Origin: Bradyrhizobium arachidis
GTDB taxonomy: Bacteria > Pseudomonadota > Alphaproteobacteria > Rhizobiales > Xanthobacteraceae
Length of the DNA stretch: 64,000 nucleotides
Assembly (NCBI RefSeq): GCF_015291705.1
Contig: NZ_CP030050.1
Location: 6,324,001-6,388,000 of the forward strand
Direction of reading: 5' to 3'
The first letter of the stretch is position 1; each line of letters opens with the position of its first letter. Below the pieces are notes generated by a model. That model did not search any database, was not told the origin of the DNA, and was given only the letters and a program-made list of their open reading frames with translations. The translations under genes and the position numbers were made by a program. Shown in pieces: positions 1 through 64,000 of this stretch.

Positions 1-155
1 CCCATCTCGCCTTCCTGCGGCGAGCGGATGAACTTGATCTCGTCGGCGCTCTGTCGCAGCGCGGCGATGATGGCGACGGCCTGATTGGCGGTGGCCGCCT
101 CGGTCGCCAGAATTGCCTTCTGGTCCTTGGCCTGGAACCCGATCGTATAGGACAT
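1..155 (-). CDS. Small hypothetical protein, 3' end outside window
   Basis: An open frame starts at an ATG at 153-155 and runs off the left edge, giving 51 visible residues that begin MSYTIGFQAKDQKAILATE. GGGAGGGAAGCGC lies just upstream and supplies the ribosome binding site. The composition (Ala-rich helix, then DEIKFIRSPQEGE) looks like a small soluble cytoplasmic protein. It loosely resembles the 67-aa protein at 6924-7127, which also has a KEAAFESAVAAA-type helix. No function can be assigned. Confidence 0.6.
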   Translation of the reverse strand, partial: MSYTIGFQAKDQKAILATEAATANQAVAIIAALRQSADEIKFIRSPQEGEM

Positions 156-325
156 GCGCTTCCCTCCCGACTTACGGGAGGAGATCAGACTCGCGCGCGA
201 AGCGGAAGCCTGTGCGACTACGGACCGGGTTTATCTGGGGATTGCGCGCAAGCTCTACGCAAGGCCCGGTCTGCGCCACACTGAGGTCACCAATCCATGC
301 TCAACATTCCGGCGCCGGCGTCGTG

Positions 326-1201
326 CTACGCTAGGCCCAGCATCGCGCGCGCGTCCTGCGCGGTCGCAACGCTCGCGCCGAGGCTTTTTAGAATGCCGGC
401 GGCGTGCGCGACCAGCTCGGCATTGGTCTTCGCAAGCACGCCCTTGGACATATAAAGATTGTCCTCCATGCCGACGCGGACATGGCCGCCGAGCAAATAG
501 GCCTGCGCAACCATCGGGAACTCGGCGCGGCCGATACCGAAGCCGGACCAGATCGCGCCCGGCGGCAGCAGGCTGCGGGCGTAGAACATCGTCTCCGGCG
601 TCGCGGAGAAGCCGTATTTGACACCGAGCACGAGCGAGAACAGGCCCGGCCCCTTCAGCGAGCCATCAGCGAGCATGTCGCGCGCCAGATGACAGTCGCC
701 GGAATCGAACAACTCGATCTCCGGCAGCACGCCCGCCGCCTTCATCCGCTCGGCCATGATCCGGACGTTGCGCGGCGTGTTGATCACGACCTCGCCGCCG
801 GAATTCATGGTGTTGAGGTCGAGCGTGCAGATGTCGGGCTTGATGAGCTCGATATGCGCGACGCGCTTTTCAGGTTGAAGCAGCGTGGTGCCGGGGGCGG
901 CGACACGAGGATCCTCGACCGAGGGCACGAAACGGCCGCCGGGACCAGTGGTGAGGTTGATGATGAGGCTCTTGTTGCGGGCGCGGATGCGATCCACGAC
1001 ATCGCGGTAGAGATCGATCTCCATCGATGGCCGCCCCGTCGCGGGATCGCGCACATGAATGTGCGCGATGGCGGCGCCGGCGTCGGCGGCTTCCAGCGCC
1101 GAGGTCGCGATCTGCTCGGGCGTGATCGGCAGGTACGGCGACTGCTCGGGCTTTGTCAGGTTGCCGGTGATGGCGCAGGTGATGATGGTTTTGCCGGTCA
1201 T
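326..1201 (-). CDS. Beta-keto acid cleavage enzyme (BKACE, DUF849 family), copy 1
   Basis: This 291-aa protein belongs to the 3-keto-5-aminohexanoate cleavage enzyme family. Members condense a beta-keto acid with acetyl-CoA and release acetoacetate plus a new acyl-CoA, using a divalent metal in a TIM barrel. The metal-binding signature HIHVRD is at residues 47-52, and the family motif GMEDNLYMSKG is near the C terminus. Length is normal. It lies 4 bp downstream of the CoA-transferase gene, so the two are almost certainly co-transcribed. The substrate is unknown; the neighbouring transferase and MFS genes suggest breakdown of a carboxylic acid. A second paralogue is at 3929-4756. Confidence 0.93.
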   Translation of the reverse strand: MTGKTIITCAITGNLTKPEQSPYLPITPEQIATSALEAADAGAAIAHIHVRDPATGRPSMEIDLYRDVVDRIRARNKSLIINLTTGPGGRFVPSVEDPRVAAPGTTLLQPEKRVAHIELIKPDICTLDLNTMNSGGEVVINTPRNVRIMAERMKAAGVLPEIELFDSGDCHLARDMLADGSLKGPGLFSLVLGVKYGFSATPETMFYARSLLPPGAIWSGFGIGRAEFPMVAQAYLLGGHVRVGMEDNLYMSKGVLAKTNAELVAHAAGILKSLGASVATAQDARAMLGLA

Positions 1202-1205
1202 AAAA

Positions 1206-2435
1206 TCAGATGATCCCCTGCTTCTTCAGCTCCTCGATCTTCCCCGCATCATAGCCGAGCTTGCCACCGAGGATTTCCTGGGTGTGCTCGCCGAGCAGCG
1301 GCGGGGCGCGGTAGGTCTCGATCGGGGTCTCCGAGAGGGTCAGCGCGTTGCGGATCAGCGACAGATCGGGCTCGAAGGGATGGTCGACCTTCACGCGCAT
1401 GCCGCGCGACTGCACGTGCGGATCGGAGAACACCTGCTCGAAATTGTTGATCGGGCCTGACGGCACGCCGGCCTCCTCCAGCTTCTCCAGCCAGTACGCC
1501 ACCGGCTTTTTCAGGAACAGGCCGGCGAAGATCGCCATGATCTCCTTGCTGTGCACGACGCGGTCGTTGTTCTTGATGAAGCGCGGATCGGTGGCGAGCC
1601 CGGGCTCGCCGAGCACGGCGCATGTGCGCTGGAACTGGCCGTCATTGCCGACCACCAGCATCAGTTCGCCGTCGGTGCAGCGGAACACGCCGGCCGGCAT
1701 GCCGCCATTGCCCCAGGTGCCGCGGCGCGGCGGCATCTTGCCGTTGACGAGGTAGATCTGCAGCCAGTGCGACAGTGAGGCGATGACGGTGTCGAACAGG
1801 CAGACGTCGATGTGCTGCCCCTGCCCGCCATTGACGTCGCGATGGTAGAGCGCCGAGAGGATGCCGATCGAGGTGTTCATGCCGGTCATGTAGTCGACGA
1901 TGGAGGGGCCGACCTTCATCGGGCCCTCGCCCGGCTCGCCGTCGATATGGCCGGTGACGCTCATCAGACCGCCCATCGCCTGGAGGATCGCGTCATAGCC
2001 GGCGCGCGGCGCGTAAGGGCCGGTCTGGCCGAAGCCGGTCACCGAGCAGTAGATGATCTTTGGGTTGATCGCCTTGATCGTCTCATAGTCGAGGCCGTAG
2101 CGCTTGAGATCGCCGACCTTGTAGTTCTCCATGAAGACGTCAGCGTCCTTGGCAAGCTCGCGGATGATCGCCTGCCCTTCCGGCTTGGCGATGTTGACGG
2201 TCACCGATTTCTTGTTGCGGTTGGCGCAAAGGTAGAACGAGTTGTTGTTGTTGGCCTTGCCCTCGGGATCGGTCAGGTAAGGCGGGCCGAAGGCGCGCGC
2301 GTCGTCGCCGGTGCCCGGCCGCTCGATCTTGATCACCTCCGCGCCGAGATCGCCCAGCATCTGGGCCGACAGGGGGCCGGCAAGCACGCGGGTGAGGTCA
2401 AGGATCTTGATGCCTGAGAGCGGCAAGGCCGACAT
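1206..2435 (-). CDS. CaiB/BaiF family CoA-transferase
   Basis: This 409-aa class III CoA-transferase moves CoA between carboxylic acids through an aspartyl-CoA anhydride. The N terminus (LDLTRVLAGPLSAQMLGDLG) and the segment around Asp148 (GYDAILQAMGG), the expected catalytic aspartate, are typical. I chose the ATG at 2435 because CCGGAGGAAACTTAC precedes it. A longer frame to 2537 lacks such a site and adds a non-homologous tail. The following BKACE gene starts 4 bp after the stop. Together they probably activate an acid to its CoA ester and cleave a beta-keto intermediate. The donor and acceptor cannot be told from the sequence. Confidence 0.94.
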   Translation of the reverse strand: MSALPLSGIKILDLTRVLAGPLSAQMLGDLGAEVIKIERPGTGDDARAFGPPYLTDPEGKANNNNSFYLCANRNKKSVTVNIAKPEGQAIIRELAKDADVFMENYKVGDLKRYGLDYETIKAINPKIIYCSVTGFGQTGPYAPRAGYDAILQAMGGLMSVTGHIDGEPGEGPMKVGPSIVDYMTGMNTSIGILSALYHRDVNGGQGQHIDVCLFDTVIASLSHWLQIYLVNGKMPPRRGTWGNGGMPAGVFRCTDGELMLVVGNDGQFQRTCAVLGEPGLATDPRFIKNNDRVVHSKEIMAIFAGLFLKKPVAYWLEKLEEAGVPSGPINNFEQVFSDPHVQSRGMRVKVDHPFEPDLSLIRNALTLSETPIETYRAPPLLGEHTQEILGGKLGYDAGKIEELKKQGII

Positions 2436-2588
2436 GTAAGTTTCCTCCGGGAACTGGTGTTGGCGCGGCGGCTCGAGCCAGGCCGCGCTCCCTGCGGATA
2501 CACCATTTTCGTTCCCCGAGCACTGCGCTCCAGGCATACGGCCATCCCCGCCCCGGCGGCAGCGAATTTCCGCGCCGCGAAGATAGCC

Positions 2589-3794
2589 TCAGGTCGCGAC
2601 CGCCGCAGCCACCTGCGGCCTTCGCCGGCCGAGCAGCACCAGGATCAGCACCGTGGCGCAGGAGAACACGAAGGTGAGACCGAGCGCGCCGCGGCTGCCG
2701 AACTCGGTGAGCAGGCCGGCGAGCAGCGGCGGCGAGATCGCCGAGGCGAGATTGAGCGGCAGCGCGATCATCGACATCGCCTTGGCGAACTCGGCCTGGT
2801 CGTAGAACACCAGCGGGATCGTCGCCCGCGCCACCGCCATGGCGCCGCTGCCGGCGCCATAGAGCAGGATGAAGACCGCGACCGCCCAGGTCGCCCCCTC
2901 GCTCAGCATTAGGAGCAGCATGGCGACGGGCAGCGCCGTACCGGCGACGAGCCCGGTCGTGATGCCGTCCCAGCGTCCGCCGCCGAGGAAGTCGAGCCCG
3001 CGGGCGCTGACCTGGATCACGCCGAGCATGGAGCCGAACGCGATCGCCTGCGCCGGCGCCAGTCCCTCCGCCCGCAGCAGCTCGATGAACACGGCGCTGA
3101 GGCCGAAATTGACGAAGGCATTGAGGGTGATCGCAGAGACGACGAGGCCGAACGTGCTCCGCGCAATCCGCGGCGCCTCCGCGCGCTTCGCCGGCGCAGC
3201 ACCGTCGTCCTTCGCGACGGTCCGGCGCGGTGCTGCGAACGCATAGAGCGGCAGCGACACGAGGATCAGCATCGCGGCATAGACGAGGCAGGTCCCGCGC
3301 CACCCGAGATGGCCGCTGAGGAACGACGTGGCCGGCCAGAAGATGCTGCTCGAGAGGCCCGTCACCAGCATAAGCGCGCCGATCGCGCTCTTGGCCTGCC
3401 GCCCGGCGATCTCGTTCAGCATGATATAGGCGCCGGTCGAGAGCGTGGCGCTGCCGGCGACGCCGAAGATGGTCCAGGCGGCGAAATAGAGCACCGGCTC
3501 GCGCGCGAAGGACAGCAGCACGAATCCGGGCACGGTGAGGACCGTCCCGACCATCATGACCTTGCGCGCGCCATGCCGCGCGAATGCCTTGGCAAGCCAG
3601 GGCGCGCACAGGCCCATCGTGACATAGAGAACGGAGGTGCCGCCGAACACCGCCGGCAGGCTCATGCCGAGGTCAGCCGCAAGATCGCGCCCGACGATGG
3701 CGGGAAGCCCGATCGTCCCCCATCCAATGAGTTGGGTGATCGCCAGCACCAGCAGGACGCCGATGAGCCTGCTGTCAGATTTCAAGAACCGCAT
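2589..3794 (-). CDS. MFS transporter
   Basis: This 401-aa integral membrane protein has about 12 hydrophobic segments and the major facilitator layout, with an N-terminal half, a charged central loop around residues 190-205 (AAPRRTVAKDDG) and a C-terminal half. It is followed on the same strand by the CoA-transferase and BKACE genes, about 150 bp away, which suggests uptake or export of their substrate. The second BKACE gene is upstream at 3929-4756. Substrate is not predictable; oxalate/formate-antiporter-like monocarboxylate carriers are the closest guess from context. Confidence 0.85.
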   Translation of the reverse strand: MRFLKSDSRLIGVLLVLAITQLIGWGTIGLPAIVGRDLAADLGMSLPAVFGGTSVLYVTMGLCAPWLAKAFARHGARKVMMVGTVLTVPGFVLLSFAREPVLYFAAWTIFGVAGSATLSTGAYIMLNEIAGRQAKSAIGALMLVTGLSSSIFWPATSFLSGHLGWRGTCLVYAAMLILVSLPLYAFAAPRRTVAKDDGAAPAKRAEAPRIARSTFGLVVSAITLNAFVNFGLSAVFIELLRAEGLAPAQAIAFGSMLGVIQVSARGLDFLGGGRWDGITTGLVAGTALPVAMLLLMLSEGATWAVAVFILLYGAGSGAMAVARATIPLVFYDQAEFAKAMSMIALPLNLASAISPPLLAGLLTEFGSRGALGLTFVFSCATVLILVLLGRRRPQVAAAVAT

Positions 3795-3928
3795 TCCAAC
3801 CGTCGCCTGCCCGGCAGGCGCCGATCACGCCTGTGACGCCCGTCTTACCCGGAGACTCAGCGCGGGGGAACGCCAGCCGCCGAATGGCAGAATGCAGCCG
3901 GGAGCATGTCAGCAGGAGGCAGTAGCCC

Positions 3929-4756
3929 CTACCCCGCGAGCCCGAGCAGGGATCGCGCCTCGGCCGAGGTTGCGACGCGCCGGCCGTGGCGTGCGACAGC
4001 CTCACAGGCGACGGTCACGAGCTCGGCGTTGCTGGCGGCCAGGCGCGTCTTGTCGATCCTGATATTGTCCTCGAGCCCGGTACGGACCGCATCAGCGCCT
4101 CGCGCGAGCGCCCAGCCCATGACCTCGGCCTGGTGGCGCCCGATCCCGGCCGCGGTCCAGGTCGCCTTCGGGATCAGCCGTTTCAACTCTTCCAGAAGGA
4201 TGTCGAGCACGTGCTCGTCAGCCGGCATGGCGTTCTTGACGCCCATGACGAACTGCACATGCGGACGCTGCTCCATCAGCCCCGCCTCGATCAGGCGGCG
4301 AGCTCCATGCAGATGCGACAGATCGAAGATCTCGATCTCCGGCCGGATGCCATTCGTCTTCATGCCGGTGGCGAGGGTCTCGACCAGGGCGGCGCTGTTC
4401 TCGTAGACGATCGTCGGAAAGTTCACCGAGCCCGTGGACAGCGAAGCCATGTCGGGCTTCAGATAGAGCGACGATCCGCGCGCCGAGGGATCGCGGCCTC
4501 GCCCGCCGGTCGAGAACTGAACGATCATTCCCGGGCAATGCTTTTTGATGCCCTCCTGCACGAGGGCAAAGCGCTCGGGGTCGGAGGACGGCGTCTCGTC
4601 ATCGTTGCGAACATGGATGTGGGCCAGCGTAGCGCCGGCCTCGAAGGCTTGTTGCGTCGATTCGATCTGTTCCGACGGCAGGATGGGCACCGCCGGATTG
4701 TCTTTCTTGCGCGGAACGGAGCCGGTGATAGCGACAGCAACGACGACGGGGTTCAT
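3929..4756 (-). CDS. Beta-keto acid cleavage enzyme (BKACE, DUF849 family), copy 2
   Basis: This 275-aa paralogue of the enzyme at 326-1201 has the same metal motif, HIHVRND, at residues 47-53 and the conserved TGLEDNIRIDKTRLA near the C terminus. The two copies differ strongly along their length, so they probably act on different beta-keto acids rather than being a recent duplication. It lies between two MFS genes in a co-directional minus-strand block. The 5' gap to the upstream MFS gene is about 125 bp and contains the palindrome ATTACGTAAT at 4814-4823, a possible regulatory site. Confidence 0.92.
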   Translation of the reverse strand: MNPVVVAVAITGSVPRKKDNPAVPILPSEQIESTQQAFEAGATLAHIHVRNDDETPSSDPERFALVQEGIKKHCPGMIVQFSTGGRGRDPSARGSSLYLKPDMASLSTGSVNFPTIVYENSAALVETLATGMKTNGIRPEIEIFDLSHLHGARRLIEAGLMEQRPHVQFVMGVKNAMPADEHVLDILLEELKRLIPKATWTAAGIGRHQAEVMGWALARGADAVRTGLEDNIRIDKTRLAASNAELVTVACEAVARHGRRVATSAEARSLLGLAG

Positions 4757-4881
4757 CCCTTGACCTCATGATGATCGCGCTCGCGCGCAGAAGGTTCGAG
4801 TGGGCAATTAGCAATTACGTAATGCGTCGAGCCTGCCGCTGCAAACATCATCGCTCGCAGCGGCATGGCTCCTTACACTCT

Positions 4882-6270
4882 TCAGGTCGGAATTGCGGCC
4901 GCACCGCCCGCCGCCTCCGCGCGCTGCCGCTCATAATCGGCCCGCGGCATCGGCACGGCCTTGGGATTGCCGAGATCGTCGATGCTGATCCGGTAGGTTT
5001 CCCGCGCGGTGACCGCCGCCAGCGCCGCGATGACGGTGATGCCGAAAGCGATCGCCCCGACCGTCAAGGGAATGTTGGCCGAGCCGGGAGGCGCCACGGT
5101 CGCGAACAAGGCCGGGAGCAACGCGGTGATGGTCGTGCCGATGTTCTGCGAGATCGCCATTGCCGACACGCGGGTGCGGGTCGGAAACAGCTCCGGGTAG
5201 AAGCTCGGGAAGATCGCGTTGTAGCCCTGGTAGACGACGCCCCACATCAACAGCGACAGCAGGATCGCGAGCGGCACGTTTCGGATGCTGATGGCATAGA
5301 GGTAGCCGAACGCGAGCAGACCGGAGAGCAGCGCGCCCACGATGATCGGAGGCTTGCGGCCGACCTTGTCGGAGAGATGGCCGACGAAGGGAATGACGAA
5401 CACGGCCAGCATGTTTCCGAGCACCGGGATCCAGAGATAGACGTCCTTGGCGAAACCGATGCCGTAGGCGGGCTGCACCGCGTAGGCCGCACCGAAGATG
5501 GTCGCAACGACGGGGATGACGTTCATCAGCGCCATGCAGATCACCCTGAGCATGTCGCGCCAGCTCAGCTTGATGGCCTGGACGATGGGCGCCCGCGGCG
5601 TTTCCCCCCGCTCGCCCTCGCGGGCAAAGGCCGGGGTCTCGTCGACTTCGCGGCGAATGATGTAGCCGGCGACGATGACGAAGAAGCTGAGCAGGAACGG
5701 GATCCGCCAGCCCCAGCTGTTGAAGGCTTCGGTCGGCATATAGGCCGCCAGCGGCAGGAACACGGCCGCCGCCAGGATCTGTCCGGCCTGCACGCCCTGG
5801 AGCGCGAAGCTCGCATAGAAGCCGCGCCGTCCGAACGGTGCGTGCTCCAGGATCATCGAGCTGGCGCCGGAGATTTCACCGGCCACGGCAAAACCCTGCA
5901 CGAGGCGGAGGATGACGAGCAGGATCGGCGCCAAGATGCCGACCTGCTGATAAGTCGGTAGAAGCCCCACCGCCATGGTCGAGATGCCCATCAGGAACAT
6001 GCAGACGATGAGCACGGTCTTGCGGCCATGGGTGTCGCCCCAATGTCCGAGCACGAAGGCGCCGATCGGCCGGGCCACGTAGCCGACGCCATAGGTCGCC
6101 AGCGATGCGACGATGGCAACCGTGGGATTGTCCGACGGGAAGAAGATTTGCGGGAAGATCAGCGAGGCGGCGGTGGCGTAGATGAAGAAGTCATAATATT
6201 CGAGAGCCGAACCGATCCAGCCGCTGGCAGCAGCCTTCCTGGACTGACTCGTCTGACGGGTCGCGGTCAT
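4882..6270 (-). CDS. MFS transporter, metabolite:H+ symporter (MHS) type
   Basis: This 462-aa carrier belongs to the ProP/KgtP/ShiA-like MHS group. Supporting motifs are GSALEYYDFFIYATAA in the first membrane segment and GHWGDTHGRKTVLI in the loop between segments 2 and 3. These proteins bring dicarboxylates, aromatic acids or betaines into the cell with protons. The start at 6270 follows GTGGAGGAATTTTGAG; the longer frame to 6408 is not supported. It leads the minus-strand block of BKACE and CoA-transferase genes, so its cargo may be the acid they degrade. Confidence 0.9.
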   Translation of the reverse strand: MTATRQTSQSRKAAASGWIGSALEYYDFFIYATAASLIFPQIFFPSDNPTVAIVASLATYGVGYVARPIGAFVLGHWGDTHGRKTVLIVCMFLMGISTMAVGLLPTYQQVGILAPILLVILRLVQGFAVAGEISGASSMILEHAPFGRRGFYASFALQGVQAGQILAAAVFLPLAAYMPTEAFNSWGWRIPFLLSFFVIVAGYIIRREVDETPAFAREGERGETPRAPIVQAIKLSWRDMLRVICMALMNVIPVVATIFGAAYAVQPAYGIGFAKDVYLWIPVLGNMLAVFVIPFVGHLSDKVGRKPPIIVGALLSGLLAFGYLYAISIRNVPLAILLSLLMWGVVYQGYNAIFPSFYPELFPTRTRVSAMAISQNIGTTITALLPALFATVAPPGSANIPLTVGAIAFGITVIAALAAVTARETYRISIDDLGNPKAVPMPRADYERQRAEAAGGAAAIPT

Positions 6271-6712
6271 CTCAAAATTCCTCCACTGGGTTTTTCTGAC
6301 GTCCCGCTGCCGGGCTTCTTGGAGCAATTGGGCAGCACTCTCCGCCCGCTCTGCGAAAGCTTCGCGAGCGCTTGTCACTGCCGATAGGTGTCTGATTGGT
6401 CGCGACAATAGGCTATCGCTGGGCTAACACAATTACCCAGTTATGCGAGAAACCTAACATGATGTTATTTGCACGCGAAGGCTCACCCCCCACAGCATGG
6501 GCGCGGACCGACCCAACAAGCTGTTACAGAGAGATCAACTCAGGCTGATTGAAGGTATGGCGAAAGACGCCGATCAGACTCAGCTCGGCTATCAGCACAC
6601 CCATTCATCGCCATTTCCGCGGCGGCCCCGGCGCGGCACCGGCCGGTTGACTGTCGTCGTGCAGTGCACGCCATCCGCGGCTTCCAGTCACACAGGACCA
6701 GCAAACGCGCAG
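6271..6712. other. Intergenic region, no gene seen
   Basis: No frame here has a convincing ribosome binding site or protein-like composition. The part nearest the MHS carrier is AT-richer (around 6410-6470) and should hold its promoter. No clear operator or hairpin was recognised. Confidence 0.5.
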
Positions 6713-6886
6713 TCAGGCAGTGTGGCCGGGATCGACCTGCTTCGGCGTCTTCTTGTCACGCTGAGGCGTCATCTTCGCCGGGTCAGGTGCGTTGGGCACA
6801 CCTCGGGGGCCCAACTGATCACGCTGGATGTCGTCTTCGGACCGTGAAGGTTCGACGCCGTTCGGCTCACGAGGCTTGCTCATCAT
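6713..6886 (-). CDS. Small hydrophilic hypothetical protein
   Basis: The frame gives 57 residues, beginning MMSKPREPNGVEPSRSEDD and rich in Pro, Lys, Arg and Asp, with no hydrophobic segment; it is probably disordered. AACAAGGAGCTC precedes tandem ATG codons at 6886 and 6883. The SD spacing favours the second ATG. It sits about 40 bp downstream of the 67-aa gene at 6924-7127 and may share its transcript. No family was recognised. Confidence 0.5.
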   Translation of the reverse strand: MMSKPREPNGVEPSRSEDDIQRDQLGPRGVPNAPDPAKMTPQRDKKTPKQVDPGHTA

Positions 6887-6923
6887 GAGCTCCTTGTTTT
6901 TTGCGGGTCCGCTGTCGGACGCC

Positions 6924-7127
6924 TCAAATTCCCAGCGCGTTCTCGCCGGCGTCGCGGCCGGGCACGCTGACATGGACTTCGTGGCCCTCACGCAGCGCCA
7001 GGGACGCTGCCGCGACCGCCGACTCGAATGCGGCTTCCTTGGTGGCATATCTGCTCTTGACGTCGCCGTCGTGCAGCACGCCCCATTCGTCCTGCACCGG
7101 CACAATCGCGTATTGAGCAAGGCCCAT
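6924..7127 (-). CDS. Small conserved hypothetical protein
   Basis: This 67-aa soluble protein begins MGLAQYAIVPVQDEWGVLHD and contains a helix KEAAFESAVAAASLALREGHEV followed by a short strand. This is a strand-helix-strand pattern like DUF2188-type stress proteins, although the match is only by eye. The start is fixed by GGAGGAGACC directly before the ATG at 7127. It lies 33 bp downstream of the sugar-dehydrogenase gene on the same strand. Confidence 0.65.
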   Translation of the reverse strand: MGLAQYAIVPVQDEWGVLHDGDVKSRYATKEAAFESAVAAASLALREGHEVHVSVPGRDAGENALGI

Positions 7128-7159
7128 GGTCTCCTCCTCCAGCTCTTTCCAATCCGTGT

Positions 7160-8494
7160 CTATCGCTGCGTGAGCTGCGGGTGCGCGGCAGTCACGCGCC
7201 ACACCGTGTTGCCGCTGTCATCCGCGACCAGCAGCGCACCTGATTTGTCGATGGCGACGCCGACCGGGCGGCCACGCGCGTGGTTGTCGTTGTCGACGAA
7301 GCCGGTCACGACGTCCTGCGCCGGGCCGCTCGGCTTGCCGTCCGCGAACGGCACGAACACGACCTTGTAGCCGTTCAGATTCTGCCTGTTCCAGCTGCCG
7401 TGCTCGCCGACAAAGGCACCGCCCCGATAGGCGCTCGGCAGGCTGGTGCCGGTGGTGAAAGCCATTCCGAGCGGCGCGACATGCGAGCTCAGCGCGTAAT
7501 CAGGCACGATCGCCTTGGCGACGAGATCCGGTCGCTCCGGCTTGACGCGGGGATCGACGTGCTGGCCGTAATAGCTGTAGGGCCAGCCGTAGAAACCGCC
7601 GTCCTTCACCGACGTCATGTAATCGGGCACGAGATCGGGACCGAGTTCGTCGCGCTCGTTCACCACCGTCCAGAGCACGCCGGTCTGCGGCTCGAAGCTG
7701 AGGCCGTTCGGATTGCGCAGGCCGCTTGCAAAGATCCGCCAGCGCCCGCTGGCGCGGTCGACCTCGAGGATGGCGGCGCGATTGTGCTCGGCTTCCATGC
7801 CGTTCTCGGTGATGTTGCTGTTGGAGCCGACGCCGGCATAGAGCTTCGAGCCATCGGGGCTCGCGACCAGACTCTTGGTCCAGTGGTGATCGATCGGACC
7901 GCCCGGCAGCTCCGTCAACACCGTGCCCGGCGCGGTGATCTTGGTATCGCCTTCCGTGTAGGGATATCTGACGATCGCGTCGGTGTTGGCGACGTAGAGG
8001 TCGTTGCCGACCAGCGCGACGCCGAAGGGCGAATTGAGGTGATCGAGGAAGACGCTCTGCGCATCAGGCACGCCGTCGCCGTTGCTGTCGCGCAACAGCG
8101 TGATGCGATTGCTCGATCCGGTATCGCCGCCCGATGTCGCCCAGGACTCGACATAACCCATCACGATTTCCTTGGGCCGCTTGATCGGCGCGGATTTCGG
8201 CGCCTTGGATTCCACCACCAGCACGTCGCCGTTCGGAAGCACGTAGAGGAAGCGCGGATGCTGCAGGCCGGTAGCAAAGGCCTTGGCCTGGAGCCCCTGC
8301 GCAACAGTCGGCGTCTCGTCCTTCTTCCAGCCGACGATGCGCGCGATATGCATCGGCGGCAGCAGATATTGCTGGATGTCGGGCAGCTTCGGGTTGGCGC
8401 CGATCTGCGCCTTGGGATCGCCGCTGCCGTCATTGCACCCCGCGAGGCACAGCAGCGACGAGCATACAAGCGCGTGGGCAATTGAGAATTTCAT
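7160..8494 (-). CDS. PQQ-dependent sugar dehydrogenase family lipoprotein (L-sorbosone dehydrogenase-like)
   Basis: This 444-aa exported protein belongs to the soluble glucose/sorbosone dehydrogenase beta-propeller family. A lipobox LLCLAGC follows a hydrophobic signal, so it is probably anchored in the periplasm by a lipidated Cys. Propeller motifs include [33 protein letters not shown] and [10 protein letters not shown]. Family members oxidise aldoses or sorbosone with PQQ, but many homologues are uncharacterised, so the activity is inferred. Its ATG overlaps the stop of the DUF2231 gene (ATGA at 8491-8494), showing translational coupling. A long antisense-like extension of the frame to 8983 is not coding. 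Confidence 0.9.
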
Positions 8495-8955
8495 CGCGCA
8501 ACTCCTACGCCGTGGCGGTACACCATGGCCCAGCCGAGCCAACCAGTGACGGGCAGGATCAGCACGGTGATCGCCGAGAGGATGAGCCCGGTCGGCCACA
8601 CCGAGGTCCAGGCATCGCGCGTGTGGATCAGCAGGTTGAAAATCGCCAGGATCAGTGCCACGGCGTTGCCGATCAGATGCGGCCAGGCCGGCGGCTGTGC
8701 CCGCACCAGGCGGTTGCCAAGGAAATCGGTCAGGCCCGCGATCGCCGCGAGCACGCCGAAGATGACGCCGACGACCAGGAGCCAGGCGGAAAAATTCGCC
8801 CACATGATCTCGGCGCTGACGACATAGGCGATGTCGGTCAAGAGCGCGCCGATGAAGCACGCAATCGGGATCGGCACCAGCATTGGATGAATTGGATGGC
8901 CTGCGATTTGCGCGGTGGAGCGCACGCGCACAGCTTCTTGCACGGTTGGCCTCAT
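8491..8955 (-). CDS. DUF2231 family membrane protein
   Basis: This 154-aa protein has four hydrophobic segments and the family signature [20 protein letters not shown] near the N terminus. The function of DUF2231 proteins is unknown; several sit beside c-type cytochromes or sugar dehydrogenases. Coupling by ATGA to the downstream PQQ-type dehydrogenase gene suggests a linked role, perhaps electron transfer or a membrane dock. That is inference. The ATG at 8955 begins the homologous part; the longer frame to 9048 is not supported. Confidence 0.85.
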
Positions 8956-9019
8956 GTGGCTTTCGCCCTGCCCGACCGGCCAACTCGTGCTTGCAGCGAA
9001 GGTTCCTACACCTGCGCAG

Positions 9020-9964
9020 TCATGCCAGGCCGGCCAGATAGGCCGCATAGGCGCGCTTCAAGCCATCGTGAAGCGAGGTGGTCGCGCGCCAGCCGAGCCC
9101 ATTGAGGCGGCCGACGTCGAGCAGCTTGCGCGGCGTGCCATCGGGACGCGAGGTGTCGAAGCTGATCTCGCCGCTGTAGCCGACGATCTCGGCCACGACA
9201 CGCGCGAATTCGGCGATGGCGATATCCTCGCCGGTGCCGATGTTGATGAGCTCAGGCCTCGAATAGGTCTTCATGAGGTACACGCAGGCATCCGCCATGT
9301 CGTCGACATAGAGGAACTCGCGCCGCGGCGTGCCGGTGCCCCAGACTACGACATTCGTCGCGCCGGACACCTTCGCCTCGTGGAAGCGGCGGATCAGGGC
9401 GGCGACCACGTGGCTCATCTCAGGATGATAGTTGTCGCCGGGGCCGTAGAGATTGGTCGGCATCACGCTGATGAAATCGCTGCCATACTGGCTGCGATAG
9501 GCCTCCACCATCTTGATGCCCGCGATCTTGGCAATCGCATAGGGCTCGTTGGTCGGCTCCAGCGGGCCGGTCAGCACGGAATCCTCGCGCAGCGGCTGAG
9601 GCGCCAGCTTCGGATAGATGCAGGACGAGCCCAGAAACATCAGCTTCTCGGCACCGTTCTGGTGCGCGGCGTGGATCACGTTGGCCGCGATCGCGATGTT
9701 GTCGTAGATGAACTCGGCGCGCAGCGTGTTGTTGGCGACGATGCCGCCAACCTTGGCGGCGGCAAGGAAGATCACCTGCGGCCGCACGCGCGCGAACCAG
9801 TCGAACACGGCGGCCTGGTTGCAGAGATCGAGCTCGCGGCGGTCCACCGTGACGAGCCTCGCATCCTCCCGTTCGAGCCGGCGCACCAGCGCGGCTCCGA
9901 CCATGCCGCGATGGCCGGCGACGTAGACGCTTTTGCCTTTCAGCTCAAACGCTGTGCTTGCCAC
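9020..9964 (-). CDS. fcl: GDP-L-fucose synthase
   Basis: This 314-aa short-chain dehydrogenase converts GDP-4-keto-6-deoxymannose to GDP-L-fucose by epimerisation and NADPH reduction in the cytoplasm. It shows the Rossmann motif [15 protein letters not shown] near residue 17, GSSCIYPK with the conserved Ser/Cys, and the YxxxK pair in [11 protein letters not shown]. Length is normal. It overlaps the gmd stop by 20 bp, so the two form an operon supplying GDP-fucose for surface polysaccharide or, in rhizobia, possibly Nod-factor fucosylation. Confidence 0.95.
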
Positions 9965-11015
9965 GGCCGGCGTCCCGTTTCGCGTCCGCCAGATCGCTCG
10001 CTACCATCTCCTCGACGAGTTGTGCAAACGTCCGCTTCGGCTTCCAGCCGAGCACCTGGCGCGCCTTGCTGGCGTCACCGACCAGGAGATCGACCTCGGT
10101 CGGGCGGAAATAGGTGGGATCGATTCTCACCACGGCCTTGCCGCTCGTCTCGTCGACGCCGGTTTCGTCGACGCCCTGCCCTTGCCACGCGATGCGGCGG
10201 CCGACCTGCGCAAAGGCCAGTTCGACCATCTCGCGCACCGAGCGCGTCTCGCCGGTGGCGAGCACGAAGTCATCAGGCTTGTCGGCCTGGAGGATCATGT
10301 GCATGCCTTCGACGTAGTCCCTGGCATGGCCCCAGTCGCGCTTGGCTTCGAGATTGCCGAGATAGAGCGTGTCCTCGAGGCCGACTTCGATGCGGGCGAC
10401 GGCGCGGGTGATCTTGCGGGTGACGAAGGTCTCGCCGCGGATCGGGCTCTCATGGTTGAACAGGATGCCGTTGCTCGCGAACATGCCGTAGGCTTCGCGG
10501 TAGTTCACCGTGATCCAGTAGCCGTAGAGTTTGGCGACGCCGTAAGGCGAGCGCGGATAGAACGGCGTGGTCTCCTTCTGCGGGATCTCCTGCACGAGGC
10601 CGTAAAGCTCGGAGGTCGAGGCCTGGTAGAACCGCGTCTCCTTCTCCATGCCGAGGATGCGGATGGCCTCCAGGAGGCGCAGCACGCCGATGGCGTCGGC
10701 ATTGGCGGTGTATTCCGGGCTCTCGAAGCTGACGGCGACGTGGCTCTGGGCAGCGAGATTGTAGATCTCGGTGGGGCGGATCTGCTGCATCAGGCGGATC
10801 AGATTGGTCGAATCCGTCATGTCGCCATAGTGCATCAGGAACGGCACATTGCCGACATGCGGGTCCTGGTAGAGGTGATCGACGCGCGCGGTGTTGAACG
10901 AGGACGAGCGGCGCTTGATGCCGTGCACGACATAGCCGAGCGACAGCAGATATTCGGCGAGATAGGCGCCGTCCTGGCCGGTCACACCGGTGATGAGAGC
11001 GATCCGCTCGGTCAT
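9945..11015 (-). CDS. gmd: GDP-mannose 4,6-dehydratase
   Basis: This 356-aa enzyme makes GDP-4-keto-6-deoxy-D-mannose, the precursor of GDP-fucose and GDP-rhamnose. The NADP motif [16 protein letters not shown] is at the N terminus. The active-site STSELYG and the YxxxK of [11 protein letters not shown] are present. I chose the ATG at 11015 because homology starts at [10 protein letters not shown]; the longer frame to 11072 is not supported. It overlaps fcl. Just upstream lies a tRNA-Gly relic and a lower-GC acyltransferase gene. Confidence 0.96.
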
Positions 11016-11141
11016 ATGGCCCTTAAGCTCCCGGCGGCCACCCGACACGGGCGGTCCGCGCGTACGTGGCATCCGTCGATTTGACGCCCTTCTTGGACAG
11101 AACGGCCGTCAGCGTCAACTCGTATGGGACCAAAGGGGGAT

Positions 11142-11195
11142 TTGGAACGGGCGAAGGGACTCGAGCCCTCGTATCCAGCCTGGAGGACAGGCATT
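11142..11195 (-). pseudogene. tRNA-Gly(TCC) 3'-half relic
   Basis: On the minus strand this stretch reads like the anticodon-to-acceptor half of tRNA-Gly: CCTCCAGGCTGGATACGAGGG, then the T-arm GCTCGAGTCC, then CTTCGCCCGTTCCA. It aligns with the intact tRNA-Gly at 13332-13405 with scattered changes. The 5' half (D-arm and acceptor) is missing and is replaced by the end of the acyltransferase gene. This looks like an old integration scar. Confidence 0.65.
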
Positions 11196-11212
11196 TCCGA
11201 GGGCAAAAACAG

Positions 11213-12328
11213 TCACTTAACCTCATCGAGAACTGGCACGATCGCCGCAAAGCGACGCATCTTGCTTTGCTTAAGAGCAAGGGCGGGCTTCTCGATCAGG
11301 AACCAAGATGCCGCGGCAAAGGAGAGACCGATTCCGTAACAGGCCGGGTAAAGCCACCAATGTCCTTTGATGCCGAGACCAAGGAACACGGATACGCCGA
11401 GCATGTGCCACAGGTAAAGGCCGTACGACAGATCGTTCCCGTGAAGAAGCGTGGCACAGCTCTTCGCGGTATATGCGAGAGAAATGACAGTTGCGCCCAT
11501 TACGACGACCCGCACCAGGGTGATGATGTTCGGCTCCATTTTGTATTCAAGCTTGATGGGCTCCCCGAGAGCTACGACGGAAACGACAATCAGGAAGAGA
11601 TACCCCGCCAGCCAGAACAGAGCGCGCCCTTCAAACCATCGGCTGATGTGCTCCCACCACAGGCGAATGAGAACGCCGATGCCGAAGATCCAAAAGTATG
11701 GAGTCACGAGTTCGTTCAACGCGGGGTGCGCCTGGGAAAATGCATCGTCAGTCACATGCGCGATCGAAAACGATCCAATCATCAAGATTGCAATGAAAAG
11801 CGATCCCGCTTTCTTGGATACCGCTGCAAGGCTGAGGACAAATGGTAGAACTACGTAGAACGATAGCTCCACCGTCAGTGTCCAGAGCACCCCGCTCGGG
11901 TACCCCTGGAAAAGCCACGACTGGGCGTAGATCGCGTCGGGAAACACCGTCCCGGCGAAATGAATCGAGGCGGTCGGCAGGTAGACGATGAGATGTTTCG
12001 CGTAGGCCCAGGCGGTCGTGCTGATGCCGCCTGTCGCACCAAAGACGAGTTCGAGGACGAGGAGATTCACGATGAGCGCGGGGTAAATCCGCACGGCTCG
12101 CTTCCAGGCGAAAGACGTCACGCTGGTGCTGCGCAAATATGAATCCGAGACCAGAAAGCCGCTGATCACGAAGAATACTGCAACTCCCGGAAATTGTAGC
12201 AGCACCTCGAACAGTCCGGCTTTCGGCAGGAGCAGATGCCCCGAACTGTGCATGAATACGACCTGACAGGCCGCGAAAAGTCGCAACAGATCAAAATTGT
12301 TCCTGCGGTCCATCATGTCTCCATCCAC
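11213..12328 (-). CDS. Acyltransferase family 3 membrane protein (OafA/NodX-like)
   Basis: This 371-aa protein has about ten membrane segments and the family 3 opening NNFDLLRLFAACQVVFMHSSGH, whose His is the expected catalytic residue. FFVISGFLVSDS and SGVLWTLTVELSFYVVLPF are further family motifs. Such enzymes O-acetylate lipopolysaccharide, exopolysaccharide or Nod factor at the inner membrane. GC content is visibly lower than in gmd/fcl, and the gene ends beside a tRNA-Gly relic, so it was probably acquired. Its place next to fucose genes suggests modification of a fucosylated surface glycan. Confidence 0.88.
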   Translation of the reverse strand: MDGDMMDRRNNFDLLRLFAACQVVFMHSSGHLLLPKAGLFEVLLQFPGVAVFFVISGFLVSDSYLRSTSVTSFAWKRAVRIYPALIVNLLVLELVFGATGGISTTAWAYAKHLIVYLPTASIHFAGTVFPDAIYAQSWLFQGYPSGVLWTLTVELSFYVVLPFVLSLAAVSKKAGSLFIAILMIGSFSIAHVTDDAFSQAHPALNELVTPYFWIFGIGVLIRLWWEHISRWFEGRALFWLAGYLFLIVVSVVALGEPIKLEYKMEPNIITLVRVVVMGATVISLAYTAKSCATLLHGNDLSYGLYLWHMLGVSVFLGLGIKGHWWLYPACYGIGLSFAAASWFLIEKPALALKQSKMRRFAAIVPVLDEVK

Positions 12329-12451
12329 GGCAACTTAAAGCGCTTCGGCCGGGGAAAGAAGGGGACATTTGTTCGACCAGGCAGACCATCGTCCGCATAG
12401 AACTTGGGGATGCGCCGAGCGCGGCGAATGCGGCCCGCCAGCCCCGGCCGA

Positions 12452-13198
12452 TCAGGGCTGTCCGAACCGGAAGTTCACGCCGACCGTCGCCATATGGACC
12501 TGGCGGCTGGCATCGACGAAGAACGAGGCGCCGTCGGTGTTGCGCGTGTAACTCGCGCGGTGGGCACCGACATCGATGTAATTGTATTCCGCGAACACCG
12601 ACCAGTTGCGCGTGAGGAGATATTCGAAGCCGGCGCCGACGGTCCAGCCGAAGTCGCTGCGATCGGGCGTGGTGTAGGACAGGATGATTCCGAGCGCGGG
12701 ACCGGTGCGGTCATCATGCGTCCGCACCCACGCGGCACCGCCCTTGAGATAAAGCAGAGCCTGCGGGGCGACGGTGTAGCCGACCCGGCCGGTCGCCGTC
12801 GCGAGCCACGAGATCTTGCTCGTCCAAACCAGCGGGAATGCGTTGATGGGGTCGAGATGGCTGCCCTTGATGTCGGCGGCGTCGAACATCGCCTGGGCGC
12901 CAAACACCCAGTTTCCGGTCTGGTAATCGCAGCCGACCTGTCCGCCGCCCACAACGCCCGAGCCATTGTTAGAACCGAGGCTGCTGCCGTTGAAAGCTCC
13001 TTGCGTGGGGTCGTCGACCCGATAGCCGGTGTGCGCCCAGCCGCCGCCGACATTGCCGCCGACATAGCAGCCCGTCCAGACAAAGGGGACCGGCACTGGT
13101 GCCTTGTAGATCGGTGCCTTGGCGGCCATGTCCGCGGCCAGAGCAGGAGCGCTCGCGACCGCAAGCGCCGCAACGAGACCAAAGCAAAGCTTTTTCAT
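12452..13198 (-). CDS. Outer-membrane beta-barrel protein (Omp25/RopB-like)
   Basis: This 248-aa protein has a clear signal peptide (MKKLCFGLVAALAVASAPALA) and a short Lys/Pro linker (AADMAAKAPIYKAPVPVP). Alternating strands follow, ending in an aromatic C terminus (VGVNFRFGQP), as in the porin-family outer-membrane proteins abundant in Bradyrhizobium. GCYVGGNVGGGWAHTG marks the first barrel strand. It is probably a structural outer-membrane protein; no transport role can be inferred. It stands alone between the acyltransferase and tRNA-Gly. Confidence 0.9.
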   Translation of the reverse strand: MKKLCFGLVAALAVASAPALAADMAAKAPIYKAPVPVPFVWTGCYVGGNVGGGWAHTGYRVDDPTQGAFNGSSLGSNNGSGVVGGGQVGCDYQTGNWVFGAQAMFDAADIKGSHLDPINAFPLVWTSKISWLATATGRVGYTVAPQALLYLKGGAAWVRTHDDRTGPALGIILSYTTPDRSDFGWTVGAGFEYLLTRNWSVFAEYNYIDVGAHRASYTRNTDGASFFVDASRQVHMATVGVNFRFGQP

Positions 13199-13331
13199 TT
13201 CAACCTCGGTTCAAGTATCGGCAGGATCATACCCGCCTCGGGAACCGAAGGCTGTTGCCGCACGGCCACGATGACCGGAATGCATGCGGCAACCGTGCAT
13301 TGAAATTGGACTGGAGCGTCATAAGGAGGAC

Positions 13332-13405
13332 TGGAGCGGGTGAAGGGAATCGAACCCTCGTATTCAGCTTGGAAGGCTGCTGCTCTACCATTGAGCTACA
13401 CCCGC
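13332..13405 (-). tRNA. tRNA-Gly (anticodon TCC)
   Basis: The minus strand folds as a full cloverleaf. The acceptor GCGGGTG pairs with CACCCGC, the anticodon loop CTTCCAA carries TCC, and the T-arm has GGTTCGATTCC. The 3' TCCA is encoded. Length is 74 nt. Confidence 0.97.
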
Positions 13406-13570
13406 ATCGGTCGATCACCTAACACGGCCGGTTGGCGGTCTCAACTGCCGCTGGCCGGTCTTTCCCGCCTCTCGACCGGGCATGTTCCCCTCTCCTGGCC
13501 CTGCCCCTTAACGACAAAGCGGTTTCGCCCTATATTGAGGGTCCCGAAACCAACGAAAGGAGGTGATCCA

Positions 13571-13615
13571 GTGTCTTATCTCAAGCGCTGTCACCTCGCT
13601 GGGATCGCCCGCTAA
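13571..13615 (+). CDS. 14-codon mini-ORF with a 14-nt Shine-Dalgarno
   Basis: GTG at 13571 opens a 14-residue frame (VSYLKRCHLAGIAR) ending with TAA. It is preceded at 13556-13569 by AAAGGAGGTGATCC, a perfect complement to the 3' tail of 16S rRNA. That is far longer than any other ribosome binding site in this window. A strong Rho-independent terminator follows at 13672-13707, with no further gene on the strand. The unit therefore looks like a short autonomous RNA, either a translated micropeptide mRNA or a ribosome-binding small RNA. Function is unknown. Confidence 0.55.
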   Translation: MSYLKRCHLAGIAR

Positions 13616-13671
13616 GCTCTAAGGCTTGGCATCGGGGCGCTCTCAGCCCTGGACCAGCGAGCAAGAAATCG

Positions 13672-13707
13672 GGCGCGACGGGGCTTTCCCGCCGCGCCTT
13701 TTCTTTT
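13672..13707 (+). terminator. Rho-independent terminator of the mini-ORF transcript
   Basis: Arms GGCGCG-A-CGGG and CCCG-C-CGCGCC enclose a short GCTTT-type loop. TTTTCTTTT follows immediately. Confidence 0.75.
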
Positions 13708-13732
13708 GAGTCTTTGCCTCGGGAGGGCCGGC

Positions 13733-13936
13733 TCAGATGGCGCGGAGCCGCTCGCGCACCGCCACGGCGGCGATCAGGATGCCGACGCACCAGGCCATCA
13801 CCGCCCGGTGCGGCTCGTCGCCGAGCAGCACGGTGAAGACGCCCGCGAGCAGGCACGGGGCGATCGCCTTGCTGGTCCGGCTCGCGAGCGAGAGCAGGAA
13901 CGGCATTGCGGCGATCGATATCTGCAAGAGGTTCAT
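13733..13936 (-). CDS. Small membrane protein
   Basis: This 67-residue frame has two hydrophobic segments (LLQISIAAMPFLLSLA; AVMAWCVGILIAAVAV). No strong SD precedes the ATG at 13936. It converges on the terminator at 13672-13707. No family was recognised; a small inner-membrane protein is the most that can be said. Confidence 0.45.
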   Translation of the reverse strand: MNLLQISIAAMPFLLSLASRTSKAIAPCLLAGVFTVLLGDEPHRAVMAWCVGILIAAVAVRERLRAI

Positions 13937-13963
13937 TGGCGCGCGCCAGTCGTGGCGTCGGGC

Positions 13964-14143
13964 TTAGAAGCCGCAGACGTTCAGGGCGCGCGGCTGCTTG
14001 CCGCGGCGGCTTTCGACGATGCGCTCGCCGCCGTTCTCGGCGGAGCTGCCGTAATAGCGGTGATGGCCGCTCTGGTCGTGCAGATCCGCCGGCTCGGCCT
14101 TCCCCGCCCGGCGCGCGTCGCAGATGATCTTGATGGTCGACAT
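13964..14143 (-). CDS. Small hypothetical protein
   Basis: The frame encodes 59 residues, starting MSTIKIICDARRAGKAEPAD, with a polar, basic C-terminal half. TTCGGAGGCGGCC places a good ribosome binding site before the ATG at 14143. An alternative ATG at 14173 lacks one. It precedes the small membrane protein on the same strand. No domain was recognised. Confidence 0.5.
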   Translation of the reverse strand: MSTIKIICDARRAGKAEPADLHDQSGHHRYYGSSAENGGERIVESRRGKQPRALNVCGF

Positions 14144-14344
14144 GGCCGCCTCCGAAGTGTTCTTGGTGGCCATCAGTCGCGCCGGTTCCGGGCGGCGTTC
14201 ACACCTCCGAGCGGCAATCGGGTTTCCGGACGGTTTCGTCGCCGGCCCCGCGATGCAATATTTTCCCCAGCGCCATTGTCGGCGCAGGCTGTGGTGATAC
14301 GTCCTTTGGACGGCGCGCGCGCAGTAGAAATCAACGAGGTGACG

Positions 14345-14725
14345 ATGCTTTACGCCATCCTGGCCTACCATGTGGAAGACGAGGTCCTGTCCTGGTCGCC
14401 GGAGCAGGACGCTGCGGTCGTGGCCAAGGTCATCGCGGTGCAGGAACCCATGAGGGCCAGCGGACTGCTTGGTCCGGCCGCGCGCCTCGACGAGACCCGA
14501 AAGGCCCGCACCTTGCGCGGCCCCGGCGCCGGCATGGTGCTGGACGGTCCGTTTGCCGAGACCAAGGAGCAGCTCCTGGGCTTCCACCTCGTCAACTGCG
14601 CCGGGGATGACGAGGCCGTCGCGGCGGCACGGAAGCTGCGTGAGGTCAATCCGACCGCGGTCTACGAAATCCGCCCGGTCATGCTTTACGTCCCAGCCGA
14701 CGGGTTCGGCGCGACGTCGGGGTGA
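14345..14725 (+). CDS. YciI/DGPF-family protein
   Basis: This 126-aa protein is of the YCII-related (DGPF) superfamily, with the motif VLDGPFAETKEQLLGF and the paired strand MLYAILAYHVEDE. Such alpha/beta ferredoxin-fold proteins often accompany ECF sigma factors, but none is adjacent here. GAGGTGACG precedes the ATG, giving a good start. Function is unknown; a small-molecule binding or peroxidase-like role has been suggested for the family. Confidence 0.8.
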   Translation: MLYAILAYHVEDEVLSWSPEQDAAVVAKVIAVQEPMRASGLLGPAARLDETRKARTLRGPGAGMVLDGPFAETKEQLLGFHLVNCAGDDEAVAAARKLREVNPTAVYEIRPVMLYVPADGFGATSG

Positions 14726-14737
14726 CCCGCGCGCGCC

Positions 14738-15328
14738 TTACGAAGCCTGGTCCGCCGGCGCGGCATAGAAGCGCCGGATCAAAATCCCGCCGAAAGCGAT
14801 GAACCAGAGGAAGGGTGCGATGTGCGGCGCGAACGCCGCCACGATCGTGCCCGGAATGAACACGAGCAGCGGAAACAGCGAGGCCATCGTTTCACGCCGC
14901 CAGCCGCCCAGGATCGTCCACCACAGCCAGGCATTGAGGCCGGCGATCGCGGTCAAATGCAGGCCGTAGAGCACCGCCACCGCGCTGCTCATGGCGTAAT
15001 TGGTGTAGAGGCCGTTGGTCACCGGCAACAGCACGATCGAGAGCAGGAAGAACAGATTGAGGATCACCGCCCCGCGGGTGCCGACCGCCTGGCGCGCCAG
15101 CCGGCGGTGATGGCTGATCCAGAACAGGCCGGCGATGATGAAGCTGAGCGCAAAGCCCGCGAGCTTGCCGGAATAGGCCTGGGCGAGATCGCTCCAGCCG
15201 GGCGCGCTGGTGAACACCGTGGCCCTGGGCAGGTCATAAGCGAGCAGCGTCATGGCGACGCCGAAGATGGTATTGCTGAGCGATTCCAGCCGCCGCATCT
15301 CGAACTGGTCGGGCTTGAGCTCGGTCAT
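14738..15328 (-). CDS. TMEM175/DUF1211-like membrane protein
   Basis: This 196-aa protein has about six hydrophobic segments. The N-terminal sequence RRLESLSNTIFGVAMTLL matches the TMEM175 pore-helix signature, in which a Phe-Ser-Asp segment lines a potassium channel. Here Asp is replaced by Asn (SNTIF), so selectivity may differ. It converges with the DGPF gene and is divergent from the helicase gene at 15457, with about 130 bp of shared promoter region. Confidence 0.75.
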   Translation of the reverse strand: MTELKPDQFEMRRLESLSNTIFGVAMTLLAYDLPRATVFTSAPGWSDLAQAYSGKLAGFALSFIIAGLFWISHHRRLARQAVGTRGAVILNLFFLLSIVLLPVTNGLYTNYAMSSAVAVLYGLHLTAIAGLNAWLWWTILGGWRRETMASLFPLLVFIPGTIVAAFAPHIAPFLWFIAFGGILIRRFYAAPADQAS

Positions 15329-15456
15329 GCCGGTGCGTGCTTTTGGGGCTGGAACCTTGGGCTGCGTTGTCCCTAGGACTTAACACCGGTTCCGTCCAGC
15401 CGCATTGCGATTCGCGTTGGGATCGCCGACTCTGTCGCCTTTCACCGGGGCGATTC

Positions 15457-17514
15457 GTGGCGACATATCTGGACACGCTCAATGCGGAGCAGCGCCGCGC
15501 CGTCGAGCATGGCGTGGCCGACGGCGCGACCGTGGGCGCCCCCCTGCTCGTCATCGCCGGCGCGGGCTCCGGCAAGACCAACACGCTGGCCCATCGTGTC
15601 GCGCATCTGATTGTCGCGGGCGCCGATCCGCGCCGCATCCTCCTGATGACGTTCTCCCGCCGCGCCGCGGCCGAGATGGCCGGCCGGGTCGAGCGCATCG
15701 CGCGCAAGGTGCTTGGCGAGAACAACGCCGCGATCATGCGCGATGCCCTGACCTGGGCCGGTACGTTTCACGGCATCGGCGCGCGGCTCTTGCGCGAATA
15801 TGCCGAGCGGATCGGCGTCGATCCCGCCTTCACCATCCACGACCGCGAGGATTCCGCCGACCTGATGAACCTGGTGCGGCACGAGCGCGGCCTGTCGAAG
15901 ACCGAGAGCCGTTTTCCGGCCAAGGGCACCTGCCTGTCGATCTACTCGCGCTGCGTCAATGCCGAGATGGAGATCGAGAAGGTGCTGGGGCAGCATTATC
16001 CCTGGTGCGCCGGCTGGGCCGCGGAGCTGAAGGGCCTGTTCGCCGCTTACGTCGAGGCCAAGCAGGCCCAGCACGTGCTCGATTACGACGACCTCCTGCT
16101 CTACTGGTCGCAGATGATGGGCGATGCGCTGATCGCCGAGGAGATCGGCGGCCGCTTCGATCACGTCCTGGTCGACGAATATCAGGACACCAACCGCCTG
16201 CAATCCTCGATCCTCCTGGCGCTCAAGCCCGACGGGCGCGGGCTCACCGTGGTCGGCGACGACGCGCAGTCGATCTACTCGTTCCGCGCCGCGACCGTGC
16301 GCAACATCCTGGAGTTTCCGCAGAGCTTCTCGCCCCGCGCGGAGATGATCACGCTCGACCGCAATTATCGCTCGACGCAAGCCGTGCTGGCGGCGGCCAA
16401 CGGCGTCATTGGTCTGGCGCGCGAACGCTTCACCAAGAATCTCTGGACCGACCGCAGCGCCGGGCAGAAGCCGCAGCTCGTCACGGTTCACGACGAGGCC
16501 GACCAGGCCCGCTACATCGTCGAACAGGTGCTGGCCAATCGCGAGCAAGGCGCGCTGCTCAAGCACCAGGCGGTGCTGTTCCGGACCTCCTCGCATTCGG
16601 GCCCTCTGGAAATCGAGCTCACCCGCCGCAACATCCCGTTCGTGAAGTTCGGCGGGCTGAAATTCCTCGACGCCGCGCACGTCAAGGACGTGCTGGCCTT
16701 GCTGCGCTTTGCCGAAAATCCGCGCGACCGCGTCGCCGGTTTCCGCATCCTGCACCTCTTGCCGGGCATCGGGCCTGCGACCGCGCAGCGCGTGCTCGAC
16801 CAGATGGCGGAGAGCACCGACCCGCTGCACTCACTCAGCCAGCTTCCGGTGCCGCCGCGCACGGGCGCGGACTGGACCGACTTCGTCCGCACGACCCAGA
16901 ATCTGCGCTATTCGGAATGGCCGGCCGATCTCGAGCGCGTGCGGCTCTGGTACGAGCCGCATCTCGACCGCATCCACGAGGATTCCGAGACCCGCCGCGC
17001 CGACCTGATGCAGCTCGAGCAGATCGCGAGCGGCTATGCTTCACGCGAGAAATTCCTGACCGAGCTGACGCTCGATCCGCCGGATGCGACCAGCGACAAA
17101 TCAGGTCCGCCGCTCCGCGACGAGGATTATCTGATCCTCTCCACCATCCATTCGGCCAAGGGCCAGGAGTGGAAGTCGGTGTTCGTGCTCAACGTCGTCG
17201 ACGGCTGCATGCCGTCCGATCTCGGCGCCGGCACCAGCGCCGAGATCGAGGAGGAGCGCCGCCTGCTCTATGTCGCGATGACGCGCGCCAAGGACGATTT
17301 GCATCTCGTGGTGCCGCAGCGCTTCTTCACCCACGGCCAGCAGGCCAAGGGCGACCGCCACGTCTACGCCTCGCGCACCCGCTTCATCCCGGAGCAGCTG
17401 GTCTATCTGTTCGAGCGCACCGCCTGGCCGAAGGCCGCCGCGGGCGCGGCGCGCACCGCGGCGCAGGGACCGAAGATCGACATCGGGGCAAAGATGCGCG
17501 GGATGTGGCGGTAG
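15457..17514 (+). CDS. ATP-dependent DNA helicase, UvrD/Rep family
   Basis: This 685-aa superfamily 1A helicase has all main motifs in order. They are the Q-region LNAEQRRAVEH, Walker A AGAGSGKTNT, motif II DEYQDTN, motif III VVGDDAQSIYSFR, motif IV LDRNYRST, motif V TIHSAKGQEWKSV and motif VI EERRLLYVAMTRAK. It is shorter than UvrD and PcrA in the C-terminal region, so it is a UvrD-like accessory helicase in repair or replication restart. The GTG at 15457 starts the homologous region; the longer frame overlaps the divergent gene's promoter. Confidence 0.93.
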   Translation: MATYLDTLNAEQRRAVEHGVADGATVGAPLLVIAGAGSGKTNTLAHRVAHLIVAGADPRRILLMTFSRRAAAEMAGRVERIARKVLGENNAAIMRDALTWAGTFHGIGARLLREYAERIGVDPAFTIHDREDSADLMNLVRHERGLSKTESRFPAKGTCLSIYSRCVNAEMEIEKVLGQHYPWCAGWAAELKGLFAAYVEAKQAQHVLDYDDLLLYWSQMMGDALIAEEIGGRFDHVLVDEYQDTNRLQSSILLALKPDGRGLTVVGDDAQSIYSFRAATVRNILEFPQSFSPRAEMITLDRNYRSTQAVLAAANGVIGLARERFTKNLWTDRSAGQKPQLVTVHDEADQARYIVEQVLANREQGALLKHQAVLFRTSSHSGPLEIELTRRNIPFVKFGGLKFLDAAHVKDVLALLRFAENPRDRVAGFRILHLLPGIGPATAQRVLDQMAESTDPLHSLSQLPVPPRTGADWTDFVRTTQNLRYSEWPADLERVRLWYEPHLDRIHEDSETRRADLMQLEQIASGYASREKFLTELTLDPPDATSDKSGPPLRDEDYLILSTIHSAKGQEWKSVFVLNVVDGCMPSDLGAGTSAEIEEERRLLYVAMTRAKDDLHLVVPQRFFTHGQQAKGDRHVYASRTRFIPEQLVYLFERTAWPKAAAGAARTAAQGPKIDIGAKMRGMWR

Positions 17515-17516
17515 TT

Positions 17517-17575
17517 ACGCTTTTTTGACGCGTTTTCTTTACGCGAACCGGTATCCACTTCGCTTGAAAACGCTC
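17517..17575. repeat. Intergenic palindromic repeat of the 'GCGAACCGGTATCCACTT' type
   Basis: This short stretch contains ACGCGTTTTCTTTACGCG followed by AACCGGTATCCACTTCGC. Units of this sequence are, from memory, dispersed in intergenic regions of Bradyrhizobium and relatives. Only one copy was noticed here, so the repeat status rests on prior knowledge. Confidence 0.4.
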
Positions 17576-18822
17576 TAGGCGTTCAGCCTGTCGAACTGGA
17601 CCTTGCCCGCCTTCATCACCATTGGGATGTGCTCGCCCTGGCCGAGCAGGCAGGCGACATCGCGCAGCGGATTGCCGTCGACCACCAGCAGGTCCGCGAT
17701 GGCTTCGGGCGCGATGCAGCCGAGCTTGCCCTCCATGCCGAGCACCTCGGCGCCGATCAATGTCGCGCTGGCAATGACGGCGCGCGGGCCGAGGATCTCG
17801 GCACGAATGCGAAACTCATCGCTCTGCAGGCGCTGGGACGGTCCGAGCAGATCGCTGCCGAACCCCATCTTCACGCCGGCGTCGCGATAGATCGCGAGCG
17901 AGCGCAGGCCGGCGTCGCGAACATCGGCGATCTTGGCCACGCTCTCCGGTGGCAGGCCGTATTGGGCGCCTTCGTTGGCCAGCGCCTCGTAGGTGACGAG
18001 GGTCGGCACCACATAGGCGCCCTTCTCGGCCATCAGGCGGGCGGTCGGAGGATCGACCAGATTGCCGTGCTCGATGGTGCGGACGCCGCAGCGAACCGCG
18101 CGTTCGATGGCGGCAGCGGTATAGGCATGCGCGAGCACGTAGGTCTGCCGGCCCCGCGCTTCCTCGACGATGGCGCGGATCTCGTCCTCGGAGTAGCCGA
18201 AGGCACCCACCGGGTCGGTCGGCGACGCCACGCCGCCGGAGGCCATGATCTTGATCTGGTCGGCCCCCATCTGCAGTTCTTCGCGCGCCGCCCTGCGCAC
18301 GCCGTCGACGCCGTCGGCGACGCGCGCCAGCGCGCCGACGCGCACGCAGCACGGACACGGCGCGTCGCTCGCCAGATAATCCGAGCGCGCCCGCATGTCG
18401 CCGTGGCCGCCGGTCTGGCTGAGTGCGCGGCCGGAGACGAACAGGCGGGGGCCATCAGTCAGGCCGGTGTCGATCGCCTGCTTCAGCGCATGGCCGGCGC
18501 CGCCGGCATCGCGGACGGTGGTGAAGCCTCGCCGCAGCATCCCGCGCAGCAGCAGGGTCGAGCGCAGCGTCACCAGGACGTTGGGCATGTGCACCTGCTG
18601 CGCCAGGTTGAGCTCGACGGCGATGGCATGCACGTGAAGATCGATCAGGCCGGGCATCAGCGTCTTGCCCTTCAGATCGATGGTGCGATCCGCAGCGGCC
18701 TGGATCGGGCGGTCCGAGACCTCCTTGATCAGGCTGTCTTCGACCAGCACATGGTGCCCCTCCAGCAAGTCCGGCTGAAGCGGATCGAGCAGTGCGGCGT
18801 TCTTGAAGAGGATGCTTGGCAT
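17575..18822 (-). CDS. Metal-dependent amidohydrolase (prolidase-like)
   Basis: This 415-aa amidohydrolase has the metal site HVHA in MPGLIDLHVHA, a second His pair in VLAHAYTAAAIERAV and RTIEHGNLV, and the late Asp in GFGSDLLG. The group contains Xaa-Pro dipeptidases and imidazolonepropionase-like hydrolases acting on amides or lactams in the cytoplasm. The ATG at 18822 begins the homologous part. It is 13 bp downstream of the GAF gene and in line with an MFS gene, so the operon probably imports and hydrolyses one compound. A divergent LysR gene may regulate it. Confidence 0.9.
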   Translation of the reverse strand: MPSILFKNAALLDPLQPDLLEGHHVLVEDSLIKEVSDRPIQAAADRTIDLKGKTLMPGLIDLHVHAIAVELNLAQQVHMPNVLVTLRSTLLLRGMLRRGFTTVRDAGGAGHALKQAIDTGLTDGPRLFVSGRALSQTGGHGDMRARSDYLASDAPCPCCVRVGALARVADGVDGVRRAAREELQMGADQIKIMASGGVASPTDPVGAFGYSEDEIRAIVEEARGRQTYVLAHAYTAAAIERAVRCGVRTIEHGNLVDPPTARLMAEKGAYVVPTLVTYEALANEGAQYGLPPESVAKIADVRDAGLRSLAIYRDAGVKMGFGSDLLGPSQRLQSDEFRIRAEILGPRAVIASATLIGAEVLGMEGKLGCIAPEAIADLLVVDGNPLRDVACLLGQGEHIPMVMKAGKVQFDRLNA

Positions 18823-18835
18823 CGCGACAGTCCTG

Positions 18836-19339
18836 TCAGAGATCGGCCGGCGCAAGCAGCGCCGGCAAGGTGAGCTGGGCAAAGGGAAGGCACGCGGCGA
18901 CATCATCTTCGCCGTACCAGCGCGCCTCGTGAAGCAGATTCAGCGAGCCGAGCGTGCGCCCGCGCCAGCGCACGGGCATGTTGAGCACACTCTCGCAGCC
19001 GAGCGAAGCGATCAGCTCGTGATCGGAGAAGACGCTGCGCAGATCATCCCGCGTGCGGCCGATATAGGCCTCGCCGCGGTCGAGCACGGCTTCGGTCCAC
19101 GGCCCCGGCGCGAGGCGCTTGCGCCCGCCGGTCGGGTAAGGTCCGGGGAGATTGGAATAGATCCGCGCCGCTTCGCCGCTGTTGCCATCATAGGTCAGGA
19201 TCGTGAACAGCTTGTGCCCGATCGCCGACTTCACGGCCTGGTCCAGCGCCGCGAACAGCGCATCCGGCTGGTCCGCCCTGCCCTGCGCCGCCGCGACGGC
19301 GCAGAGGAGCGGATCGGCCTTGGATCTCGTCCGCGTCAT
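18836..19339 (-). CDS. GAF-domain protein
   Basis: This 167-aa protein is a single GAF domain, spanning about residues 25-160. GHKLFTILTYD, the PGPWTEAVLDRGEAYIG segment and CESVLNMPVRWRGRTLGSLNLL show the fold. It probably binds a small ligand. Its start overlaps the MFS stop by 4 bp (ATGA), so the two are translationally coupled; a ligand-sensing role in the same catabolic unit is inferred. Confidence 0.85.
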   Translation of the reverse strand: MTRTRSKADPLLCAVAAAQGRADQPDALFAALDQAVKSAIGHKLFTILTYDGNSGEAARIYSNLPGPYPTGGRKRLAPGPWTEAVLDRGEAYIGRTRDDLRSVFSDHELIASLGCESVLNMPVRWRGRTLGSLNLLHEARWYGEDDVAACLPFAQLTLPALLAPADL

Positions 19340-20691
19340 GCCACCTCACCCGCCGCGATCTCTTCCAGCGAGCGGCCGCGCGTCGGCACGCCCATCAGCA
19401 CGACGGTGACAGCTCCGAGCAGCAGCACGGTGGTGGTGACGCCGAACACGCCGCCAAAGCCGAAGTTCGGATAGAGATAGCCAACCAGAATCGGCGAGAC
19501 GATCGCGCCGATACGGCCGATCGCCGACGCAAGGCCTGCGCCCGTGGTCCTGACCGGCGTCGGGAACACCTCGGCGGTGTAGGCATAGACGCCCGCATAG
19601 GTACCGTTCATGAACAGCGACAGGAAGATTCCCGCCGCCATGATCTGCTGGTCGCTCTGCGCGAAGGCGAGCCCGAGCGCACTGACGCCGCCCAGCACCA
19701 TGTAGGTCGCGATCGTCGCCTGCCGGCCAATGCGCTCGTTGAAATACGCGGCGCTGAAATAGCCGGGGATCTGCGCACAATAGATCGCGATGGAATAGGC
19801 AAAGCTCTTGGTGATGCTCATGCCGTTCTGGACCAGCAGGCCGGGGATCCAGACGAAGAAGGAATAGTAGCTGAAGGTGATCGCAAGCCACATGATCCAG
19901 GTCATGATGGTGATGCGCGCCTGCCGGCCAGCGAGCAGCGCGGCGAAATTGGCGAGCAACGTCCCGCCGGCGGCCGGCACTGTTGCTTCGACGACCGGCT
20001 GCGGCAGGACATGACCCTCGCGCGCAAAGCCCGCCTCGATCCTGTCCAGCAAGGCTTCGGCTTCCTTGCCCCTGCCCCGGCTTTCGAGCCAGCGCGGCGA
20101 TTCCGGCAGCGACCGGCGCCACCACAGCAGCATGACGACCGGGACTGCGGTGATCACCAGCACGATACGCCAGCCGTTGTCGGAGGTCGGCACGATGAAG
20201 TAGCCGAGCAAGGCCGCGGCAACGAAGCCGAAGGAGAAGAAGCCGGCCAGAGCCCCGGTGAAGCTGCCGCGGTAACGCCGCGCCACGAATTCCGCGAGAT
20301 AAGGCGCGATGATCGCGCTTTCCGCGCCGGTGCCCATGCCCGCCACGACACGGGCGGCGAAGAAGGAAGGCCATGTGTCGACCGCCGCGCTGACGATGGA
20401 GGCCGCGCAATACAGCGCCAGCGCAGACATCATCACCGCGCGCCGGCCGATCAGGTCGCCCAACGTGCCCGCCAGCAACGCGCCGAACAGGAAACCGATA
20501 TAGGTGCTGCTGCCGAGCACGCCGATCTGGACGCTCGACAGATTCCAGGCCGTGCGCAGCACCGGCAGGATGAAAGCCAGCACCGCCGCGTCCATCGCGT
20601 CGAACATGTAGCCGAGCCCGCCCATCAGCAGCAGATGCGTGTGGAAGCGTGCGAACGGAAGGCGCTCAATGCGCGCCGATATCATCGACAT
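19336..20691 (-). CDS. MFS transporter, aromatic acid:H+ symporter-like
   Basis: This 451-aa carrier has about 12 membrane segments. GYMFDAMDAAVLAFILP in segment 1 and GTLGDLIGRRAVMMSALA in the loop after segment 2 match the sugar-porter and aromatic acid:H+ symporter groups. It heads an operon with the GAF and amidohydrolase genes and is divergent from a LysR gene, a usual layout for a regulated uptake and degradation unit. Tandem ATG codons at 20691 and 20685 leave the exact start open. Confidence 0.88.
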   Translation of the reverse strand: MSMISARIERLPFARFHTHLLLMGGLGYMFDAMDAAVLAFILPVLRTAWNLSSVQIGVLGSSTYIGFLFGALLAGTLGDLIGRRAVMMSALALYCAASIVSAAVDTWPSFFAARVVAGMGTGAESAIIAPYLAEFVARRYRGSFTGALAGFFSFGFVAAALLGYFIVPTSDNGWRIVLVITAVPVVMLLWWRRSLPESPRWLESRGRGKEAEALLDRIEAGFAREGHVLPQPVVEATVPAAGGTLLANFAALLAGRQARITIMTWIMWLAITFSYYSFFVWIPGLLVQNGMSITKSFAYSIAIYCAQIPGYFSAAYFNERIGRQATIATYMVLGGVSALGLAFAQSDQQIMAAGIFLSLFMNGTYAGVYAYTAEVFPTPVRTTGAGLASAIGRIGAIVSPILVGYLYPNFGFGGVFGVTTTVLLLGAVTVVLMGVPTRGRSLEEIAAGEVA

Positions 20692-20755
20692 GAAAGTCCC
20701 CCTGATTGTCACGGGCCCGGCGCGCCGCTCGGGTGCGAACCATAGACAAAGCAAT

Positions 20756-20769
20756 ATTATCGTCATAAT
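20756..20769. promoter_or_regulatory. Inverted repeat in the MFS/LysR divergent promoter
   Basis: ATTAT and ATAAT flank a 4-nt spacer inside an unusually AT-rich 110-bp gap between divergent genes. LysR-type regulators usually bind a T-N11-A dyad in such a gap, so this is a candidate operator. The assignment is inference. Confidence 0.4.
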
Positions 20770-20802
20770 TTATAATCATGATCTGATATATCACTGTGGT
20801 GA

Positions 20803-21726
20803 ATGTTCGTGTCGTTCCGCGCACTCGACCTCAATCTCCTGAAAGTCTTCGAGGCGCTGATGACAGAGGGCAGCGTCACGCGCGCGGCGAATGCGCTGCG
20901 AATGACCCAGCCGGCGGTGAGCAACGCGCTGACGCGGCTGCGGGACGCACTCGGCGATCCCCTGTTCGTGAGATCCGGCACCGGCATCCGCCCGACCCAG
21001 CGCGCCGTGGTGCTGTGGGAGCCGATCGGCGAGGCGCTGGAAAGCGTGCGCGGCGCGCTTGACGTGCAGGTGTTCGATCCCGCACGTGCGCAGACCGAAT
21101 TCAGCCTGTCGATGTCGGACTACGTGTCTTCGCTGGTGATGCCGAACCTGCTCGGCCATCTCGGCAAGATTGCGCCGAAGTCGCGCGTCCACACCGTGCC
21201 CAATACCGTCATCGAAATCGCCGACCAGCTCGAGGACAACAGGGTCGATTGCGTGCTCAGCGTCTATGTCAACGAGGCGCAGCAACCGGCCGCCATTCGC
21301 TCGCGCTTGCTATGGACCGTCGAGTATGCCTGCTTCATGCGGCGCGGTCATCCGCTCGCCGCCCAGAAACGGCTGAGCACGCGGACCTTCCTGAACGCGG
21401 GCCATGTCGACGTGAGCCTCGCGGGCAAGACCATGCCGTCCTACGACCTCTTCCTCGCCTCGCGCGGCCTGTCGCGCAACCTGGTCGCGACCGTCAATCA
21501 CTACAGCGCCGCCTACGAGGTCGTACGCCAGTCCGACCTGATCGCCGTGCTGCCGAGCGACCTGCGCTCGCAATCCCGCCATGCGCCATTCCTGCATGCC
21601 ATGCCGCTTCCGCTCAAGGCGCCGCCGCGCATCGTCAGCCTGTTCTGGCACCAGCGCAACGACACGGTGCCGGCCCAGCGCTGGCTGCGCGAGACCCTCG
21701 TCGAGATGTTCGCCGAGTCCGGCTGA
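20803..21726 (+). CDS. LysR-family transcriptional regulator
   Basis: This 307-aa protein has an N-terminal winged helix (LNLLKVFEALMTEGSVTRAA, then RMTQPAVSNALTRLRDALGD) and a C-terminal effector-binding domain from about residue 90. It resembles NodD/NahR-like LysR proteins, as in FDLNLLKVF-type starts. It is divergent from the MFS-GAF-amidohydrolase operon and most likely controls it in response to the imported compound. The effector cannot be deduced. Confidence 0.9.
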   Translation: MFVSFRALDLNLLKVFEALMTEGSVTRAANALRMTQPAVSNALTRLRDALGDPLFVRSGTGIRPTQRAVVLWEPIGEALESVRGALDVQVFDPARAQTEFSLSMSDYVSSLVMPNLLGHLGKIAPKSRVHTVPNTVIEIADQLEDNRVDCVLSVYVNEAQQPAAIRSRLLWTVEYACFMRRGHPLAAQKRLSTRTFLNAGHVDVSLAGKTMPSYDLFLASRGLSRNLVATVNHYSAAYEVVRQSDLIAVLPSDLRSQSRHAPFLHAMPLPLKAPPRIVSLFWHQRNDTVPAQRWLRETLVEMFAESG

Positions 21727-21874
21727 GCACGCGCGCGGGGCCCAATGCGCTCCAAAGAGGAAACGGTGCGTTTCTCGCGGCAACATTGTCGCACGGGCCG
21801 CCGCGGCCTAGCTCCACCCCAAACAATCCCTTCCACCGTGACACGCGCAAGCTGCGCCCATAGAGACCTCATCG

Positions 21875-22906
21875 ATGACCGCACCGCTCGAATTCGGACT
21901 GGATACTTTTGGCGACGTCACCAGGGACGCCTCCGGCGCCACGCTTGCGCATTCACAGGTGATCCGCAACGTCGTCGACGAAGCGGTGCTGGCGGACGAG
22001 CTCGGCCTCGATTTCATTGGGCTCGGCGAGCATCACCGCTCAGATTTTGCGGTCTCCTCGCCCGAGACCGTGCTGGCTGCGATCGCATCGCGCACGAAGC
22101 GCATCCATCTCGGCTCGGCCGTGACGGTGCTGAGCTCGGACGATCCGATCCGCGTGTTCCAGCGCTTTGCGACGCTGGATGCGCTCTCGAACGGACGCGC
22201 CGAGGTGATCCTCGGGCGCGGCTCGTTCACCGAATCCTTCCCGCTGTTCGGCTTCGACTTACGCAAATACGAGGAGCTGTTCGAGGAGAAGCTCGACCTG
22301 TTCGCCGCGCTGCTGCCGCAGCAGCCGGTGACCTGGCAGGGCAAGCTGCGTCCGCCGCTGAAGGATCAGCTGGTCTATCCGCCGGTCCAGAACGGCCGGC
22401 TCAAGACCTGGATCGGCGTCGGCGGCAGCCCGGAATCGGTGGTGCGCGCCGCCCATTACGACCTGCCCTTGATGCTCGCCATCATCGGCGGCGATCCCGC
22501 GCGCTTTGCGCCTTACGTCGATCTCTATCACCGCGCCTTCAAGGAGTTCGGCCGCCCCGCGCAGCCGATCGGGGTGCACTCGCCCGGCTACGTCGCCGAA
22601 ACCGACGCGCAGGCGCGCGAGGAGCTGTGGCCCGACTACAAGGCGATGCGCGACCGCATCGGCAAGGAGCGCGGCTGGCCGCCAATGGGCCGCGACGAGT
22701 TCGTCAGCGAGGCCGAGCACGGCTCGCTCTATGTCGGCTCACCGGAGACGGTGGCGCGGAAGATCGCGAAGACTGCCAAGGCGCTTCGTATCTCGCGCTT
22801 CCAGCTGAAATATTCCGCGGGGCCATTGCCGCACGAGAAGCTGATGAAGAGCATCGAGCTCTATGGGCGGAAGGTGGTGCCGATGGTGCGGGAGATGATG
22901 GAGTAG
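21875..22906 (+). CDS. Luciferase-like (LLM class) flavin-dependent oxidoreductase
   Basis: This 343-aa protein has the bacterial luciferase TIM-barrel fold. GLDFIGLGEHHRSDF marks the early motif, and LGSAVTVLSSDDPIRVFQRFATLD is typical of the group that uses FMNH2 or F420. Family members are monooxygenases acting on small organic compounds. It follows the LysR gene by about 150 bp on the same strand, so co-transcription is possible but not certain. Substrate unknown. Confidence 0.88.
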   Translation: MTAPLEFGLDTFGDVTRDASGATLAHSQVIRNVVDEAVLADELGLDFIGLGEHHRSDFAVSSPETVLAAIASRTKRIHLGSAVTVLSSDDPIRVFQRFATLDALSNGRAEVILGRGSFTESFPLFGFDLRKYEELFEEKLDLFAALLPQQPVTWQGKLRPPLKDQLVYPPVQNGRLKTWIGVGGSPESVVRAAHYDLPLMLAIIGGDPARFAPYVDLYHRAFKEFGRPAQPIGVHSPGYVAETDAQAREELWPDYKAMRDRIGKERGWPPMGRDEFVSEAEHGSLYVGSPETVARKIAKTAKALRISRFQLKYSAGPLPHEKLMKSIELYGRKVVPMVREMME

Positions 22907-22921
22907 CGATCGAGGCAGCCG

Positions 22922-23749
22922 CTACTTCATCAGCCCGAGCCGGCTCGCGCCGACATAGAGCGAGAGCACCGCGGCATTCGAGACGTTGAGGCTCTTGATC
23001 TCGCCGGGCATGTCGAGCCGCGCCACCACGCTGCAGGTCTCGCGGGTCAATTGCCTGAGGCCCTTGCCTTCGGCGCCCAGCACCAGCGCAAGCGGCTCGC
23101 GCAGTGCGACGTCCGAAAGGTTCTCGGTGCCCTCGCTGTCGAGGCCGACAGTCTGGAAGCCGCGTTCGTTCAGCGCGGTCAGCGCACGGGCGAGGTTTTG
23201 CACCGTCACCATCGGAACCAGCTCCAGCGCGCCCGAGGCGGCTTTCGCCAGCACGCCGGTCGCCTCCGGACTGTGGCGCGCGGTGGTGACGATCGCCTTG
23301 ACCGCGAAGGCCGCGGCCGAGCGCAGGATGGCGCCCACATTGTGCGGATCGGTGATCTGGTCGAGCACCAGCACCATGCCTTCCTGCTTCAGGGTCTCGA
23401 TATCAGGCGAAGGCAGCGGATCGGCTTCCGCGAGCAGGCCCTGATGCACGGCATCGGGCGACAGCAGACGGTCGATCTCCTGGGGCCGGACGATCTCGGG
23501 CGCAACACGGGTCTCGATGTTGTCTTCCGCGAGCCGCCGGGCGGCGTTCTCGGTCAGCGTCAGCTTACGGATCCGCCGCGCCGGATTAGCCAGCGCCATG
23601 GTGACGGTGTGCCAGCCGTACAGGATGACGGGCCCGTCGGGTCCCGAATCGCGGTCGCGCCAGGACGGGCGGCTGGCCGATTTTCCGGGCCGGTTGAAGG
23701 GCTTAGCCCCGCCACGCGGGCCTTTCGGTGCAAATTTTCGATCCTTCAT
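22922..23749 (-). CDS. rlmB: 23S rRNA 2'-O-methyltransferase, TrmH/RlmB family
   Basis: This 275-aa SPOUT methyltransferase has the three knot motifs: motif 1 DPHNVGAILRSAAAF, motif 2 LVLGAEGKGLRQLT and motif 3 IKSLNVSNAAVLSLY. The N-terminal substrate-binding domain begins at ILYGWHTV after a basic, Gly-rich tail of about 40 residues. RlmB methylates G2251 of 23S rRNA with SAM. Its close position to tRNA-Tyr is a common rhizobial arrangement. The paralogous tRNA methyltransferase TrmH is less likely because of the N-terminal domain. Confidence 0.88.
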   Translation of the reverse strand: MKDRKFAPKGPRGGAKPFNRPGKSASRPSWRDRDSGPDGPVILYGWHTVTMALANPARRIRKLTLTENAARRLAEDNIETRVAPEIVRPQEIDRLLSPDAVHQGLLAEADPLPSPDIETLKQEGMVLVLDQITDPHNVGAILRSAAAFAVKAIVTTARHSPEATGVLAKAASGALELVPMVTVQNLARALTALNERGFQTVGLDSEGTENLSDVALREPLALVLGAEGKGLRQLTRETCSVVARLDMPGEIKSLNVSNAAVLSLYVGASRLGLMK

Positions 23750-23956
23750 GGGCTCGCTTGTGTCACGGGTCCCGGAATATGGCAATTTGGGTGCGAATGG
23801 AGGCGATTTTAGCTGTTCGCCTCGGTTGACTTTGCCCCACCGCTTCGCCCATAAACGCGCCCGGTCGCGCCCCCATCCGGGCTGTCGCGGCCTTCACGTT
23901 CCATGGCCGTCTTCGGTCCGCCGGCAAGGTCCGGCCCGATTGTGCTGCCGTCGAGC

Positions 23957-24042
23957 GGGGGAGTGTCCCGAGTGGCAAAGGGAGCTGACTGTAAATCAGC
24001 CGCCTCATGGCTTCGCAGGTTCGAGTCCTGCCTCCCCCACCA
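23957..24042 (+). tRNA. tRNA-Tyr (anticodon GTA)
   Basis: This is a class II tRNA with a long variable arm. Acceptor GGGGGAG pairs with CTCCCCC, the anticodon loop holds GTA (CTGTAAA), and the T-arm has GGTTCGAGTCC. The ACCA end is encoded. Confidence 0.97.
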
Positions 24043-24235
24043 GCCTTCGCTCGCTTCGCGAGCTTCGGCCAGGCAAGCCATCCCAGCTCAACATAAAGCG
24101 AAGTGAACGAAGGCTGACGCGCCGCAGCCGACAGGCGTAGGCGGGCCATCACAACGCTGTACGGTTCACGCGCAAAAACAAAACGCCTGCCCGCATCGCG
24201 CGGACAGGCGCCTCGTCAACTCGACCGATCAGAGA

Positions 24236-24718
24236 TCAGTAATAGCGGCGCAGCACGCGATGGCCGCCGTAGTAGTACGGCGCGTAGCGATGGGCGTAGC
24301 CGTAGCGCGGACCATAGCCGTAATGCGTGCGCGGCAGGTAGCCGTAGCGCGGGCCGTAGCCGTAGCGATACGGACGGTAGTACGGGCGGTGATAGGGATA
24401 GGCGGCGGCGCGATAGCCATAGCCATAGCCGTAATTGGCGGGCGCAACGACCGCGTCCTCACGATAGGTCGGATACGGCGCGAAGGCGCCCGGGCCGGTA
24501 TAGGTCGGGCCCTGGTTGACGTAATAGTACTGCGTGGTCGGCTCGGCGAGGCGCTCAAAGGCGCCATAACCGTATCCATAACCACCGCAGCCGGTGTTGC
24601 AGCCGGAATAGACCGGTGCGACCGGCGCGCAGGTGGTGAAGCCGCAGGCCGCGGCAGGCGCGGTCGCGACGAACATCACGGCAGCCGCCGCGACCAGTCC
24701 CGAAATCATTTGACGCAT
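24236..24718 (-). CDS. Secreted Tyr/Gly-rich protein
   Basis: This 160-aa protein has a signal peptide (MISGLVAAAAVMFVATAPAAA) followed by a low-complexity region rich in Tyr, Gly, Arg and Pro. Repeats of YGYG, YRPY and GPRYGY fill the C-terminal two thirds. A short Cys-containing part (CGFTTCAPVAPVYSGCNTGC) follows the signal. It is probably periplasmic or surface-attached; no enzymatic motif is seen. The ATG at 24718 is preferred because it begins the signal peptide. Confidence 0.75.
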   Translation of the reverse strand: MRQMISGLVAAAAVMFVATAPAAACGFTTCAPVAPVYSGCNTGCGGYGYGYGAFERLAEPTTQYYYVNQGPTYTGPGAFAPYPTYREDAVVAPANYGYGYGYRAAAYPYHRPYYRPYRYGYGPRYGYLPRTHYGYGPRYGYAHRYAPYYYGGHRVLRRYY

Positions 24719-24761
24719 TACTCTCTCCTGTTGAATTCCGTCTTTTGGATTTTGACGTTTC

Positions 24762-25247
24762 TTAACCCGGCGGCCTGCCGGGAATGTTTGCACGCGGCCG
24801 CGGCCGATGAGGCCGCGGATGGCCGTTGAACTCGGGCGCGTAGATCACCGGCGGCGGATCGACCGGCACGTCCATCTGCGCCGGCAGCGGCGCCGATTGC
24901 GCGCCCCAGCTCTGGTGATAGCTCTCGGCGGGTTTTGGCAATTTGCGGTTCGCGGGCGGCTCGACCTCGAGCCGGCCATAGCCCGGGCGCAGGCCCAGCG
25001 TCGGATAATAATGACCGACGTCGTCGGGCTGCCGCTCGGCGATATAGCGCCCGCCATAGATGGTCGGCTGCACCTGGACGTTCTTGCCGAGGCCCCAGAC
25101 ACCTTCGACGACGCTGTAGGACGCGTCGATATTGTTGATGATGATCGGCACGCCGGGACGGCCGGGCACGACGATGTCGAAGCCGCCGCCGGCCAACGCC
25201 GTCGCGGGCAGTCCGATCAGAAAGGCGGCGAGCGCCATGGCGCGCAT
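24762..25247 (-). CDS. Secreted hypothetical protein
   Basis: This 161-aa protein has a signal peptide ending in ALAGG. A soluble part follows, with VPIIINNIDASYSVVEGVWGL, and the C terminus is Pro/Arg-rich. It is upstream of the Tyr-rich secreted protein with a short gap, on the same strand, so the two may be co-expressed envelope proteins. No family was recognised with confidence. Confidence 0.7.
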   Translation of the reverse strand: MRAMALAAFLIGLPATALAGGGFDIVVPGRPGVPIIINNIDASYSVVEGVWGLGKNVQVQPTIYGGRYIAERQPDDVGHYYPTLGLRPGYGRLEVEPPANRKLPKPAESYHQSWGAQSAPLPAQMDVPVDPPPVIYAPEFNGHPRPHRPRPRANIPGRPPG

Positions 25248-25562
25248 GAGGAGGTCCCGGTTATCCGGAACACAACCTAACCGATCGTGACACCGAGAGG
25301 GTTAAGGCCCGCTCACCAAATTCCGGTAAGCCTAATGTGTAAGGATTGTGCGCCGCTCAAATGCTGCAAAGCGGGCTAGCGAAGCGTTAACGGCGATCCA
25401 CCGGCCGCCCCAACGACGAACGCCGAGACCATGCGGATTGCTGGCACGAACTGCACATCCTCTGCGGGTTCACGTCGATGTGACGCAACCCACACGAAAC
25501 TGCGGAACCACCCCATCACCGGCACGCTTAGCAACCGTTGCAACCAACATGGAGTCAATGCC

Positions 25563-26039
25563 ATGACGAGCCTGAAACTGATCGGCGCGGCCGCGATAGC
25601 CGCATCCACACTTGCAGGCCCTGCAATGGGTCAATCATCCATCACCAATCCCGCCGCCTGCGAATCCATGTTCGCCAGCGCCAATTGCCTGAATGCGGGC
25701 GCCGGCAGCCCCTATGCCACCAGTCGCCAGGAGCGGCAATATCGGAGGACGGCCTATCGGCAGCAGAACCGCAACGACAGCGGCTTCTGGCCGGTCGACA
25801 CCGCAGGCGCAGTTGCGGGCGCTGCCGTCGGCACCGCTGCAGCCGTAGCTACGGCGCCGTTCCGCGGCTGGGGCAACTCCTATGCCTATGACACTTCCGG
25901 CGGCTATAACGGCAACTACAATCGCGGCGAGATGGGCTGGTACGGCAACTGGGATACCTACGCGGCCCGCAACGGCATCGTTTGCCGGCCCGGCACCTGG
26001 GTGAAGGGCGAGGACGGCCGCCGGCACATCTGCCAGTAA
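25563..26039 (+). CDS. Secreted Gly/Asn/Tyr-rich hypothetical protein
   Basis: This 158-aa protein has a signal peptide (MTSLKLIGAAAIAASTLAGPAMG). The middle includes DTAGAVAGAAVGTAAAVATAPF, a glycine-zipper-like hydrophobic stretch often found in outer-membrane or envelope proteins. The C-terminal part ends WVKGEDGRRHICQ, with two Cys residues that could form a disulphide. It is the last backbone gene before the tRNA-Thr break. Confidence 0.75.
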   Translation: MTSLKLIGAAAIAASTLAGPAMGQSSITNPAACESMFASANCLNAGAGSPYATSRQERQYRRTAYRQQNRNDSGFWPVDTAGAVAGAAVGTAAAVATAPFRGWGNSYAYDTSGGYNGNYNRGEMGWYGNWDTYAARNGIVCRPGTWVKGEDGRRHICQ

Positions 26040-26220
26040 CACATCTGCCAGTAAGGCGTCTCAATCGCGCGCGACAGAGCAGGCGGCCGAAAGGCCGCCT
26101 GTTTCCTATCCGCGATGCGCGTTGCGGGTTCTGGCACTTCCCGAGCAAGTCTGGTAATGCGGCGCGCGGGCGGGCGAACGCTCCGGCCCATGCCGGGCCC
26201 CGCCCCGGTTCCTCGGCGTC

Positions 26221-26257
26221 GCCGGCTTAGCTCAGCGGTAGAGCAGCGGTTTTGTAA
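26221..26257 (+). tRNA. tRNA-Thr (TGT), 5' half only, cut at the anticodon loop
   Basis: The acceptor strand GCCGGCT, D-arm GCTC-AGCGGTA-GAGC, anticodon 5' stem GCGGT and full loop TTTGTAA (anticodon TGT) are present. The sequence then changes to TTAGAATTCGGCG and the 3' stem, T-arm and acceptor are absent. The break falls exactly at the 3' edge of the anticodon loop. This is the left attachment site of an element whose integrase gene starts at 26430. Confidence 0.85.
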
Positions 26258-26429
26258 TTAGAATTCGGCGAATTTGGCGCTGTTTGGCTCGATCTTATCG
26301 CAATGATTTTAGCGGTGAAATTGCTGTTGATTCAGTAGTTTATAGTTCCGTTGAGCATCGGCTCGTGTATGGTTCGGTATGCCTCTATAAGGCCGCCGGA
26401 ATTACCCGGCCGGTTACCCGGACAAACCG

Positions 26430-27701
26430 ATGCTCCCCGCACAACACAAGCGCGCCGCTGCATTCATCAAGAATTTGAAAGCTACCGATGCCCGTCAGGA
26501 ACTACCTGACGACGCTGTGAGCGGCCTCTACCTCATTGTGCAGCCCTCTGGAGCGTTGTCCTGGGCGGTTCGGACCAAGCTGGACGGCAAGGCCGCCAAA
26601 GTCACCCTAGGCCGCTATGACGAAGAAGGCTCAGGCCTAGAGCGGATCGACCGACCGTCCAGCAAGCAAGTTCTAAACGTCACCGAAGCGCGGGCATTGG
26701 CCGAACGCGTGAAGGCTGATGCAAAACGCGGGCATGATCCACGCCAATCGAAAACCGAGCGCTTTAGCCTCGAATACTGGTTTGATGAATTCTTGAAAGC
26801 CGCCCGCTCAACCGGGTTCAAAGGCCGCCCGGTCAAAGCATCCACAGCGGACGAATATGACCGCATCATCAAAACGGACATCAAGCCGCATTGGAAGCAC
26901 GTCACGGACATTCGAGCACTCGACTATCGCGACGTTGAAAAGCTGATCGACAAACTTGATCCCGGTGCGCGACGAAACGCGTTTGCGCTCTTGTCTACAT
27001 TCTTCCGTTGGAAAGCCGTCATTCGCATCATCGGCCGCAACGTGATCGAACTTGCCCACTCGCCTCCTAAACCGCAAAGCCGCGACCGTGTTCTTTCACA
27101 CGATGAAATCAAAGCTGTGTGGAACGCCGCAACAGCCTGTGACTATCCATTCGGGGCATTGGTCAAACTGCTCTTGTTGACCGGTCAGCGACGCGACGAA
27201 ATCGCGAACCTGAAATGGTCCGAACTGTCTGACACGTTCGATACAATCACGTTCGAAGGATCGCGCACTAAGAACGGACGCGCTCATATTGTGCCGCTTC
27301 CGCAACTGGCAAGCGCGATTATCAAGACGCTGCCGCGAGTGGCAATATCACCCGACAAAATGTCCGATTACGTTTTCACAACGATCGGCACCACACCATT
27401 CAGCGGCTTCTCTAACGGAAAGATTGCCCTCGAAAAGCACTACAAACCGGCATTGCCGGATTGGCACCTCCATGATTTGCGTCGGACGGTTTCAACCGAA
27501 CTCGCAAAACTACGCGTAACACAGGAAGTGACTGAAGCGATTCTGAACCATAAAACGGGCAAAGTCAGCGGCGTAGCAGCGATCTACAATCGCTATGAAT
27601 ACGCCGATGAAAAGCGCGAAGCCTTGAACCTATGGGCAGATCGCTTGCAGGAAATCCTCATCGATCGTCCACGCCCAAGGCTTGTTGTGTCTCAAGGATG
27701 A
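26430..27701 (+). CDS. int: Tyrosine recombinase (integrase)
   Basis: This 423-aa integrase has an N-terminal DUF4102-like arm-binding domain (GLYLIVQPSGALSWAVRTKLDG), a SAM-like core-binding domain (residues ~115-215) and a C-terminal catalytic domain. Catalytic residues seen are Arg in TGQRRDEI (~249), HDLRR (~346), His in NHKTG (~372) and the nucleophile Tyr in YNRY (~386). It lies 170 bp from the broken tRNA-Thr, the usual attL position. It belongs to the P4-integrase group of tRNA-targeting recombinases. Confidence 0.94.
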   Translation: MLPAQHKRAAAFIKNLKATDARQELPDDAVSGLYLIVQPSGALSWAVRTKLDGKAAKVTLGRYDEEGSGLERIDRPSSKQVLNVTEARALAERVKADAKRGHDPRQSKTERFSLEYWFDEFLKAARSTGFKGRPVKASTADEYDRIIKTDIKPHWKHVTDIRALDYRDVEKLIDKLDPGARRNAFALLSTFFRWKAVIRIIGRNVIELAHSPPKPQSRDRVLSHDEIKAVWNAATACDYPFGALVKLLLLTGQRRDEIANLKWSELSDTFDTITFEGSRTKNGRAHIVPLPQLASAIIKTLPRVAISPDKMSDYVFTTIGTTPFSGFSNGKIALEKHYKPALPDWHLHDLRRTVSTELAKLRVTQEVTEAILNHKTGKVSGVAAIYNRYEYADEKREALNLWADRLQEILIDRPRPRLVVSQG

Positions 27702-27892
27702 ACTGGGCCGTCTACTTATTAACCGGCTGGCCGCCTGATGTCCGCTCAGCCCCCAACAGCGGCGGAAAAGCGGACATCTCCCGAGGTCGTTGAAGGGCCA
27801 TTTGCGGAACTTGCTGCACGTCCGAACCTTCCAGCTCGCGGGAAACAATCTCGCCAGCCTCCAATGACCCCCGTCATTAGATTGTCCGTTCT

Positions 27893-28402
27893 TTACTTTG
27901 GCGGCGTGGAACCATCAAACGGCGCAACCAGCGTGTTCTGAAACGCTATGAGTCGCCACGCACCGTCGCTTTCCTTCGACAGCACTCGCAGACTCAGTTC
28001 TTGGTGTGCCGGCAGCGTTTGCCCGTTTGCATTTACAAGGCCGCCAAGCTCGTTGGTAACATGAACAAGTGCGACGTCGGGCCGGACGAAACGTATTTTC
28101 ATTTTCAGGGTTTTGAGCGAAGCGTTCCTGGCTCTTGTTGCGAGGATAGCTGCGAGCTTGGCCTCAACATCGGTTGCGCCGTTTGCCGCCTCTCCGCGGA
28201 CGCTCACAAAATCGCCGTCCGGCGCATACATTCGAGTAGCTGCCTTCGCATCGTGATTGTTAAAGCCATTGGTCATTTCGGCCATGAGGTTCTTTATGGC
28301 TTCCTCATCATCAGAAGCGCCGATGTTCTGCGCGATGCTGAGCGCGATCAGCGGACCAACCAGGAGTACCGCAAGAATAGACAGGAGCGAAATGCGACGC
28401 AT
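27893..28402 (-). CDS. SnoaL-like (DUF4440/SgcJ) secreted protein
   Basis: This 169-aa protein has a signal peptide (MRRISLLSILAVLLVGPLIALSIA) and a cystatin-like alpha/beta barrel of the SnoaL superfamily. The pattern MTNGFNNHDAKAATRMYAPDGDFVSVRG is typical, as is the closing DGAWRLIAFQNT. It may be a periplasmic ligand-binding protein or a small isomerase; homologues are often uncharacterised. It is cargo of the integrative element. An inverted repeat GCCGCC/GGCGGC lies just upstream at about 28433-28464. Confidence 0.82.
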   Translation of the reverse strand: MRRISLLSILAVLLVGPLIALSIAQNIGASDDEEAIKNLMAEMTNGFNNHDAKAATRMYAPDGDFVSVRGEAANGATDVEAKLAAILATRARNASLKTLKMKIRFVRPDVALVHVTNELGGLVNANGQTLPAHQELSLRVLSKESDGAWRLIAFQNTLVAPFDGSTPPK

Positions 28403-28524
28403 TGGCGACCTCCAAAGTAGAGATGAAAAAACGCCGCCCGCTTAATGTATCGCAGGCGGCGGCTTCCAGCCCCGGGTGGGTTTGCAAAACCCCGGTGCGT
28501 CACGAATAGCATATCCCCATCGTG

Positions 28525-28865
28525 GGGTCTGAGCAAAATTGCTCACTCTGAGGGCTGTAGCCCGGGCGAGTTTAGCCATTCGCTTAGGTGAGCGCCGATC
28601 TCAGCCAGCCGCGCTTCTCTTTCCACGACAGAGCGTAGATGACCATGCGGAAGCATTTCGGCTTGTTCGTGCAGGCTCTTCGCCTCTTCGGCGAGACGTT
28701 CTTCAAGGGATGCGATGTGTGTGAGACCGCGTCGCTGCATGGCGCTGCTCCATTCCTGAGAAGGCGGGAGCGCGTGATGGCGTTCTCATCACCGATAAAA
28801 GCCGTGGGCCACGCGGTGATGGTTTTTGTTAACACCTGTGGCAAGCCAGGGTCTGAGCAAAATTG
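28525..28865. repeat. 17-bp direct repeats flanking a small gene
   Basis: GGGTCTGAGCAAAATTG occurs at 28525-28541 and again at 28849-28865, bracketing the small gene at 28543-28740. The left copy continues into a dyad (TGAGCAA-AA-TTGCTCA). The repeats may be remnants of a small mobile insertion or recombination sites. Confidence 0.7.
28543..28740 (-). CDS. Small helical hypothetical protein
   Basis: The frame gives 65 residues, starting MQRRGLTHIASLEERLAEEA. The first 50 are amphipathic and likely form one long coiled coil (LAEEAKSLHEQAEML). GGAATGGAG lies upstream of the ATG at 28740. Similar short coiled-coil proteins are common in rhizobial accessory DNA, from general knowledge. Function unknown. 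Confidence 0.55.
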   Translation of the reverse strand: MQRRGLTHIASLEERLAEEAKSLHEQAEMLPHGHLRSVVEREARLAEIGAHLSEWLNSPGLQPSE

Positions 28866-28940
28866 ACCAGCGCATCAACAAAGCAGACTAGGCCACTCCC
28901 CAAACCAAATTAGGCCACTGCGGTCGGAAACAAGGAGCCC

Positions 28941-29070
28941 TTGGGATCGGAGGTCGACTTTGGGTCAACCTGCGAAGAACTCAGGTTGAGCAAATCTGGT
29001 CCGCTCCGGGTCAACGAACGGACTACCGACCGCCGAGGCGCATACTTCGCCGATGGGCCAACAGGCGACA
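28941..29070. repeat. Degenerate dispersed repeat, copy 1
   Basis: This segment shares TGCGAAGAACTCAG, GAGCAAATC and GTCCGCT blocks, in the same order, with 53245-53350, and both end near GATGGGCCAA. Neither copy has a convincing gene. They are probably relics of one repeated element. Confidence 0.6.
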
Positions 29071-29095
29071 TTAGATGCCGCCGACTGAGGCGGCC

Positions 29096-29338
29096 TTACG
29101 GTCTGCGGACGATCTTAAAGGCGAACTCGACTTCCATCACAGGGCCGCTTTTATCGCGGACGGCGATTGCCATTTGATGGATTTGCGAGCTGTTGAAACT
29201 TGCCATGCTATCCCATGCAAGTCCCGCCAGAGCGCGGGCCGCCTCTCTTTGCACTGCGATCATGTCGCGCAAGTCCAGCCCTTCTTCATCGAGGATGAGG
29301 TTTTCCCCATCGCGGAAGTCGAAGAAATAGAGGCCCAT
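29096..29338 (-). CDS. DUF6894-like small protein
   Basis: This 80-aa protein begins MGLYFFDFRDGENLILDEEG, then continues with a helix REAARALAGLAWDSM and a final strand AVRDKSGPVMEVEFAF. This is the layout of the DUF6894 family, which is abundant in Bradyrhizobium. Function unknown. The ATG at 29338 begins the homologous part; the longer frame to 29449 is not supported. Confidence 0.75.
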   Translation of the reverse strand: MGLYFFDFRDGENLILDEEGLDLRDMIAVQREAARALAGLAWDSMASFNSSQIHQMAIAVRDKSGPVMEVEFAFKIVRRP

Positions 29339-29510
29339 TCGGCACTCCCAACGCAGGCGGGAGCGCGCCGCGTCTCTCAGCCACCGACGCCTACGGTCAG
29401 AGCCCCGGCCGGTGATGCGGGAAATCTGTAACAGCAACTTCTGTTCCAAAAATTGTAAAGGAGGTGGAACCTAGATTAACCTATGTTGGTTAAACAGGCA
29501 TGCCCACGCA

Positions 29511-29735
29511 ATGAATGCCGAAATGTTCGCGCGTGCTTCCGCAGCGATTGAGGAGGCTAGACGGCTAGCGGCTGAAAACAGCAGATGGCAGACCGAACTT
29601 CTCTACAATCTACGGCGCATGGCTACTCGGACGTGCTTTCATCCCCGGAGCCTGACATTCTATTCGCCACTGGACTTTCCCGAACTGAAGCTGCCCTATC
29701 AGCCATTTCCAAGCGAAACCGATAGTCCGGCATAG
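29511..29735 (+). CDS. Short hypothetical protein, uncertain
   Basis: The first 27 residues (MNAEMFARASAAIEEARRLA...) look like a coding amphipathic helix. The rest overlaps the opposite-strand frame at 29623-29874 and reads less like protein. It may be a truncated gene. AGGAGGTGG lies about 50 bp upstream and is too far to serve as a ribosome binding site. Confidence 0.3.
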   Translation: MNAEMFARASAAIEEARRLAAENSRWQTELLYNLRRMATRTCFHPRSLTFYSPLDFPELKLPYQPFPSETDSPA

Positions 29736-29874
29736 CGCGTAGCACCCTCAGCGTGGCCCTAACGCGCCGGGCGGCCCTGTATGCTCTCTCTAGATTTTCG
29801 CGAGCCTGTTTCCGCGTAACTTGGCACTCGCGGATGGCTTTGTCAGCTCGCCGAAAAAGCGGATCATCTTGCAT
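29623..29874 (-). CDS. Small basic helical protein, uncertain
   Basis: From the ATG at 29874 this frame gives 83 residues rich in Arg, Ala and Glu, with a continuous helix (DKAIRECQVTRKQARENLE). A longer frame starts at 29931. It overlaps the frame at 29511-29735 on the other strand, so only one of them is likely real. Composition favours this one. Confidence 0.4.
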   Translation of the reverse strand: MQDDPLFRRADKAIRECQVTRKQARENLERAYRAARRVRATLRVLRAMPDYRFRLEMADRAASVRESPVANRMSGSGDESTSE

Positions 29875-29939
29875 CGGACTGAAAAGCACGGCGTTCTGCT
29901 TCGTTCCTAAACGAAAAAGCGCCTGTCCCAAACACAGCC

Positions 29940-30392
29940 CCTAAATGTCGGCGTTGGGTCACATGTGGGCGTCGCGACCACATTCCTCCTATGTCTGTTC
30001 ATGCGCCCAAGCCGACGCGGGAGCGCAAAACCAGAGAGGCAGCAAGGGCCGGAACGGGCAGCGGCCAATATCGCTTTAGATCGAAAGATCTAACGAGCTA
30101 TCTGAGCATCAGTTATAGAATTTGGCAGCGCTCGGAATCACCGCGTTGAAGTCATTGCTGTTCGGCGCGGCGGCGAACTGACGGGGAACGCAACGGGTAA
30201 TTCAGTCTTCGCGCGTTGTTGATTTTTCGCACCTCGCGCTTGACGAACCATACTCATTGAATCATTTTCGATTAGTCACGACGCGGATGCGTTGAGGCGT
30301 ACGGGCCGGATGGCCTTAGCCGCAGGACGAAAGCGGCGCGCGGCGGCCGGATGGCTGCAAATCCCCTCAACACCATCATCAGGTCACCCGCC
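29940..30392. other. Intergenic region upstream of the AlpA-like gene
   Basis: No gene was recognised in this 450-bp gap. Short G/C-rich and A/T-rich blocks alternate. The promoter of the AlpA-like gene and the replication gene should be near its right end. Confidence 0.4.
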
Positions 30393-30665
30393 ATGACATC
30401 AACGGTCTTGCTCGTTGACGCGAGCACGCACGCGACCTTCGCGCCCAGCGACATTCTCGTTAATTCCAAGGCAGCCAGGACAATGCTCGGGAACATCTCG
30501 CACGCGACGCTGCATTGCTGGCAGCACGGTCTACACCATCGCACGCGCAACAGGATCATCCCCCCGCTGGCGGACTTCCCCGCCCCAGTCATGATCAGCG
30601 GTCGGCGCTACTGGCGTAGGTCCGATCTTGAAAAATTCATCAACGACCGCGCCAGCGCCGCCTGA
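30393..30665 (+). CDS. AlpA-like / helix-turn-helix DNA-binding protein
   Basis: This 90-aa protein ends with FPAPVMISGRRYWRRSDLEKFI, the wing and final helix of AlpA/MerR-type excisionase-like proteins. An upstream helix region (ISHATLHCWQHG) fits the recognition helix. Such proteins regulate excision in P4-like elements. It precedes the VapE-type gene, and a perfect hairpin at 30676-30706 separates the two. The ATG at 30393 is chosen because the protein-like region starts there. Confidence 0.65.
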   Translation: MTSTVLLVDASTHATFAPSDILVNSKAARTMLGNISHATLHCWQHGLHHRTRNRIIPPLADFPAPVMISGRRYWRRSDLEKFINDRASAA

Positions 30666-30675
30666 AAACGAAAGA

Positions 30676-30706
30676 GGCCCGCGTGGTGTCGCGAACCACG
30701 CGGGCC
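30676..30706 (+). terminator. Strong hairpin after the AlpA-like gene
   Basis: Perfect 12-bp arms GGCCCGCGTGGT and ACCACGCGGGCC enclose a 7-nt loop, 11 nt after the stop codon. No T-run follows, so it may be a Rho-assisted terminator or an mRNA-stabilising or processing element. Confidence 0.6.
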
Positions 30707-30755
30707 TAGCCTTCTGACCAATCCCCGAACTTCCGCTGAAGAAAGAACAGGCACT

Positions 30756-32963
30756 ATGCTTATAAGCTCGCCCGCCGAATTGATCAAGCGTCGCCCGTCG
30801 CCGATCCGTGTCTTTGACAGCGGGCCACTACCTCAGGTCTCTTTTACCTACTTTGCGCGTAACAACGATGCTCAAGGCACGAGATATCACAATGACTGGC
30901 CCGCGCTTTGCGCTTGGATAGAACAGAGCGCACCAACCGCAACGACTAAAGACGAGCTTCCGCTAATCAAGCTTGCAACATTCGCGAACAACTATCGTAG
31001 CAATGCCAGCATTGAAGCGATCTACGGAATTGAATGCGATTACGATGCAGAATTGATGCAGCCACAAGAGGCCCAATTCCGATTGACTGCGGCAAACATC
31101 ATCGCGTTTATCTACACCAGCCCGTCACACACACCGGAAAAGCCTAGGTGGCGTGTAATTGCACCAACATCGAAACCGCGCGGCGTATCCGATCGACATA
31201 ATTTAGTTGGACGGATCAACGGCATTTTAAGCGGTGTTCTCGCCCACGAAAGCTTTACGGATAGCCAATCCTACTATGTCGGACGGCTAATCAACGGCCA
31301 GCCCATTCAATGCTTCCGCGTGAACGGAACCCGCTATATCGACACGGTTGACTGCGTGATGATCGCGCCAGCGAAAGCTAACGGATCGACCGGACGCAAA
31401 CCGCTCGGCACAGATCGCGCGCCGGATTTCCAACTGGCAACGATCGCTTTAAACAGCCTTGATGTAAATTGTGACCGCAATGAATGGCGCGACATAAGCT
31501 TTGCTTTTCGTCACGCCGTAACCGGCCTCGTTCATGACAAGGCCGCTCGTCTAGTTTGGGACGTATGGAATACAGGCTTTTCCAAACCGAACGAACCGGG
31601 CGCAAACGATAAGCAATGGCGATCCGCTGACAACGGAACGAATTTTGGTTGGTCCTACCTCCGACATCAAGCAATCAAAAGCGGAAACCTTACTGACGAT
31701 CAGCGCGCCCGAATGACGCTTGGCGGTCCATCACCATTGCTCACCGCGCCACCTACGCCGGAAACATCGCAACTCTCAATCTTTGATCAGTCCTATAATG
31801 GCCCCTTGGCATCGTCCGCTGTTTCAACAGCGCTCGCCACGTACATCAGGCAGCATCTTCCGATCGCTTTCGACACGTTCAAACACCGCATGGTCAAACG
31901 CCAAGCGATGCCGTGGGACAACGAACCAACCAAGAAATACCCCGCGCTTTGGGGCGATGTGGATGACGCGTATTTGCAGAGTTGGTTTCACCATCTTGCG
32001 CTCAAACCGACAACGGAAGCGGTCCGCAACGCCTCGACCATTGCAGCCCATCGCAACAAATTCAATCCTGTGGTGGATTATCTGAACTCGCTGCAATGGG
32101 ACGGCGTTTCCCGCATCAACGATTTGTTCGTGACGTACTTCAATGCGACAAACGAAGCATTCGCGCGCATCGTCGGATCAAAATTTCTGATCAGCATGGT
32201 TGCACGCGCATGCAATCCCGGTTGCAAGGTCGATACTGTTGTCATTTTTGAAGGCGAACAAGGCAAACTAAAATCGACCGCGCTAAACGTTCTCGCTGGC
32301 GACGAATATTTTAGCGATGGATTGCCGGACATCCACCACAAAGATGCCGCCGACCATTTGCAAGGCCTATGGCTTGTCGAGATCGGCGAAATGGCTGCCG
32401 TCAAACGCTCTGACATCGCGGATGTGAACCGCTTCCTTACAACACGCATTGATAAATTTCGCCCCTCATATGGACGGCACACGATCGAAAGCCCACGGAC
32501 AAGCGTCTTTGCCGCAACGACCAATGCGGATGCCTATCTAAAAGACCCTACCGGCGCACGGCGGTTTTGGCCGATCGCTGTAGGCAACACGATCAATCTG
32601 GACGGCTTGCGGCGTGATCGCGATCAACTCTTTGCAGAAGCGGTCAGCCGATATCGACAAGGCGAACCGCATTGGCTTAACGATGCAGAATACGAAATTG
32701 CCAAGCACGAGACATCCCAACGTCAGGAAGACATGCACCCGTGGCACAACGTCGTTACCGCGCATCTTGAGTTCAAGAACATCGTCTACGTTGACAGAAT
32801 TCTTTCCGACATCCTGAAACTCAGCACCGATAAGCAAACCAAGAGCAGCGAAATGGAAGTCGCGAAGATCATCCGCTCGACTAAGCAGTTCAAACGAGGG
32901 GAAGATCACAACCGCAAACGATGTTGGAAACGAATTGCACCAATGCCGATGGTCGGTCAGTGA
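30756..32963 (+). CDS. VapE-type primase/helicase of the integrative element
   Basis: This 735-aa protein has an N-terminal primase-like region (residues ~25-170, with YGIECDYDAELMQ and PRWRVIAPTSKP). A C-terminal virulence-associated E (VirE, PF05272-type) P-loop NTPase domain begins around residue 440 (FNPVVDYLNSLQWDGVSRI). The Walker A is FEGEQGKLKSTALN (~500) and the Walker B LVEIGEM (~540). PTGARRFWPIAVG is the final signature. Such proteins replicate excised phage satellites and integrative elements. GC is lower than in the backbone. Confidence 0.88.
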   Translation: MLISSPAELIKRRPSPIRVFDSGPLPQVSFTYFARNNDAQGTRYHNDWPALCAWIEQSAPTATTKDELPLIKLATFANNYRSNASIEAIYGIECDYDAELMQPQEAQFRLTAANIIAFIYTSPSHTPEKPRWRVIAPTSKPRGVSDRHNLVGRINGILSGVLAHESFTDSQSYYVGRLINGQPIQCFRVNGTRYIDTVDCVMIAPAKANGSTGRKPLGTDRAPDFQLATIALNSLDVNCDRNEWRDISFAFRHAVTGLVHDKAARLVWDVWNTGFSKPNEPGANDKQWRSADNGTNFGWSYLRHQAIKSGNLTDDQRARMTLGGPSPLLTAPPTPETSQLSIFDQSYNGPLASSAVSTALATYIRQHLPIAFDTFKHRMVKRQAMPWDNEPTKKYPALWGDVDDAYLQSWFHHLALKPTTEAVRNASTIAAHRNKFNPVVDYLNSLQWDGVSRINDLFVTYFNATNEAFARIVGSKFLISMVARACNPGCKVDTVVIFEGEQGKLKSTALNVLAGDEYFSDGLPDIHHKDAADHLQGLWLVEIGEMAAVKRSDIADVNRFLTTRIDKFRPSYGRHTIESPRTSVFAATTNADAYLKDPTGARRFWPIAVGNTINLDGLRRDRDQLFAEAVSRYRQGEPHWLNDAEYEIAKHETSQRQEDMHPWHNVVTAHLEFKNIVYVDRILSDILKLSTDKQTKSSEMEVAKIIRSTKQFKRGEDHNRKRCWKRIAPMPMVGQ

Positions 32964-33450
32964 CCGAAAGCGGACCTATTATGCTCAATCCGAGTTCTTC
33001 GCTTTTTGACCCTAATGTATGGTCCGGCCGTGGGGTGCAAGAAGATTTCGACGATCCGGTAGATGCGGTCTTGCATCAATGTATCCGGCCTCTGTTTGGA
33101 GCGCAGTGCTCCGGGCCATCATGGATATCAGCGCGCATGTGATCTGGTTAGCGGACAGGCCTCGACCGGGCCATTTGGGTCACCAGGGTTCACATGTGCC
33201 GGGAAGACCGATTCTCCATCGTCGTCTCATCCTCTCGCAGACCTCGGCGGGTAAGGGTTGTTACGTCATCGATAGCTCCTCACTTCGCGCTGTTCCTTCG
33301 TTCGTGCCTGGCGGCCGTTCCTTCGTCCCGGCCTGCGCGCGCAGACGCGCCGCGCGCAAGGGGCCGTCAAAGCCGGCCGTCGTGCTGTCCTGACGTCTTG
33401 CTCTCCTGCTGCCAGGCTGCGCCTTGACGGCCCCGCGCACGGCGCGAGGA
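32964..33450. other. Gap between VapE gene and IS110 transposase
   Basis: No gene was recognised. The left end of the IS110 element should be in the right-hand part. Frames here are short and lack protein-like composition. IS110 elements have no long terminal inverted repeats, so the edge cannot be placed by eye. Confidence 0.4.
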
Positions 33451-34515
33451 TCAAGCAGGTCGGGACACCGTCTCCTCCATCTTGACGCACGCGAAGGCGC
33501 GTCCCTTGTTGAGGACCGCCCAGGCGATCCGGGCGAGCTTGTTGGCGAGCGCAATCGCCAGCACGTTGTGGTGCAATCGCTTCTTGGCGGCTTCGATCCA
33601 AGAGTTGAGGCCATAGCGCTCCCAGCACTTGACCTTTACCAGAACAACCCACGCGGCTTGCACGAACAGCGCGCGCAGGTAGCGATTACCGCGCCTTGAT
33701 ATACTGCCGAGGATCGTGCGGTCGCCGGTCGATATCTGCTTCGGAACAAGTCCAAGCCAGGCGCCGAAGTCGCGGCCTTTCGAGAACACGTCTCCGGTGC
33801 CGATCGCAGCCACCATTGCGCTCGAGATGATTGGGCCAATGCCAGGCACCGTCATCAGTCGCTGGCAGGCCCTATCTTGACGGGCTAGTGTTTCGATCTC
33901 GCCAGATAGACCCTCGATACGCTCATCCAGCCGGCGCCAGTCTTCCGCCAGACCCTCGATGATGGGCAACATGCGAGGCGAGAGCACATCAGTGCGTGTT
34001 GCCAAGATACCTGGCAACTCGAACCGCAGGGAATGCGGGCCTTGCCGCACGGCGATGCCCCGTTCCAGCAGGAACGCACGGATCTGATTGATCGCGCCGG
34101 TACGCTGACCGACCAATCGATCGCGGACGCGGTGCAGTGCCTGAAGGTCGAGCTGATCGGCGGTCTTGGTCGCGACGAACTTCATGGTCGGGCGTTGGAC
34201 AGCCTCGGCGATGGCTTCCGCATCTCGGAAGTCATTCTTCTGTCCCTTCGAATACGGGCGCACGTATTTCGCTGGCATCAGGCGGGCGTCGTGGCCAAGT
34301 ACTTGGAGTTTGCGGCTGAGATGATGGGCGCCTACGCAGGCCTCCATACCGATCAAGCACGGCGGCAGGTTGGCGAGCCGCGTTTCCACCTGGCCGCGCG
34401 ACCACTTCTGCCGCAGCACGATGGCACCGCGGTGATCCTGACCCACGATGTGGAACGAGTTTTTGCCGATGTCGATGCCGATCACGGCGATCGCCGCGTT
34501 GAGTTTCTGAGACAT
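33451..34515 (-). mobile_element. IS110-family transposase gene
   Basis: This 354-aa DEDD transposase begins with VIGIDIGKNSFHIV (first Asp), then GMEACVGAHH (Glu), then the conserved Asp pair of KNDFRDAEAIAEA. The C-terminal domain carries VPGIGPIISSAM, the IS110/IS116 signature. It appears intact, from the ATG at 34515. IS110 elements move with a structured guide RNA encoded beside the transposase; such an RNA would be expected in the flanking non-coding ends. It interrupts the element between the VapE gene and the Crp/Fnr-type regulator. Confidence 0.93.
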
Positions 34516-34648
34516 GGCGTGCTCCTTGTCTTGAGCGCCCCTTGCCAGCTTCTCGTGCTGGCAGGGCCGGAGCACGGCCGGACCATCCCATTAACGGACG
34601 TCGCCACTTGAGCACAACGCGTCATTGGCGCGGTTCGTGGTAAAGCGC

Positions 34649-35389
34649 TTAGCCGACGGAAGGGGTATGTTTCCGTTTTAACCGCCTGTGCTTGCGCGGG
34701 GCATCTAGTTCTGTCAGGCCAGCGGCATTCAGAATGACGATTTGGCGTTGCCTTGAGTCATCCAAGAACTTCAGGTGACCCTTCCGCTCCAATGCGCCAA
34801 ACATACGTGACACCGTCTCCAAGGTGAGGCCAAGATAGTCCGCAATGTCACGGCGGCCCATTGGAAGGGCGATGACACCTGCTGATGTCAGGCGGCCATT
34901 CATCTCGAGAAGAAACGCTGCCACGCGTTCTCGCGCAGTGGTGCACCCCAAAAGGAGTATGTGATTCTCGACGTGCCGAAGATTGGCCGTCGTCATGGTC
35001 AGGAGGCTCAGAATCAGTCCAGGGTCGGACTTGGCCACCCGTTCCAGGCTTTGGCGTTTAACAAGGCGAACTGTAGTGTCGACGATGGCTTCGGCTGTGA
35101 ACCGATGGAAATCGCCGTTGTCGAGACCGAAGATATCGCCAGGCAAGTGAAACGCCCCAATCTGGCGGCGACCGTCAGATAACAGCTTGTAGGTCCGAAC
35201 CGCGCCTTCAATCACCTGATAGATATAGTCCGCAGGCTCCGCTTCTCCGAAAATCTCGGTACCCCGGCCATATTTGAACTCGCCTGAACTGACTTGTGCA
35301 TGAGACAGGTCACCGAGCTCGCCAACAAGTCGAGGCTTTATATTGGGGTCGGTACTGAGGTTTATAAACATAAAGATCCCCAATCCCAT
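34649..35389 (-). CDS. Crp/Fnr-family regulator, FixK-like
   Basis: This 246-aa protein has a cyclic-nucleotide-binding-like beta-roll (residues ~40-150) and a C-terminal HTH GRRDIADYLGLTLETVSR, whose LETVSR recognition helix matches FixK/FnrN. The N-terminal Cys cluster of oxygen-sensing FnrN is missing, so it is FixK-type. Such regulators bind TTGAT-N4-ATCAA and switch on microaerobic genes. Its promoter region has a palindrome at 35448-35468 and a FixK box at 35617. A start at 35371 is also possible. Confidence 0.88.
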   Translation of the reverse strand: MGLGIFMFINLSTDPNIKPRLVGELGDLSHAQVSSGEFKYGRGTEIFGEAEPADYIYQVIEGAVRTYKLLSDGRRQIGAFHLPGDIFGLDNGDFHRFTAEAIVDTTVRLVKRQSLERVAKSDPGLILSLLTMTTANLRHVENHILLLGCTTARERVAAFLLEMNGRLTSAGVIALPMGRRDIADYLGLTLETVSRMFGALERKGHLKFLDDSRQRQIVILNAAGLTELDAPRKHRRLKRKHTPSVG

Positions 35390-35447
35390 ACTGGTGCGGT
35401 ATGAACCGCAGGTGGCGGCGATTGTGACACGCTACCTTAGTATGGTG

Positions 35448-35468
35448 TATTGCCCCCTTGGGGCAATA
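35448..35468. promoter_or_regulatory. Perfect 9-bp inverted repeat upstream of the FixK-like gene
   Basis: Arms TATTGCCCC and GGGGCAATA enclose a 3-nt spacer, about 60-80 bp upstream of the regulator's start. This may be an operator or a hairpin in the leader. It does not match the FixK box. Confidence 0.55.
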
Positions 35469-35616
35469 GCCTTGACCGCTGTCGATGAAGTAAGGCGACG
35501 TCTGCCCTGGGTGGACCATTGCCACACCGTTCGCCTGCCGCGCGATTCAAGCGCCTCCCGCGCGGCGGCTCTTGGCGCCGATTTGAGCAATTCACCCTTT
35601 AGGCGCAACATTTCCG

Positions 35617-35630
35617 TTGATTTGAATCAA
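35617..35630. promoter_or_regulatory. FixK/FNR box
   Basis: TTGATTTGAATCAA is a perfect match to the TTGAT-N4-ATCAA consensus. It lies 33 bp before the small gene at 35664 and about 230 bp upstream of the divergent regulator gene. It most likely drives the small gene, and the regulator may act on it. Confidence 0.8.
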
Positions 35631-35663
35631 GGGTCCCCGATTGGCTAGTTGATTTCTTGCGCC

Positions 35664-35804
35664 ATGATTGACGAAGAGCCCCGCCAGCCTAAGAAAGAAA
35701 CGGAAACCAAGCCGCCGCGTCTCGAAGAGATTCGGCAGAACCTTGAGGTCTACGTGAACGATCTGCGGGCGATCATCGAGAGACTTCGCAAGAAGCTCAA
35801 TTGA
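35664..35804 (+). CDS. Small charged protein under a FixK box
   Basis: The frame encodes 46 residues, from MIDEEPRQPKKETETKPPRL to a helix with DLRAIIERLRKKLN. It is highly charged, with an N-terminal disordered half and a C-terminal amphipathic helix. The FixK box at 35617-35630 is placed well for activating its promoter. No strong SD precedes the ATG. Function unknown; it may be a low-oxygen-induced small protein. Confidence 0.6.
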   Translation: MIDEEPRQPKKETETKPPRLEEIRQNLEVYVNDLRAIIERLRKKLN

Positions 35805-36039
35805 GCCAAATTGCCTGATCGAAATTCTGCGCAACTTCTTGTCGGGCTGCGCATCAAAAAGGCGTGGTGTTTCCGCTTCGCTCGTTAATTGTAGGCAAGA
35901 TCAAGTCACGTCCGCAGTTGGCCCTTGGCGGGCCTCCGGCTTCGAAACCGCGATGTCTGCTTTCGGAGGTGAAACAGACGCCCCCGTTCGGACGGGACGG
36001 GGCTTCGCTCGCTAGCCGATAATTTCCATTTCTCCACCC

Positions 36040-36245
36040 ACCCCACCGCCAAACACCACCCCACCACCAGTTCCTATAGAGTACCCAAGCGCTATAGGTA
36101 AAATTATGGAATTACATAATTCCTCCTGCTCTCTTTACTCTCCTAACTAATAGGTGGTGGAGGTAGTGGAGAGGCTGCAAAAACAGCGCATTGCAGTTCA
36201 CCACCTATACCACCGCCGTCCAAAGGCGGTGTTGAGCACAAATGC
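36040..36245. other. Structured AT-rich region, candidate origin or transfer/regulatory site of the element
   Basis: The region has inverted blocks CCACCACC (36061) and GGTGGTGG (36153), a 9-bp pair TAGGTGGTG (36151) / CACCACCTA (36199), two CTATAG copies (36074, 36092), and the palindrome GGAATTA-CA-TAATTCC (36108-36123). It is AT-rich in the centre and carries no gene. The whole gap from 35805 to 36580 is otherwise non-coding. The dense symmetry suggests a replication or protein-binding site used by the VapE-type protein; this is inference. Confidence 0.45.
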
Positions 36246-36580
36246 CCGTCCGATCACGCGACGGTCGGTTGCGTCGATAAACATCCCCCATTCGTTACCC
36301 GCGTAAGCCCGTCATCACGCAAACGCTGCGACTGAAGTGCTTTGCGTGGTCGCGCTCTCAGATTGCTGAACCGATGCTCCTTTCCTAGCGCGTCACCACC
36401 ATCACCACCGCAATAAACACCGCTTGACCATCGCAAGTACATCGCAATATTCACCGCAAAACTCAGGTCAACAGAGGCATTAACGAGCCCAAGACGTTGC
36501 CGCTTCGCACGCCGCGCTGATGGCCGTCGATCCGGCAACAAGCGCAAATGCCCATCTGAGGGCGCGCGCAATGGCATTAT

Positions 36581-37252
36581 GTGACAGCGCTGACCGGCCG
36601 GCAAGCCATCGCGATTGACGACAACACGCCGTATGAGACAACGGCCGCATTGATCGAATCCGGTGCACTGGCGGCCGTGAGCGATCGTGCACGCGATGCC
36701 GCGACCACACGCTATATGGCTCAACGTCTAATCGCAAAATCTGGATCAACCGCAGCGCACCAGATCGCGCCCACTTATGGACGCCCTCTCGCAACCGGAC
36801 CGGACCACCGTGCCGCGCGCGAAGCCGCCACGCGCGAACTCGATAAATTGAGCGCAACCGCCGATGCCTGTTGCGAGTGTGTGCGATGTTCTATCGACCG
36901 CGACGAATTTGTCACCGCACGATATCTACAAAACGCTCGATCGCAAATAACAGCGCAATGGCCGGGCAAAAAGCATTGCCCGGGCACCGTCATCAGTGAT
37001 CAACGTGAAGGTTTTGCAATGAGAAGCGAGCGCCGTCCAGATTTTCCGCGCGGGGTGGTGCTGCCAGCGACGCCGGAGATGGACGCCGCGACGCTTCAAA
37101 ATTCCTTCGTGCGGTCGCGCGCGGTCTTGTCGCGATGGAGAGTGGTGGAAAACTTCCCGGTTGCGACGCGTCGCGGCAATGTGTGGTGGACATCTGTATC
37201 GGAGGTTGCACAGTTCTGCGACCGTAAGCAGATCAAGGTGATTTGGGTTTAG
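36581..37252 (+). CDS. Hypothetical protein of the integrative element
   Basis: A GTG at 36581 opens a 223-residue frame. The N-terminal part is Ala/Thr-rich (NTPYETTAALIESGALAAV). The C-terminal 77 residues begin at an internal ATG at 37019 (MRSERRPDFPRGVVLPATPE) and have a more convincing DNA-binding-like character (VWWTSVSEVAQFCDR). It precedes a DUF5681 gene by 4 bp. The true start may be 37019. No family was recognised. Confidence 0.45.
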   Translation: MTALTGRQAIAIDDNTPYETTAALIESGALAAVSDRARDAATTRYMAQRLIAKSGSTAAHQIAPTYGRPLATGPDHRAAREAATRELDKLSATADACCECVRCSIDRDEFVTARYLQNARSQITAQWPGKKHCPGTVISDQREGFAMRSERRPDFPRGVVLPATPEMDAATLQNSFVRSRAVLSRWRVVENFPVATRRGNVWWTSVSEVAQFCDRKQIKVIWV

Positions 37253-37256
37253 GATC

Positions 37257-37676
37257 ATGAGCAACGTCATGCCGATGCCAACCGATGTTAACGGCCGCGA
37301 TGGCAAGGGTAGGTTTGCCAGCGGCTCCGGCAATATCGGAAGGCCCCGTGGCGCGAAATCGCGACATGCCCGAGATCTATCTGCACTCGTAAGAGCCCTT
37401 TCAAATCGTGCTTATGAAGCCCTGGCAGGGGCGATCGACAAGAGAGAGCGTTGGGCAATCGAACTCTATTTCAAACTTAGTCTTCCACACGGTCTCACGA
37501 TGGAAATGCACGGGACCACCATTGAAGATATCGAGACCGCAACGGCCGACGGAGATATCTCATTCGAGCAAGCGAAGGCGCTGATTGCAAACAAGAGGGA
37601 CGGCAAGGCAATCAACGAACTCGATGAACACCGCGCAATGATGAAAGAGATTTTGGAGAAGTTGCCAAAGCGATGA
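37257..37676 (+). CDS. DUF5681-domain protein
   Basis: This 139-aa protein has the DUF5681 signature GRFASGSGNIGRPRGAKSR at residues ~18-36. Such proteins are often found near phage or satellite packaging genes and may bind DNA. The stop overlaps the next gene's ATG (ATGA), indicating coupled translation. It is the second of four genes on the plus strand. Confidence 0.7.
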   Translation: MSNVMPMPTDVNGRDGKGRFASGSGNIGRPRGAKSRHARDLSALVRALSNRAYEALAGAIDKRERWAIELYFKLSLPHGLTMEMHGTTIEDIETATADGDISFEQAKALIANKRDGKAINELDEHRAMMKEILEKLPKR

Positions 37677-38050
37677 TCACGGAGCGGGACAAGAGACAGC
37701 TTGCGGCGATCATTGCAATTGTAAAGCCTGCTCATAGTCTCGCCGCGCGACTGGATGAGTTAACCAATGAACAACGCAGTTGTTACGCCGAATGGCGAGC
37801 AAGTTATGAGAAGTGGATCGAAAGATGCAGGGCGCAATGCCCGGAAGATGATGACCCGGATGCGTGTCTTTATTGCCGATCTCTTGAAGATGAAGATTAT
37901 GGGCCAACGCTACCCCGCGAAAATTACGAACCAAAGCTTCGACGCGATGTGAGAATTGCTCTGTATGGTCTAGACAAGTTCATTTGGGCCAATGCAACCG
38001 AGGAAGAAGCTGAGCGGATTTACAAGGATTATTGCGATGAACAACGTTGA
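37673..38050 (+). CDS. Hypothetical protein with Cys cluster
   Basis: This 125-aa acidic protein has RCRAQCPEDDDPDACLYCRS at residues ~51-70, a four-Cys cluster (CxxxC...CxxC) that could bind zinc. It overlaps the upstream gene by 4 bp and the downstream gene by 14 bp, so the three are one operon. The function cannot be assigned. Confidence 0.6.
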   Translation: MITERDKRQLAAIIAIVKPAHSLAARLDELTNEQRSCYAEWRASYEKWIERCRAQCPEDDDPDACLYCRSLEDEDYGPTLPRENYEPKLRRDVRIALYGLDKFIWANATEEEAERIYKDYCDEQR

Positions 38051-38558
38051 TAGACTTCCCGAAGGTTGGCACATGATCCGCGTAGAGCATCCTACGCCGA
38101 TCATCTACACTTTCGGCGCTGAAGTCGATCCGTATACATGGCAGTCGTCACCATCAACGTTTAGATTTTTCGTAACGGCAAAGCAATTCAACCGCAAGCA
38201 CGGTCAGCATGAAGCAAACAGGCGACCAAACATTCAACATGTAACGGCGTTGATATTGAGCGGGATGGCCGAACCATTTCGCATCGCTAAAGATGCTCTT
38301 GGGCATGACAATCTGTTGGTCAACGCTGAAACGTTGCTCAAGATCGTTACGTTTCACTCTATGCGCAAAAACAATCCGGGCGGCGCATTCAAAGCTCGTG
38401 AGCTTGCACTATTGTTCGAAGAGTACACCAACCAGAAAAACGATGCTCTCGACTGGCTCAAAACGATTACTCCACGCGACCGCGCGCTCGCCTTTTTGAC
38501 GATTTTGCATGAAATGATTGAGTGGAAACAGCGATACGGTTTATCAGACGAACCGTAG
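38037..38558 (+). CDS. Hypothetical protein of the integrative element
   Basis: This 173-aa protein begins at the ATG at 38037, which overlaps the previous gene by 14 bp. It contains WHMIRVEHPTPIIYTFGAE and FKARELALLFEEYTNQKND, with mixed alpha/beta composition. No family was recognised. It ends shortly before the IS3 OrfA relic, so it is the last gene of the element's operon before the RiPP region. Confidence 0.6.
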   Translation: MNNVDRLPEGWHMIRVEHPTPIIYTFGAEVDPYTWQSSPSTFRFFVTAKQFNRKHGQHEANRRPNIQHVTALILSGMAEPFRIAKDALGHDNLLVNAETLLKIVTFHSMRKNNPGGAFKARELALLFEEYTNQKNDALDWLKTITPRDRALAFLTILHEMIEWKQRYGLSDEP

Positions 38559-38586
38559 TATTTTCCAATCCGAAACAACAGAGGAT

Positions 38587-38739
38587 GGCCTCGTCCATCA
38601 CGCCAAACTTAGCCTTCCATTTGTGGATGCTGGCGTCGCTGACGCCGTGCTTGCGGCAAAGATCGGCTACCGAAACCCCGGCCGCGCACTCCTTCAAGCT
38701 CCCGATGATCTGCTCTTCCGTAAAACGAATACACTTCAT
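38587..38739 (-). pseudogene. IS3-family OrfA remnant (N-terminal 51 codons)
   Basis: The minus strand encodes MKCIRFTEEQIIGSLKECAA, then VADLCRKHGVSDASIHKWK, the HTH part of IS3/IS407-type OrfA proteins. Homology stops after GVMDEA at 38587 and the rest of OrfA and OrfB are absent. It lies 190 bp beyond the end of the RiPP operon. A second IS3 relic is on the far side at 44620-45560, so the cluster may have moved with these elements. Confidence 0.8.
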
Positions 38740-38929
38740 GCTCTGGTCTTCGTGGTGGGCCAGAGCGAACTTCAAACTGGATTAAGCCCTTGCGGCACGG
38801 TCAGATTGGTAAGCATGAAACAGCGGTGTGCTTGCCAAAGCTGGAGCGAAAAAATGTGGAGCGATGGCAGTCCGGCTCAACCCTGGCCGACGATCGAACC
38901 GGCGAGCAAGGGTTTTTCCCGCGGGTCAT

Positions 38930-40096
38930 TCAAGAGGCTGCTTCAATAGGGCGCCCAAGTGTGCAACCAAGAAGTGCAAACTGCTCTTTGCCATCAATGC
39001 GCAATACTTGCTCTAGTCCGTCTTCCACGAACGCGGCAATTGGACATGATCCCAGTCCTAATCCCTCTGCGGCCAATTGCAAATTCTGCCCGAGGAATCC
39101 AATATCCATACACATATAGCGATAGGATCTAGCACCATACTTCCATTTCACCCGCGCGTAGTTACCCACAAGTACGATGACGACTGCTGCGCGATCAACC
39201 GCTCGATTTTGAAAAAAAATCGAAGCCAATAGAGATGAATAGTCACCACCCTCAATCAGCTCCAGTGAGCGACTCAGCGAATGATATCGGTAGAGTCCCA
39301 TCGCCAATCGCTCAACGCTTCGCGCGAATAGGTATACGTCGGGTGACTGCAGCCCTCCAGTCGAGGGAAAGGTGCGAAGAGCCAAATTCTGGTATCCATA
39401 TGCCGGCGCCGTACCAGTTACGCCACATGCGTGCTCCAACAACGTTGCAAGCTCCACGAGCCGAACGGCACTCTCCGCATAGTCTCGTCGCGAACGCCTG
39501 TCACGAAGCAATTGTGTCAAGCTAGTCAGAATCGGCTGAGGGGTCGGCAGCTGTATCCATCGGGGGTCGCGTTCAAAGTTGGGGACCGAAACGGGGGCGT
39601 AGTAACTCCCATTATTCTCCAACTCAGCGCTAACAAGTCCAGTATGGCCGCGATCCACGCTCAAGTGTCGTGTCTTTACATACTCGTTGTAAAATAGACC
39701 TACGTCCTCTTCCCAAAACCGTTCCCCGGACGCGACGTCTTTTATTGTTGGCAGAAGCCGTAGCGCTTCTGGCTCCGAGAGCAACTCTACTAGGCTACAA
39801 AGTTCTTTTTGAGCGGAAACACGCATGCTCTTGTAAGCAACAGAACTCTCCACATGACCCGAATCAACTGGCGTCTCGATACCGTATTCAGGTGTAGCTG
39901 CGTTCCCCTTGCCGCTATCGATGCGATGGCTTTCTGACATCCACTGAGAAAGTTGATCTATTTTTATTCCGAACTCCTCAGCGAAACGCCGCATTATTTG
40001 CTGTCTTGACGAAGCCCGCTTTCTGCTTGCCGTTTTAGCTATCCGGCTTTTATTTGCTGTTTTAGCTATCCGGTTTCTGTTTGCCGTTTTAGCCAT
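38930..40096 (-). CDS. SagB-type flavin dehydrogenase of the RiPP cluster (B1)
   Basis: This 388-aa nitroreductase-fold protein matches the SagB/McbC family, which oxidises azolines made by the YcaO enzyme to aromatic azoles using FMN. The flavin-contacting RDRRSRRDY is at residues 198-206, and LGQNLQLAAEGLGLGSCPI is the usual C-terminal motif. The N terminus has a basic triple repeat of 9 residues (AKTANRNRI, AKTANKSRI, AKTASRKRA), which is not usual in the family. GGTGAGGAAAC precedes the ATG. It is the last gene of the operon. Confidence 0.88.
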   Translation of the reverse strand: MAKTANRNRIAKTANKSRIAKTASRKRASSRQQIMRRFAEEFGIKIDQLSQWMSESHRIDSGKGNAATPEYGIETPVDSGHVESSVAYKSMRVSAQKELCSLVELLSEPEALRLLPTIKDVASGERFWEEDVGLFYNEYVKTRHLSVDRGHTGLVSAELENNGSYYAPVSVPNFERDPRWIQLPTPQPILTSLTQLLRDRRSRRDYAESAVRLVELATLLEHACGVTGTAPAYGYQNLALRTFPSTGGLQSPDVYLFARSVERLAMGLYRYHSLSRSLELIEGGDYSSLLASIFFQNRAVDRAAVVIVLVGNYARVKWKYGARSYRYMCMDIGFLGQNLQLAAEGLGLGSCPIAAFVEDGLEQVLRIDGKEQFALLGCTLGRPIEAAS

Positions 40097-40157
40097 GGAG
40101 TTTCCTCACCTGACACCATATACCCAAACGAACTTAGCTTATCATCGACTTTTCCCT

Positions 40158-40919
40158 TCAACGTCGAGAGCAAAGAAGCGCAACAACGCACTCTTCTAAA
40201 CCGTCGCACTCCATAGTCTGGTCGACATCCGCGTCTATGAACTCCAAATAGCAGTCCAAGTCGATCCCACCGGCCGCTGCTGCTCTAGTAATTTCGCGGC
40301 AGAGCTGGCCAGCTTCCATGAGGGCGTGCCGATACCCTCGGGCTCCAAACAAGAGATCATTTCTGGCGAAGCTTGCGACTACCGCAATCAGCGGGAATGA
40401 TAAGTCTTCACTAGGAGTATTTCCCAAAACCGCCGTCGATCTCTTCAGACTGTCCAGGTGAATTTCATCTATCTGCTTGGCTATGTAAACTACTCCGGAA
40501 ACCGGCTCTAAGATACCAATGGTCGCATTTACAACCACCCGAACCTCGCAGGTGTAGTAAAATTGGAGTAGCGCCGGATGAGCCAGGCTCGACAACAGTG
40601 CTTGCCACGGCGGGTCGACCTTGAGCATCGTGTATTCTGATCGTCGAAGGATGGCCGATCGGCGCCTCGTGAAGTCTGCTCGGAGTGAAGCCGGATCGAT
40701 TGATGCGGCACCTACTTCACTTGCCATGGACGGAAAATACTTGCTATTTGCGTGATAGAGTTCCGCGACCGAAACATTCGGGGACAAGGAACGCTGTCTG
40801 TAATCGGACACGCTATGCTTCTGAATCCGTGTTGTCTTCAAAGGCCATTCGATCGGAGATAAAAGAAGCTCTTCGTAAAGATCCTTTGGGGTCCTCGATC
40901 GCTCACCCAACTCACGCAT
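40158..40919 (-). CDS. Second SagB/McbC-like nitroreductase-fold protein (B2)
   Basis: From the ATG at 40919 this frame encodes 253 residues of a nitroreductase-like protein. FGARGYRHALMEAGQLCREI matches the C-terminal flavin-side segment of McbC-type proteins, while the flavin-contacting Arg cluster is less clear than in B1. It may be a second dehydrogenase or a non-catalytic partner. A GTG at 40949 also starts in frame. The same frame is open back to the stop of the YcaO gene (TAG at 40981-40983), so D and B2 lie in one frame divided by a single stop. Confidence 0.78.
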   Translation of the reverse strand: MRELGERSRTPKDLYEELLLSPIEWPLKTTRIQKHSVSDYRQRSLSPNVSVAELYHANSKYFPSMASEVGAASIDPASLRADFTRRRSAILRRSEYTMLKVDPPWQALLSSLAHPALLQFYYTCEVRVVVNATIGILEPVSGVVYIAKQIDEIHLDSLKRSTAVLGNTPSEDLSFPLIAVVASFARNDLLFGARGYRHALMEAGQLCREITRAAAAGGIDLDCYLEFIDADVDQTMECDGLEECVVALLCSRR

Positions 40920-40980
40920 TGGACGCCCTTCCCTTCGCAGAAAGAACACCGGGATCCTATACTTTCCGCCTCGCAGGTCC

Positions 40981-42402
40981 CTAAGGGAATGGAAGCGGAA
41001 GTCGATTCAGTTCGTCGTAAGTTAGTCTGCCGTGTTTTAGGCCCAATTGCATGGGGACATCGTAATATCTTGGATGTCCGAAATATCCATGTGAGGGTAA
41101 GTGCGCGTGGGTCAATTGTGGCATGAAAACTTTTATCAAGTGCGCGTCAGGCCAACATGAATCGCTAAAGTCAAAGAGGATCGGGTCTATATTGCGTTGC
41201 AAAAGCAATTCTCTGACCGCGTCATACTCTCCATTCAGATCACTGCCCGAGATCGACGGCACTTGATCCCAGGCCACCCGGGCTGGACCATCCGCATACC
41301 ATGACAGCAAGGACAGATTCTCCTTGAAGCCATAATATATCAATGCATAGTAAAAATCTGTTAGATCTGAAAGTTGGCTGTCGGGCCTAATGTGGTCCCA
41401 CGCGTGCGGCGTCAGCGCGTAGCCAATCTGCGCCTGACCGATCTCAAAGACAGCCTGTATCAAGGCGCGATCGGGTTTTCCCCATCCGCCCCCGCCCGCT
41501 AAAAGGGCCCTTCCGTCCCGCGACTTATCAAAAGTCATCACTGTGAAGACCGGAAGGGGAATATCAAGCGTGTTCAGGAGTACTCGGGCCTTCTGAATAT
41601 ACGGGGTCATCATCCGAGGAGCGCTTTGCTCAGTGTTATTTTTTAAAAATTCAACCAGATCAATGTCAACAACTGCGGGCGGCAGTTTGCAGTACCAGGA
41701 CAGATTTATCGCGTCCCTTTCCACGTTCTCGTAGATCCCGTGTAAAACCGCTTGACGAAAGTTCGTATGAAAGACCAATCCCCCGCTCGTCGCGTAGCCG
41801 ATGCGCGCCTCTTGAGGAAATGCGCACCAATGAAAGGCAACGAGCTGGGCAGGAACATACACATCTTGGGCGGCAAAGAGGCGCTTGCCCTGTAACCATG
41901 CGACCGGAGTATCTTCTGTAAACGGAGCAAACGGAAATTCTTCCTTGGCATACTGTTCCACCGCGAATAAAGGAAGCTCTCCTGGTGGAAGCGCCGGAAG
42001 CCCACGCGCTTTTAGTTCGTCGTATGTACCGAACTCGGCGCGGTCTCGTAGTAGTCGAGTTTGAAGGGCTGCCAAGATACGTTCACAAGCCTCCCCCATA
42101 TTTCCGAGGAAAGCCTGCTTCATTGTAGGGCCCTTGCCACCAATTGGTATAGCCACTGAATCCCAGAGTGGACTCTTGCCGACAAGATCGCCGAGCAGGC
42201 GACCAACAGGTGAGTGGCGGCAAGAGGTGCCGTACATTGAGAGGTCAAGGAGTTTCGGACGGTGGATGCTGACGGCTGTTACCGGGCCAATAGATTGATT
42301 GTAAAGCCGCGGCACAACTTCATATTGCAAGCGCCGATTCTCGTCATAGAACGAGTCGAAAAGTTCAATTCGCTCGTTAAGATTTGTTGCTTCTAACACC
42401 AT
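40981..42402 (-). CDS. YcaO-type cyclodehydratase (D protein, SagD-like)
   Basis: This 473-aa protein catalyses ATP-dependent cyclisation of Cys/Ser/Thr to azolines. The YcaO ATP-binding signature GNMGEACERILAAL and the later GIYENVERDAINLSW are present. The C terminus RLPLPFP has the PxPxP motif seen in azoline-forming YcaO proteins. The frame extends to a TTG at 42438; I prefer the ATG at 42402 because the SD is no better upstream. It overlaps the C-protein gene by 26 bp, so translation is coupled. Confidence 0.9.
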   Translation of the reverse strand: MVLEATNLNERIELFDSFYDENRRLQYEVVPRLYNQSIGPVTAVSIHRPKLLDLSMYGTSCRHSPVGRLLGDLVGKSPLWDSVAIPIGGKGPTMKQAFLGNMGEACERILAALQTRLLRDRAEFGTYDELKARGLPALPPGELPLFAVEQYAKEEFPFAPFTEDTPVAWLQGKRLFAAQDVYVPAQLVAFHWCAFPQEARIGYATSGGLVFHTNFRQAVLHGIYENVERDAINLSWYCKLPPAVVDIDLVEFLKNNTEQSAPRMMTPYIQKARVLLNTLDIPLPVFTVMTFDKSRDGRALLAGGGGWGKPDRALIQAVFEIGQAQIGYALTPHAWDHIRPDSQLSDLTDFYYALIYYGFKENLSLLSWYADGPARVAWDQVPSISGSDLNGEYDAVRELLLQRNIDPILFDFSDSCWPDAHLIKVFMPQLTHAHLPSHGYFGHPRYYDVPMQLGLKHGRLTYDELNRLPLPFP

Positions 42403-43570
42403 TCTGCGCCTGATGTTTTCCTTGATGAAACAACTCAAGCGGTTCCGGACTATCTATATCTAGAAGGTCGAGAGGCAGCGCGGCCGTATACTCGGGTCTG
42501 TCGCGGGAACACACCGGGCACCGCGGCAATCTTAGAACGTCTTCAACGTCCACCAACATGCGATCAAAGTAGATCGACTGCACTCGCCCCAGTACAAACG
42601 ACTTGTTCTGCAAAAGAAATTGTAAAGCGGCAAAGGAAGCATATCCTCCGACGACCTCAGCAAACGCTGGTAGCCCCGGAAAGTACGAGCAAGCTCCGCG
42701 CCGGATAATGTGTTGCCTATACCTACGCGACATTTGCTGACTGATTACAGGCGCCTCGCTCAGCGTGCGCAGACAGTTGTAACATGCTGTGTAAGGGGGC
42801 AGAAACGCGGGGCCTACTAACCCGATATTACCATCCACCATCGCCATCATCCACGGTCGACGGTTTTTGACGCAAACCCGATTGATCAAATGTAGGAGCC
42901 GCAAGTCGGTCTGCTCCAATGCAACTATCGTCAGATCGGCAGCCAGGATCGCCTGTTGTACCCCATCGACATCCAATTTCGCGTCGATAGCCGCAACTCC
43001 ACCGCTACCTGCCGCGGCGAGTAGGGCAGCTGCGGTATCGTGAGCCTTTCCATCAACAATTTGGTGGCCTAGTCCAAAAAGCGGGAGAGAAGCTCTCCAC
43101 ACTTCGTCCACCTTTCGGTCATCTAATAGATTGAGCTGAGGGACACCACTTTCAGCCAATCCGTGGGATATGCGAATGCCTACCGGTCCTAAACCTACTA
43201 TGCTGACCTTCTTATTTTGAAGAGAGGATTGGTCCCCGTAGGTGTACTTCAAGTACTGCTGCACCGGCGATTCAGTTGCGGCTGTGAGCAGCCCCTTCGC
43301 TACGAGATCCACTACAATCCGGCGCACCTTTTCTAACGGAACACCCAACGATTCTCCTAAGTGTTCCATTGTCTTAGGAGATTCGGAGATCGAGTCGAGA
43401 AGGCGGCCAAGGACACCTGTAAGTCCGGCGTCACGGAGTAGTTCCGCAGGTTTGGAGCGCGATCCAAATTGAATGAGCACTTCATCGGCGCCAAGGACAA
43501 CTACATCGAGCCCCTGCGCGACGGCCAAATACGCACAGTCCTCTGCGCAAGACGGTTGCTTCATCGACAT
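42377..43570 (-). CDS. ThiF-like leader-peptide-binding protein (C protein, SagC/TOMM type)
   Basis: This 397-aa protein is the E1-like partner of the YcaO enzyme. A winged-helix region (residues ~20-100) likely forms the RiPP recognition element that binds the precursor leader. A Rossmann motif VSIVGLGPVG is at 122-131. Two CxxC pairs, C263/C266 and C351/C354, can bind structural zinc. It is preceded by two 15-bp tandem repeats and follows the precursor gene by 250 bp. Known family members guide the precursor to the cyclodehydratase. Confidence 0.9.
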   Translation of the reverse strand: MSMKQPSCAEDCAYLAVAQGLDVVVLGADEVLIQFGSRSKPAELLRDAGLTGVLGRLLDSISESPKTMEHLGESLGVPLEKVRRIVVDLVAKGLLTAATESPVQQYLKYTYGDQSSLQNKKVSIVGLGPVGIRISHGLAESGVPQLNLLDDRKVDEVWRASLPLFGLGHQIVDGKAHDTAAALLAAAGSGGVAAIDAKLDVDGVQQAILAADLTIVALEQTDLRLLHLINRVCVKNRRPWMMAMVDGNIGLVGPAFLPPYTACYNCLRTLSEAPVISQQMSRRYRQHIIRRGACSYFPGLPAFAEVVGGYASFAALQFLLQNKSFVLGRVQSIYFDRMLVDVEDVLRLPRCPVCSRDRPEYTAALPLDLLDIDSPEPLELFHQGKHQAQNGVRSNKS

Positions 43571-43583
43571 ACAATTAGCCCTA

Positions 43584-43613
43584 CCTGAGCGGGCTCAACC
43601 TGAGCTGGCTCAA
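43584..43613. repeat. Tandem 15-bp repeats upstream of the C gene
   Basis: CCTGAGCGGGCTCAA (43584-43598) and CCTGAGCTGGCTCAA (43599-43613) are adjacent copies with one mismatch. Each is internally a dyad (GAGC-n-GGCTC). They are 14 bp before the C-gene ATG. They may be an operator or stabilise the mRNA between the precursor and enzyme genes. Confidence 0.7.
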
Positions 43614-43823
43614 ACGCCTTCGACGGTGACCGTGCCTTCAGAGATAACACCGTCCCGAGCAAACTGAGCCGCTCGACGTGTTTGTAGAGCAGACCTAATA
43701 ACCGGACCGCCACTCCTTGCCGACAGGTTAGCCGCCCATGCATCAACCGCCCGCGGCAGCTGCCCTGTCACCGCGTGCTGTTGGTGCGGACATGCTCTTG
43801 ACCGCGAAGGGTCCACTCGACCA

Positions 43824-44276
43824 TTAGGACTGACCGCCGGCTCCTTGAGGCCCTCGCATACCACTCACAGCAAGATCCCACCCCCAACACCAACCGCCCC
43901 CGGCTGCGGCCTGACCTTGAGGGCCTTGAGGCGCCCGCATACTACTCACAGCAACATCCCACCCCCAACACCAACCGCCCCCGGCTGCGGCCTGACCCTG
44001 AGGGCCTTGAGGCGCCCGCATACTACTCACAGCAACATCCCACCCCCAACACCAACCGCCCCCGGCTGCGGCCTGACCCTGAGGGCGTTGAGGCGCTCGC
44101 ATACTACTCACAGCAACATCCCACCCCCAACACCAACCGCCCCCGGCTGCGGCCTGACCCTGAGGGCCTTGCGGCGCTCGCATACTACTCACAGGGAGAT
44201 CACTCGACCAAGACCAGCCCCCCAAGGCTGCAGATTGACCACCTTGTCCAGCTGGCGGAAATACGTTGTCAACCAT
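43824..44276 (-). CDS. Multi-core RiPP precursor peptide with 27-residue repeats
   Basis: AAGGAGGAA, 6 nt before the ATG at 44276, fixes the start; the longer frame to 44456 has no such site. The 150-aa product has a short N-terminal part (MVDNVFPPAGQGGQSAALGG), then five repeats at residues 21, 48, 75, 102 and 129. Units 2-5 begin WCWGWD; the shared part is VSSMRAPQ..PQGQ and units are joined by AAAGGG. Cys is at 49, 76, 103 and 130. Unit 1 has WSWSSD instead of WCWGWD and unit 5 is truncated. Cys and Ser are the cyclisation candidates; no Thr is present. It leads the operon. Confidence 0.85.
   Translation of the reverse strand: MVDNVFPPAGQGGQSAALGGWSWSSDLPVSSMRAPQGPQGQAAAGGGWCWGWDVAVSSMRAPQRPQGQAAAGGGWCWGWDVAVSSMRAPQGPQGQAAAGGGWCWGWDVAVSSMRAPQGPQGQAAAGGGWCWGWDLAVSGMRGPQGAGGQS
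43827..44216. repeat. 81-bp tandem repeat array in the precursor gene
   Basis: Anchors of the form ACnACTCACA occur at 43860, 43941, 44022, 44103 and 44184, spaced exactly 81 bp. The middle copies differ by a few bases only, so the array is young or kept uniform. The repeat is coding, so it is not a CRISPR array. Confidence 0.95.
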
Positions 44277-44619
44277 TTGGGGTTCCTCCTTAAAGACATT
44301 TCGCGTCAATGCGGAGAACGAAAACGATTCCACAACCAGGGTGAGAATGCAAGTTTTCAATGGCGCGATCGTTTCGTCGCCGCTCAACTTTTTGGGATGC
44401 TCTTCCCACTTGAAGGGCATCGCGAACCTTGCTCGACTTCTACTGCGCGTGGGCACGTATGGTGCTCAAGACGAGTTCCCACTTCGCCCAAGACAACTGC
44501 GGAGCTTGCCAAATTGGTCGCCCGACTGGCGCCCTCGCCCACAGACGGCGCACTCGAGTCGAAACCAAGGTTTCGGGTGTTGCAGACGTCCGCACGCCGT
44601 GTAGTGGATTTTAGTCACC
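44277..44619. promoter_or_regulatory. Precursor leader region and promoter interval
   Basis: The strand upstream of the precursor has no gene with a good start. The ribosome binding site AAGGAGG is in this interval, next to 44280-44290. The promoter of the RiPP operon should lie here, between the precursor and the IS3 OrfB relic. No specific binding site was recognised. Confidence 0.45.
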
Positions 44620-45560
44620 AATGCGATCCTGATTGACAGCCAAAATAGATTTTCGCTGGGCACGGTCCTCTCCCCCGACCGGCGACGACCGAGATGACCC
44701 GCGGAGCCGGGGCCGCTTGAATCGGTTTGTTAGCTGGCCGCTCTTGATCCCTTTCTATCATGCTGCCAGAGACTCTCTGTCTGTTGCTGTTGCTGTGGGC
44801 TTGTGGTCGAGCGTCAGCGTTGTCCATCGTGTCCAGCCTTGGCGGCCTGCTACGTTCGCGCCAGACCGGCATCGGTGCGGATAGCCGAGTGCCTGATGAA
44901 GGCGACGACCGTTGCAGCATGCGATCCAGTTTGCGATTCCTGATTTGGCCTCGCAGCGGTCGGCATACTTCCAAGATAGATGTCCTCATCCTTGAGCGAC
45001 CGCGACAGTCGCGTCGATAAAGACGTTGTCCATCCTACGACCGCGGCCACCCATGGGAGATCTTAATTCCTGCGCCCGCCAACGCGCCGGTGAAGGTCGC
45101 ACCGGTGAACTGGCTGCCCTGGTCGGTGTTGAAAACCTCCGGCGTGCCGTACTTCGCCAGCGCCTCTTCCAGACCCGCCGCGCGTGTTCGACAACCGCCA
45201 CGCCAGAACCGCATCGCTCGCCCAGTCGCTGACGGCGACGAGATAAAGAAAGCCGCGGCCGATGGGCAGATAGGCGATGTCGGCCGCCCACACCTGGTTC
45301 GGCACAACGATCGTCATGTTGCGCAGCAGATAGATCTTGTGGCCCGACGCTGGCTTGGTCTGTTCGCCTTCGGTCCCAGCGCCGCGATACCCATCTTGCG
45401 CATCAACCGCTGCACGCGCTTGCGATTCAGCATCGCGGTCATTCGCCGCGAGCCCAGGAACCGGCCAGGCGGCGAACAGCTCGTCGATCCGCCGCGTCAG
45501 AGCAAGGTCGTTGTCGTTGGCCCGCCGCGCGGCGGGCGAATGGATTCCGACGACTTATGT
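44620..45560 (-). pseudogene. IS3-family OrfB (transposase) remnant, several frameshifts
   Basis: Across the three minus frames the expected order appears: QVWAADIAYLPIGRGFLYLVA, then EVFNTDQGSQFTGATFTGAL, then MDNVFIDAT, then KDEDIYL and the tail PMPVWRER...IERDQERPANKPIQ. Frame changes at about 45,240, 45,060, 45,000 and 44,900 destroy the gene. DDE residues are scattered. It lies just upstream of the RiPP precursor. Confidence 0.85.
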
Positions 45561-46085
45561 TGATCGTGACGCCGTCGCAGTCGGTTGGCTGACGACGCCT
45601 CCACTCACGCGGGCCTTAAAGAACACAACGATATTATCTATGATGAACGTGTCGCGCGACTCTTCGTTGCCGAGATGGATTATGACCGATTCAATGTGCA
45701 GGACATTGTTTTCCCTCAGCACATTGGCATCTACGACGAGTGAATGACTTTTCCAGGCGGGGATTGTTATGGGAGCGGGGACAGAACCAATTTGGATAGA
45801 AGCAATTGCCGGTCCAGGAGTTATGCCGCCTGGAATGCTTACACCATTGATTTGTAGAATATTCCGGTCTCGATCGTTCGTCCGGCCGCCCGCCGTAACG
45901 CCGAGAGACTCGAATTGAAGCACCGCCATCTGACTTGGATCAACGTTGGGGCAGGAGAACGGAAAGTCCTTTGCTATACCAACGAATGGTGCCTCTAGCT
46001 CGACTTTGGTTTCGAACGCAGTCACCCGGTTCCTGTCTCCAAATTGTTGCCGTACCGGTTGGATCACTGTGAAGTCTATGGGCAT
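45555..46085 (-). CDS. Hypothetical beta-rich protein
   Basis: This 176-aa protein starts MPIDFTVIQPVRQQFGDRN after AAAAGGAGAAG, a good ribosome binding site. Its composition (AVLQFESLGVTAGG, GVSIPGGITPGP, SLVVDANVLRENNVLHIESV) suggests a beta-sandwich. No signal peptide is seen. The 3' end reaches the IS3 relic, so the C terminus may be truncated. No family was recognised. Confidence 0.65.
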   Translation of the reverse strand: MPIDFTVIQPVRQQFGDRNRVTAFETKVELEAPFVGIAKDFPFSCPNVDPSQMAVLQFESLGVTAGGRTNDRDRNILQINGVSIPGGITPGPAIASIQIGSVPAPITIPAWKSHSLVVDANVLRENNVLHIESVIIHLGNEESRDTFIIDNIVVFFKARVSGGVVSQPTATASRST

Positions 46086-46374
46086 TTGGTCTTCTCCTTT
46101 TGATAGTAGGTGTATGCCTAGCTAAGAACTTGATGATTTCGGACCTAGGCGCGATCAGTTGCGAAGCCCGATTTGCCTCGACGATCCGACATCGTCAGCT
46201 TGCCCGCAAAGTCTTAAAAGCATCGGACGCTACTTCGATTTGCTAAACGCCGCCGCGCTCGGAGATGGAATAATTCGGGGGTATTACTTTGCTCTCGCTT
46301 CCGACCTAACACATCTGTGGTACTCAAGACTGAGATGCGAAAACTGATAACCACGTCGATCATTGCGGGGCCGC

Positions 46375-46935
46375 TCAAGTGGTCTTCAGCACGCGACAAA
46401 GCTCCGTTGTTGCCGCCTGCTTAGTGCCGTAAACATAGCACGCCACGCCCTCTCTGGTATGTCCGAGATTGTTAAATGTGTTGTCGTCTTCGGCGACCGA
46501 CGTAGTGTATGAGTGATCGCCGTTGGCGGGGTTCAGCAGTCGATAGAGTTCTGTGGTTCCCGCCTGCTTGTTGTTGTAGACGTAGCAGGCGACGCCCTCG
46601 CTAACATAGCCGATCTCGCTGACTGCGTTATCGCGTTCGACGGTGGAAGTGGTGTAGAAGTGGTCGCTGGCGACAGTGCGCGTCCCATAAAGTGAGCGAA
46701 TCCCTGCGATATCGTCAAAGTGCAGAAAGCGCTGCACGGTATATGCAGCCCACATGAGGGCTCCGACACGTTGCTATGGTCAAGTCCCAGTGCGTGCCCG
46801 AGTCTCATGGGCTGCCGTGTTAACGAGATCGAAGCTGCCTTCGGGAACGGGACGCGCCACGCTCCAGGTCTCGGCGTCGTAGAAGTGGATGTCACCAGAG
46901 TATATCCCGCCACCGGAAGGCGGATAGGACGGCTG
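46375..46935 (-). pseudogene. Matrixin-like metalloprotease with DUF5648 repeats, frameshifted
   Basis: In one frame GGGIYSGDIHFYDAETW and GSFDLVNTAAHE appear. In the next comes GHALGLDHSNV (a zinc-binding HALGLDH motif). In the third comes DDIAGIRSLYG followed by two DUF5648-like repeats (DHFYTTSTVERDNA...EGVACYVYNNKQAGTTELYRL). Frame changes fall near 46,800 and 46,750. An intact gene would be an extracellular Zn protease with C-terminal repeats. Here it is dead unless sequencing errors are involved. Confidence 0.75.
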
Positions 46936-46995
46936 TCCGCTGTGGGTCTTGGTCATTCCGACCGAGCAGTGACCACTTGCTCCTACGCGCCAGCT

Positions 46996-47471
46996 TCAAA
47001 AAGTTCTGCCCATCATGGGTCCACAACTGCATATCGTCATGATGGGGAGGAACGCCCCTAACGCGCATCGCTCGTGAGGCTGTGGCCCGACGACGCAGAC
47101 GTTACTCGCTCGCGGTTGCTGCGCCCCAGGCGCTTGCATACCGGTCCCCGGTTGGACTGGACCGGCCGCAAACGCGGTACTATTCTGTTGTCGCAAGGCT
47201 TCGGCAAACCTATTCTCGACCTCGTAAGCCGGGTCTTCAACGCCGCTCCAGCTCCGCATGTATTGGACGGCGAAACTGTGCACACCCCATTGGGCTATTG
47301 TTGCACGTGCATCATTTCATGGGCCCAAAGTGCGTGGTTGCTGGCCTCGCTCGGACCTCTAAATACAATCACGTCAATCAGGGTGACTGCGAGCGCATCT
47401 CCAAAACGCATTGAATTGTTGGCGAGGTTGAGTTCCCCGCCGTCCCTCACCTTAAACCGCACTAGGCTCAT
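46996..47471 (-). pseudogene. HExxH protein remnant (DUF4157-like), frameshifted
   Basis: An ATG at 47471 opens a frame with LANNSMRFGDALAVTLIDVI and the motif WAHEMMHVQQ, after which a stop follows. Shifting one base restores a continuing frame (WGVHSFAVQYMRSWSGVEDP...YEVENRFAEALR). The motif suggests a small metallopeptidase-like domain, as in DUF4157 proteins of toxin delivery systems. It is disrupted beside the IS66 insertion. Confidence 0.7.
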
Positions 47472-47563
47472 CAAGCGTATCTCTCCGGCGAAGGCCGCCT
47501 TGTGTAGTTTGCGAGGCGGCCTGAGGATTTGACCTTAAGTCTAGCTTTAAGGTCACGCCGGGA

Positions 47564-47959
47564 ATGCAGGTCAATGTGTTGGGCGCCGAGCGTCGGCGGC
47601 GATGGAGTTACGACGAGAAGGTCCGCCTTGTCGAAGAGACCTTGCAGCCCGGCGAGACGGTCTGCGGGGTGGCACGCCGGCACGGGGTGGCTCATAGCCT
47701 GCTGTTCACCTGGCGTCGACAAGCGCGCCAGGGGCGATTGGGCGGAGATGCTGCGCCTGCTCTTATTCCCGTCGAGATCACACCTGTAGCGGCTCCGATC
47801 TCGAGCGGCGCACCACAACTGGCGTCTTCACCGCCTGCGCAGCGTGCAAGGGCTGGAATCATCGAGATTGATCTCGGGGGCGGTTGTCGTGTTCGCGTTG
47901 ACCGTGACGTGGACGTTGAGGCGCTGCAGCAGGTTCTTGAGCTGTTGCGACGACGATGA
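47564..47959 (+). CDS. tnpA: IS66 TnpA (OrfA)
   Basis: This 131-aa protein has the IS66 OrfA helix-turn-helix (WSYDEKVRLVEETLQPGETVCGV). The end of the protein is EALQQVLELLRR. Its stop overlaps the TnpB start (ATGA at 47956-47959). Confidence 0.9.
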   Translation: MQVNVLGAERRRRWSYDEKVRLVEETLQPGETVCGVARRHGVAHSLLFTWRRQARQGRLGGDAAPALIPVEITPVAAPISSGAPQLASSPPAQRARAGIIEIDLGGGCRVRVDRDVDVEALQQVLELLRRR

Positions 47960-48303
47960 TTCCGATTCCGAGCGGCGTCAGAGTCTGGATCGCGACCGGC
48001 CACACCGATATGCGTCGCGGCATGCGAAGCCTGGCTCTTACGGTTCAGGAGAGCCTGAAGCGCGATCCCCATGCCGGCGATCTCTACATCTTCCGGGGCC
48101 GCAGCGGCGATCTGGTCAAGATTCTTTGGCATGATGGGTTGGGTATGTCGCTCTATGCCAAGCGCCTGGACCGAGGCAAGTTTATCTGGCCTTCGGCGTC
48201 GGACGGCGCGGTATCGATCTCAGCGGCGCAGATGGCCTATATGCTGGAAGGGATCGACTGGCGGAATCCACAACTGAGCTGGCGACCGAGAAGCGCTGGT
48301 TGA
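47956..48303 (+). CDS. tnpB: IS66 TnpB
   Basis: This 115-aa protein begins [21 protein letters not shown] and contains the family signature [19 protein letters not shown]. It is needed for IS66 transposition in known cases. It is complete and 70 bp before the TnpC ATG. Confidence 0.95.
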
Positions 48304-48373
48304 GCACAAAATCCAGCAGATTTTGCATTTTTGGGGAGTCCCAACGCTTCCAATTTGTGATTCACTATGTCGC

Positions 48374-50023
48374 ATGGATGCTGAGCGCGACGCTGTTCCG
48401 GATGACATTGCCGCCCTGAAAGCGGCGCTGGCAGCCGAGCGCGCGAAGGGTTTGGAGATCGCAGCTGAACTTGCGGTCGCCCGTGCGAAAGCGTCTGAGG
48501 ACGAAGCGCTGATTGCCCAGCAGAAGCTGCAAATTGCCAAGCTAAAGCATCAGATCTACGGCCAGCGGTCGGAGCGTTCGTCGCGCCTGATCGAGCAGTT
48601 GGCCTTGACGTTCGAAGAGTTGGAAAGTGACGCCACTGAAGACGAGCTGGCGGCGGAGCGCGCTGTGGCCAAGGCGACGACGGTGCGCGGATTTACGCGC
48701 CAGCGCGGCGAACGCCAGACGTTCCCTGAGCATTTACCGCGCGAACGAGTGGTGATCGAACCGCCGACGGCTTGCGAGTGCTGTGGCGGCAATCGTCTGC
48801 GCAAGCTCGGCGAGGACGTGACGAGGACACTGGAAGTGGTACCACGCCAGTGGAAGGTGATCGAGACGGTGCGGGAGAAGTTCTCCTGCCGCGACTGCGA
48901 GAAGATCAGCCAGGCCCCGGCGCCATTCCATGCCGTCGCACGGGGATGGGCCGGCCCGAGCCTGTTGGCCATGATCATGTTCGAGAAGTTCGGCCAACAT
49001 CAGCCCTTAAACCGCCAGGCTGAGCGCTACGCCCTGGAAGGCGTGCCGATCGCGCTGTCGACCATGGCGGACGCCGTGGGATCGGTCAGTGCGTCGCTGG
49101 ATCCCCTGCTGCGCCTGGTCGAAGCCCATGTCATGGCGGCCGAGCGCCTGCATGCCGATGATACGACGGTGCCGGTGCTGGCCAAGGGCAAGACCGATAC
49201 GGCACGGTGCTGGATCTACCTCCGGGACGATCGGCCGTTTGGCGGCGCCGGGCCGCCGGCGGCGATGTTCTACTACTCCCGCGACCGTAGGGGCGAGCAT
49301 CCCCAGGCGCATCTGGCGGGGTATGCCGGCATCCTGCAGGCCGACGCCTATGACGGGTACAACCAGCTCTATCTGGCGGGACGCCACCCTGGACCGATCC
49401 GGGAAGCGGCGTGTTGGGTCCATGCGCGGCGCCCATTCTTCGCCATGGCCGATATCGAAGAGAATGCGCGTCGCAAGGCCACCGGCAAGAAGGAGATCCC
49501 GCTCTCGCCCATCGCGGTCGAGGTCGTGCGGCGGATCGATGCGCTGTTCGAGATCGAGCGCTCCATCAATGGCAGGAGCCCCGAAGAGCGTCTGGAGATG
49601 CGACAGACGCTGAGCCGGCCCCTGGTCGAGGACCTGCAGGTCTATATGCGGGAGCAGCTCGCCAAGCTGTCCCGTGGGCACGACCTGGCCAAGGCGTTCA
49701 ACTACATCCTGAAGCGGTGGGCGAGCTTCACGCGGTTCCTGGAGGACGGCCGAGTCTGTCTCTCGAACAATGCCGCCGAAAGAGGCTTGCGAGGCATCGC
49801 CCTTGGACGAAAATCCTGGTTGTTCTGCGGCTCTGATCGCGGCGGACGGCGCGCGGCTTCCATGTATAGCTTGATCATCACGGCCAAAATGAATGGCGTC
49901 GATCCACAGGCCTGGCTCACGGATATCCTTGCCCGCATCGCCGCCCACCCAGCTCACCGGCTGGACGAGCTTCTGCCCTGGAATTGGACGCCGGCATCAG
50001 CGTTCTCCGCTCGAGCGGCATGA
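48374..50023 (+). CDS. tnpC: IS66 TnpC transposase
   Basis: This 549-aa transposase has the IS66 N-terminal leucine-zipper-like region, a zinc-finger [17 protein letters not shown], a second pair CRDCEKISQ, and a DDE core ([49 protein letters not shown]). The ATG at 48374 is chosen over 48323 because the protein-like sequence begins at [11 protein letters not shown]. It appears intact. Confidence 0.95.
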
Positions 50024-50271
50024 CCACGCACGTCAACAAGGTTCATCACGTCACCACCATCACCCAGGTCGCAAAGGACCTCGGTGAAGACGAAGACTGG
50101 CTGGGCGACATTGCCATCGAAATGGAGATCGAGGACGGCCTGATCTGGGTCTATGGCGTCGGCGAAGATGGTGTTCAGGCGTTCACCGACTTTGGCATCG
50201 AAAACCTGATCGAGCTCGTCAGGTTCTACAAAGAAAACCCCAAGCTGCTCACGCGCTGGCAACGGGAATGA
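50020..50271 (+). CDS. IS66-linked passenger protein
   Basis: From the ATG at 50020 this frame gives an 83-aa acidic protein ([20 protein letters not shown]...). The start overlaps the TnpC stop by 4 bp (ATGA). Small proteins like it follow IS66 tnpC genes in rhizobia, to my knowledge. The core [20 protein letters not shown] is helical and acidic. Function unknown. The 3' end overlaps the opposite-strand gene at 50249. Confidence 0.75.
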
Positions 50272-50695
50272 TCCAATCAGCCTGCGGCCTACGCCGGATG
50301 CGTACCATCAAGCCATCATCGTACCAACCTTGCAGACTCTGCCTGATTTCAGGTGGCATCGGCATCGCGCCATTCGTTGCATCATTGCGCGACTGGATGA
50401 TCCATTGCTCCAGCGCTGGACCTGTAAACACGGACGACTGAAATTCTAGTCGCATGCGGTCTATGTCGCGCCCGAACTGAGTAATCCTTGGATCGATGCG
50501 GTCGAGGCCGTTGCTAAGATCAGTACGTGCCTGATTGAAGGTGCGGCCTGTCTCGCGACCGACATCCTGCCCGGCCTTCTCAAGGGTTTTGCCAACGTTG
50601 CAGGCAACGTCCCACGGGCCGCCGCAAGAAAGCGCGGGAGTACAGGTGACTAACGAGAGAACAACTATCGAAATGGCATTTCGGCATCTGCGCAT
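50249..50695 (-). CDS. Secreted hypothetical protein, 3' end at IS66 edge
   Basis: From the ATG at 50695 this frame encodes 148 residues with a signal peptide (AISIVVLSLVTCTPALSC). The mature part contains WDVACNVGKTLEKAGQDVGR and RIDPRITQFGRDIDRMR. It ends inside the IS66 passenger gene on the other strand, so its C terminus is probably changed or cut by the insertion. No domain was recognised. Confidence 0.6.
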   Translation of the reverse strand: MRRCRNAISIVVLSLVTCTPALSCGGPWDVACNVGKTLEKAGQDVGRETGRTFNQARTDLSNGLDRIDPRITQFGRDIDRMRLEFQSSVFTGPALEQWIIQSRNDATNGAMPMPPEIRQSLQGWYDDGLMVRIRRRPQADWIIPVASA

Positions 50696-50773
50696 GATAA
50701 CCTCCACGTTGCCTCCACACGCGTGTCTATGTGTCGGCCGAACTGGATCGTCTGCGGTGCGACAAAGTATCAC

Positions 50774-51323
50774 CTCACCAATAGTTGTTTGAACCGGTCA
50801 ATGATCTTGTCGGATGCGCCATTGAGACGCATCGAACACCAACCGAGCGCATTGAGTTGAGACATCGAGTCTCGGCATTGGGCTCCCACCTTCGGCTGTC
50901 GCGAACGGGACCCTTGAAGTTGGTCAGGTAGCAGTGAGGCGACAGCTTGTAGGTAACGTAGAGGACCAACCCCACCGTGACCATCTTAAGTCGCTCGCTG
51001 AGTCCTCGGGTGTGTACCCATAGTTCCAGCGCGAGTCTGGTCGACCTCTGAAAGCAGACATCACGTCGTCGAAGACTGAGGACCGCTAAGGGCAATGACC
51101 GGACTCATGCACCGCAGCAAACAACAGATGTCGATGCGCCAACGGACAAGGCCCCAAAAGCCGACGGTGGCGTTCCGGATAACGTATTCAGGGGAAGCAA
51201 GACGCGGGTAGATGGCTTGCGGGAGAGCCAGGGAGCGCAGTCGATAAACCGCGGCCATTTTGCCTGCAACGCCAGGGCCCCGGCTGCGCGGGACCCCTCG
51301 CTGGCTGGCAAAATCCCGACAGA
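50774..51323. other. Intergenic region, no gene seen
   Basis: No frame has an acceptable start or protein-like composition over 550 bp. The region may hold decayed DNA like its neighbours. Confidence 0.4.
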
Positions 51324-52319
51324 TCAGGTTGGGCTCAAGGGGATCAGCGTCATTTCCTCTGGATAATAGCGGAAGCCATCGCCCTGCTTCGCCACGTGGC
51401 CGATCCCCGGCCAAGCAAAATGATAGGCGAGCAGGCGCGTCCTGCCCTCCGCCAGCATGTTGAGCACACGCACCCGGCTCTTCGCCGACTGTTTGGCGTC
51501 GGTATCGTACATGAACTCGGTCAGCGGTTTCTCCAGAAGCAGGACCGGGTGGTGAGCGAGGTCGCCGATGTAGCACAGCGAGTCCATGCCCGAATTGATC
51601 ATGAAGACCGTGTGACCGACCGTGTGGCCCGGCGCCAAGATCGCATGAACACCGGGCAGGATTTCCTCGCCGTCCTTGATGAAATGCATCCGGTCCTTGT
51701 TCGGCTGCAGATTCTTGCGCGCCGTATCGAGAAAGACCTTGAACTCGGACGGCACCTTGGTCTCGTCAGTCCAGAAATCGTAGTCCGCCTGCGTGATGAA
51801 ATATTCGGCGTTCGGGAAGTGACGCGATCCGTCGTCCGCCATGCAGCCGCCGCAATGGTCGATGTGCGCGTGCGTCATCACCACCGCGTCGACGTCTTTC
51901 GGATCGATTCCCGCCAGCTTGAGGCTGCTCATCAGCCGGCCAGTCGTCGGACCGAATAGCGTCAGGCTTCCCATCCCAGTATCGAACACGATGAGCTTGT
52001 CGCCGGTATTGACCACCAGCGCGTTCTGCTGCAGCACCGCGTTGCTGAGCGGCAGGAAGTTGTCGGTAAGCTGCTTGTCCATCTCGGCAGCGCTAAGACC
52101 ATTGAAGTTCTTGTGGGGGTCGCCGAGGGGCAGCGGCCCGTCGGTCACGATCGTTGCTTCAAAATCGCCGATCTTGAAGCGATAGAACGGGGCAACCTGG
52201 GTGCCGAGCTTCGGGGCCGTGGCGAATGCTGGGCTGAGCGAGCCGAGAGCGCCCATCGTTCCAACTGCAGAGGCTCCGATCAGCAAGTTACGGCGTGATA
52301 CCGCATCGTATCTGGCCAT
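51324..52319 (-). CDS. MBL-fold metallo-hydrolase with Tat-type signal
   Basis: This 331-aa protein begins with SRRNLLIGASAVGTMGALG, a twin-arginine-like signal for export in folded form. The metal site THAHIDHCGG matches HxHxDH, and GDLAHHP and FAWPGIGH hold later ligands. The family includes quorum-quenching AHL lactonases and related hydrolases. AAAAGGAGGAAGCAC places the start at 52319. Its substrate is unknown; a lactone or ester is the best guess. Confidence 0.9.
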   Translation of the reverse strand: MARYDAVSRRNLLIGASAVGTMGALGSLSPAFATAPKLGTQVAPFYRFKIGDFEATIVTDGPLPLGDPHKNFNGLSAAEMDKQLTDNFLPLSNAVLQQNALVVNTGDKLIVFDTGMGSLTLFGPTTGRLMSSLKLAGIDPKDVDAVVMTHAHIDHCGGCMADDGSRHFPNAEYFITQADYDFWTDETKVPSEFKVFLDTARKNLQPNKDRMHFIKDGEEILPGVHAILAPGHTVGHTVFMINSGMDSLCYIGDLAHHPVLLLEKPLTEFMYDTDAKQSAKSRVRVLNMLAEGRTRLLAYHFAWPGIGHVAKQGDGFRYYPEEMTLIPLSPT

Positions 52320-52569
52320 GTGCTTCCTCCTTTTCGTCGCATCATTGGCGCTTATGCGCGAGCGAACGTTACCGCAGCCTGGGCCGCGCTTCGAGCAGAA
52401 AGTCGCAAAATCCCGATTGAGGTCCGGTCGCCCGAGCATGCCGCCGATGCCTGACGTCGCAAAAGCCGTTCCGAAGGGAGAAATGCCTCGACCTATTCAT
52501 GAACGGATTGCAGTGGGCTTGTGATCGACTACAACGACCTTTCGTGCCTCAAGGTCATTCCTTGATAGA

Positions 52570-52824
52570 TTAATCGTCCGGCTTCTCACGGGTTATCACC
52601 CCGGTCTTGGGGTCTGCATGGAATTCCATCTTCTGTCCGTTCTTGATGCCTTTGCCCTCCCACCGGCCCTCGTCGGCTTCAATTCGGGTGACCACCGTGT
52701 AGCCGGACTCCATGACCTTCGCCTTCACCTGTTCAATCGGCATCCAGTCAGGTCCAGGTTGGTCGGCATTTGCCATCGAGCTGACGGTGAGGAATCCGAT
52801 TACCGTGATTGCGGCTGCCTTCAT
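52570..52824 (-). CDS. PepSY-like secreted small protein
   Basis: This 84-aa protein has a signal peptide (MKAAAITVIGFLTVSSMANA) and a PepSY-like domain (MPIEQVKAKVMESGYTVVTR, then EGKGIKNGQKMEFHADPKTG). PepSY domains can inhibit proteases or bind metals in the periplasm; here the role is unknown. GGGAGG precedes the ATG at 52824. A decayed second copy is at 54959-55211. Confidence 0.82.
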   Translation of the reverse strand: MKAAAITVIGFLTVSSMANADQPGPDWMPIEQVKAKVMESGYTVVTRIEADEGRWEGKGIKNGQKMEFHADPKTGVITREKPDD

Positions 52825-52955
52825 CGCGGGCCTCCCGTGGTTGAACGCCTTAACCGAAAGGCAAGTCGGTTGTTCGTGGAAGTAGGCGTAGTGTCGCGCT
52901 GACCAAACGGAACCGCGCGGAGAAGGCGCGCGCGGCACGCGCGAGCACAAGAAAA

Positions 52956-52991
52956 GCCCGCCTCCAGGGGGAAACCTGAAACGAGGCGGGC
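52956..52991 (-). terminator. Rho-independent terminator (minus strand)
   Basis: Arms GCCCGCCTC and GAGGCGGGC flank a short loop, and on the minus strand the hairpin is followed by TTTTC. It would stop transcripts coming from the MgtC gene direction. Confidence 0.65.
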
Positions 52992-53244
52992 CTCCGGGAG
53001 TACGTGCTGGCCAGCGCATACCCCTAACCGAAGTGTTGCACGACTACCGACGGAAGGGAAGTGGGTTCCGAAACACCTTGGCCGAACGGTTAGCTGCCGG
53101 CGGTGAGTTGCTCAAAGGTCTCCTTCGTCGCTCAGGCCCACGACAAATTCGAGGCCGAGAACCGTCTGATCATAGACGTAGGCCACGCTCTCAGGGGCGC
53201 AATCGATGCAGCAACAGGTGGGTCCTAGCACAACTGAACGTCCG

Positions 53245-53350
53245 CTTGGGCTCAGAATGCGAAGAACTCAGCGCGAGCAAATCCAGTCCGCTAAGCCCTG
53301 CTAAGCGCACCTCAATGAGCGGTGTCGTCACTCCGCTGATGGGCCAATAG
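53245..53350. repeat. Degenerate dispersed repeat, copy 2
   Basis: Blocks TGCGAAGAACTCAG, GAGCAAATC, GTCCGCT and GATGGGCCAA match those at 28941-29070 in the same order. No gene in this 350-bp gap is convincing. Confidence 0.6.
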
Positions 53351-53388
53351 CTGACATACCCAGGCCGTGCCGGAAGGGCTCAAGGGGC

Positions 53389-54081
53389 CTAATCGCCGGT
53401 TGGAGTAATGCGAAACTCAACTACCTCGGGCAAGCTGCGCAAATGCTTGGCCAGCCTTTCCGCATTAGCCCTGTCCCGGCTCTTGATGGTCATCCGGTAT
53501 TCGAACTGCTGCCCGCCCTCGCTGAGGCGGGATGACAGGTTGGCGATCGTAAAGCCGTGAGCCCCGATCAGCTTGTGGATCTCACTTTCGCCCATAACGT
53601 TGTCGCGGGCGAAGCGCAGCATGTGGTGGGCGTAGAACTCACTCGGCAATCGCGCCTCGATGACTCTGAATAACGCGAGCACCATCAGGGTCGCAACGGC
53701 GCCAACGAACGCCGCAAACCAGAATCCAATTCCAACCAGAATACCAATAGCTGCGGTGACCCAGATGGACGCGGCAGTTGTCAGTCCCCGGACAGTCAGT
53801 CCCTCTTTGAAGATGACGCCAGCGCCTAAAAAGCCGATGCCGGTCATAATTCCCTGGGCCATGCGGGTTGGGTCAGTCCGGATGGCGTCGTGTTCAAGCA
53901 AGGTCATCCACTGGTGCTGATAAACCGTGACGATCATTAGAATGGCTGAGGCAATGCAGACGAGGGAATGCGTTCTAAAACCCGCAGGGCGTCCATGAAA
54001 GCTACGCTCGAACCCGATCATGGCGCCAATAGCGAGAGCACCCGCAACTCTAACAATAATCACCAATTCATCATGCCCCAT
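53389..54081 (-). CDS. mgtC: MgtC/SapB-family membrane protein
   Basis: This 230-aa protein has the MgtC N-terminal membrane core: LAIGAMIGFERSFHGRPAGFRT, then GIGFLGAGVIFKEGLTVRGLTTAAS. A C-terminal soluble ACT-like region of about 80 residues follows. MgtC proteins act in Mg2+ stress, acid tolerance or survival inside hosts by affecting the ATP synthase; which of these applies here is unknown. The symbol is given at family level. Confidence 0.85.
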   Translation of the reverse strand: MGHDELVIIVRVAGALAIGAMIGFERSFHGRPAGFRTHSLVCIASAILMIVTVYQHQWMTLLEHDAIRTDPTRMAQGIMTGIGFLGAGVIFKEGLTVRGLTTAASIWVTAAIGILVGIGFWFAAFVGAVATLMVLALFRVIEARLPSEFYAHHMLRFARDNVMGESEIHKLIGAHGFTIANLSSRLSEGGQQFEYRMTIKSRDRANAERLAKHLRSLPEVVEFRITPTGD

Positions 54082-54163
54082 GGCTCACCAGCTCCGTGAC
54101 GCGGTCCGTCGCAAACCGCGCCAACCTAGGTCATTTCAGGACATGCTCTACGGGAATGGGCGG

Positions 54164-54409
54164 TCAGCCGCGCGACTGTTTAGCGCGAGTCCAGGCTTGT
54201 TGGAGATGCCGCTTTCGGGCTTTAGGCGCATCAACTTTGATCCCCCAAATCCTGACCACCTGCTTCGAACAACCGGAAAGCTCCGCAATTTCCTTGTAAC
54301 TGGCAAGGCCATTTCTGAGCATGTAAAGCGCGGCGGACTTTGTCGCCTCCCATTCTGGCCTGCGTGTTTTCACCGATAGCCTGTCGCCGACGTTCGAATT
54401 GGAAAACAA
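54164..54409 (-). CDS. Small HTH DNA-binding protein
   Basis: An 81-aa protein opens at TTG (54407-54409), with AGGAGG 4 nt upstream. It has an HTH (LASYKEIAELSGCSKQVVRIW) like that of resolvase or transposase-associated regulators. The ribosome binding site lies inside the hairpin at 54411-54436, so translation may be controlled. A degenerate relative is at 61985-62120. Confidence 0.65.
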   Translation of the reverse strand: MFSNSNVGDRLSVKTRRPEWEATKSAALYMLRNGLASYKEIAELSGCSKQVVRIWGIKVDAPKARKRHLQQAWTRAKQSRG

Positions 54410-54410
54410 C

Positions 54411-54436
54411 CCGCCTCCTAAGGAAACTTAGAGGCG
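54411..54436. promoter_or_regulatory. Hairpin containing the HTH gene's ribosome binding site
   Basis: CCGCCTCCTAAG and CTTAGAGGCGG form a near-perfect stem with loop GAAA. On the minus strand AGGAGG, the SD of the gene starting at 54409, is in one arm. Confidence 0.5.
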
Positions 54437-54704
54437 GCAAGTCAAAGTCACAGGGAGGTGTCGCTAACCTCCCTTGAAAAAAGGCTAACACACCGACCGA
54501 AAACGCCAAGAGTATACTTGAAGCCGAAGTCATGTGTGAGCCATACAGGAGATCATTTCGCACTTGCACAGCAGTGCGCGAACCTCGTCGCTGCGATGCA
54601 AAGACTGCGCTCGGCCGGCTCGCGGCATCGAGCTCACGCCGACCTCCCGCTATTCGAAAAGGCTTTTTCCCGAGGCGAGGCGAATAGGCCCAGCAGAAAA
54701 AAGA

Positions 54705-54750
54705 CGCCCGATTCCACACACCTCAAAGCCGTGGGATCGGGCGTTTCTTA
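54705..54750. terminator. Bidirectional terminator-like hairpin
   Basis: Arms close to ACGCCCGATTCCACA and TGTGGGATCGGGCGT are followed by TTTCTT on the plus strand. On the minus strand the run after the stem is TCTTTTTTC. Confidence 0.6.
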
Positions 54751-54958
54751 GTTGATCGGGAGGACACCGTTGCGGGTATCCTCGCCACCTTGATTAGCAT
54801 CATTGTTGGTTCGGGACCACCATCCGCCCGATCCTTGGAAACCTTCGAGACTCTCAATCAGCTGCCTCTTACTGGAGGAGCTGTCGAGAAGGCCCAGCGA
54901 CCGTCACTTTTCCTTGGTAAGCACGGTAAGCACCCGGATGGCCTCGCATCTCACAGAC

Positions 54959-55211
54959 TTAGTCGTCTAACTTCTCTTGCACTATGACCCCTGTTTTGGG
55001 GTCCGCATGGAATTCCATCTTTTGCCGTTCTTGATGCCTTTTCTCTCCCATCGGCCATCGTCGGCTTCGAGCTTGGTAACTTGAGTGCAGCCCGATTCCA
55101 TAATCTTCGCCTTAACTTGGTCCATCGGCATCCAACCCGGACCCGGCTGATCAGCTCGCGCTGCCGAACCAACAGCGAAAGCACCGACACGAGAACTGTG
55201 GCGAGCTTCAT
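54959..55211 (-). pseudogene. Second PepSY gene copy, frameshifted
   Basis: The ATG at 55211 opens MKLATVLVSVLSLL, then the frame is lost at VRQRELIS. Shifting by one base gives AFAVGSAARADQPGPGWMPM and DQVKAKIMESGCTQVT, matching the copy at 52570-52824. A second shift after GIKNGK leads to MEFHADPKTGVIVQEKLDD. Two frame breaks are therefore needed, so this is a decayed duplicate. Confidence 0.8.
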
Positions 55212-55359
55212 TGCGGTCATCCTCTGAATGACTGCGGGAGCCTTGATCAGATTGTTCGTCTTACTCGCGCACGGACACTATTTGCGGTAATGTGCCTTGC
55301 GAAACCTATCGGGCGAGCGGAGCGGGAGCAAGGCGAACGAGACTCCGCGACATGGCACG

Positions 55360-55809
55360 CTAGGGGCGGCGCACCTCGAAGTAGGTTTTGGCACCACGCT
55401 GGAACCCTGCCCTCTCGTAGAAGCCTAGCGTTGCCTCCTGTTTTGAACCTGTCGCCAAATGGACTTTGTAGCAATCGGCCCGAACCGCGATATCGATAGC
55501 GTGAGCAAGAACCCGTCGGCCAAGTCCTAATTTTCGGTACTCGGCATGGGTGACTACATTTTCGATCACTCCATACGATCGTCCGCCGCGAGATAGGTTA
55601 GGCACAATGGCGAGAGTGCATGAAGATACGAGCAGTTCTGCTGCTTGCGCCACAATCACGGTCATGAAGTTGGATGTGAGCAACGTCATCCAGATGCGCT
55701 CGGCCGTAGCGGCCTCCAGTTGGGGCTCATTCGGATGAAGGTATCGGTAAAGTCGCAACATCTGGTGCAAATCGTCTTGCGTGGCAGAACGGATAATGGC
55801 GTCGGTCAT
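55360..55809 (-). CDS. GNAT-family acetyltransferase
   Basis: This 149-aa protein has the GNAT acetyl-CoA-binding signature in RKLGLGRRVLAHAIDIA (residues ~97-113) and the later GSKQEATLGFYERAGFQ. It transfers acetyl groups to an unknown amine. A bacterial aminoglycoside or amino-acid substrate is possible. It is a single gene and its start at 55809 begins the conserved region. Confidence 0.85.
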   Translation of the reverse strand: MTDAIIRSATQDDLHQMLRLYRYLHPNEPQLEAATAERIWMTLLTSNFMTVIVAQAAELLVSSCTLAIVPNLSRGGRSYGVIENVVTHAEYRKLGLGRRVLAHAIDIAVRADCYKVHLATGSKQEATLGFYERAGFQRGAKTYFEVRRP

Positions 55810-56051
55810 TCAACAATCCATGATCGGTGACGGTCGGAGCTACTAGGTAAGGGTCAATTAGCCCGCAAGCGATTTGTGCGGAAAAGATCGATGCTGACCA
55901 CGCGGGCGCTTCAGCCAAGCCATTCGTAAATTGCGCGTGCTTGAAAGGTGTGCGTCTCCAATCACGCCCCACGACGACAGACGCCGCAATCTTCGGAGCC
56001 TAAGTCAATCACGGGCCAATTGCAAAAGTGAGCAGCTTCATTGTAGGTTAG

Positions 56052-56732
56052 GTGACTTCCGCTCTGCGTACATCTATCCAGATGCAATATAGAAAGAAGT
56101 TTCTATCCGACTTGGCTGATCGCCTTGTCGCAACCTCGCCAGATCGAACGGCCCGCGTCGCTATCGACGGCGTCGACGGGGCAGGAAAGACCACATTCGC
56201 TGATGAACTCGGAACCCTAGTTGCGACTAAGGGGCGGCCTGTCATTCGAGCGTCGGTAGACGGATTTCATAATCCAAAAACGGTCAGGTATCGGCGTGGG
56301 CGACATTCACCGGAAGGCTTTTTTGAGGATTCGTACAATTACACGGCATTGAAGCAATACCTGCTGGACCCGCTGAGCCCCGGTGGTTCTCGCATGTATC
56401 GTCGAGCGATCTTCGATCATGTGACCGATGACAGTGTACCTGCCGATGATCTGGAGGCACTGCCGTCTTCCATTTTGCTGATAGACGGCATCTTTCTGCA
56501 TCGGCCAGAACTGCTCACCTACTGGGACGTTTCGATTTTCCTCCGAACAGACTTCGCTGTATCCGTTGCGCGGTGCGCTTCGCGCGATGGCTGGTCGCTG
56601 GACCCTGCAGCTCCATCGAACCGACGCTACGTTGAGGGACAGCGGCTCTATCTTCTGAACTGCCAACCGGAAGCGAAGGCTACCATTGTGATCGATTACA
56701 ACGACCTTTCGGCACCCTCGCTCGTAGTCTGA
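56052..56732 (+). CDS. Uridine-kinase-like P-loop protein
   Basis: This 226-aa protein has a P-loop VDGVDGAGKTTFADEL-type motif (residues ~38-53, DGAGKTT) and the nucleoside kinase element ASVDGFHNP. The family includes uridine/cytidine kinases and uncharacterised nucleoside kinases, often in antibiotic or resistance islands. It starts with GTG at 56052; an ATG at 56082 is another candidate. The C-terminal IVIDYNDLSAPSL is also typical of the family. Confidence 0.8.
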   Translation: MTSALRTSIQMQYRKKFLSDLADRLVATSPDRTARVAIDGVDGAGKTTFADELGTLVATKGRPVIRASVDGFHNPKTVRYRRGRHSPEGFFEDSYNYTALKQYLLDPLSPGGSRMYRRAIFDHVTDDSVPADDLEALPSSILLIDGIFLHRPELLTYWDVSIFLRTDFAVSVARCASRDGWSLDPAAPSNRRYVEGQRLYLLNCQPEAKATIVIDYNDLSAPSLVV

Positions 56733-56877
56733 GGTCAAGCGGCCCGCGAAGGGTAATCACAAAAGTTTATCCGATGGGTCTCCACTACCGGGCGTGTCGC
56801 TGCGCCCATCGCTATAGTCTAGGAGCTCACATGGGTATTTCGAAGTCGCCGAGCAAAGCCTCCGCGAGATATAGCCG

Positions 56878-57639
56878 TCACTTGCCTCCAGTAACATCGA
56901 GAAACGTGCCAGTAACGAACGAAGCTTCGGTGCTGGCCAACCACAGGATCGCACTCGCAACCTCTTCAGGCCGCCCTCCTCTTCCCATCGGGATTGACTC
57001 CTTGACACGATCTACCCGTCCCGGCTCTCCGCCGCTCGCATGCATTTCGGTGTAGATGTGTCCGGGGCGAATGCAGTTGACGCGGATTCCATCGCGCGCG
57101 ACCTCCTTGGCGAAACCGATGGTGAACGTTTCCAGGGCCCCCTTCGATGCGGCGTAGTCGACATATTCGCCGGGACTGCCGAGCCGAGCTGAGGCCGATG
57201 AGAGATTGATGACCGAGCCGCCCGGCCCGTTGTGTCGGTAAGACATCCGCTTCGCGGCTTGCTGTGCGCAGAGAATGGGCCCGATCGCGTTCACGGCGAA
57301 GATCCGTTGCATCCGATCGAAACCGAGATCCTCCAGCCGCGACTGTCGCGCGAGGACAGCCGCGTTGTTCACCAACACATCAATTCGGCCGAACTTTTGG
57401 TCGATCGCTGCAAAGAGTTGCGCCACCTGCTCGGGATCCGCACTATCCGCACATATGGGCAACGCCCGGCGCCCCGCGGCTTCCACATCTGCCGCTACTG
57501 CAAGGGCGGCAGCCTTGTTGGAGACGAAGCTGATCGCGACGTCGTAGCCCTGTGCGGCAGCAAGCCGAGCGGTTGCCGCACCGATGCCACGGCTACCACC
57601 CGTTACAAGCATCACCGGCGCTTGAGAAACGGTTTCCAT
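56878..57639 (-). CDS. Short-chain dehydrogenase/reductase
   Basis: This 253-aa SDR has the cofactor motif VTGGSRGIGAATARLA, NNAAV, the catalytic Ser in NLSSASARLG and YxxxK in YVDYAASKG. It is close to 3-oxoacyl-ACP reductases and glucose-1-dehydrogenases, but the substrate is unknown. GGAGG 9 nt upstream supports the start at 57639. It lies 101 bp downstream of an MFS gene on the same strand. Confidence 0.9.
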   Translation of the reverse strand: METVSQAPVMLVTGGSRGIGAATARLAAAQGYDVAISFVSNKAAALAVAADVEAAGRRALPICADSADPEQVAQLFAAIDQKFGRIDVLVNNAAVLARQSRLEDLGFDRMQRIFAVNAIGPILCAQQAAKRMSYRHNGPGGSVINLSSASARLGSPGEYVDYAASKGALETFTIGFAKEVARDGIRVNCIRPGHIYTEMHASGGEPGRVDRVKESIPMGRGGRPEEVASAILWLASTEASFVTGTFLDVTGGK

Positions 57640-57739
57640 TGAGCGAACCTCCATGTTGGCATGATGATGATCGGACCTTGGCCGCCCGGAATCGGGACGG
57701 TGCGGCCACTTCGGCCGTCCGTCGCCTGCCCGCAACTCA

Positions 57740-58951
57740 TCAAACGGCTTTCTCGGAGCTGCGCAGATAGGGTCGCAACGCTAGTACGAGTGGGACGATC
57801 AGGGCGGCAGTTGCCGACGAGGCCAGCAGCCCAATCGTTCGGCTGCTGTGATCGGCAATCGTGCCATAGACGATGGGCGCGAAACCTCCTGCGCCGATGA
57901 CGCTTGTATAAAAAACTGCGAAAGCTCGCCCGGTATCGCCGTCGGAAAGCTCCGGCACAGTGCCATAGAGCACCGAAGAGGTGCCATTCAACACGATGCC
58001 GAGCAACGGGAGCAGGATTAGCGTTGGCGTCAGAGTCGTGAACAGCGTTGCCGCAATGAGCAAGGCGGTCGCTGCCTCGGTGATTACAACGGTGCCAATG
58101 ACACCAAACCGCTCGCCGAGCCAGGCGCATGTCGCCTTGCCGAACGCGCCACCGATGAAAAGCAGGGCGAGCGCGACACCAACAACCGGCAAGTCGCCCC
58201 CCTGTCCATGGATAAGAAAGGGCAGAAAGAGCAGATACCCCATACGCGTCGCCGTATCCAGCGCACCGATCGTCGTGAGTATGCGAAAGCCGCCGCGACC
58301 GCGGCCGATCGCGGCATCTCCAACGACATTTCTACGAACAGAAGCAGCCGGTGTCAGCAATGCCAGTGCGACCACCAGCACCATCCCAAGCGCCGCCATC
58401 AAACCCAGCACCGATTGCCAGGCGCAGACCGGCAACAGGACTGCGACAAGCGCCGGCAAGGCGGCTTTTCCTAGATCGCCGGAAAAGTTATATATCCCGA
58501 GCGGCCGTCGGGAGGCCGTACCATAGCTGTCGGAGACGAGCTTCGAGCCGCGTGGATCCTGGATGCTTGAACCTATGCCGGCCACGACGAGTCCGACGCA
58601 AAGACCCGAAAAGCCGAACGGCAGCGCCATAATCAGCAAGCCCGCCGTGGCAACAACAGTAGACAGGCTCAGCGCTGCACGCGGCGACAATCCGCGAAGA
58701 ACCCGGTCGGCTGGGATCTGCAGGCCCCCCATTGTTCCGAAATACAGTGCGCGCACTACGGCGAGCACCGCATAGGACAGGCCGAATTGCGCCTGCCAGA
58801 CTGGCATGAAGGCATAAAGACCGTCGGTATAGCCGTCATGGAGCGCATGGGCGAGGCACGCGGCCAGCAGACTTCGCAAATTCCCCTTGCCCGTTAATCC
58901 TAGTGCAGTTTCGCGCGAGTGGCTCGTTGCCGCCGTTGCCGCATCGTTCAT
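57740..58951 (-). CDS. MFS transporter
   Basis: This 403-aa carrier has about 12 membrane segments, with HALHDGYTDGLYAFMPVW after the first and GGAFGKATCAWLGERFGVIG around residue 290. GAGGAA precedes the ATG at 58951. Together with the SDR gene it suggests uptake or export linked to oxidation of a small compound. It is divergent from the LysR gene at 59105, which may control it. Confidence 0.88.
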   Translation of the reverse strand: MNDAATAATSHSRETALGLTGKGNLRSLLAACLAHALHDGYTDGLYAFMPVWQAQFGLSYAVLAVVRALYFGTMGGLQIPADRVLRGLSPRAALSLSTVVATAGLLIMALPFGFSGLCVGLVVAGIGSSIQDPRGSKLVSDSYGTASRRPLGIYNFSGDLGKAALPALVAVLLPVCAWQSVLGLMAALGMVLVVALALLTPAASVRRNVVGDAAIGRGRGGFRILTTIGALDTATRMGYLLFLPFLIHGQGGDLPVVGVALALLFIGGAFGKATCAWLGERFGVIGTVVITEAATALLIAATLFTTLTPTLILLPLLGIVLNGTSSVLYGTVPELSDGDTGRAFAVFYTSVIGAGGFAPIVYGTIADHSSRTIGLLASSATAALIVPLVLALRPYLRSSEKAV

Positions 58952-59057
58952 GTCAATTTCCTCGGCTTCACGAAGCGAGACTCGGCTCAGAAAATCTACA
59001 TCATGACGCATTTCGGCTTCCTCAATGCGCCTTCAATACGATGAACCATTGAAAGGA

Positions 59058-59073
59058 CTGGCGCAAACCAGTA
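59058..59073. promoter_or_regulatory. Inverted repeat in the MFS/LysR divergent promoter
   Basis: ACTGG and CCAGT enclose CGCAAA, 30 bp before the LysR ATG. ATACGA and TCGTAT also occur as an inverted pair nearby (~59036 and ~59080). These may be LysR operator sites. Confidence 0.4.
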
Positions 59074-59104
59074 ATAATCGTCGTATGAGTTAGGATTTCT
59101 AACA

Positions 59105-60033
59105 ATGGTTCAGCGCAGGACCTTGCCGCCGCTCAACGCCGTTCGCGCTTTCGAGGCGGCAGCTCGCCTTGGCAGCTTCAAGGACGCCGCAGTCGAATTG
59201 GGCGTAACGCATGGCGCAATCAGCCAGCAGGTGCGTCTCCTTGAGGACCGGCTAGGAGCGCCCGAGCTGTTCCGGCGAGCGACGCGGCGAGTCACGCTCA
59301 CACCCGCCGGCACGGCGTTGCTCGACGAGGTCGGCCCAGCGCTCGACCGCATTGCCTCGGCTGTCCAGCGCCATCGCGCCACGCGCGGCGAAGTGCCTGC
59401 CGCTGTGCTGCGCGTTAACGCATTGGCCACATTCAGCATGCGCTGGCTTCTTCCCCGGTTGAGACGTTTTCGGGACGAGCGACCCGACATCGAGGTTCGC
59501 CTCACCACGTCCAACGACCCGATCGACGCGCTTGCCGATACGTTCGACGTGGTCATTCGCGGCGGCCCGGATTCGTTTTACGGCTTTACATCCGGCTTTT
59601 TCTTACGGAGCGCCGTTTGCCGGTCTGCAGCCCTGCACTCGCCGCGACGCAGCCGCTGGATGACATTTCTGATTTCGCTCGGCACACTTTGCTACACGTC
59701 ACTTCGATGCCGCGGCTTTGGCATGATTGGCTGCTACAAGCCGGACAGCCTCGCGTCACTCCGGCGGCGACGCTGACATTCGATCACTTCTTTCTGACCA
59801 TTCAGGCCGCGATCGATGGATTGGGTGTGGCGATGGGACCGACCGCCCTGATTGGCGACGACGTCGCGGCCGGCCGCCTGATCGCGCCATTTCCCGGTGT
59901 CAGTCTTCCAGCAAGGAGCTACTTCGCCTACTTGCCCGTGGAGAGCGAAAACGGCTCCCCGACCGCCGTATTTTGCGATTGGCTGGTACAAGAAGGGCAG
60001 CAATCCGCCCGCAACGCAATGTCCGGGCGCTGA
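59105..60033 (+). pseudogene. LysR-family regulator, frameshifted (GcvA-like)
   Basis: The ATG at 59105 opens a GcvA-like winged helix (LPPLNAVRAFEAAARLGSFK) followed by an effector domain. The frame changes at about 59,605: after YGFTSGFF the product reads LRSAVCRSAA instead of the expected TERRLPVCSPAL. The correct C-terminal half continues in another frame from about 59,610 to 60,033. A single-base deletion explains it, so the gene may be inactive unless this is a sequencing error. Confidence 0.8.
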
Positions 60034-60325
60034 ACACCGATCGTTCCGCTTAACTGTCAAAGCACTCGAACGTTCAAAGAGGCAAAAGCCGGTATGGATC
60101 ATTTGCCGCTTGCTGCCAGCAAACCTCCCTCGGCGACCTCTCACATCATTCGGTGCTGTTTCTGAAGCGGCCTCGAATGGAATTCTTCGAAATATGCGGC
60201 AGAATCGCGCGTGAAACTGCTCACCTTGCTAGCAGCGAACAAGGCCCCGGTTTGTCCTAGCACTTCGCTTGGCCGGGCTACCGCCATATCCCAAGCCGAT
60301 GCAGATGATGCTGCGATCGAAATGG

Positions 60326-60362
60326 TCCGGGAGGCACATAGCTTCCCGGGCCTCTCTTTTTT
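60326..60362 (+). terminator. Rho-independent terminator downstream of the LysR gene
   Basis: GGTCCGGGA and TCCCGGGCC form a stem with a short loop, then CTCTTTTTT. Confidence 0.55.
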
Positions 60363-60390
60363 CTGCCGCAGCATGATCACCCTCGGAACG

Positions 60391-61503
60391 TCATGGCTTC
60401 ATAGCGCCCTGCGCACTAGTATAGACGGCGTAGAGCGAGGACGAGCCGCAGATGTAAAGCCTATTTCGTTGCTGACCGCCGAAGCAAACATTTGCGACGG
60501 TTTCTGGTATGTGGATCTTGCCGAGCAAGTCGCCGTCGGAAGCGTAGCAGCGCACGCCGTCCTCGTTCGGATCGCCCCAACCCACGGAGCACCAGATACG
60601 GCCGTCGCGGTCGCAACGCATGCCGTCGGTAATGCTGGGTTTGGGCATTTCCGCAAAGACCTTGCTGTTCGAAACTTTGCCGGAGCCTATGTCCACGTCG
60701 AATACGCGGATATGAGATGGATTGTCTGGCCCGTCCGTAAAACCGGTGTCGATGACATAGAGCTTCTTCTCGTCGGCTGAGAAGGTAATGCCGTTAGGCT
60801 CCACGAAGTCATCGACGACAACCTTGATGTCACCGGATTTCGGATCGACGCGGTAGACATTGTTCTTAGCCTGCTCCTTCTCGGCTTTGATTCCCTCATA
60901 ATAGCCGCCGATGCCATAGCCAGGATCGACGAACCAAATCGAACCATCAGAGGCGACGACCAGGTCGTTAGGCGAGTTAAGTTTTTTTCCATCGTATGTG
61001 TCGGCGATGATCGTGATGGAGCCGTCGAGTTCGGTTCGGGTGACTCGCCGGCCGCTATGCTCGCAGGTCAAAAGGCGTCCTTCCCGATCGATCGTGTTGC
61101 CGTTCGAGTTCATCGACGGTTGGCGGAATACGCTGACGTGGCCGTCATCCTCCGAAAAGCGCATAATGCGGTTGTTGGGAATGTCACTGAACATCACGCA
61201 GCGCCAAGCCGGGATATAGACGGGGCCCTCGGCCCAGCGAAAACCGGTCGCGACACGCTCAACTGCCATGGTGCCGGCGAAGGCCGGGAAACCGGTAGGC
61301 CCGAATGAGACCTTGGGCTTTTTCATAGACTCCAGACGGGAATCCGGATAACGGGCTCCGGGGAGTGGTCCCAGGGGAAGCGGGGTTTGCAAGGTTGGCG
61401 CACCCGTTTGGCCGAATGGCGTTACGGTCGCCCCAGAAGCAGCCTTGATGGTCGCAGCTGCCGCGGCAGCCGCCGTTGTCGCCAAAAAATTGCGTCTGTT
61501 CAT
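60391..61503 (-). CDS. SMP-30/gluconolactonase-like protein with Tat-type signal
   Basis: This 370-aa protein begins MNRRNFLATTAAAAAAAT, a twin-arginine-like signal. A six-bladed propeller follows: RWAEGPVYIPAWRCVMFSD, then NGNTIDREGRLLTCEHSGRR, SPNDLVVASDGSIWFVDPGYG and FVEPNGITFSADE. Metal ligands Glu, Asn and Asp are within these motifs. The enzyme hydrolyses sugar lactones, probably in the periplasm. It stands alone on the minus strand. Confidence 0.9.
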   Translation of the reverse strand: MNRRNFLATTAAAAAAATIKAASGATVTPFGQTGAPTLQTPLPLGPLPGARYPDSRLESMKKPKVSFGPTGFPAFAGTMAVERVATGFRWAEGPVYIPAWRCVMFSDIPNNRIMRFSEDDGHVSVFRQPSMNSNGNTIDREGRLLTCEHSGRRVTRTELDGSITIIADTYDGKKLNSPNDLVVASDGSIWFVDPGYGIGGYYEGIKAEKEQAKNNVYRVDPKSGDIKVVVDDFVEPNGITFSADEKKLYVIDTGFTDGPDNPSHIRVFDVDIGSGKVSNSKVFAEMPKPSITDGMRCDRDGRIWCSVGWGDPNEDGVRCYASDGDLLGKIHIPETVANVCFGGQQRNRLYICGSSSLYAVYTSAQGAMKP

Positions 61504-61984
61504 TGTTACCTCCCTAGAGAACTCCTCCGAACTCCCACCGGGTTTGTACTGGTAGGATGGTTGGGGGTTAGCAACCGTAGCACGAACAGAACTCGCGTAA
61601 GAGCCGGTCGTCGTCTGGTCCGCGCAGCAGGGAACTTCTTTTGGTAGGCGGTGGAAGGGAAATTGGGGAATTCGGATGTAGCGGAGATAGGCATTACAGG
61701 CGCGAAAGCGTGAATCTAGTCTGGGAAACTAGACGCTTCTGCGGTTCCGCTCACTTTTGGCGGGGTCTGCGCTGGCTCCCTTTGATACCGTTGCCGTTTT
61801 GCCTCCCATTTGGCGGGCGACGGAATCTGACGACGCCTGAATCGAAGCCCCTATTCTCGACCGTGTCCCCTGAGGAGCGGGTTTCTCTGAGACCAATTTC
61901 ATTTGATCGCGATCGACAACCACGCACCGGACCGGACATCACAGCGGGACGCCTCTCTGGCGAGATGGGCGCAGCAGCTGCGCA
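61504..61984. other. Intergenic region, no gene seen
   Basis: No frame was convincing over 480 bp. The promoter of the SMP-30 gene should lie close to 61504-61600, and the HTH relic begins at 61985. Confidence 0.4.
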
Positions 61985-62120
61985 ATGGGCTCAAAGACGA
62001 TTGACACGACTAAGGCGATCGCGCTGATGCTGAGAAACGGGTTAGCCAGCTGTCAAGCTCAACTGTCTAGTAGATCGCGGCAAGTCATTTGCATTCGGGG
62101 TTCGACGCACCGGCAGCCCG
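61985..62120 (+). pseudogene. Degenerate HTH gene relic
   Basis: KAIALMLRNGLAS...LSSRSRQVICIRG resembles KSAALYMLRNGLASYKEIA...SKQVVRIWGI of the intact gene at 54164-54409, with an insertion and loss of the HTH centre. It is a decayed relative, not a functional gene. Confidence 0.6.
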
Positions 62121-62181
62121 AAAGCACTACCTTCACTCTGGATCGATGCCGGTCGATCGCTCCGCTGACGTGACCTCCGGC

Positions 62182-62559
62182 CTACTTGGGAAACAGCTTG
62201 TCGCGAATATAACGCGAGGTGGCCGTCAGCCGGATGCCGCTCGGCTTCCGCCATACAGCCCGGTCGATCTCCTTCGGATCGCCGATGATCAGCTTGCCTT
62301 TGGCGTTTTTGGCGACGAAGATCGCATCGCTCATTTTCCGCCCCGAGCGCTTGTTTTTCGCGGTGATCTCCTTCCAGAGGCTTATGCGTCCAAGCCTGAG
62401 TTTTGGTAGCTCCTCTTTGATTTCTCGGCGCAAGCAGTCCTTTTCGGATTCGTTCGGGCGACGGCGGCCGCCCGGAAACATCCAGAGACCGTCCGATCGA
62501 CGCCTCACGAGGAGCACCTTACCACGCTTCGCAGCAACCAGTTTCGATGATTTCGTCAT
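62182..62559 (-). CDS. Nudix hydrolase
   Basis: From the ATG at 62559 this frame encodes 125 residues of a Nudix protein. GGRRRPNESEKDCLRREIKE is the start of the Nudix box (Gx5Ex7REuxEE), though the Gly after the EE pair is missing. Members hydrolyse nucleoside diphosphate derivatives. A TTG in frame at 62571 is another possible start. Confidence 0.82.
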   Translation of the reverse strand: MTKSSKLVAAKRGKVLLVRRRSDGLWMFPGGRRRPNESEKDCLRREIKEELPKLRLGRISLWKEITAKNKRSGRKMSDAIFVAKNAKGKLIIGDPKEIDRAVWRKPSGIRLTATSRYIRDKLFPK

Positions 62560-62825
62560 AGCCAGCCGCAACGACCAAGGAATCAGCGCAATGGTAACTT
62601 GTCTCTTCGGCTAGACAAGTTTGGCGGCCAACCGTGACGATCGCAGACAAGGTCTCTTTTTCCATCGTGGCCCCGTTCCATCGCGAATGATTGCTGCTAC
62701 TCATCAACTATACAACCAAAGGATGATGTGAGGAATATGGACCGTGCAATCAGCGCACTGACCACCTTGCACCCCACGCCCGATTACGTTTCGATACACT
62801 CGTAGGTACCAAGGGGAAAAGGTCA

Positions 62826-63050
62826 ATGAACCGGCTTCAGAAATTCGTTGAGCAAGGCGGATCCGGTGAGAGGACCGGCCGAACAGCGTACGCCTTCAAC
62901 GCCTCGAATTTGCCCGAGGCGACTAAAGGGCTCGATTGGCGACCGATCACTGGTTTTAGCCCGGCCGATGAGGTTTTAGAGAACCCTAACCTGAAGCAGG
63001 TCTTCGAGGCGGCGTTGAAGCAAGGTTACGCACTGGTCACCCCTGCTTAG
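62826..63050 (+). CDS. Small hypothetical protein
   Basis: The frame encodes 74 residues, from MNRLQKFVEQGGSGERTGRT, with a predicted helix near the end (PNLKQVFEAALKQGYALV). GGGGAAAAGGTCA precedes the ATG. No family was recognised. Confidence 0.55.
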   Translation: MNRLQKFVEQGGSGERTGRTAYAFNASNLPEATKGLDWRPITGFSPADEVLENPNLKQVFEAALKQGYALVTPA

Positions 63051-63132
63051 AGGAGCGCCTGAATAGAAGCGGCTTGATGGGAAAGCGAAGGTGTCGAAGG
63101 CTATGGAACTTATTGTCGCCGGCTAACTGAAG

Positions 63133-63327
63133 GTGCGCGACCGACGCGCCTTGAAGAACTTGCTGGCTCATCGCCGTAACGTCCTAGGTCAGCTGCAAGG
63201 CGTGTCAGGCATCAATCCGGAAAACGCGGTCAAAGCGATCCAAGAAGAGCTAACGCTGATCGAAGCTGGCCTCGAAGAACTCAAGCCACCGCCCGGCTCA
63301 CTGCCTGACAACGAGTGGAGCCAGTGA
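63133..63327 (+). CDS. Small helical hypothetical protein
   Basis: A GTG at 63133 opens 64 codons for a helical protein (VRDRRALKNLLAHRRNVLGQ, then VKAIQEELTLIEAGLEELK). A terminator follows at 63444-63474. GAAGG lies just before the GTG. No family was recognised. Confidence 0.55.
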   Translation: MRDRRALKNLLAHRRNVLGQLQGVSGINPENAVKAIQEELTLIEAGLEELKPPPGSLPDNEWSQ

Positions 63328-63443
63328 GATCGCCTCAGTTTGGCCGGTTCATCTCGCGTTTGTAACCGGTTGGAAACCAATCTCAGCTAGGCTGCATGTC
63401 AGCGCCCGTTATCGGACAAGGCGTTACGCATGGGCAGGAGGAG

Positions 63444-63474
63444 CCCGCTCCCGAAAGGTGAGCGGGTTTTTTTT
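63444..63474 (+). terminator. Rho-independent terminator
   Basis: CCCGCTC and GAGCGGG enclose a 9-nt loop, followed directly by eight T residues. Confidence 0.8.
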
Positions 63475-63487
63475 GGGTTGATCAGGA

Positions 63488-63709
63488 ATGCGCGTAAATA
63501 AAATCACGTGGGATAAAATCGGCAGAGCGACAGAGCCGGGCCGTTACCAGTGCTTCTTCGGGTACCTGACCGTAACCGCCGAAGACATTCAGGTTTGGAG
63601 ACGATACCCCGACGCAACGTTCACGTTGATGGCGCGGCCGGCGACGCAACAATCCGTTGCTGAGGACTACTACCTAGGCGCGTTCGATATCGGCAATCCT
63701 GAGCCGTAG
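63488..63709 (+). CDS. Small hypothetical protein
   Basis: This frame gives 73 residues starting MRVNKITWDKIGRATEPGRY, with beta-strand-like stretches (GYLTVTAEDIQVWRRYPDAT). The start is 14 nt after the terminator's T-run, so it needs its own promoter or read-through. No family was recognised. Confidence 0.5.
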   Translation: MRVNKITWDKIGRATEPGRYQCFFGYLTVTAEDIQVWRRYPDATFTLMARPATQQSVAEDYYLGAFDIGNPEP

Positions 63710-63884
63710 GTTCCAGAATTAACTGTTTTCACGGACATCAAGCTTACTTCGCGACTTCGATTGCGAAGTCTTTTGGCGCCGATAGGTTTGTCTGCACCGG
63801 ACATTGCCCCGTCCGGGTTCGGCATGGCGAGGTCGTCGCGCCAAGATACTCGGCGCGGCGGCTTCCTTTATCCGCCGCAACGGT

Positions 63885-64000
63885 GTGAGCTTCATTTTGA
63901 CAAATAAGCCCGACAATGAACCCCTCGACCTCATTGAGATGCGGCGCCAGATCAGAGCTTTGCGCTCGCAACATTCTGATGATCTTCGGATCGCATCGCT
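63885..64000 (+). CDS. Partial hypothetical protein, 3' end outside window
   Basis: A frame from a GTG at 63885 gives VSFILTNKPDNEPLDLIEMR and then RQIRALRSQHSDDLRIAS, open to the right edge. Composition is protein-like, but no SD is clear and the frame also continues upstream. The true start is uncertain. Confidence 0.3.
   Translation, partial: MSFILTNKPDNEPLDLIEMRRQIRALRSQHSDDLRIAS

Follow-up and report, generated by a model that had tools for sequence, protein, structure and literature searches.

Operons of the SagBCD or streptolysin S type, which make linear azole peptides (TOMMs), join three enzyme types to an adjacent precursor gene. The passages of PMC4603692 on streptolysin S and cytolysin clusters describe a CaaX-like protease and ABC transporters, and precursors in which a Gly is followed by at least 10 potentially cyclised residues. 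Cyanobactin pathways combine a YcaO cyclodehydratase with precursors of variable repeat number (in the parts of PMC4603692 and PMC6511847 that treat them), and the thiovarsolin TfuA-YcaO pathways, in the relevant part of PMC6511847, combine a YcaO protein with a precursor of up to five tandem units to give thioamides via TfuA; the same part calls extensive precursor repetition in YcaO pathways rare and likens it to some cyanobactins and to phomopsin. Microcin B17 (McbBCD) relies on separate E1-like, YcaO and SagB-type proteins. Here we analyse an operon that shares features with these systems, located in a 64,000-nt stretch of the Bradyrhizobium arachidis genome (contig NZ_CP030050.1, positions 6,324,001 to 6,388,000; hereafter the window).

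The operon spans 44276-38930 on the minus strand and holds, according to the ORF list with translations, genes for a precursor (150 aa), C (397 aa), D (473 aa), B2 (263 aa) and B1 (388 aa), in that order. All five genes that an earlier note on this DNA had named (precursor, ThiF-like C, YcaO D and two SagB-like proteins) are thus present, in the order and on the strand given there. SagBCD operons likewise have three enzyme types and an adjacent precursor, but the window operon has no CaaX-type protease, ABC exporter or cyclisable run, and carries instead a pseudo-SagB (B2) and cores that recur with one Cys each; the absent protease and transporters and a longest Cys/Ser/Thr run of only 2 in the precursor distinguish it from the streptolysin S and cytolysin group. 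No TfuA domain occurs among its five proteins, which sets it apart from the thioamide RiPPs, and C and SagB-type proteins are found in its stead. Unlike in cyanobactin pathways, C and D are two proteins here, and the five proteins include no protease of the PatA/PatG type. B1 and B2 match McbC, whereas the repeated precursor, the second dehydrogenase paralogue and the exporter-less operon distinguish the locus from that of microcin B17. The full enzyme set recurs in C-D-B2-B1 operons of Chloroflexota and Actinomycetota (loci L006, L007, L012 and L027), whose C proteins fall in the same or the sister clade, and in L008-L011, C, B2 and B1 were found as in the window. The window operon belongs with this group by its C clade and by a B2 without Lys-Tyr beside a B1 with it; among the seven precursors read in six related loci, however, all are single-core and Cys-rich, and the tandem array is found only in the window.

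The locus had been proposed as an undescribed RiPP system. A TOMM with a multi-core precursor is indeed the best reading, but C-D-B chemistry is classical and repeating YcaO precursors have been published, so that we regard it as a multi-core TOMM with known chemistry and a known gene set, and not as a new class. The main text of PMC4603692 nowhere mentions Bradyrhizobium, Chloroflexi, Frankia or "multiple core"; where it uses the word "repeat", it refers to repeats of Cys-Ser, Gly-Cys, Gly or Cys. Chloroflexi, Streptomyces and Frankia do not occur in PMC4513790. Among the titles and abstract beginnings of the open-access literature, no description of the window repeat or of the B1/B2 pair was recognised.

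Table 1. Features of the operon and its surroundings, in window positions.
Feature	Position	Strand	Basis
Tyrosine integrase at GC drop (~0.65 to ~0.56), likely island edge	26430..27701	+	GC and domain scan
VapE-like/primase protein, same low-GC stretch	30756..32963	+	domain scan
Transposase HTH frame flanking operon	38467-38775		domain scan
B1, SagB-type dehydrogenase	38930..40096	-	profile, structure match
Lys-Tyr pair of B1 (WKYG)	39137..39142	-	alignment
B2, pseudo-SagB, nitroreductase-like half without catalytic Lys-Tyr	40158..40949	-	profile, model, alignment
Leu-Phe of B2 at position of catalytic Lys-Tyr	40347..40352	-	alignment
D protein, YcaO cyclodehydratase, 473 aa, end PLPFP	40981..42402	-	profile, alignment
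C protein, ThiF/E1-like, likely leader-binding N-terminal domain	42377..43570	-	profile, alignment, model comparison
CPVC of C, second likely zinc pair	42509..42520	-	sequence
CYNC of C, first likely zinc pair	42773..42784	-	sequence
Precursor gene, 150 aa, five tandem units	43824..44276	-	ORF and repeat analysis
Unit 5, GGWCWGWD, shorter, includes stop codon	43824..43898	-	repeat analysis
Unit 4, GGWCWGWD	43899..43979	-	repeat analysis
Unit 3, GGWCWGWD	43980..44060	-	repeat analysis
Unit 2, GGWCWGWD	44061..44141	-	repeat analysis
Unit 1, GGWSWSSD (Ser replacing Cys)	44142..44222	-	repeat analysis
Ribosome-binding site AAGGAGG of precursor	44285..44291	-	sequence
Piece weakly matching integrase core (below cut-off), flanking operon	45063-45317		domain scan

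In the precursor, five GGW units recur at a spacing of exactly 27 residues (81 nt); four of the five start with GGWCWGWD and the first with GGWSWSSD. The five 27-residue units, four of them with WCWGWD, the four Cys and the many Ser claimed previously are borne out, except that unit 5 is shorter and diverged, with only 24 residues from its GGW. The protein contains 4 Cys (one in each of units 2-5), 14 Ser, no Thr and 14 Trp, and Tandem Repeats Finder describes the array with a period of 81, 4.3 copies, 96% matches and a score of 648. Units 3 and 4 have the same protein sequence and lie one synonymous base apart, units 2 and 3 are separated by a single amino-acid change plus one synonymous base change, and the reading frame is intact throughout repeats 1-4. 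W-x-W occurs nine times, more often than in any other of the window's 711 stop-to-stop frames of 50 aa or longer; just three of these frames have two or more, the two besides the precursor having 2 each. The ATG is preceded by AAGGAGG with 8 nt between, and a 254-nt gap, the RNA fold of which does not stand out (z -1.06; matched by 26 of 200 shuffles), separates the gene from C. Only 18 non-repeated residues precede the first GGW; no leader was recognised in the precursor, and by eye its N-terminus is unlike the leaders of L008-L010 and L027. There are no dibasic pairs in the spacers, the repeated spacer being VAVSSMRAPQGPQGQAAA. Against NCBIfam the precursor gave no match at E <= 0.1, and in Pfam it reached only chance-level models below the cut-off. 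The opposite strand of the gene holds a 263-aa open frame.

C matches PF00899 above the curated cut-off and scores below cut-off for TIGR03603 (68.3 vs 187.65 bits) and TIGR03882 (35.2 vs 36.9). Its predicted structure matches MccB over model range 13-355, i.e., from residue 13 on, and the N-terminal domain is likely to bind the leader. The terminal Cys of the first CxxC is present in only 3 of the 27 aligned C rows, most of which have Asp. D matches PF02624 above the cut-off, aligns with LynD and TruD nearly full-length and reaches 205 bits against TIGR03604, some 14 under the cut-off of 219.25. Its start is most likely the ATG at 42402 rather than that of a longer TTG frame, since relatives begin at the same Met. 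A disabled C or D gene would have spoken against the earlier note; both frames are open, and the alignments show the conserved columns retained in the two proteins. The motifs reported as intact are so: D ends in PLPFP, C has CYNC and CPVC, and B1 keeps Lys-Tyr. Judged by the sequence, the pathway is probably functional. A defence-system reading was considered and rejected, as C gives only generic E1-E2 matches.

The two dehydrogenase-like proteins differ. B1 scores 131.7 bits against TIGR03605 (cut-off 78.4) and has its Lys-Tyr as WKYG; B2 has no Pfam match and a weak SagB match of 20.1 bits against the same cut-off, and the two align as profiles with an hhalign probability of 95.3 (E 2.1e-8). 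The predicted B2 structure has a mean pLDDT of 68.9, with residues 1-82 below 50; its best match by E-value is McbC (5.2e-6), yet with a TM-score of 0.46 and an rmsd of 17 A, and it superposes on the two-domain nitroreductase 3eo7 with an rmsd of 2.9 A over 140 columns. The Lys-Tyr, which precedes the RGYR motif in McbC in the alignment, is named as the catalytic KY residues in the relevant passage of PMC8442711. Across nine B2-bearing operons (the window, L006-L012 and L027), all 9 B2 copies are without it, having LF, LL, LF, GG, GG, FG, EA, LL and FF, and it is kept in 8/8 B1 copies covering the motif, the L006 B1 being cut by a contig end. B2 is likely a conserved non-catalytic partner of B1, a pseudo-dehydrogenase; of the two SagB-like proteins expected, both are SagB-type, but this one is degenerate.

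Domain searches found no CaaX-type protease, ABC exporter or protease domain of any kind among the operon's five proteins, and the 20 further window ORFs scanned gave no CaaX protease and no ABC transporter, an MFS protein (57740-59011) being the exporter candidate among them. Beside the L007 and L012 operons no CaaX-type protease or peptide exporter was recognised either, some neighbours being judged by eye only, so an exporter-less operon is not peculiar to this locus. The "no visible transporter" of the earlier note accordingly holds for the operon but is not distinctive.

We consider it probable that this is a TOMM-type operon in which C, D and B1 make a thiazole from the Cys of each GGWCWGWD, giving several Trp-thiazole-Trp copies. 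The MccB-like N-terminal domain of C would bind the precursor, and because only 18 residues lie before the first unit, the repeated spacer may serve C as an internal leader. D with ATP would cyclise the Trp-flanked Cys of each unit, and perhaps also the Ser of unit 1; B1 with FMN would then oxidise thiazoline to thiazole, with B2, the dead paralogue, likely pairing with it. Host peptidases such as TldD/E may trim the product and free the units: the host genome encodes two TldD/E family proteins, and the microcin B17 leader is cleaved by TldD/E (PMC5810440). For the 27-residue unit GGGWCWGWDVAVSSMRAPQGPQGQAAA, the computed mass falls from 2729.223 Da in the unmodified form to 2709.197 Da with one azole, each azoline lowering the mass by 18.011 Da and each azole by 20.026 Da. 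The most likely, though putative, use of the product would be bacteriocin-like, against related soil bacteria. One Cys per unit was counted against the azole reading, together with the missing family match of the precursor and the operon without protease or exporter. Somewhat doubtful, and offered tentatively, is the further idea that a C-D-B complex walks along the array by internal recognition of each repeat, leaving one Trp-thiazole-Trp in each, and that B1 and B2 form a heterodimer whose dead partner is found in three phyla.

The same chemistry might leave the array uncut, as one chain of ~15 kDa with up to four thiazoles in which the repeats provide length or avidity. Microcin B17 carries its rings on one chain, and an operon with neither protease nor exporter among its five proteins, spacers without a dibasic pair and the same protein sequence in units 3 and 4 would all suit such a product. 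We nevertheless think it unlikely, as the AAAGGG ahead of each core might be a putative cutting site and the thiovarsolin array, a published YcaO precursor, gives single-unit peptides (PMC6511847, in the part describing these products). If the main reading holds, the tandem multi-core design would reach azole pathways whose C, D and B are discrete proteins, an unusual route to azole peptides; the window would offer a natural array of near-identical one-Cys cores for direct tests of leader placement, and a conserved pseudo-dehydrogenase would be present in TOMM operons of Chloroflexota, Actinomycetota and a Bradyrhizobium host.

A search with C, in which 7990 candidates were scored, yielded 57 proteins at E <= 1e-5, the host's own among them; the closest other C among these candidates, P0002, is 73% identical and lies on an 18.6 kb contig. 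The C alignment (A1) included 26 of the 57 relatives. In a midpoint-rooted tree of 72 proteins, from which the host's own copy (P0001) was omitted, the window and P0002 (100/100) are nested within a 58-row clade (99/97), and a neighbouring clade (99/98) unites L027 with the Frankia and Streptomyces loci L008-L011. Rows of the larger clade placed by locus record or database name are the Chloroflexota L006 and L007, the Allorhizocola L012 and an Acidimicrobiales genome (P0030), i.e., Chloroflexota and Actinomycetota besides the window. The C proteins of L005 and L013-L018, which are distant and sit on long branches, were excluded from group claims. Within the genus, C was matched at E <= 1e-10 in 2 of 265 genomes, the host and one with a different C-YcaO pair (C 30% identical), and in a sample of its own order at E <= 1e-20 in the host alone (1/397). 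Matches were found in 2/400 genomes from the phylum of L007 and 1/397 from the order of L012, these phylum and order samples being draws from larger groups. In genome contigs, the single C query gave 0 of 38 stretches confirmed and the alignment query 13 of 46; viral contigs gave none of 47 for C and none for the core pattern, plasmids two distant C matches and none to the precursor region, and phages no match. The core pattern occurs in one of the 265 genus genomes, namely the host, whose 9.87 Mb genome has one copy of the array. Among the best 7990 candidates by shared words from ~5.8 billion proteins, none matched the precursor at E <= 0.001. The precursor or its core is unmatched elsewhere in the protein collection, plasmids, viral contigs and genus genomes searched. 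The protein collection that lists the neighbouring C did not return the repeat protein, an absence that suggests why such precursors get missed.

GC content is ~0.60-0.68 up to 26 kb and 0.51-0.59 across 26-48 kb, with a minimum of 0.51-0.52 at 38-42 kb. Horizontal transfer of the operon is likely, given a C clade otherwise of Chloroflexota and Actinomycetota, a low-GC stretch with an integrase and the sparse distribution. An attachment site at tRNA-Tyr was discarded, since its last 14 to 20 bases are present just once in the window. Plasmid records matching window positions 25001-50000 were from Bradyrhizobium in 67 of 132 cases and, among those listed, mostly reflect insertion sequences. In a consensus scan of 38700-44800 the only promoter-like site lay on the plus strand, with 3.6 expected by chance in all, and the minus strand had none; terminator-like sites show no excess (6 found vs 7.1 expected). 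The operon could be a stranded import, its genes intact but export, immunity or expression lacking in this host, as the mobile setting flanked by transposase pieces, the operon without exporter, its presence in 1/265 genus genomes and the missing consensus promoter on its strand would allow. Against this, all five frames are open, the conserved columns of C and D are retained and repeats 1-4 are in frame, and we judge it quite unlikely.

Upstream of C in the relatives, seven peptides were read at six loci, and not one of them is repeated in tandem: MSVRNIGNPG...GWSCCCWW... in L007, MPINETRARE...GGCNCNCNCNGG... in L012, two near-identical MKLNSF...PGGWCCCCCCWCHATIN peptides in L027 and MLRIIDKVEEKYFSADATVAPGGWCCHCHC..., or a one-change version of it, in L008-L010. 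A filter of at least 4 Cys in 12 residues gave no precursor in L011, and just 46 bases were available upstream of C in L006. A search with the L007 precursor matched solely its own copy among 5 candidates. GGWC is common to the window core and five of the seven relatives' precursors, and the weak likeness of the cores rests on it: shuffled window units scored as well in 50, 35, 32, 56 and 62 of 2000 trials, and shuffled relatives in 7, 2, 1, 29 and 39 of 2000 (L008, L009, L010 and the two L027 peptides a and b, respectively), and the profile search was negative, its best stretch scoring -0.5 bits. Since these controls are weak and suggestive at most, we do not claim that the window core descends from GGWCC cores. 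That the repeat protein is an unrelated Gly/Pro/Gln-rich protein and the enzymes act on a missed or distant peptide is improbable: the absent family match, weak core likeness, few Cys and open opposite-strand frame would favour it, but the gene immediately precedes C and has a strong ribosome-binding sequence, in the same place as the precursors in six related loci, and the gap to C has no better candidate among frames of at least 50 aa. The L008, L009 and L027 precursors score 22.3-24.0 bits against the streptolysin S model TIGR03602, below its cut-off of 35.

The precursor gene, which opens the probable azole-peptide (TOMM) operon, is overlapped by a 263-amino-acid open frame on the opposite strand. 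Our search of the protein collection did not return the precursor, while the neighboring C protein was present among the entries; perhaps this is because gene callers take the antisense frame in its place. Immediately upstream of the C start lies a short repeat (2.1 copies of a 15-nt unit). Elsewhere in the window, a segment carries mobile-type genes encoding an integrase, a VapE-like protein, an IS110 transposase, and a CRP-type regulator; the small proteins in this segment had no Pfam match.

Features discussed, with coordinates (window positions unless a locus or contig is named)
Feature	Location	Coordinates	Strand
Frame antisense to precursor	window	43845-44636	+
15-nt repeat	window	43583-43613	
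Mobile-type genes	window	26430-38558	
Precursor, Chloroflexota	L007	3433-3672	
Precursor, Allorhizocola	L012	9709-9885	
42-amino-acid ORF, Cloacimonadota MAG	L013	321-449	
Two near-identical precursors, C, B2, B1, CaaX-type (Rce1-like) protease, amidohydrolase, ABC transporter genes (consecutive)	L027	1848-8887	
Further YcaO locus, host genome	L001	G000:C1:5409089-5413048	
Third YcaO, host genome	G000	G000:C1:9576054-9576974	
ThiF-YcaO pair, other species of genus	L005	1141-3654	

In the Chloroflexota and Allorhizocola precursors, a C-terminal follower may serve as the recognition element, since a long tail, helical-looking by eye, comes after the Cys cluster. Downstream of the Cloacimonadota ORF, which contains GGCCCCCCPCCCCC and is likely a TOMM precursor, come a distantly related C gene and a frame resembling SagB. 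At L027, from the neighboring C clade, a YcaO gene is found upstream of the row running from the precursors to the ABC transporter.

The host genome encodes other YcaO proteins, one of them in a 757-amino-acid frame with a B1-profile match in a frame downstream; this locus is likely a second one of TOMM type. The pair in another species of the genus is dissimilar, its C protein being 30% identical.
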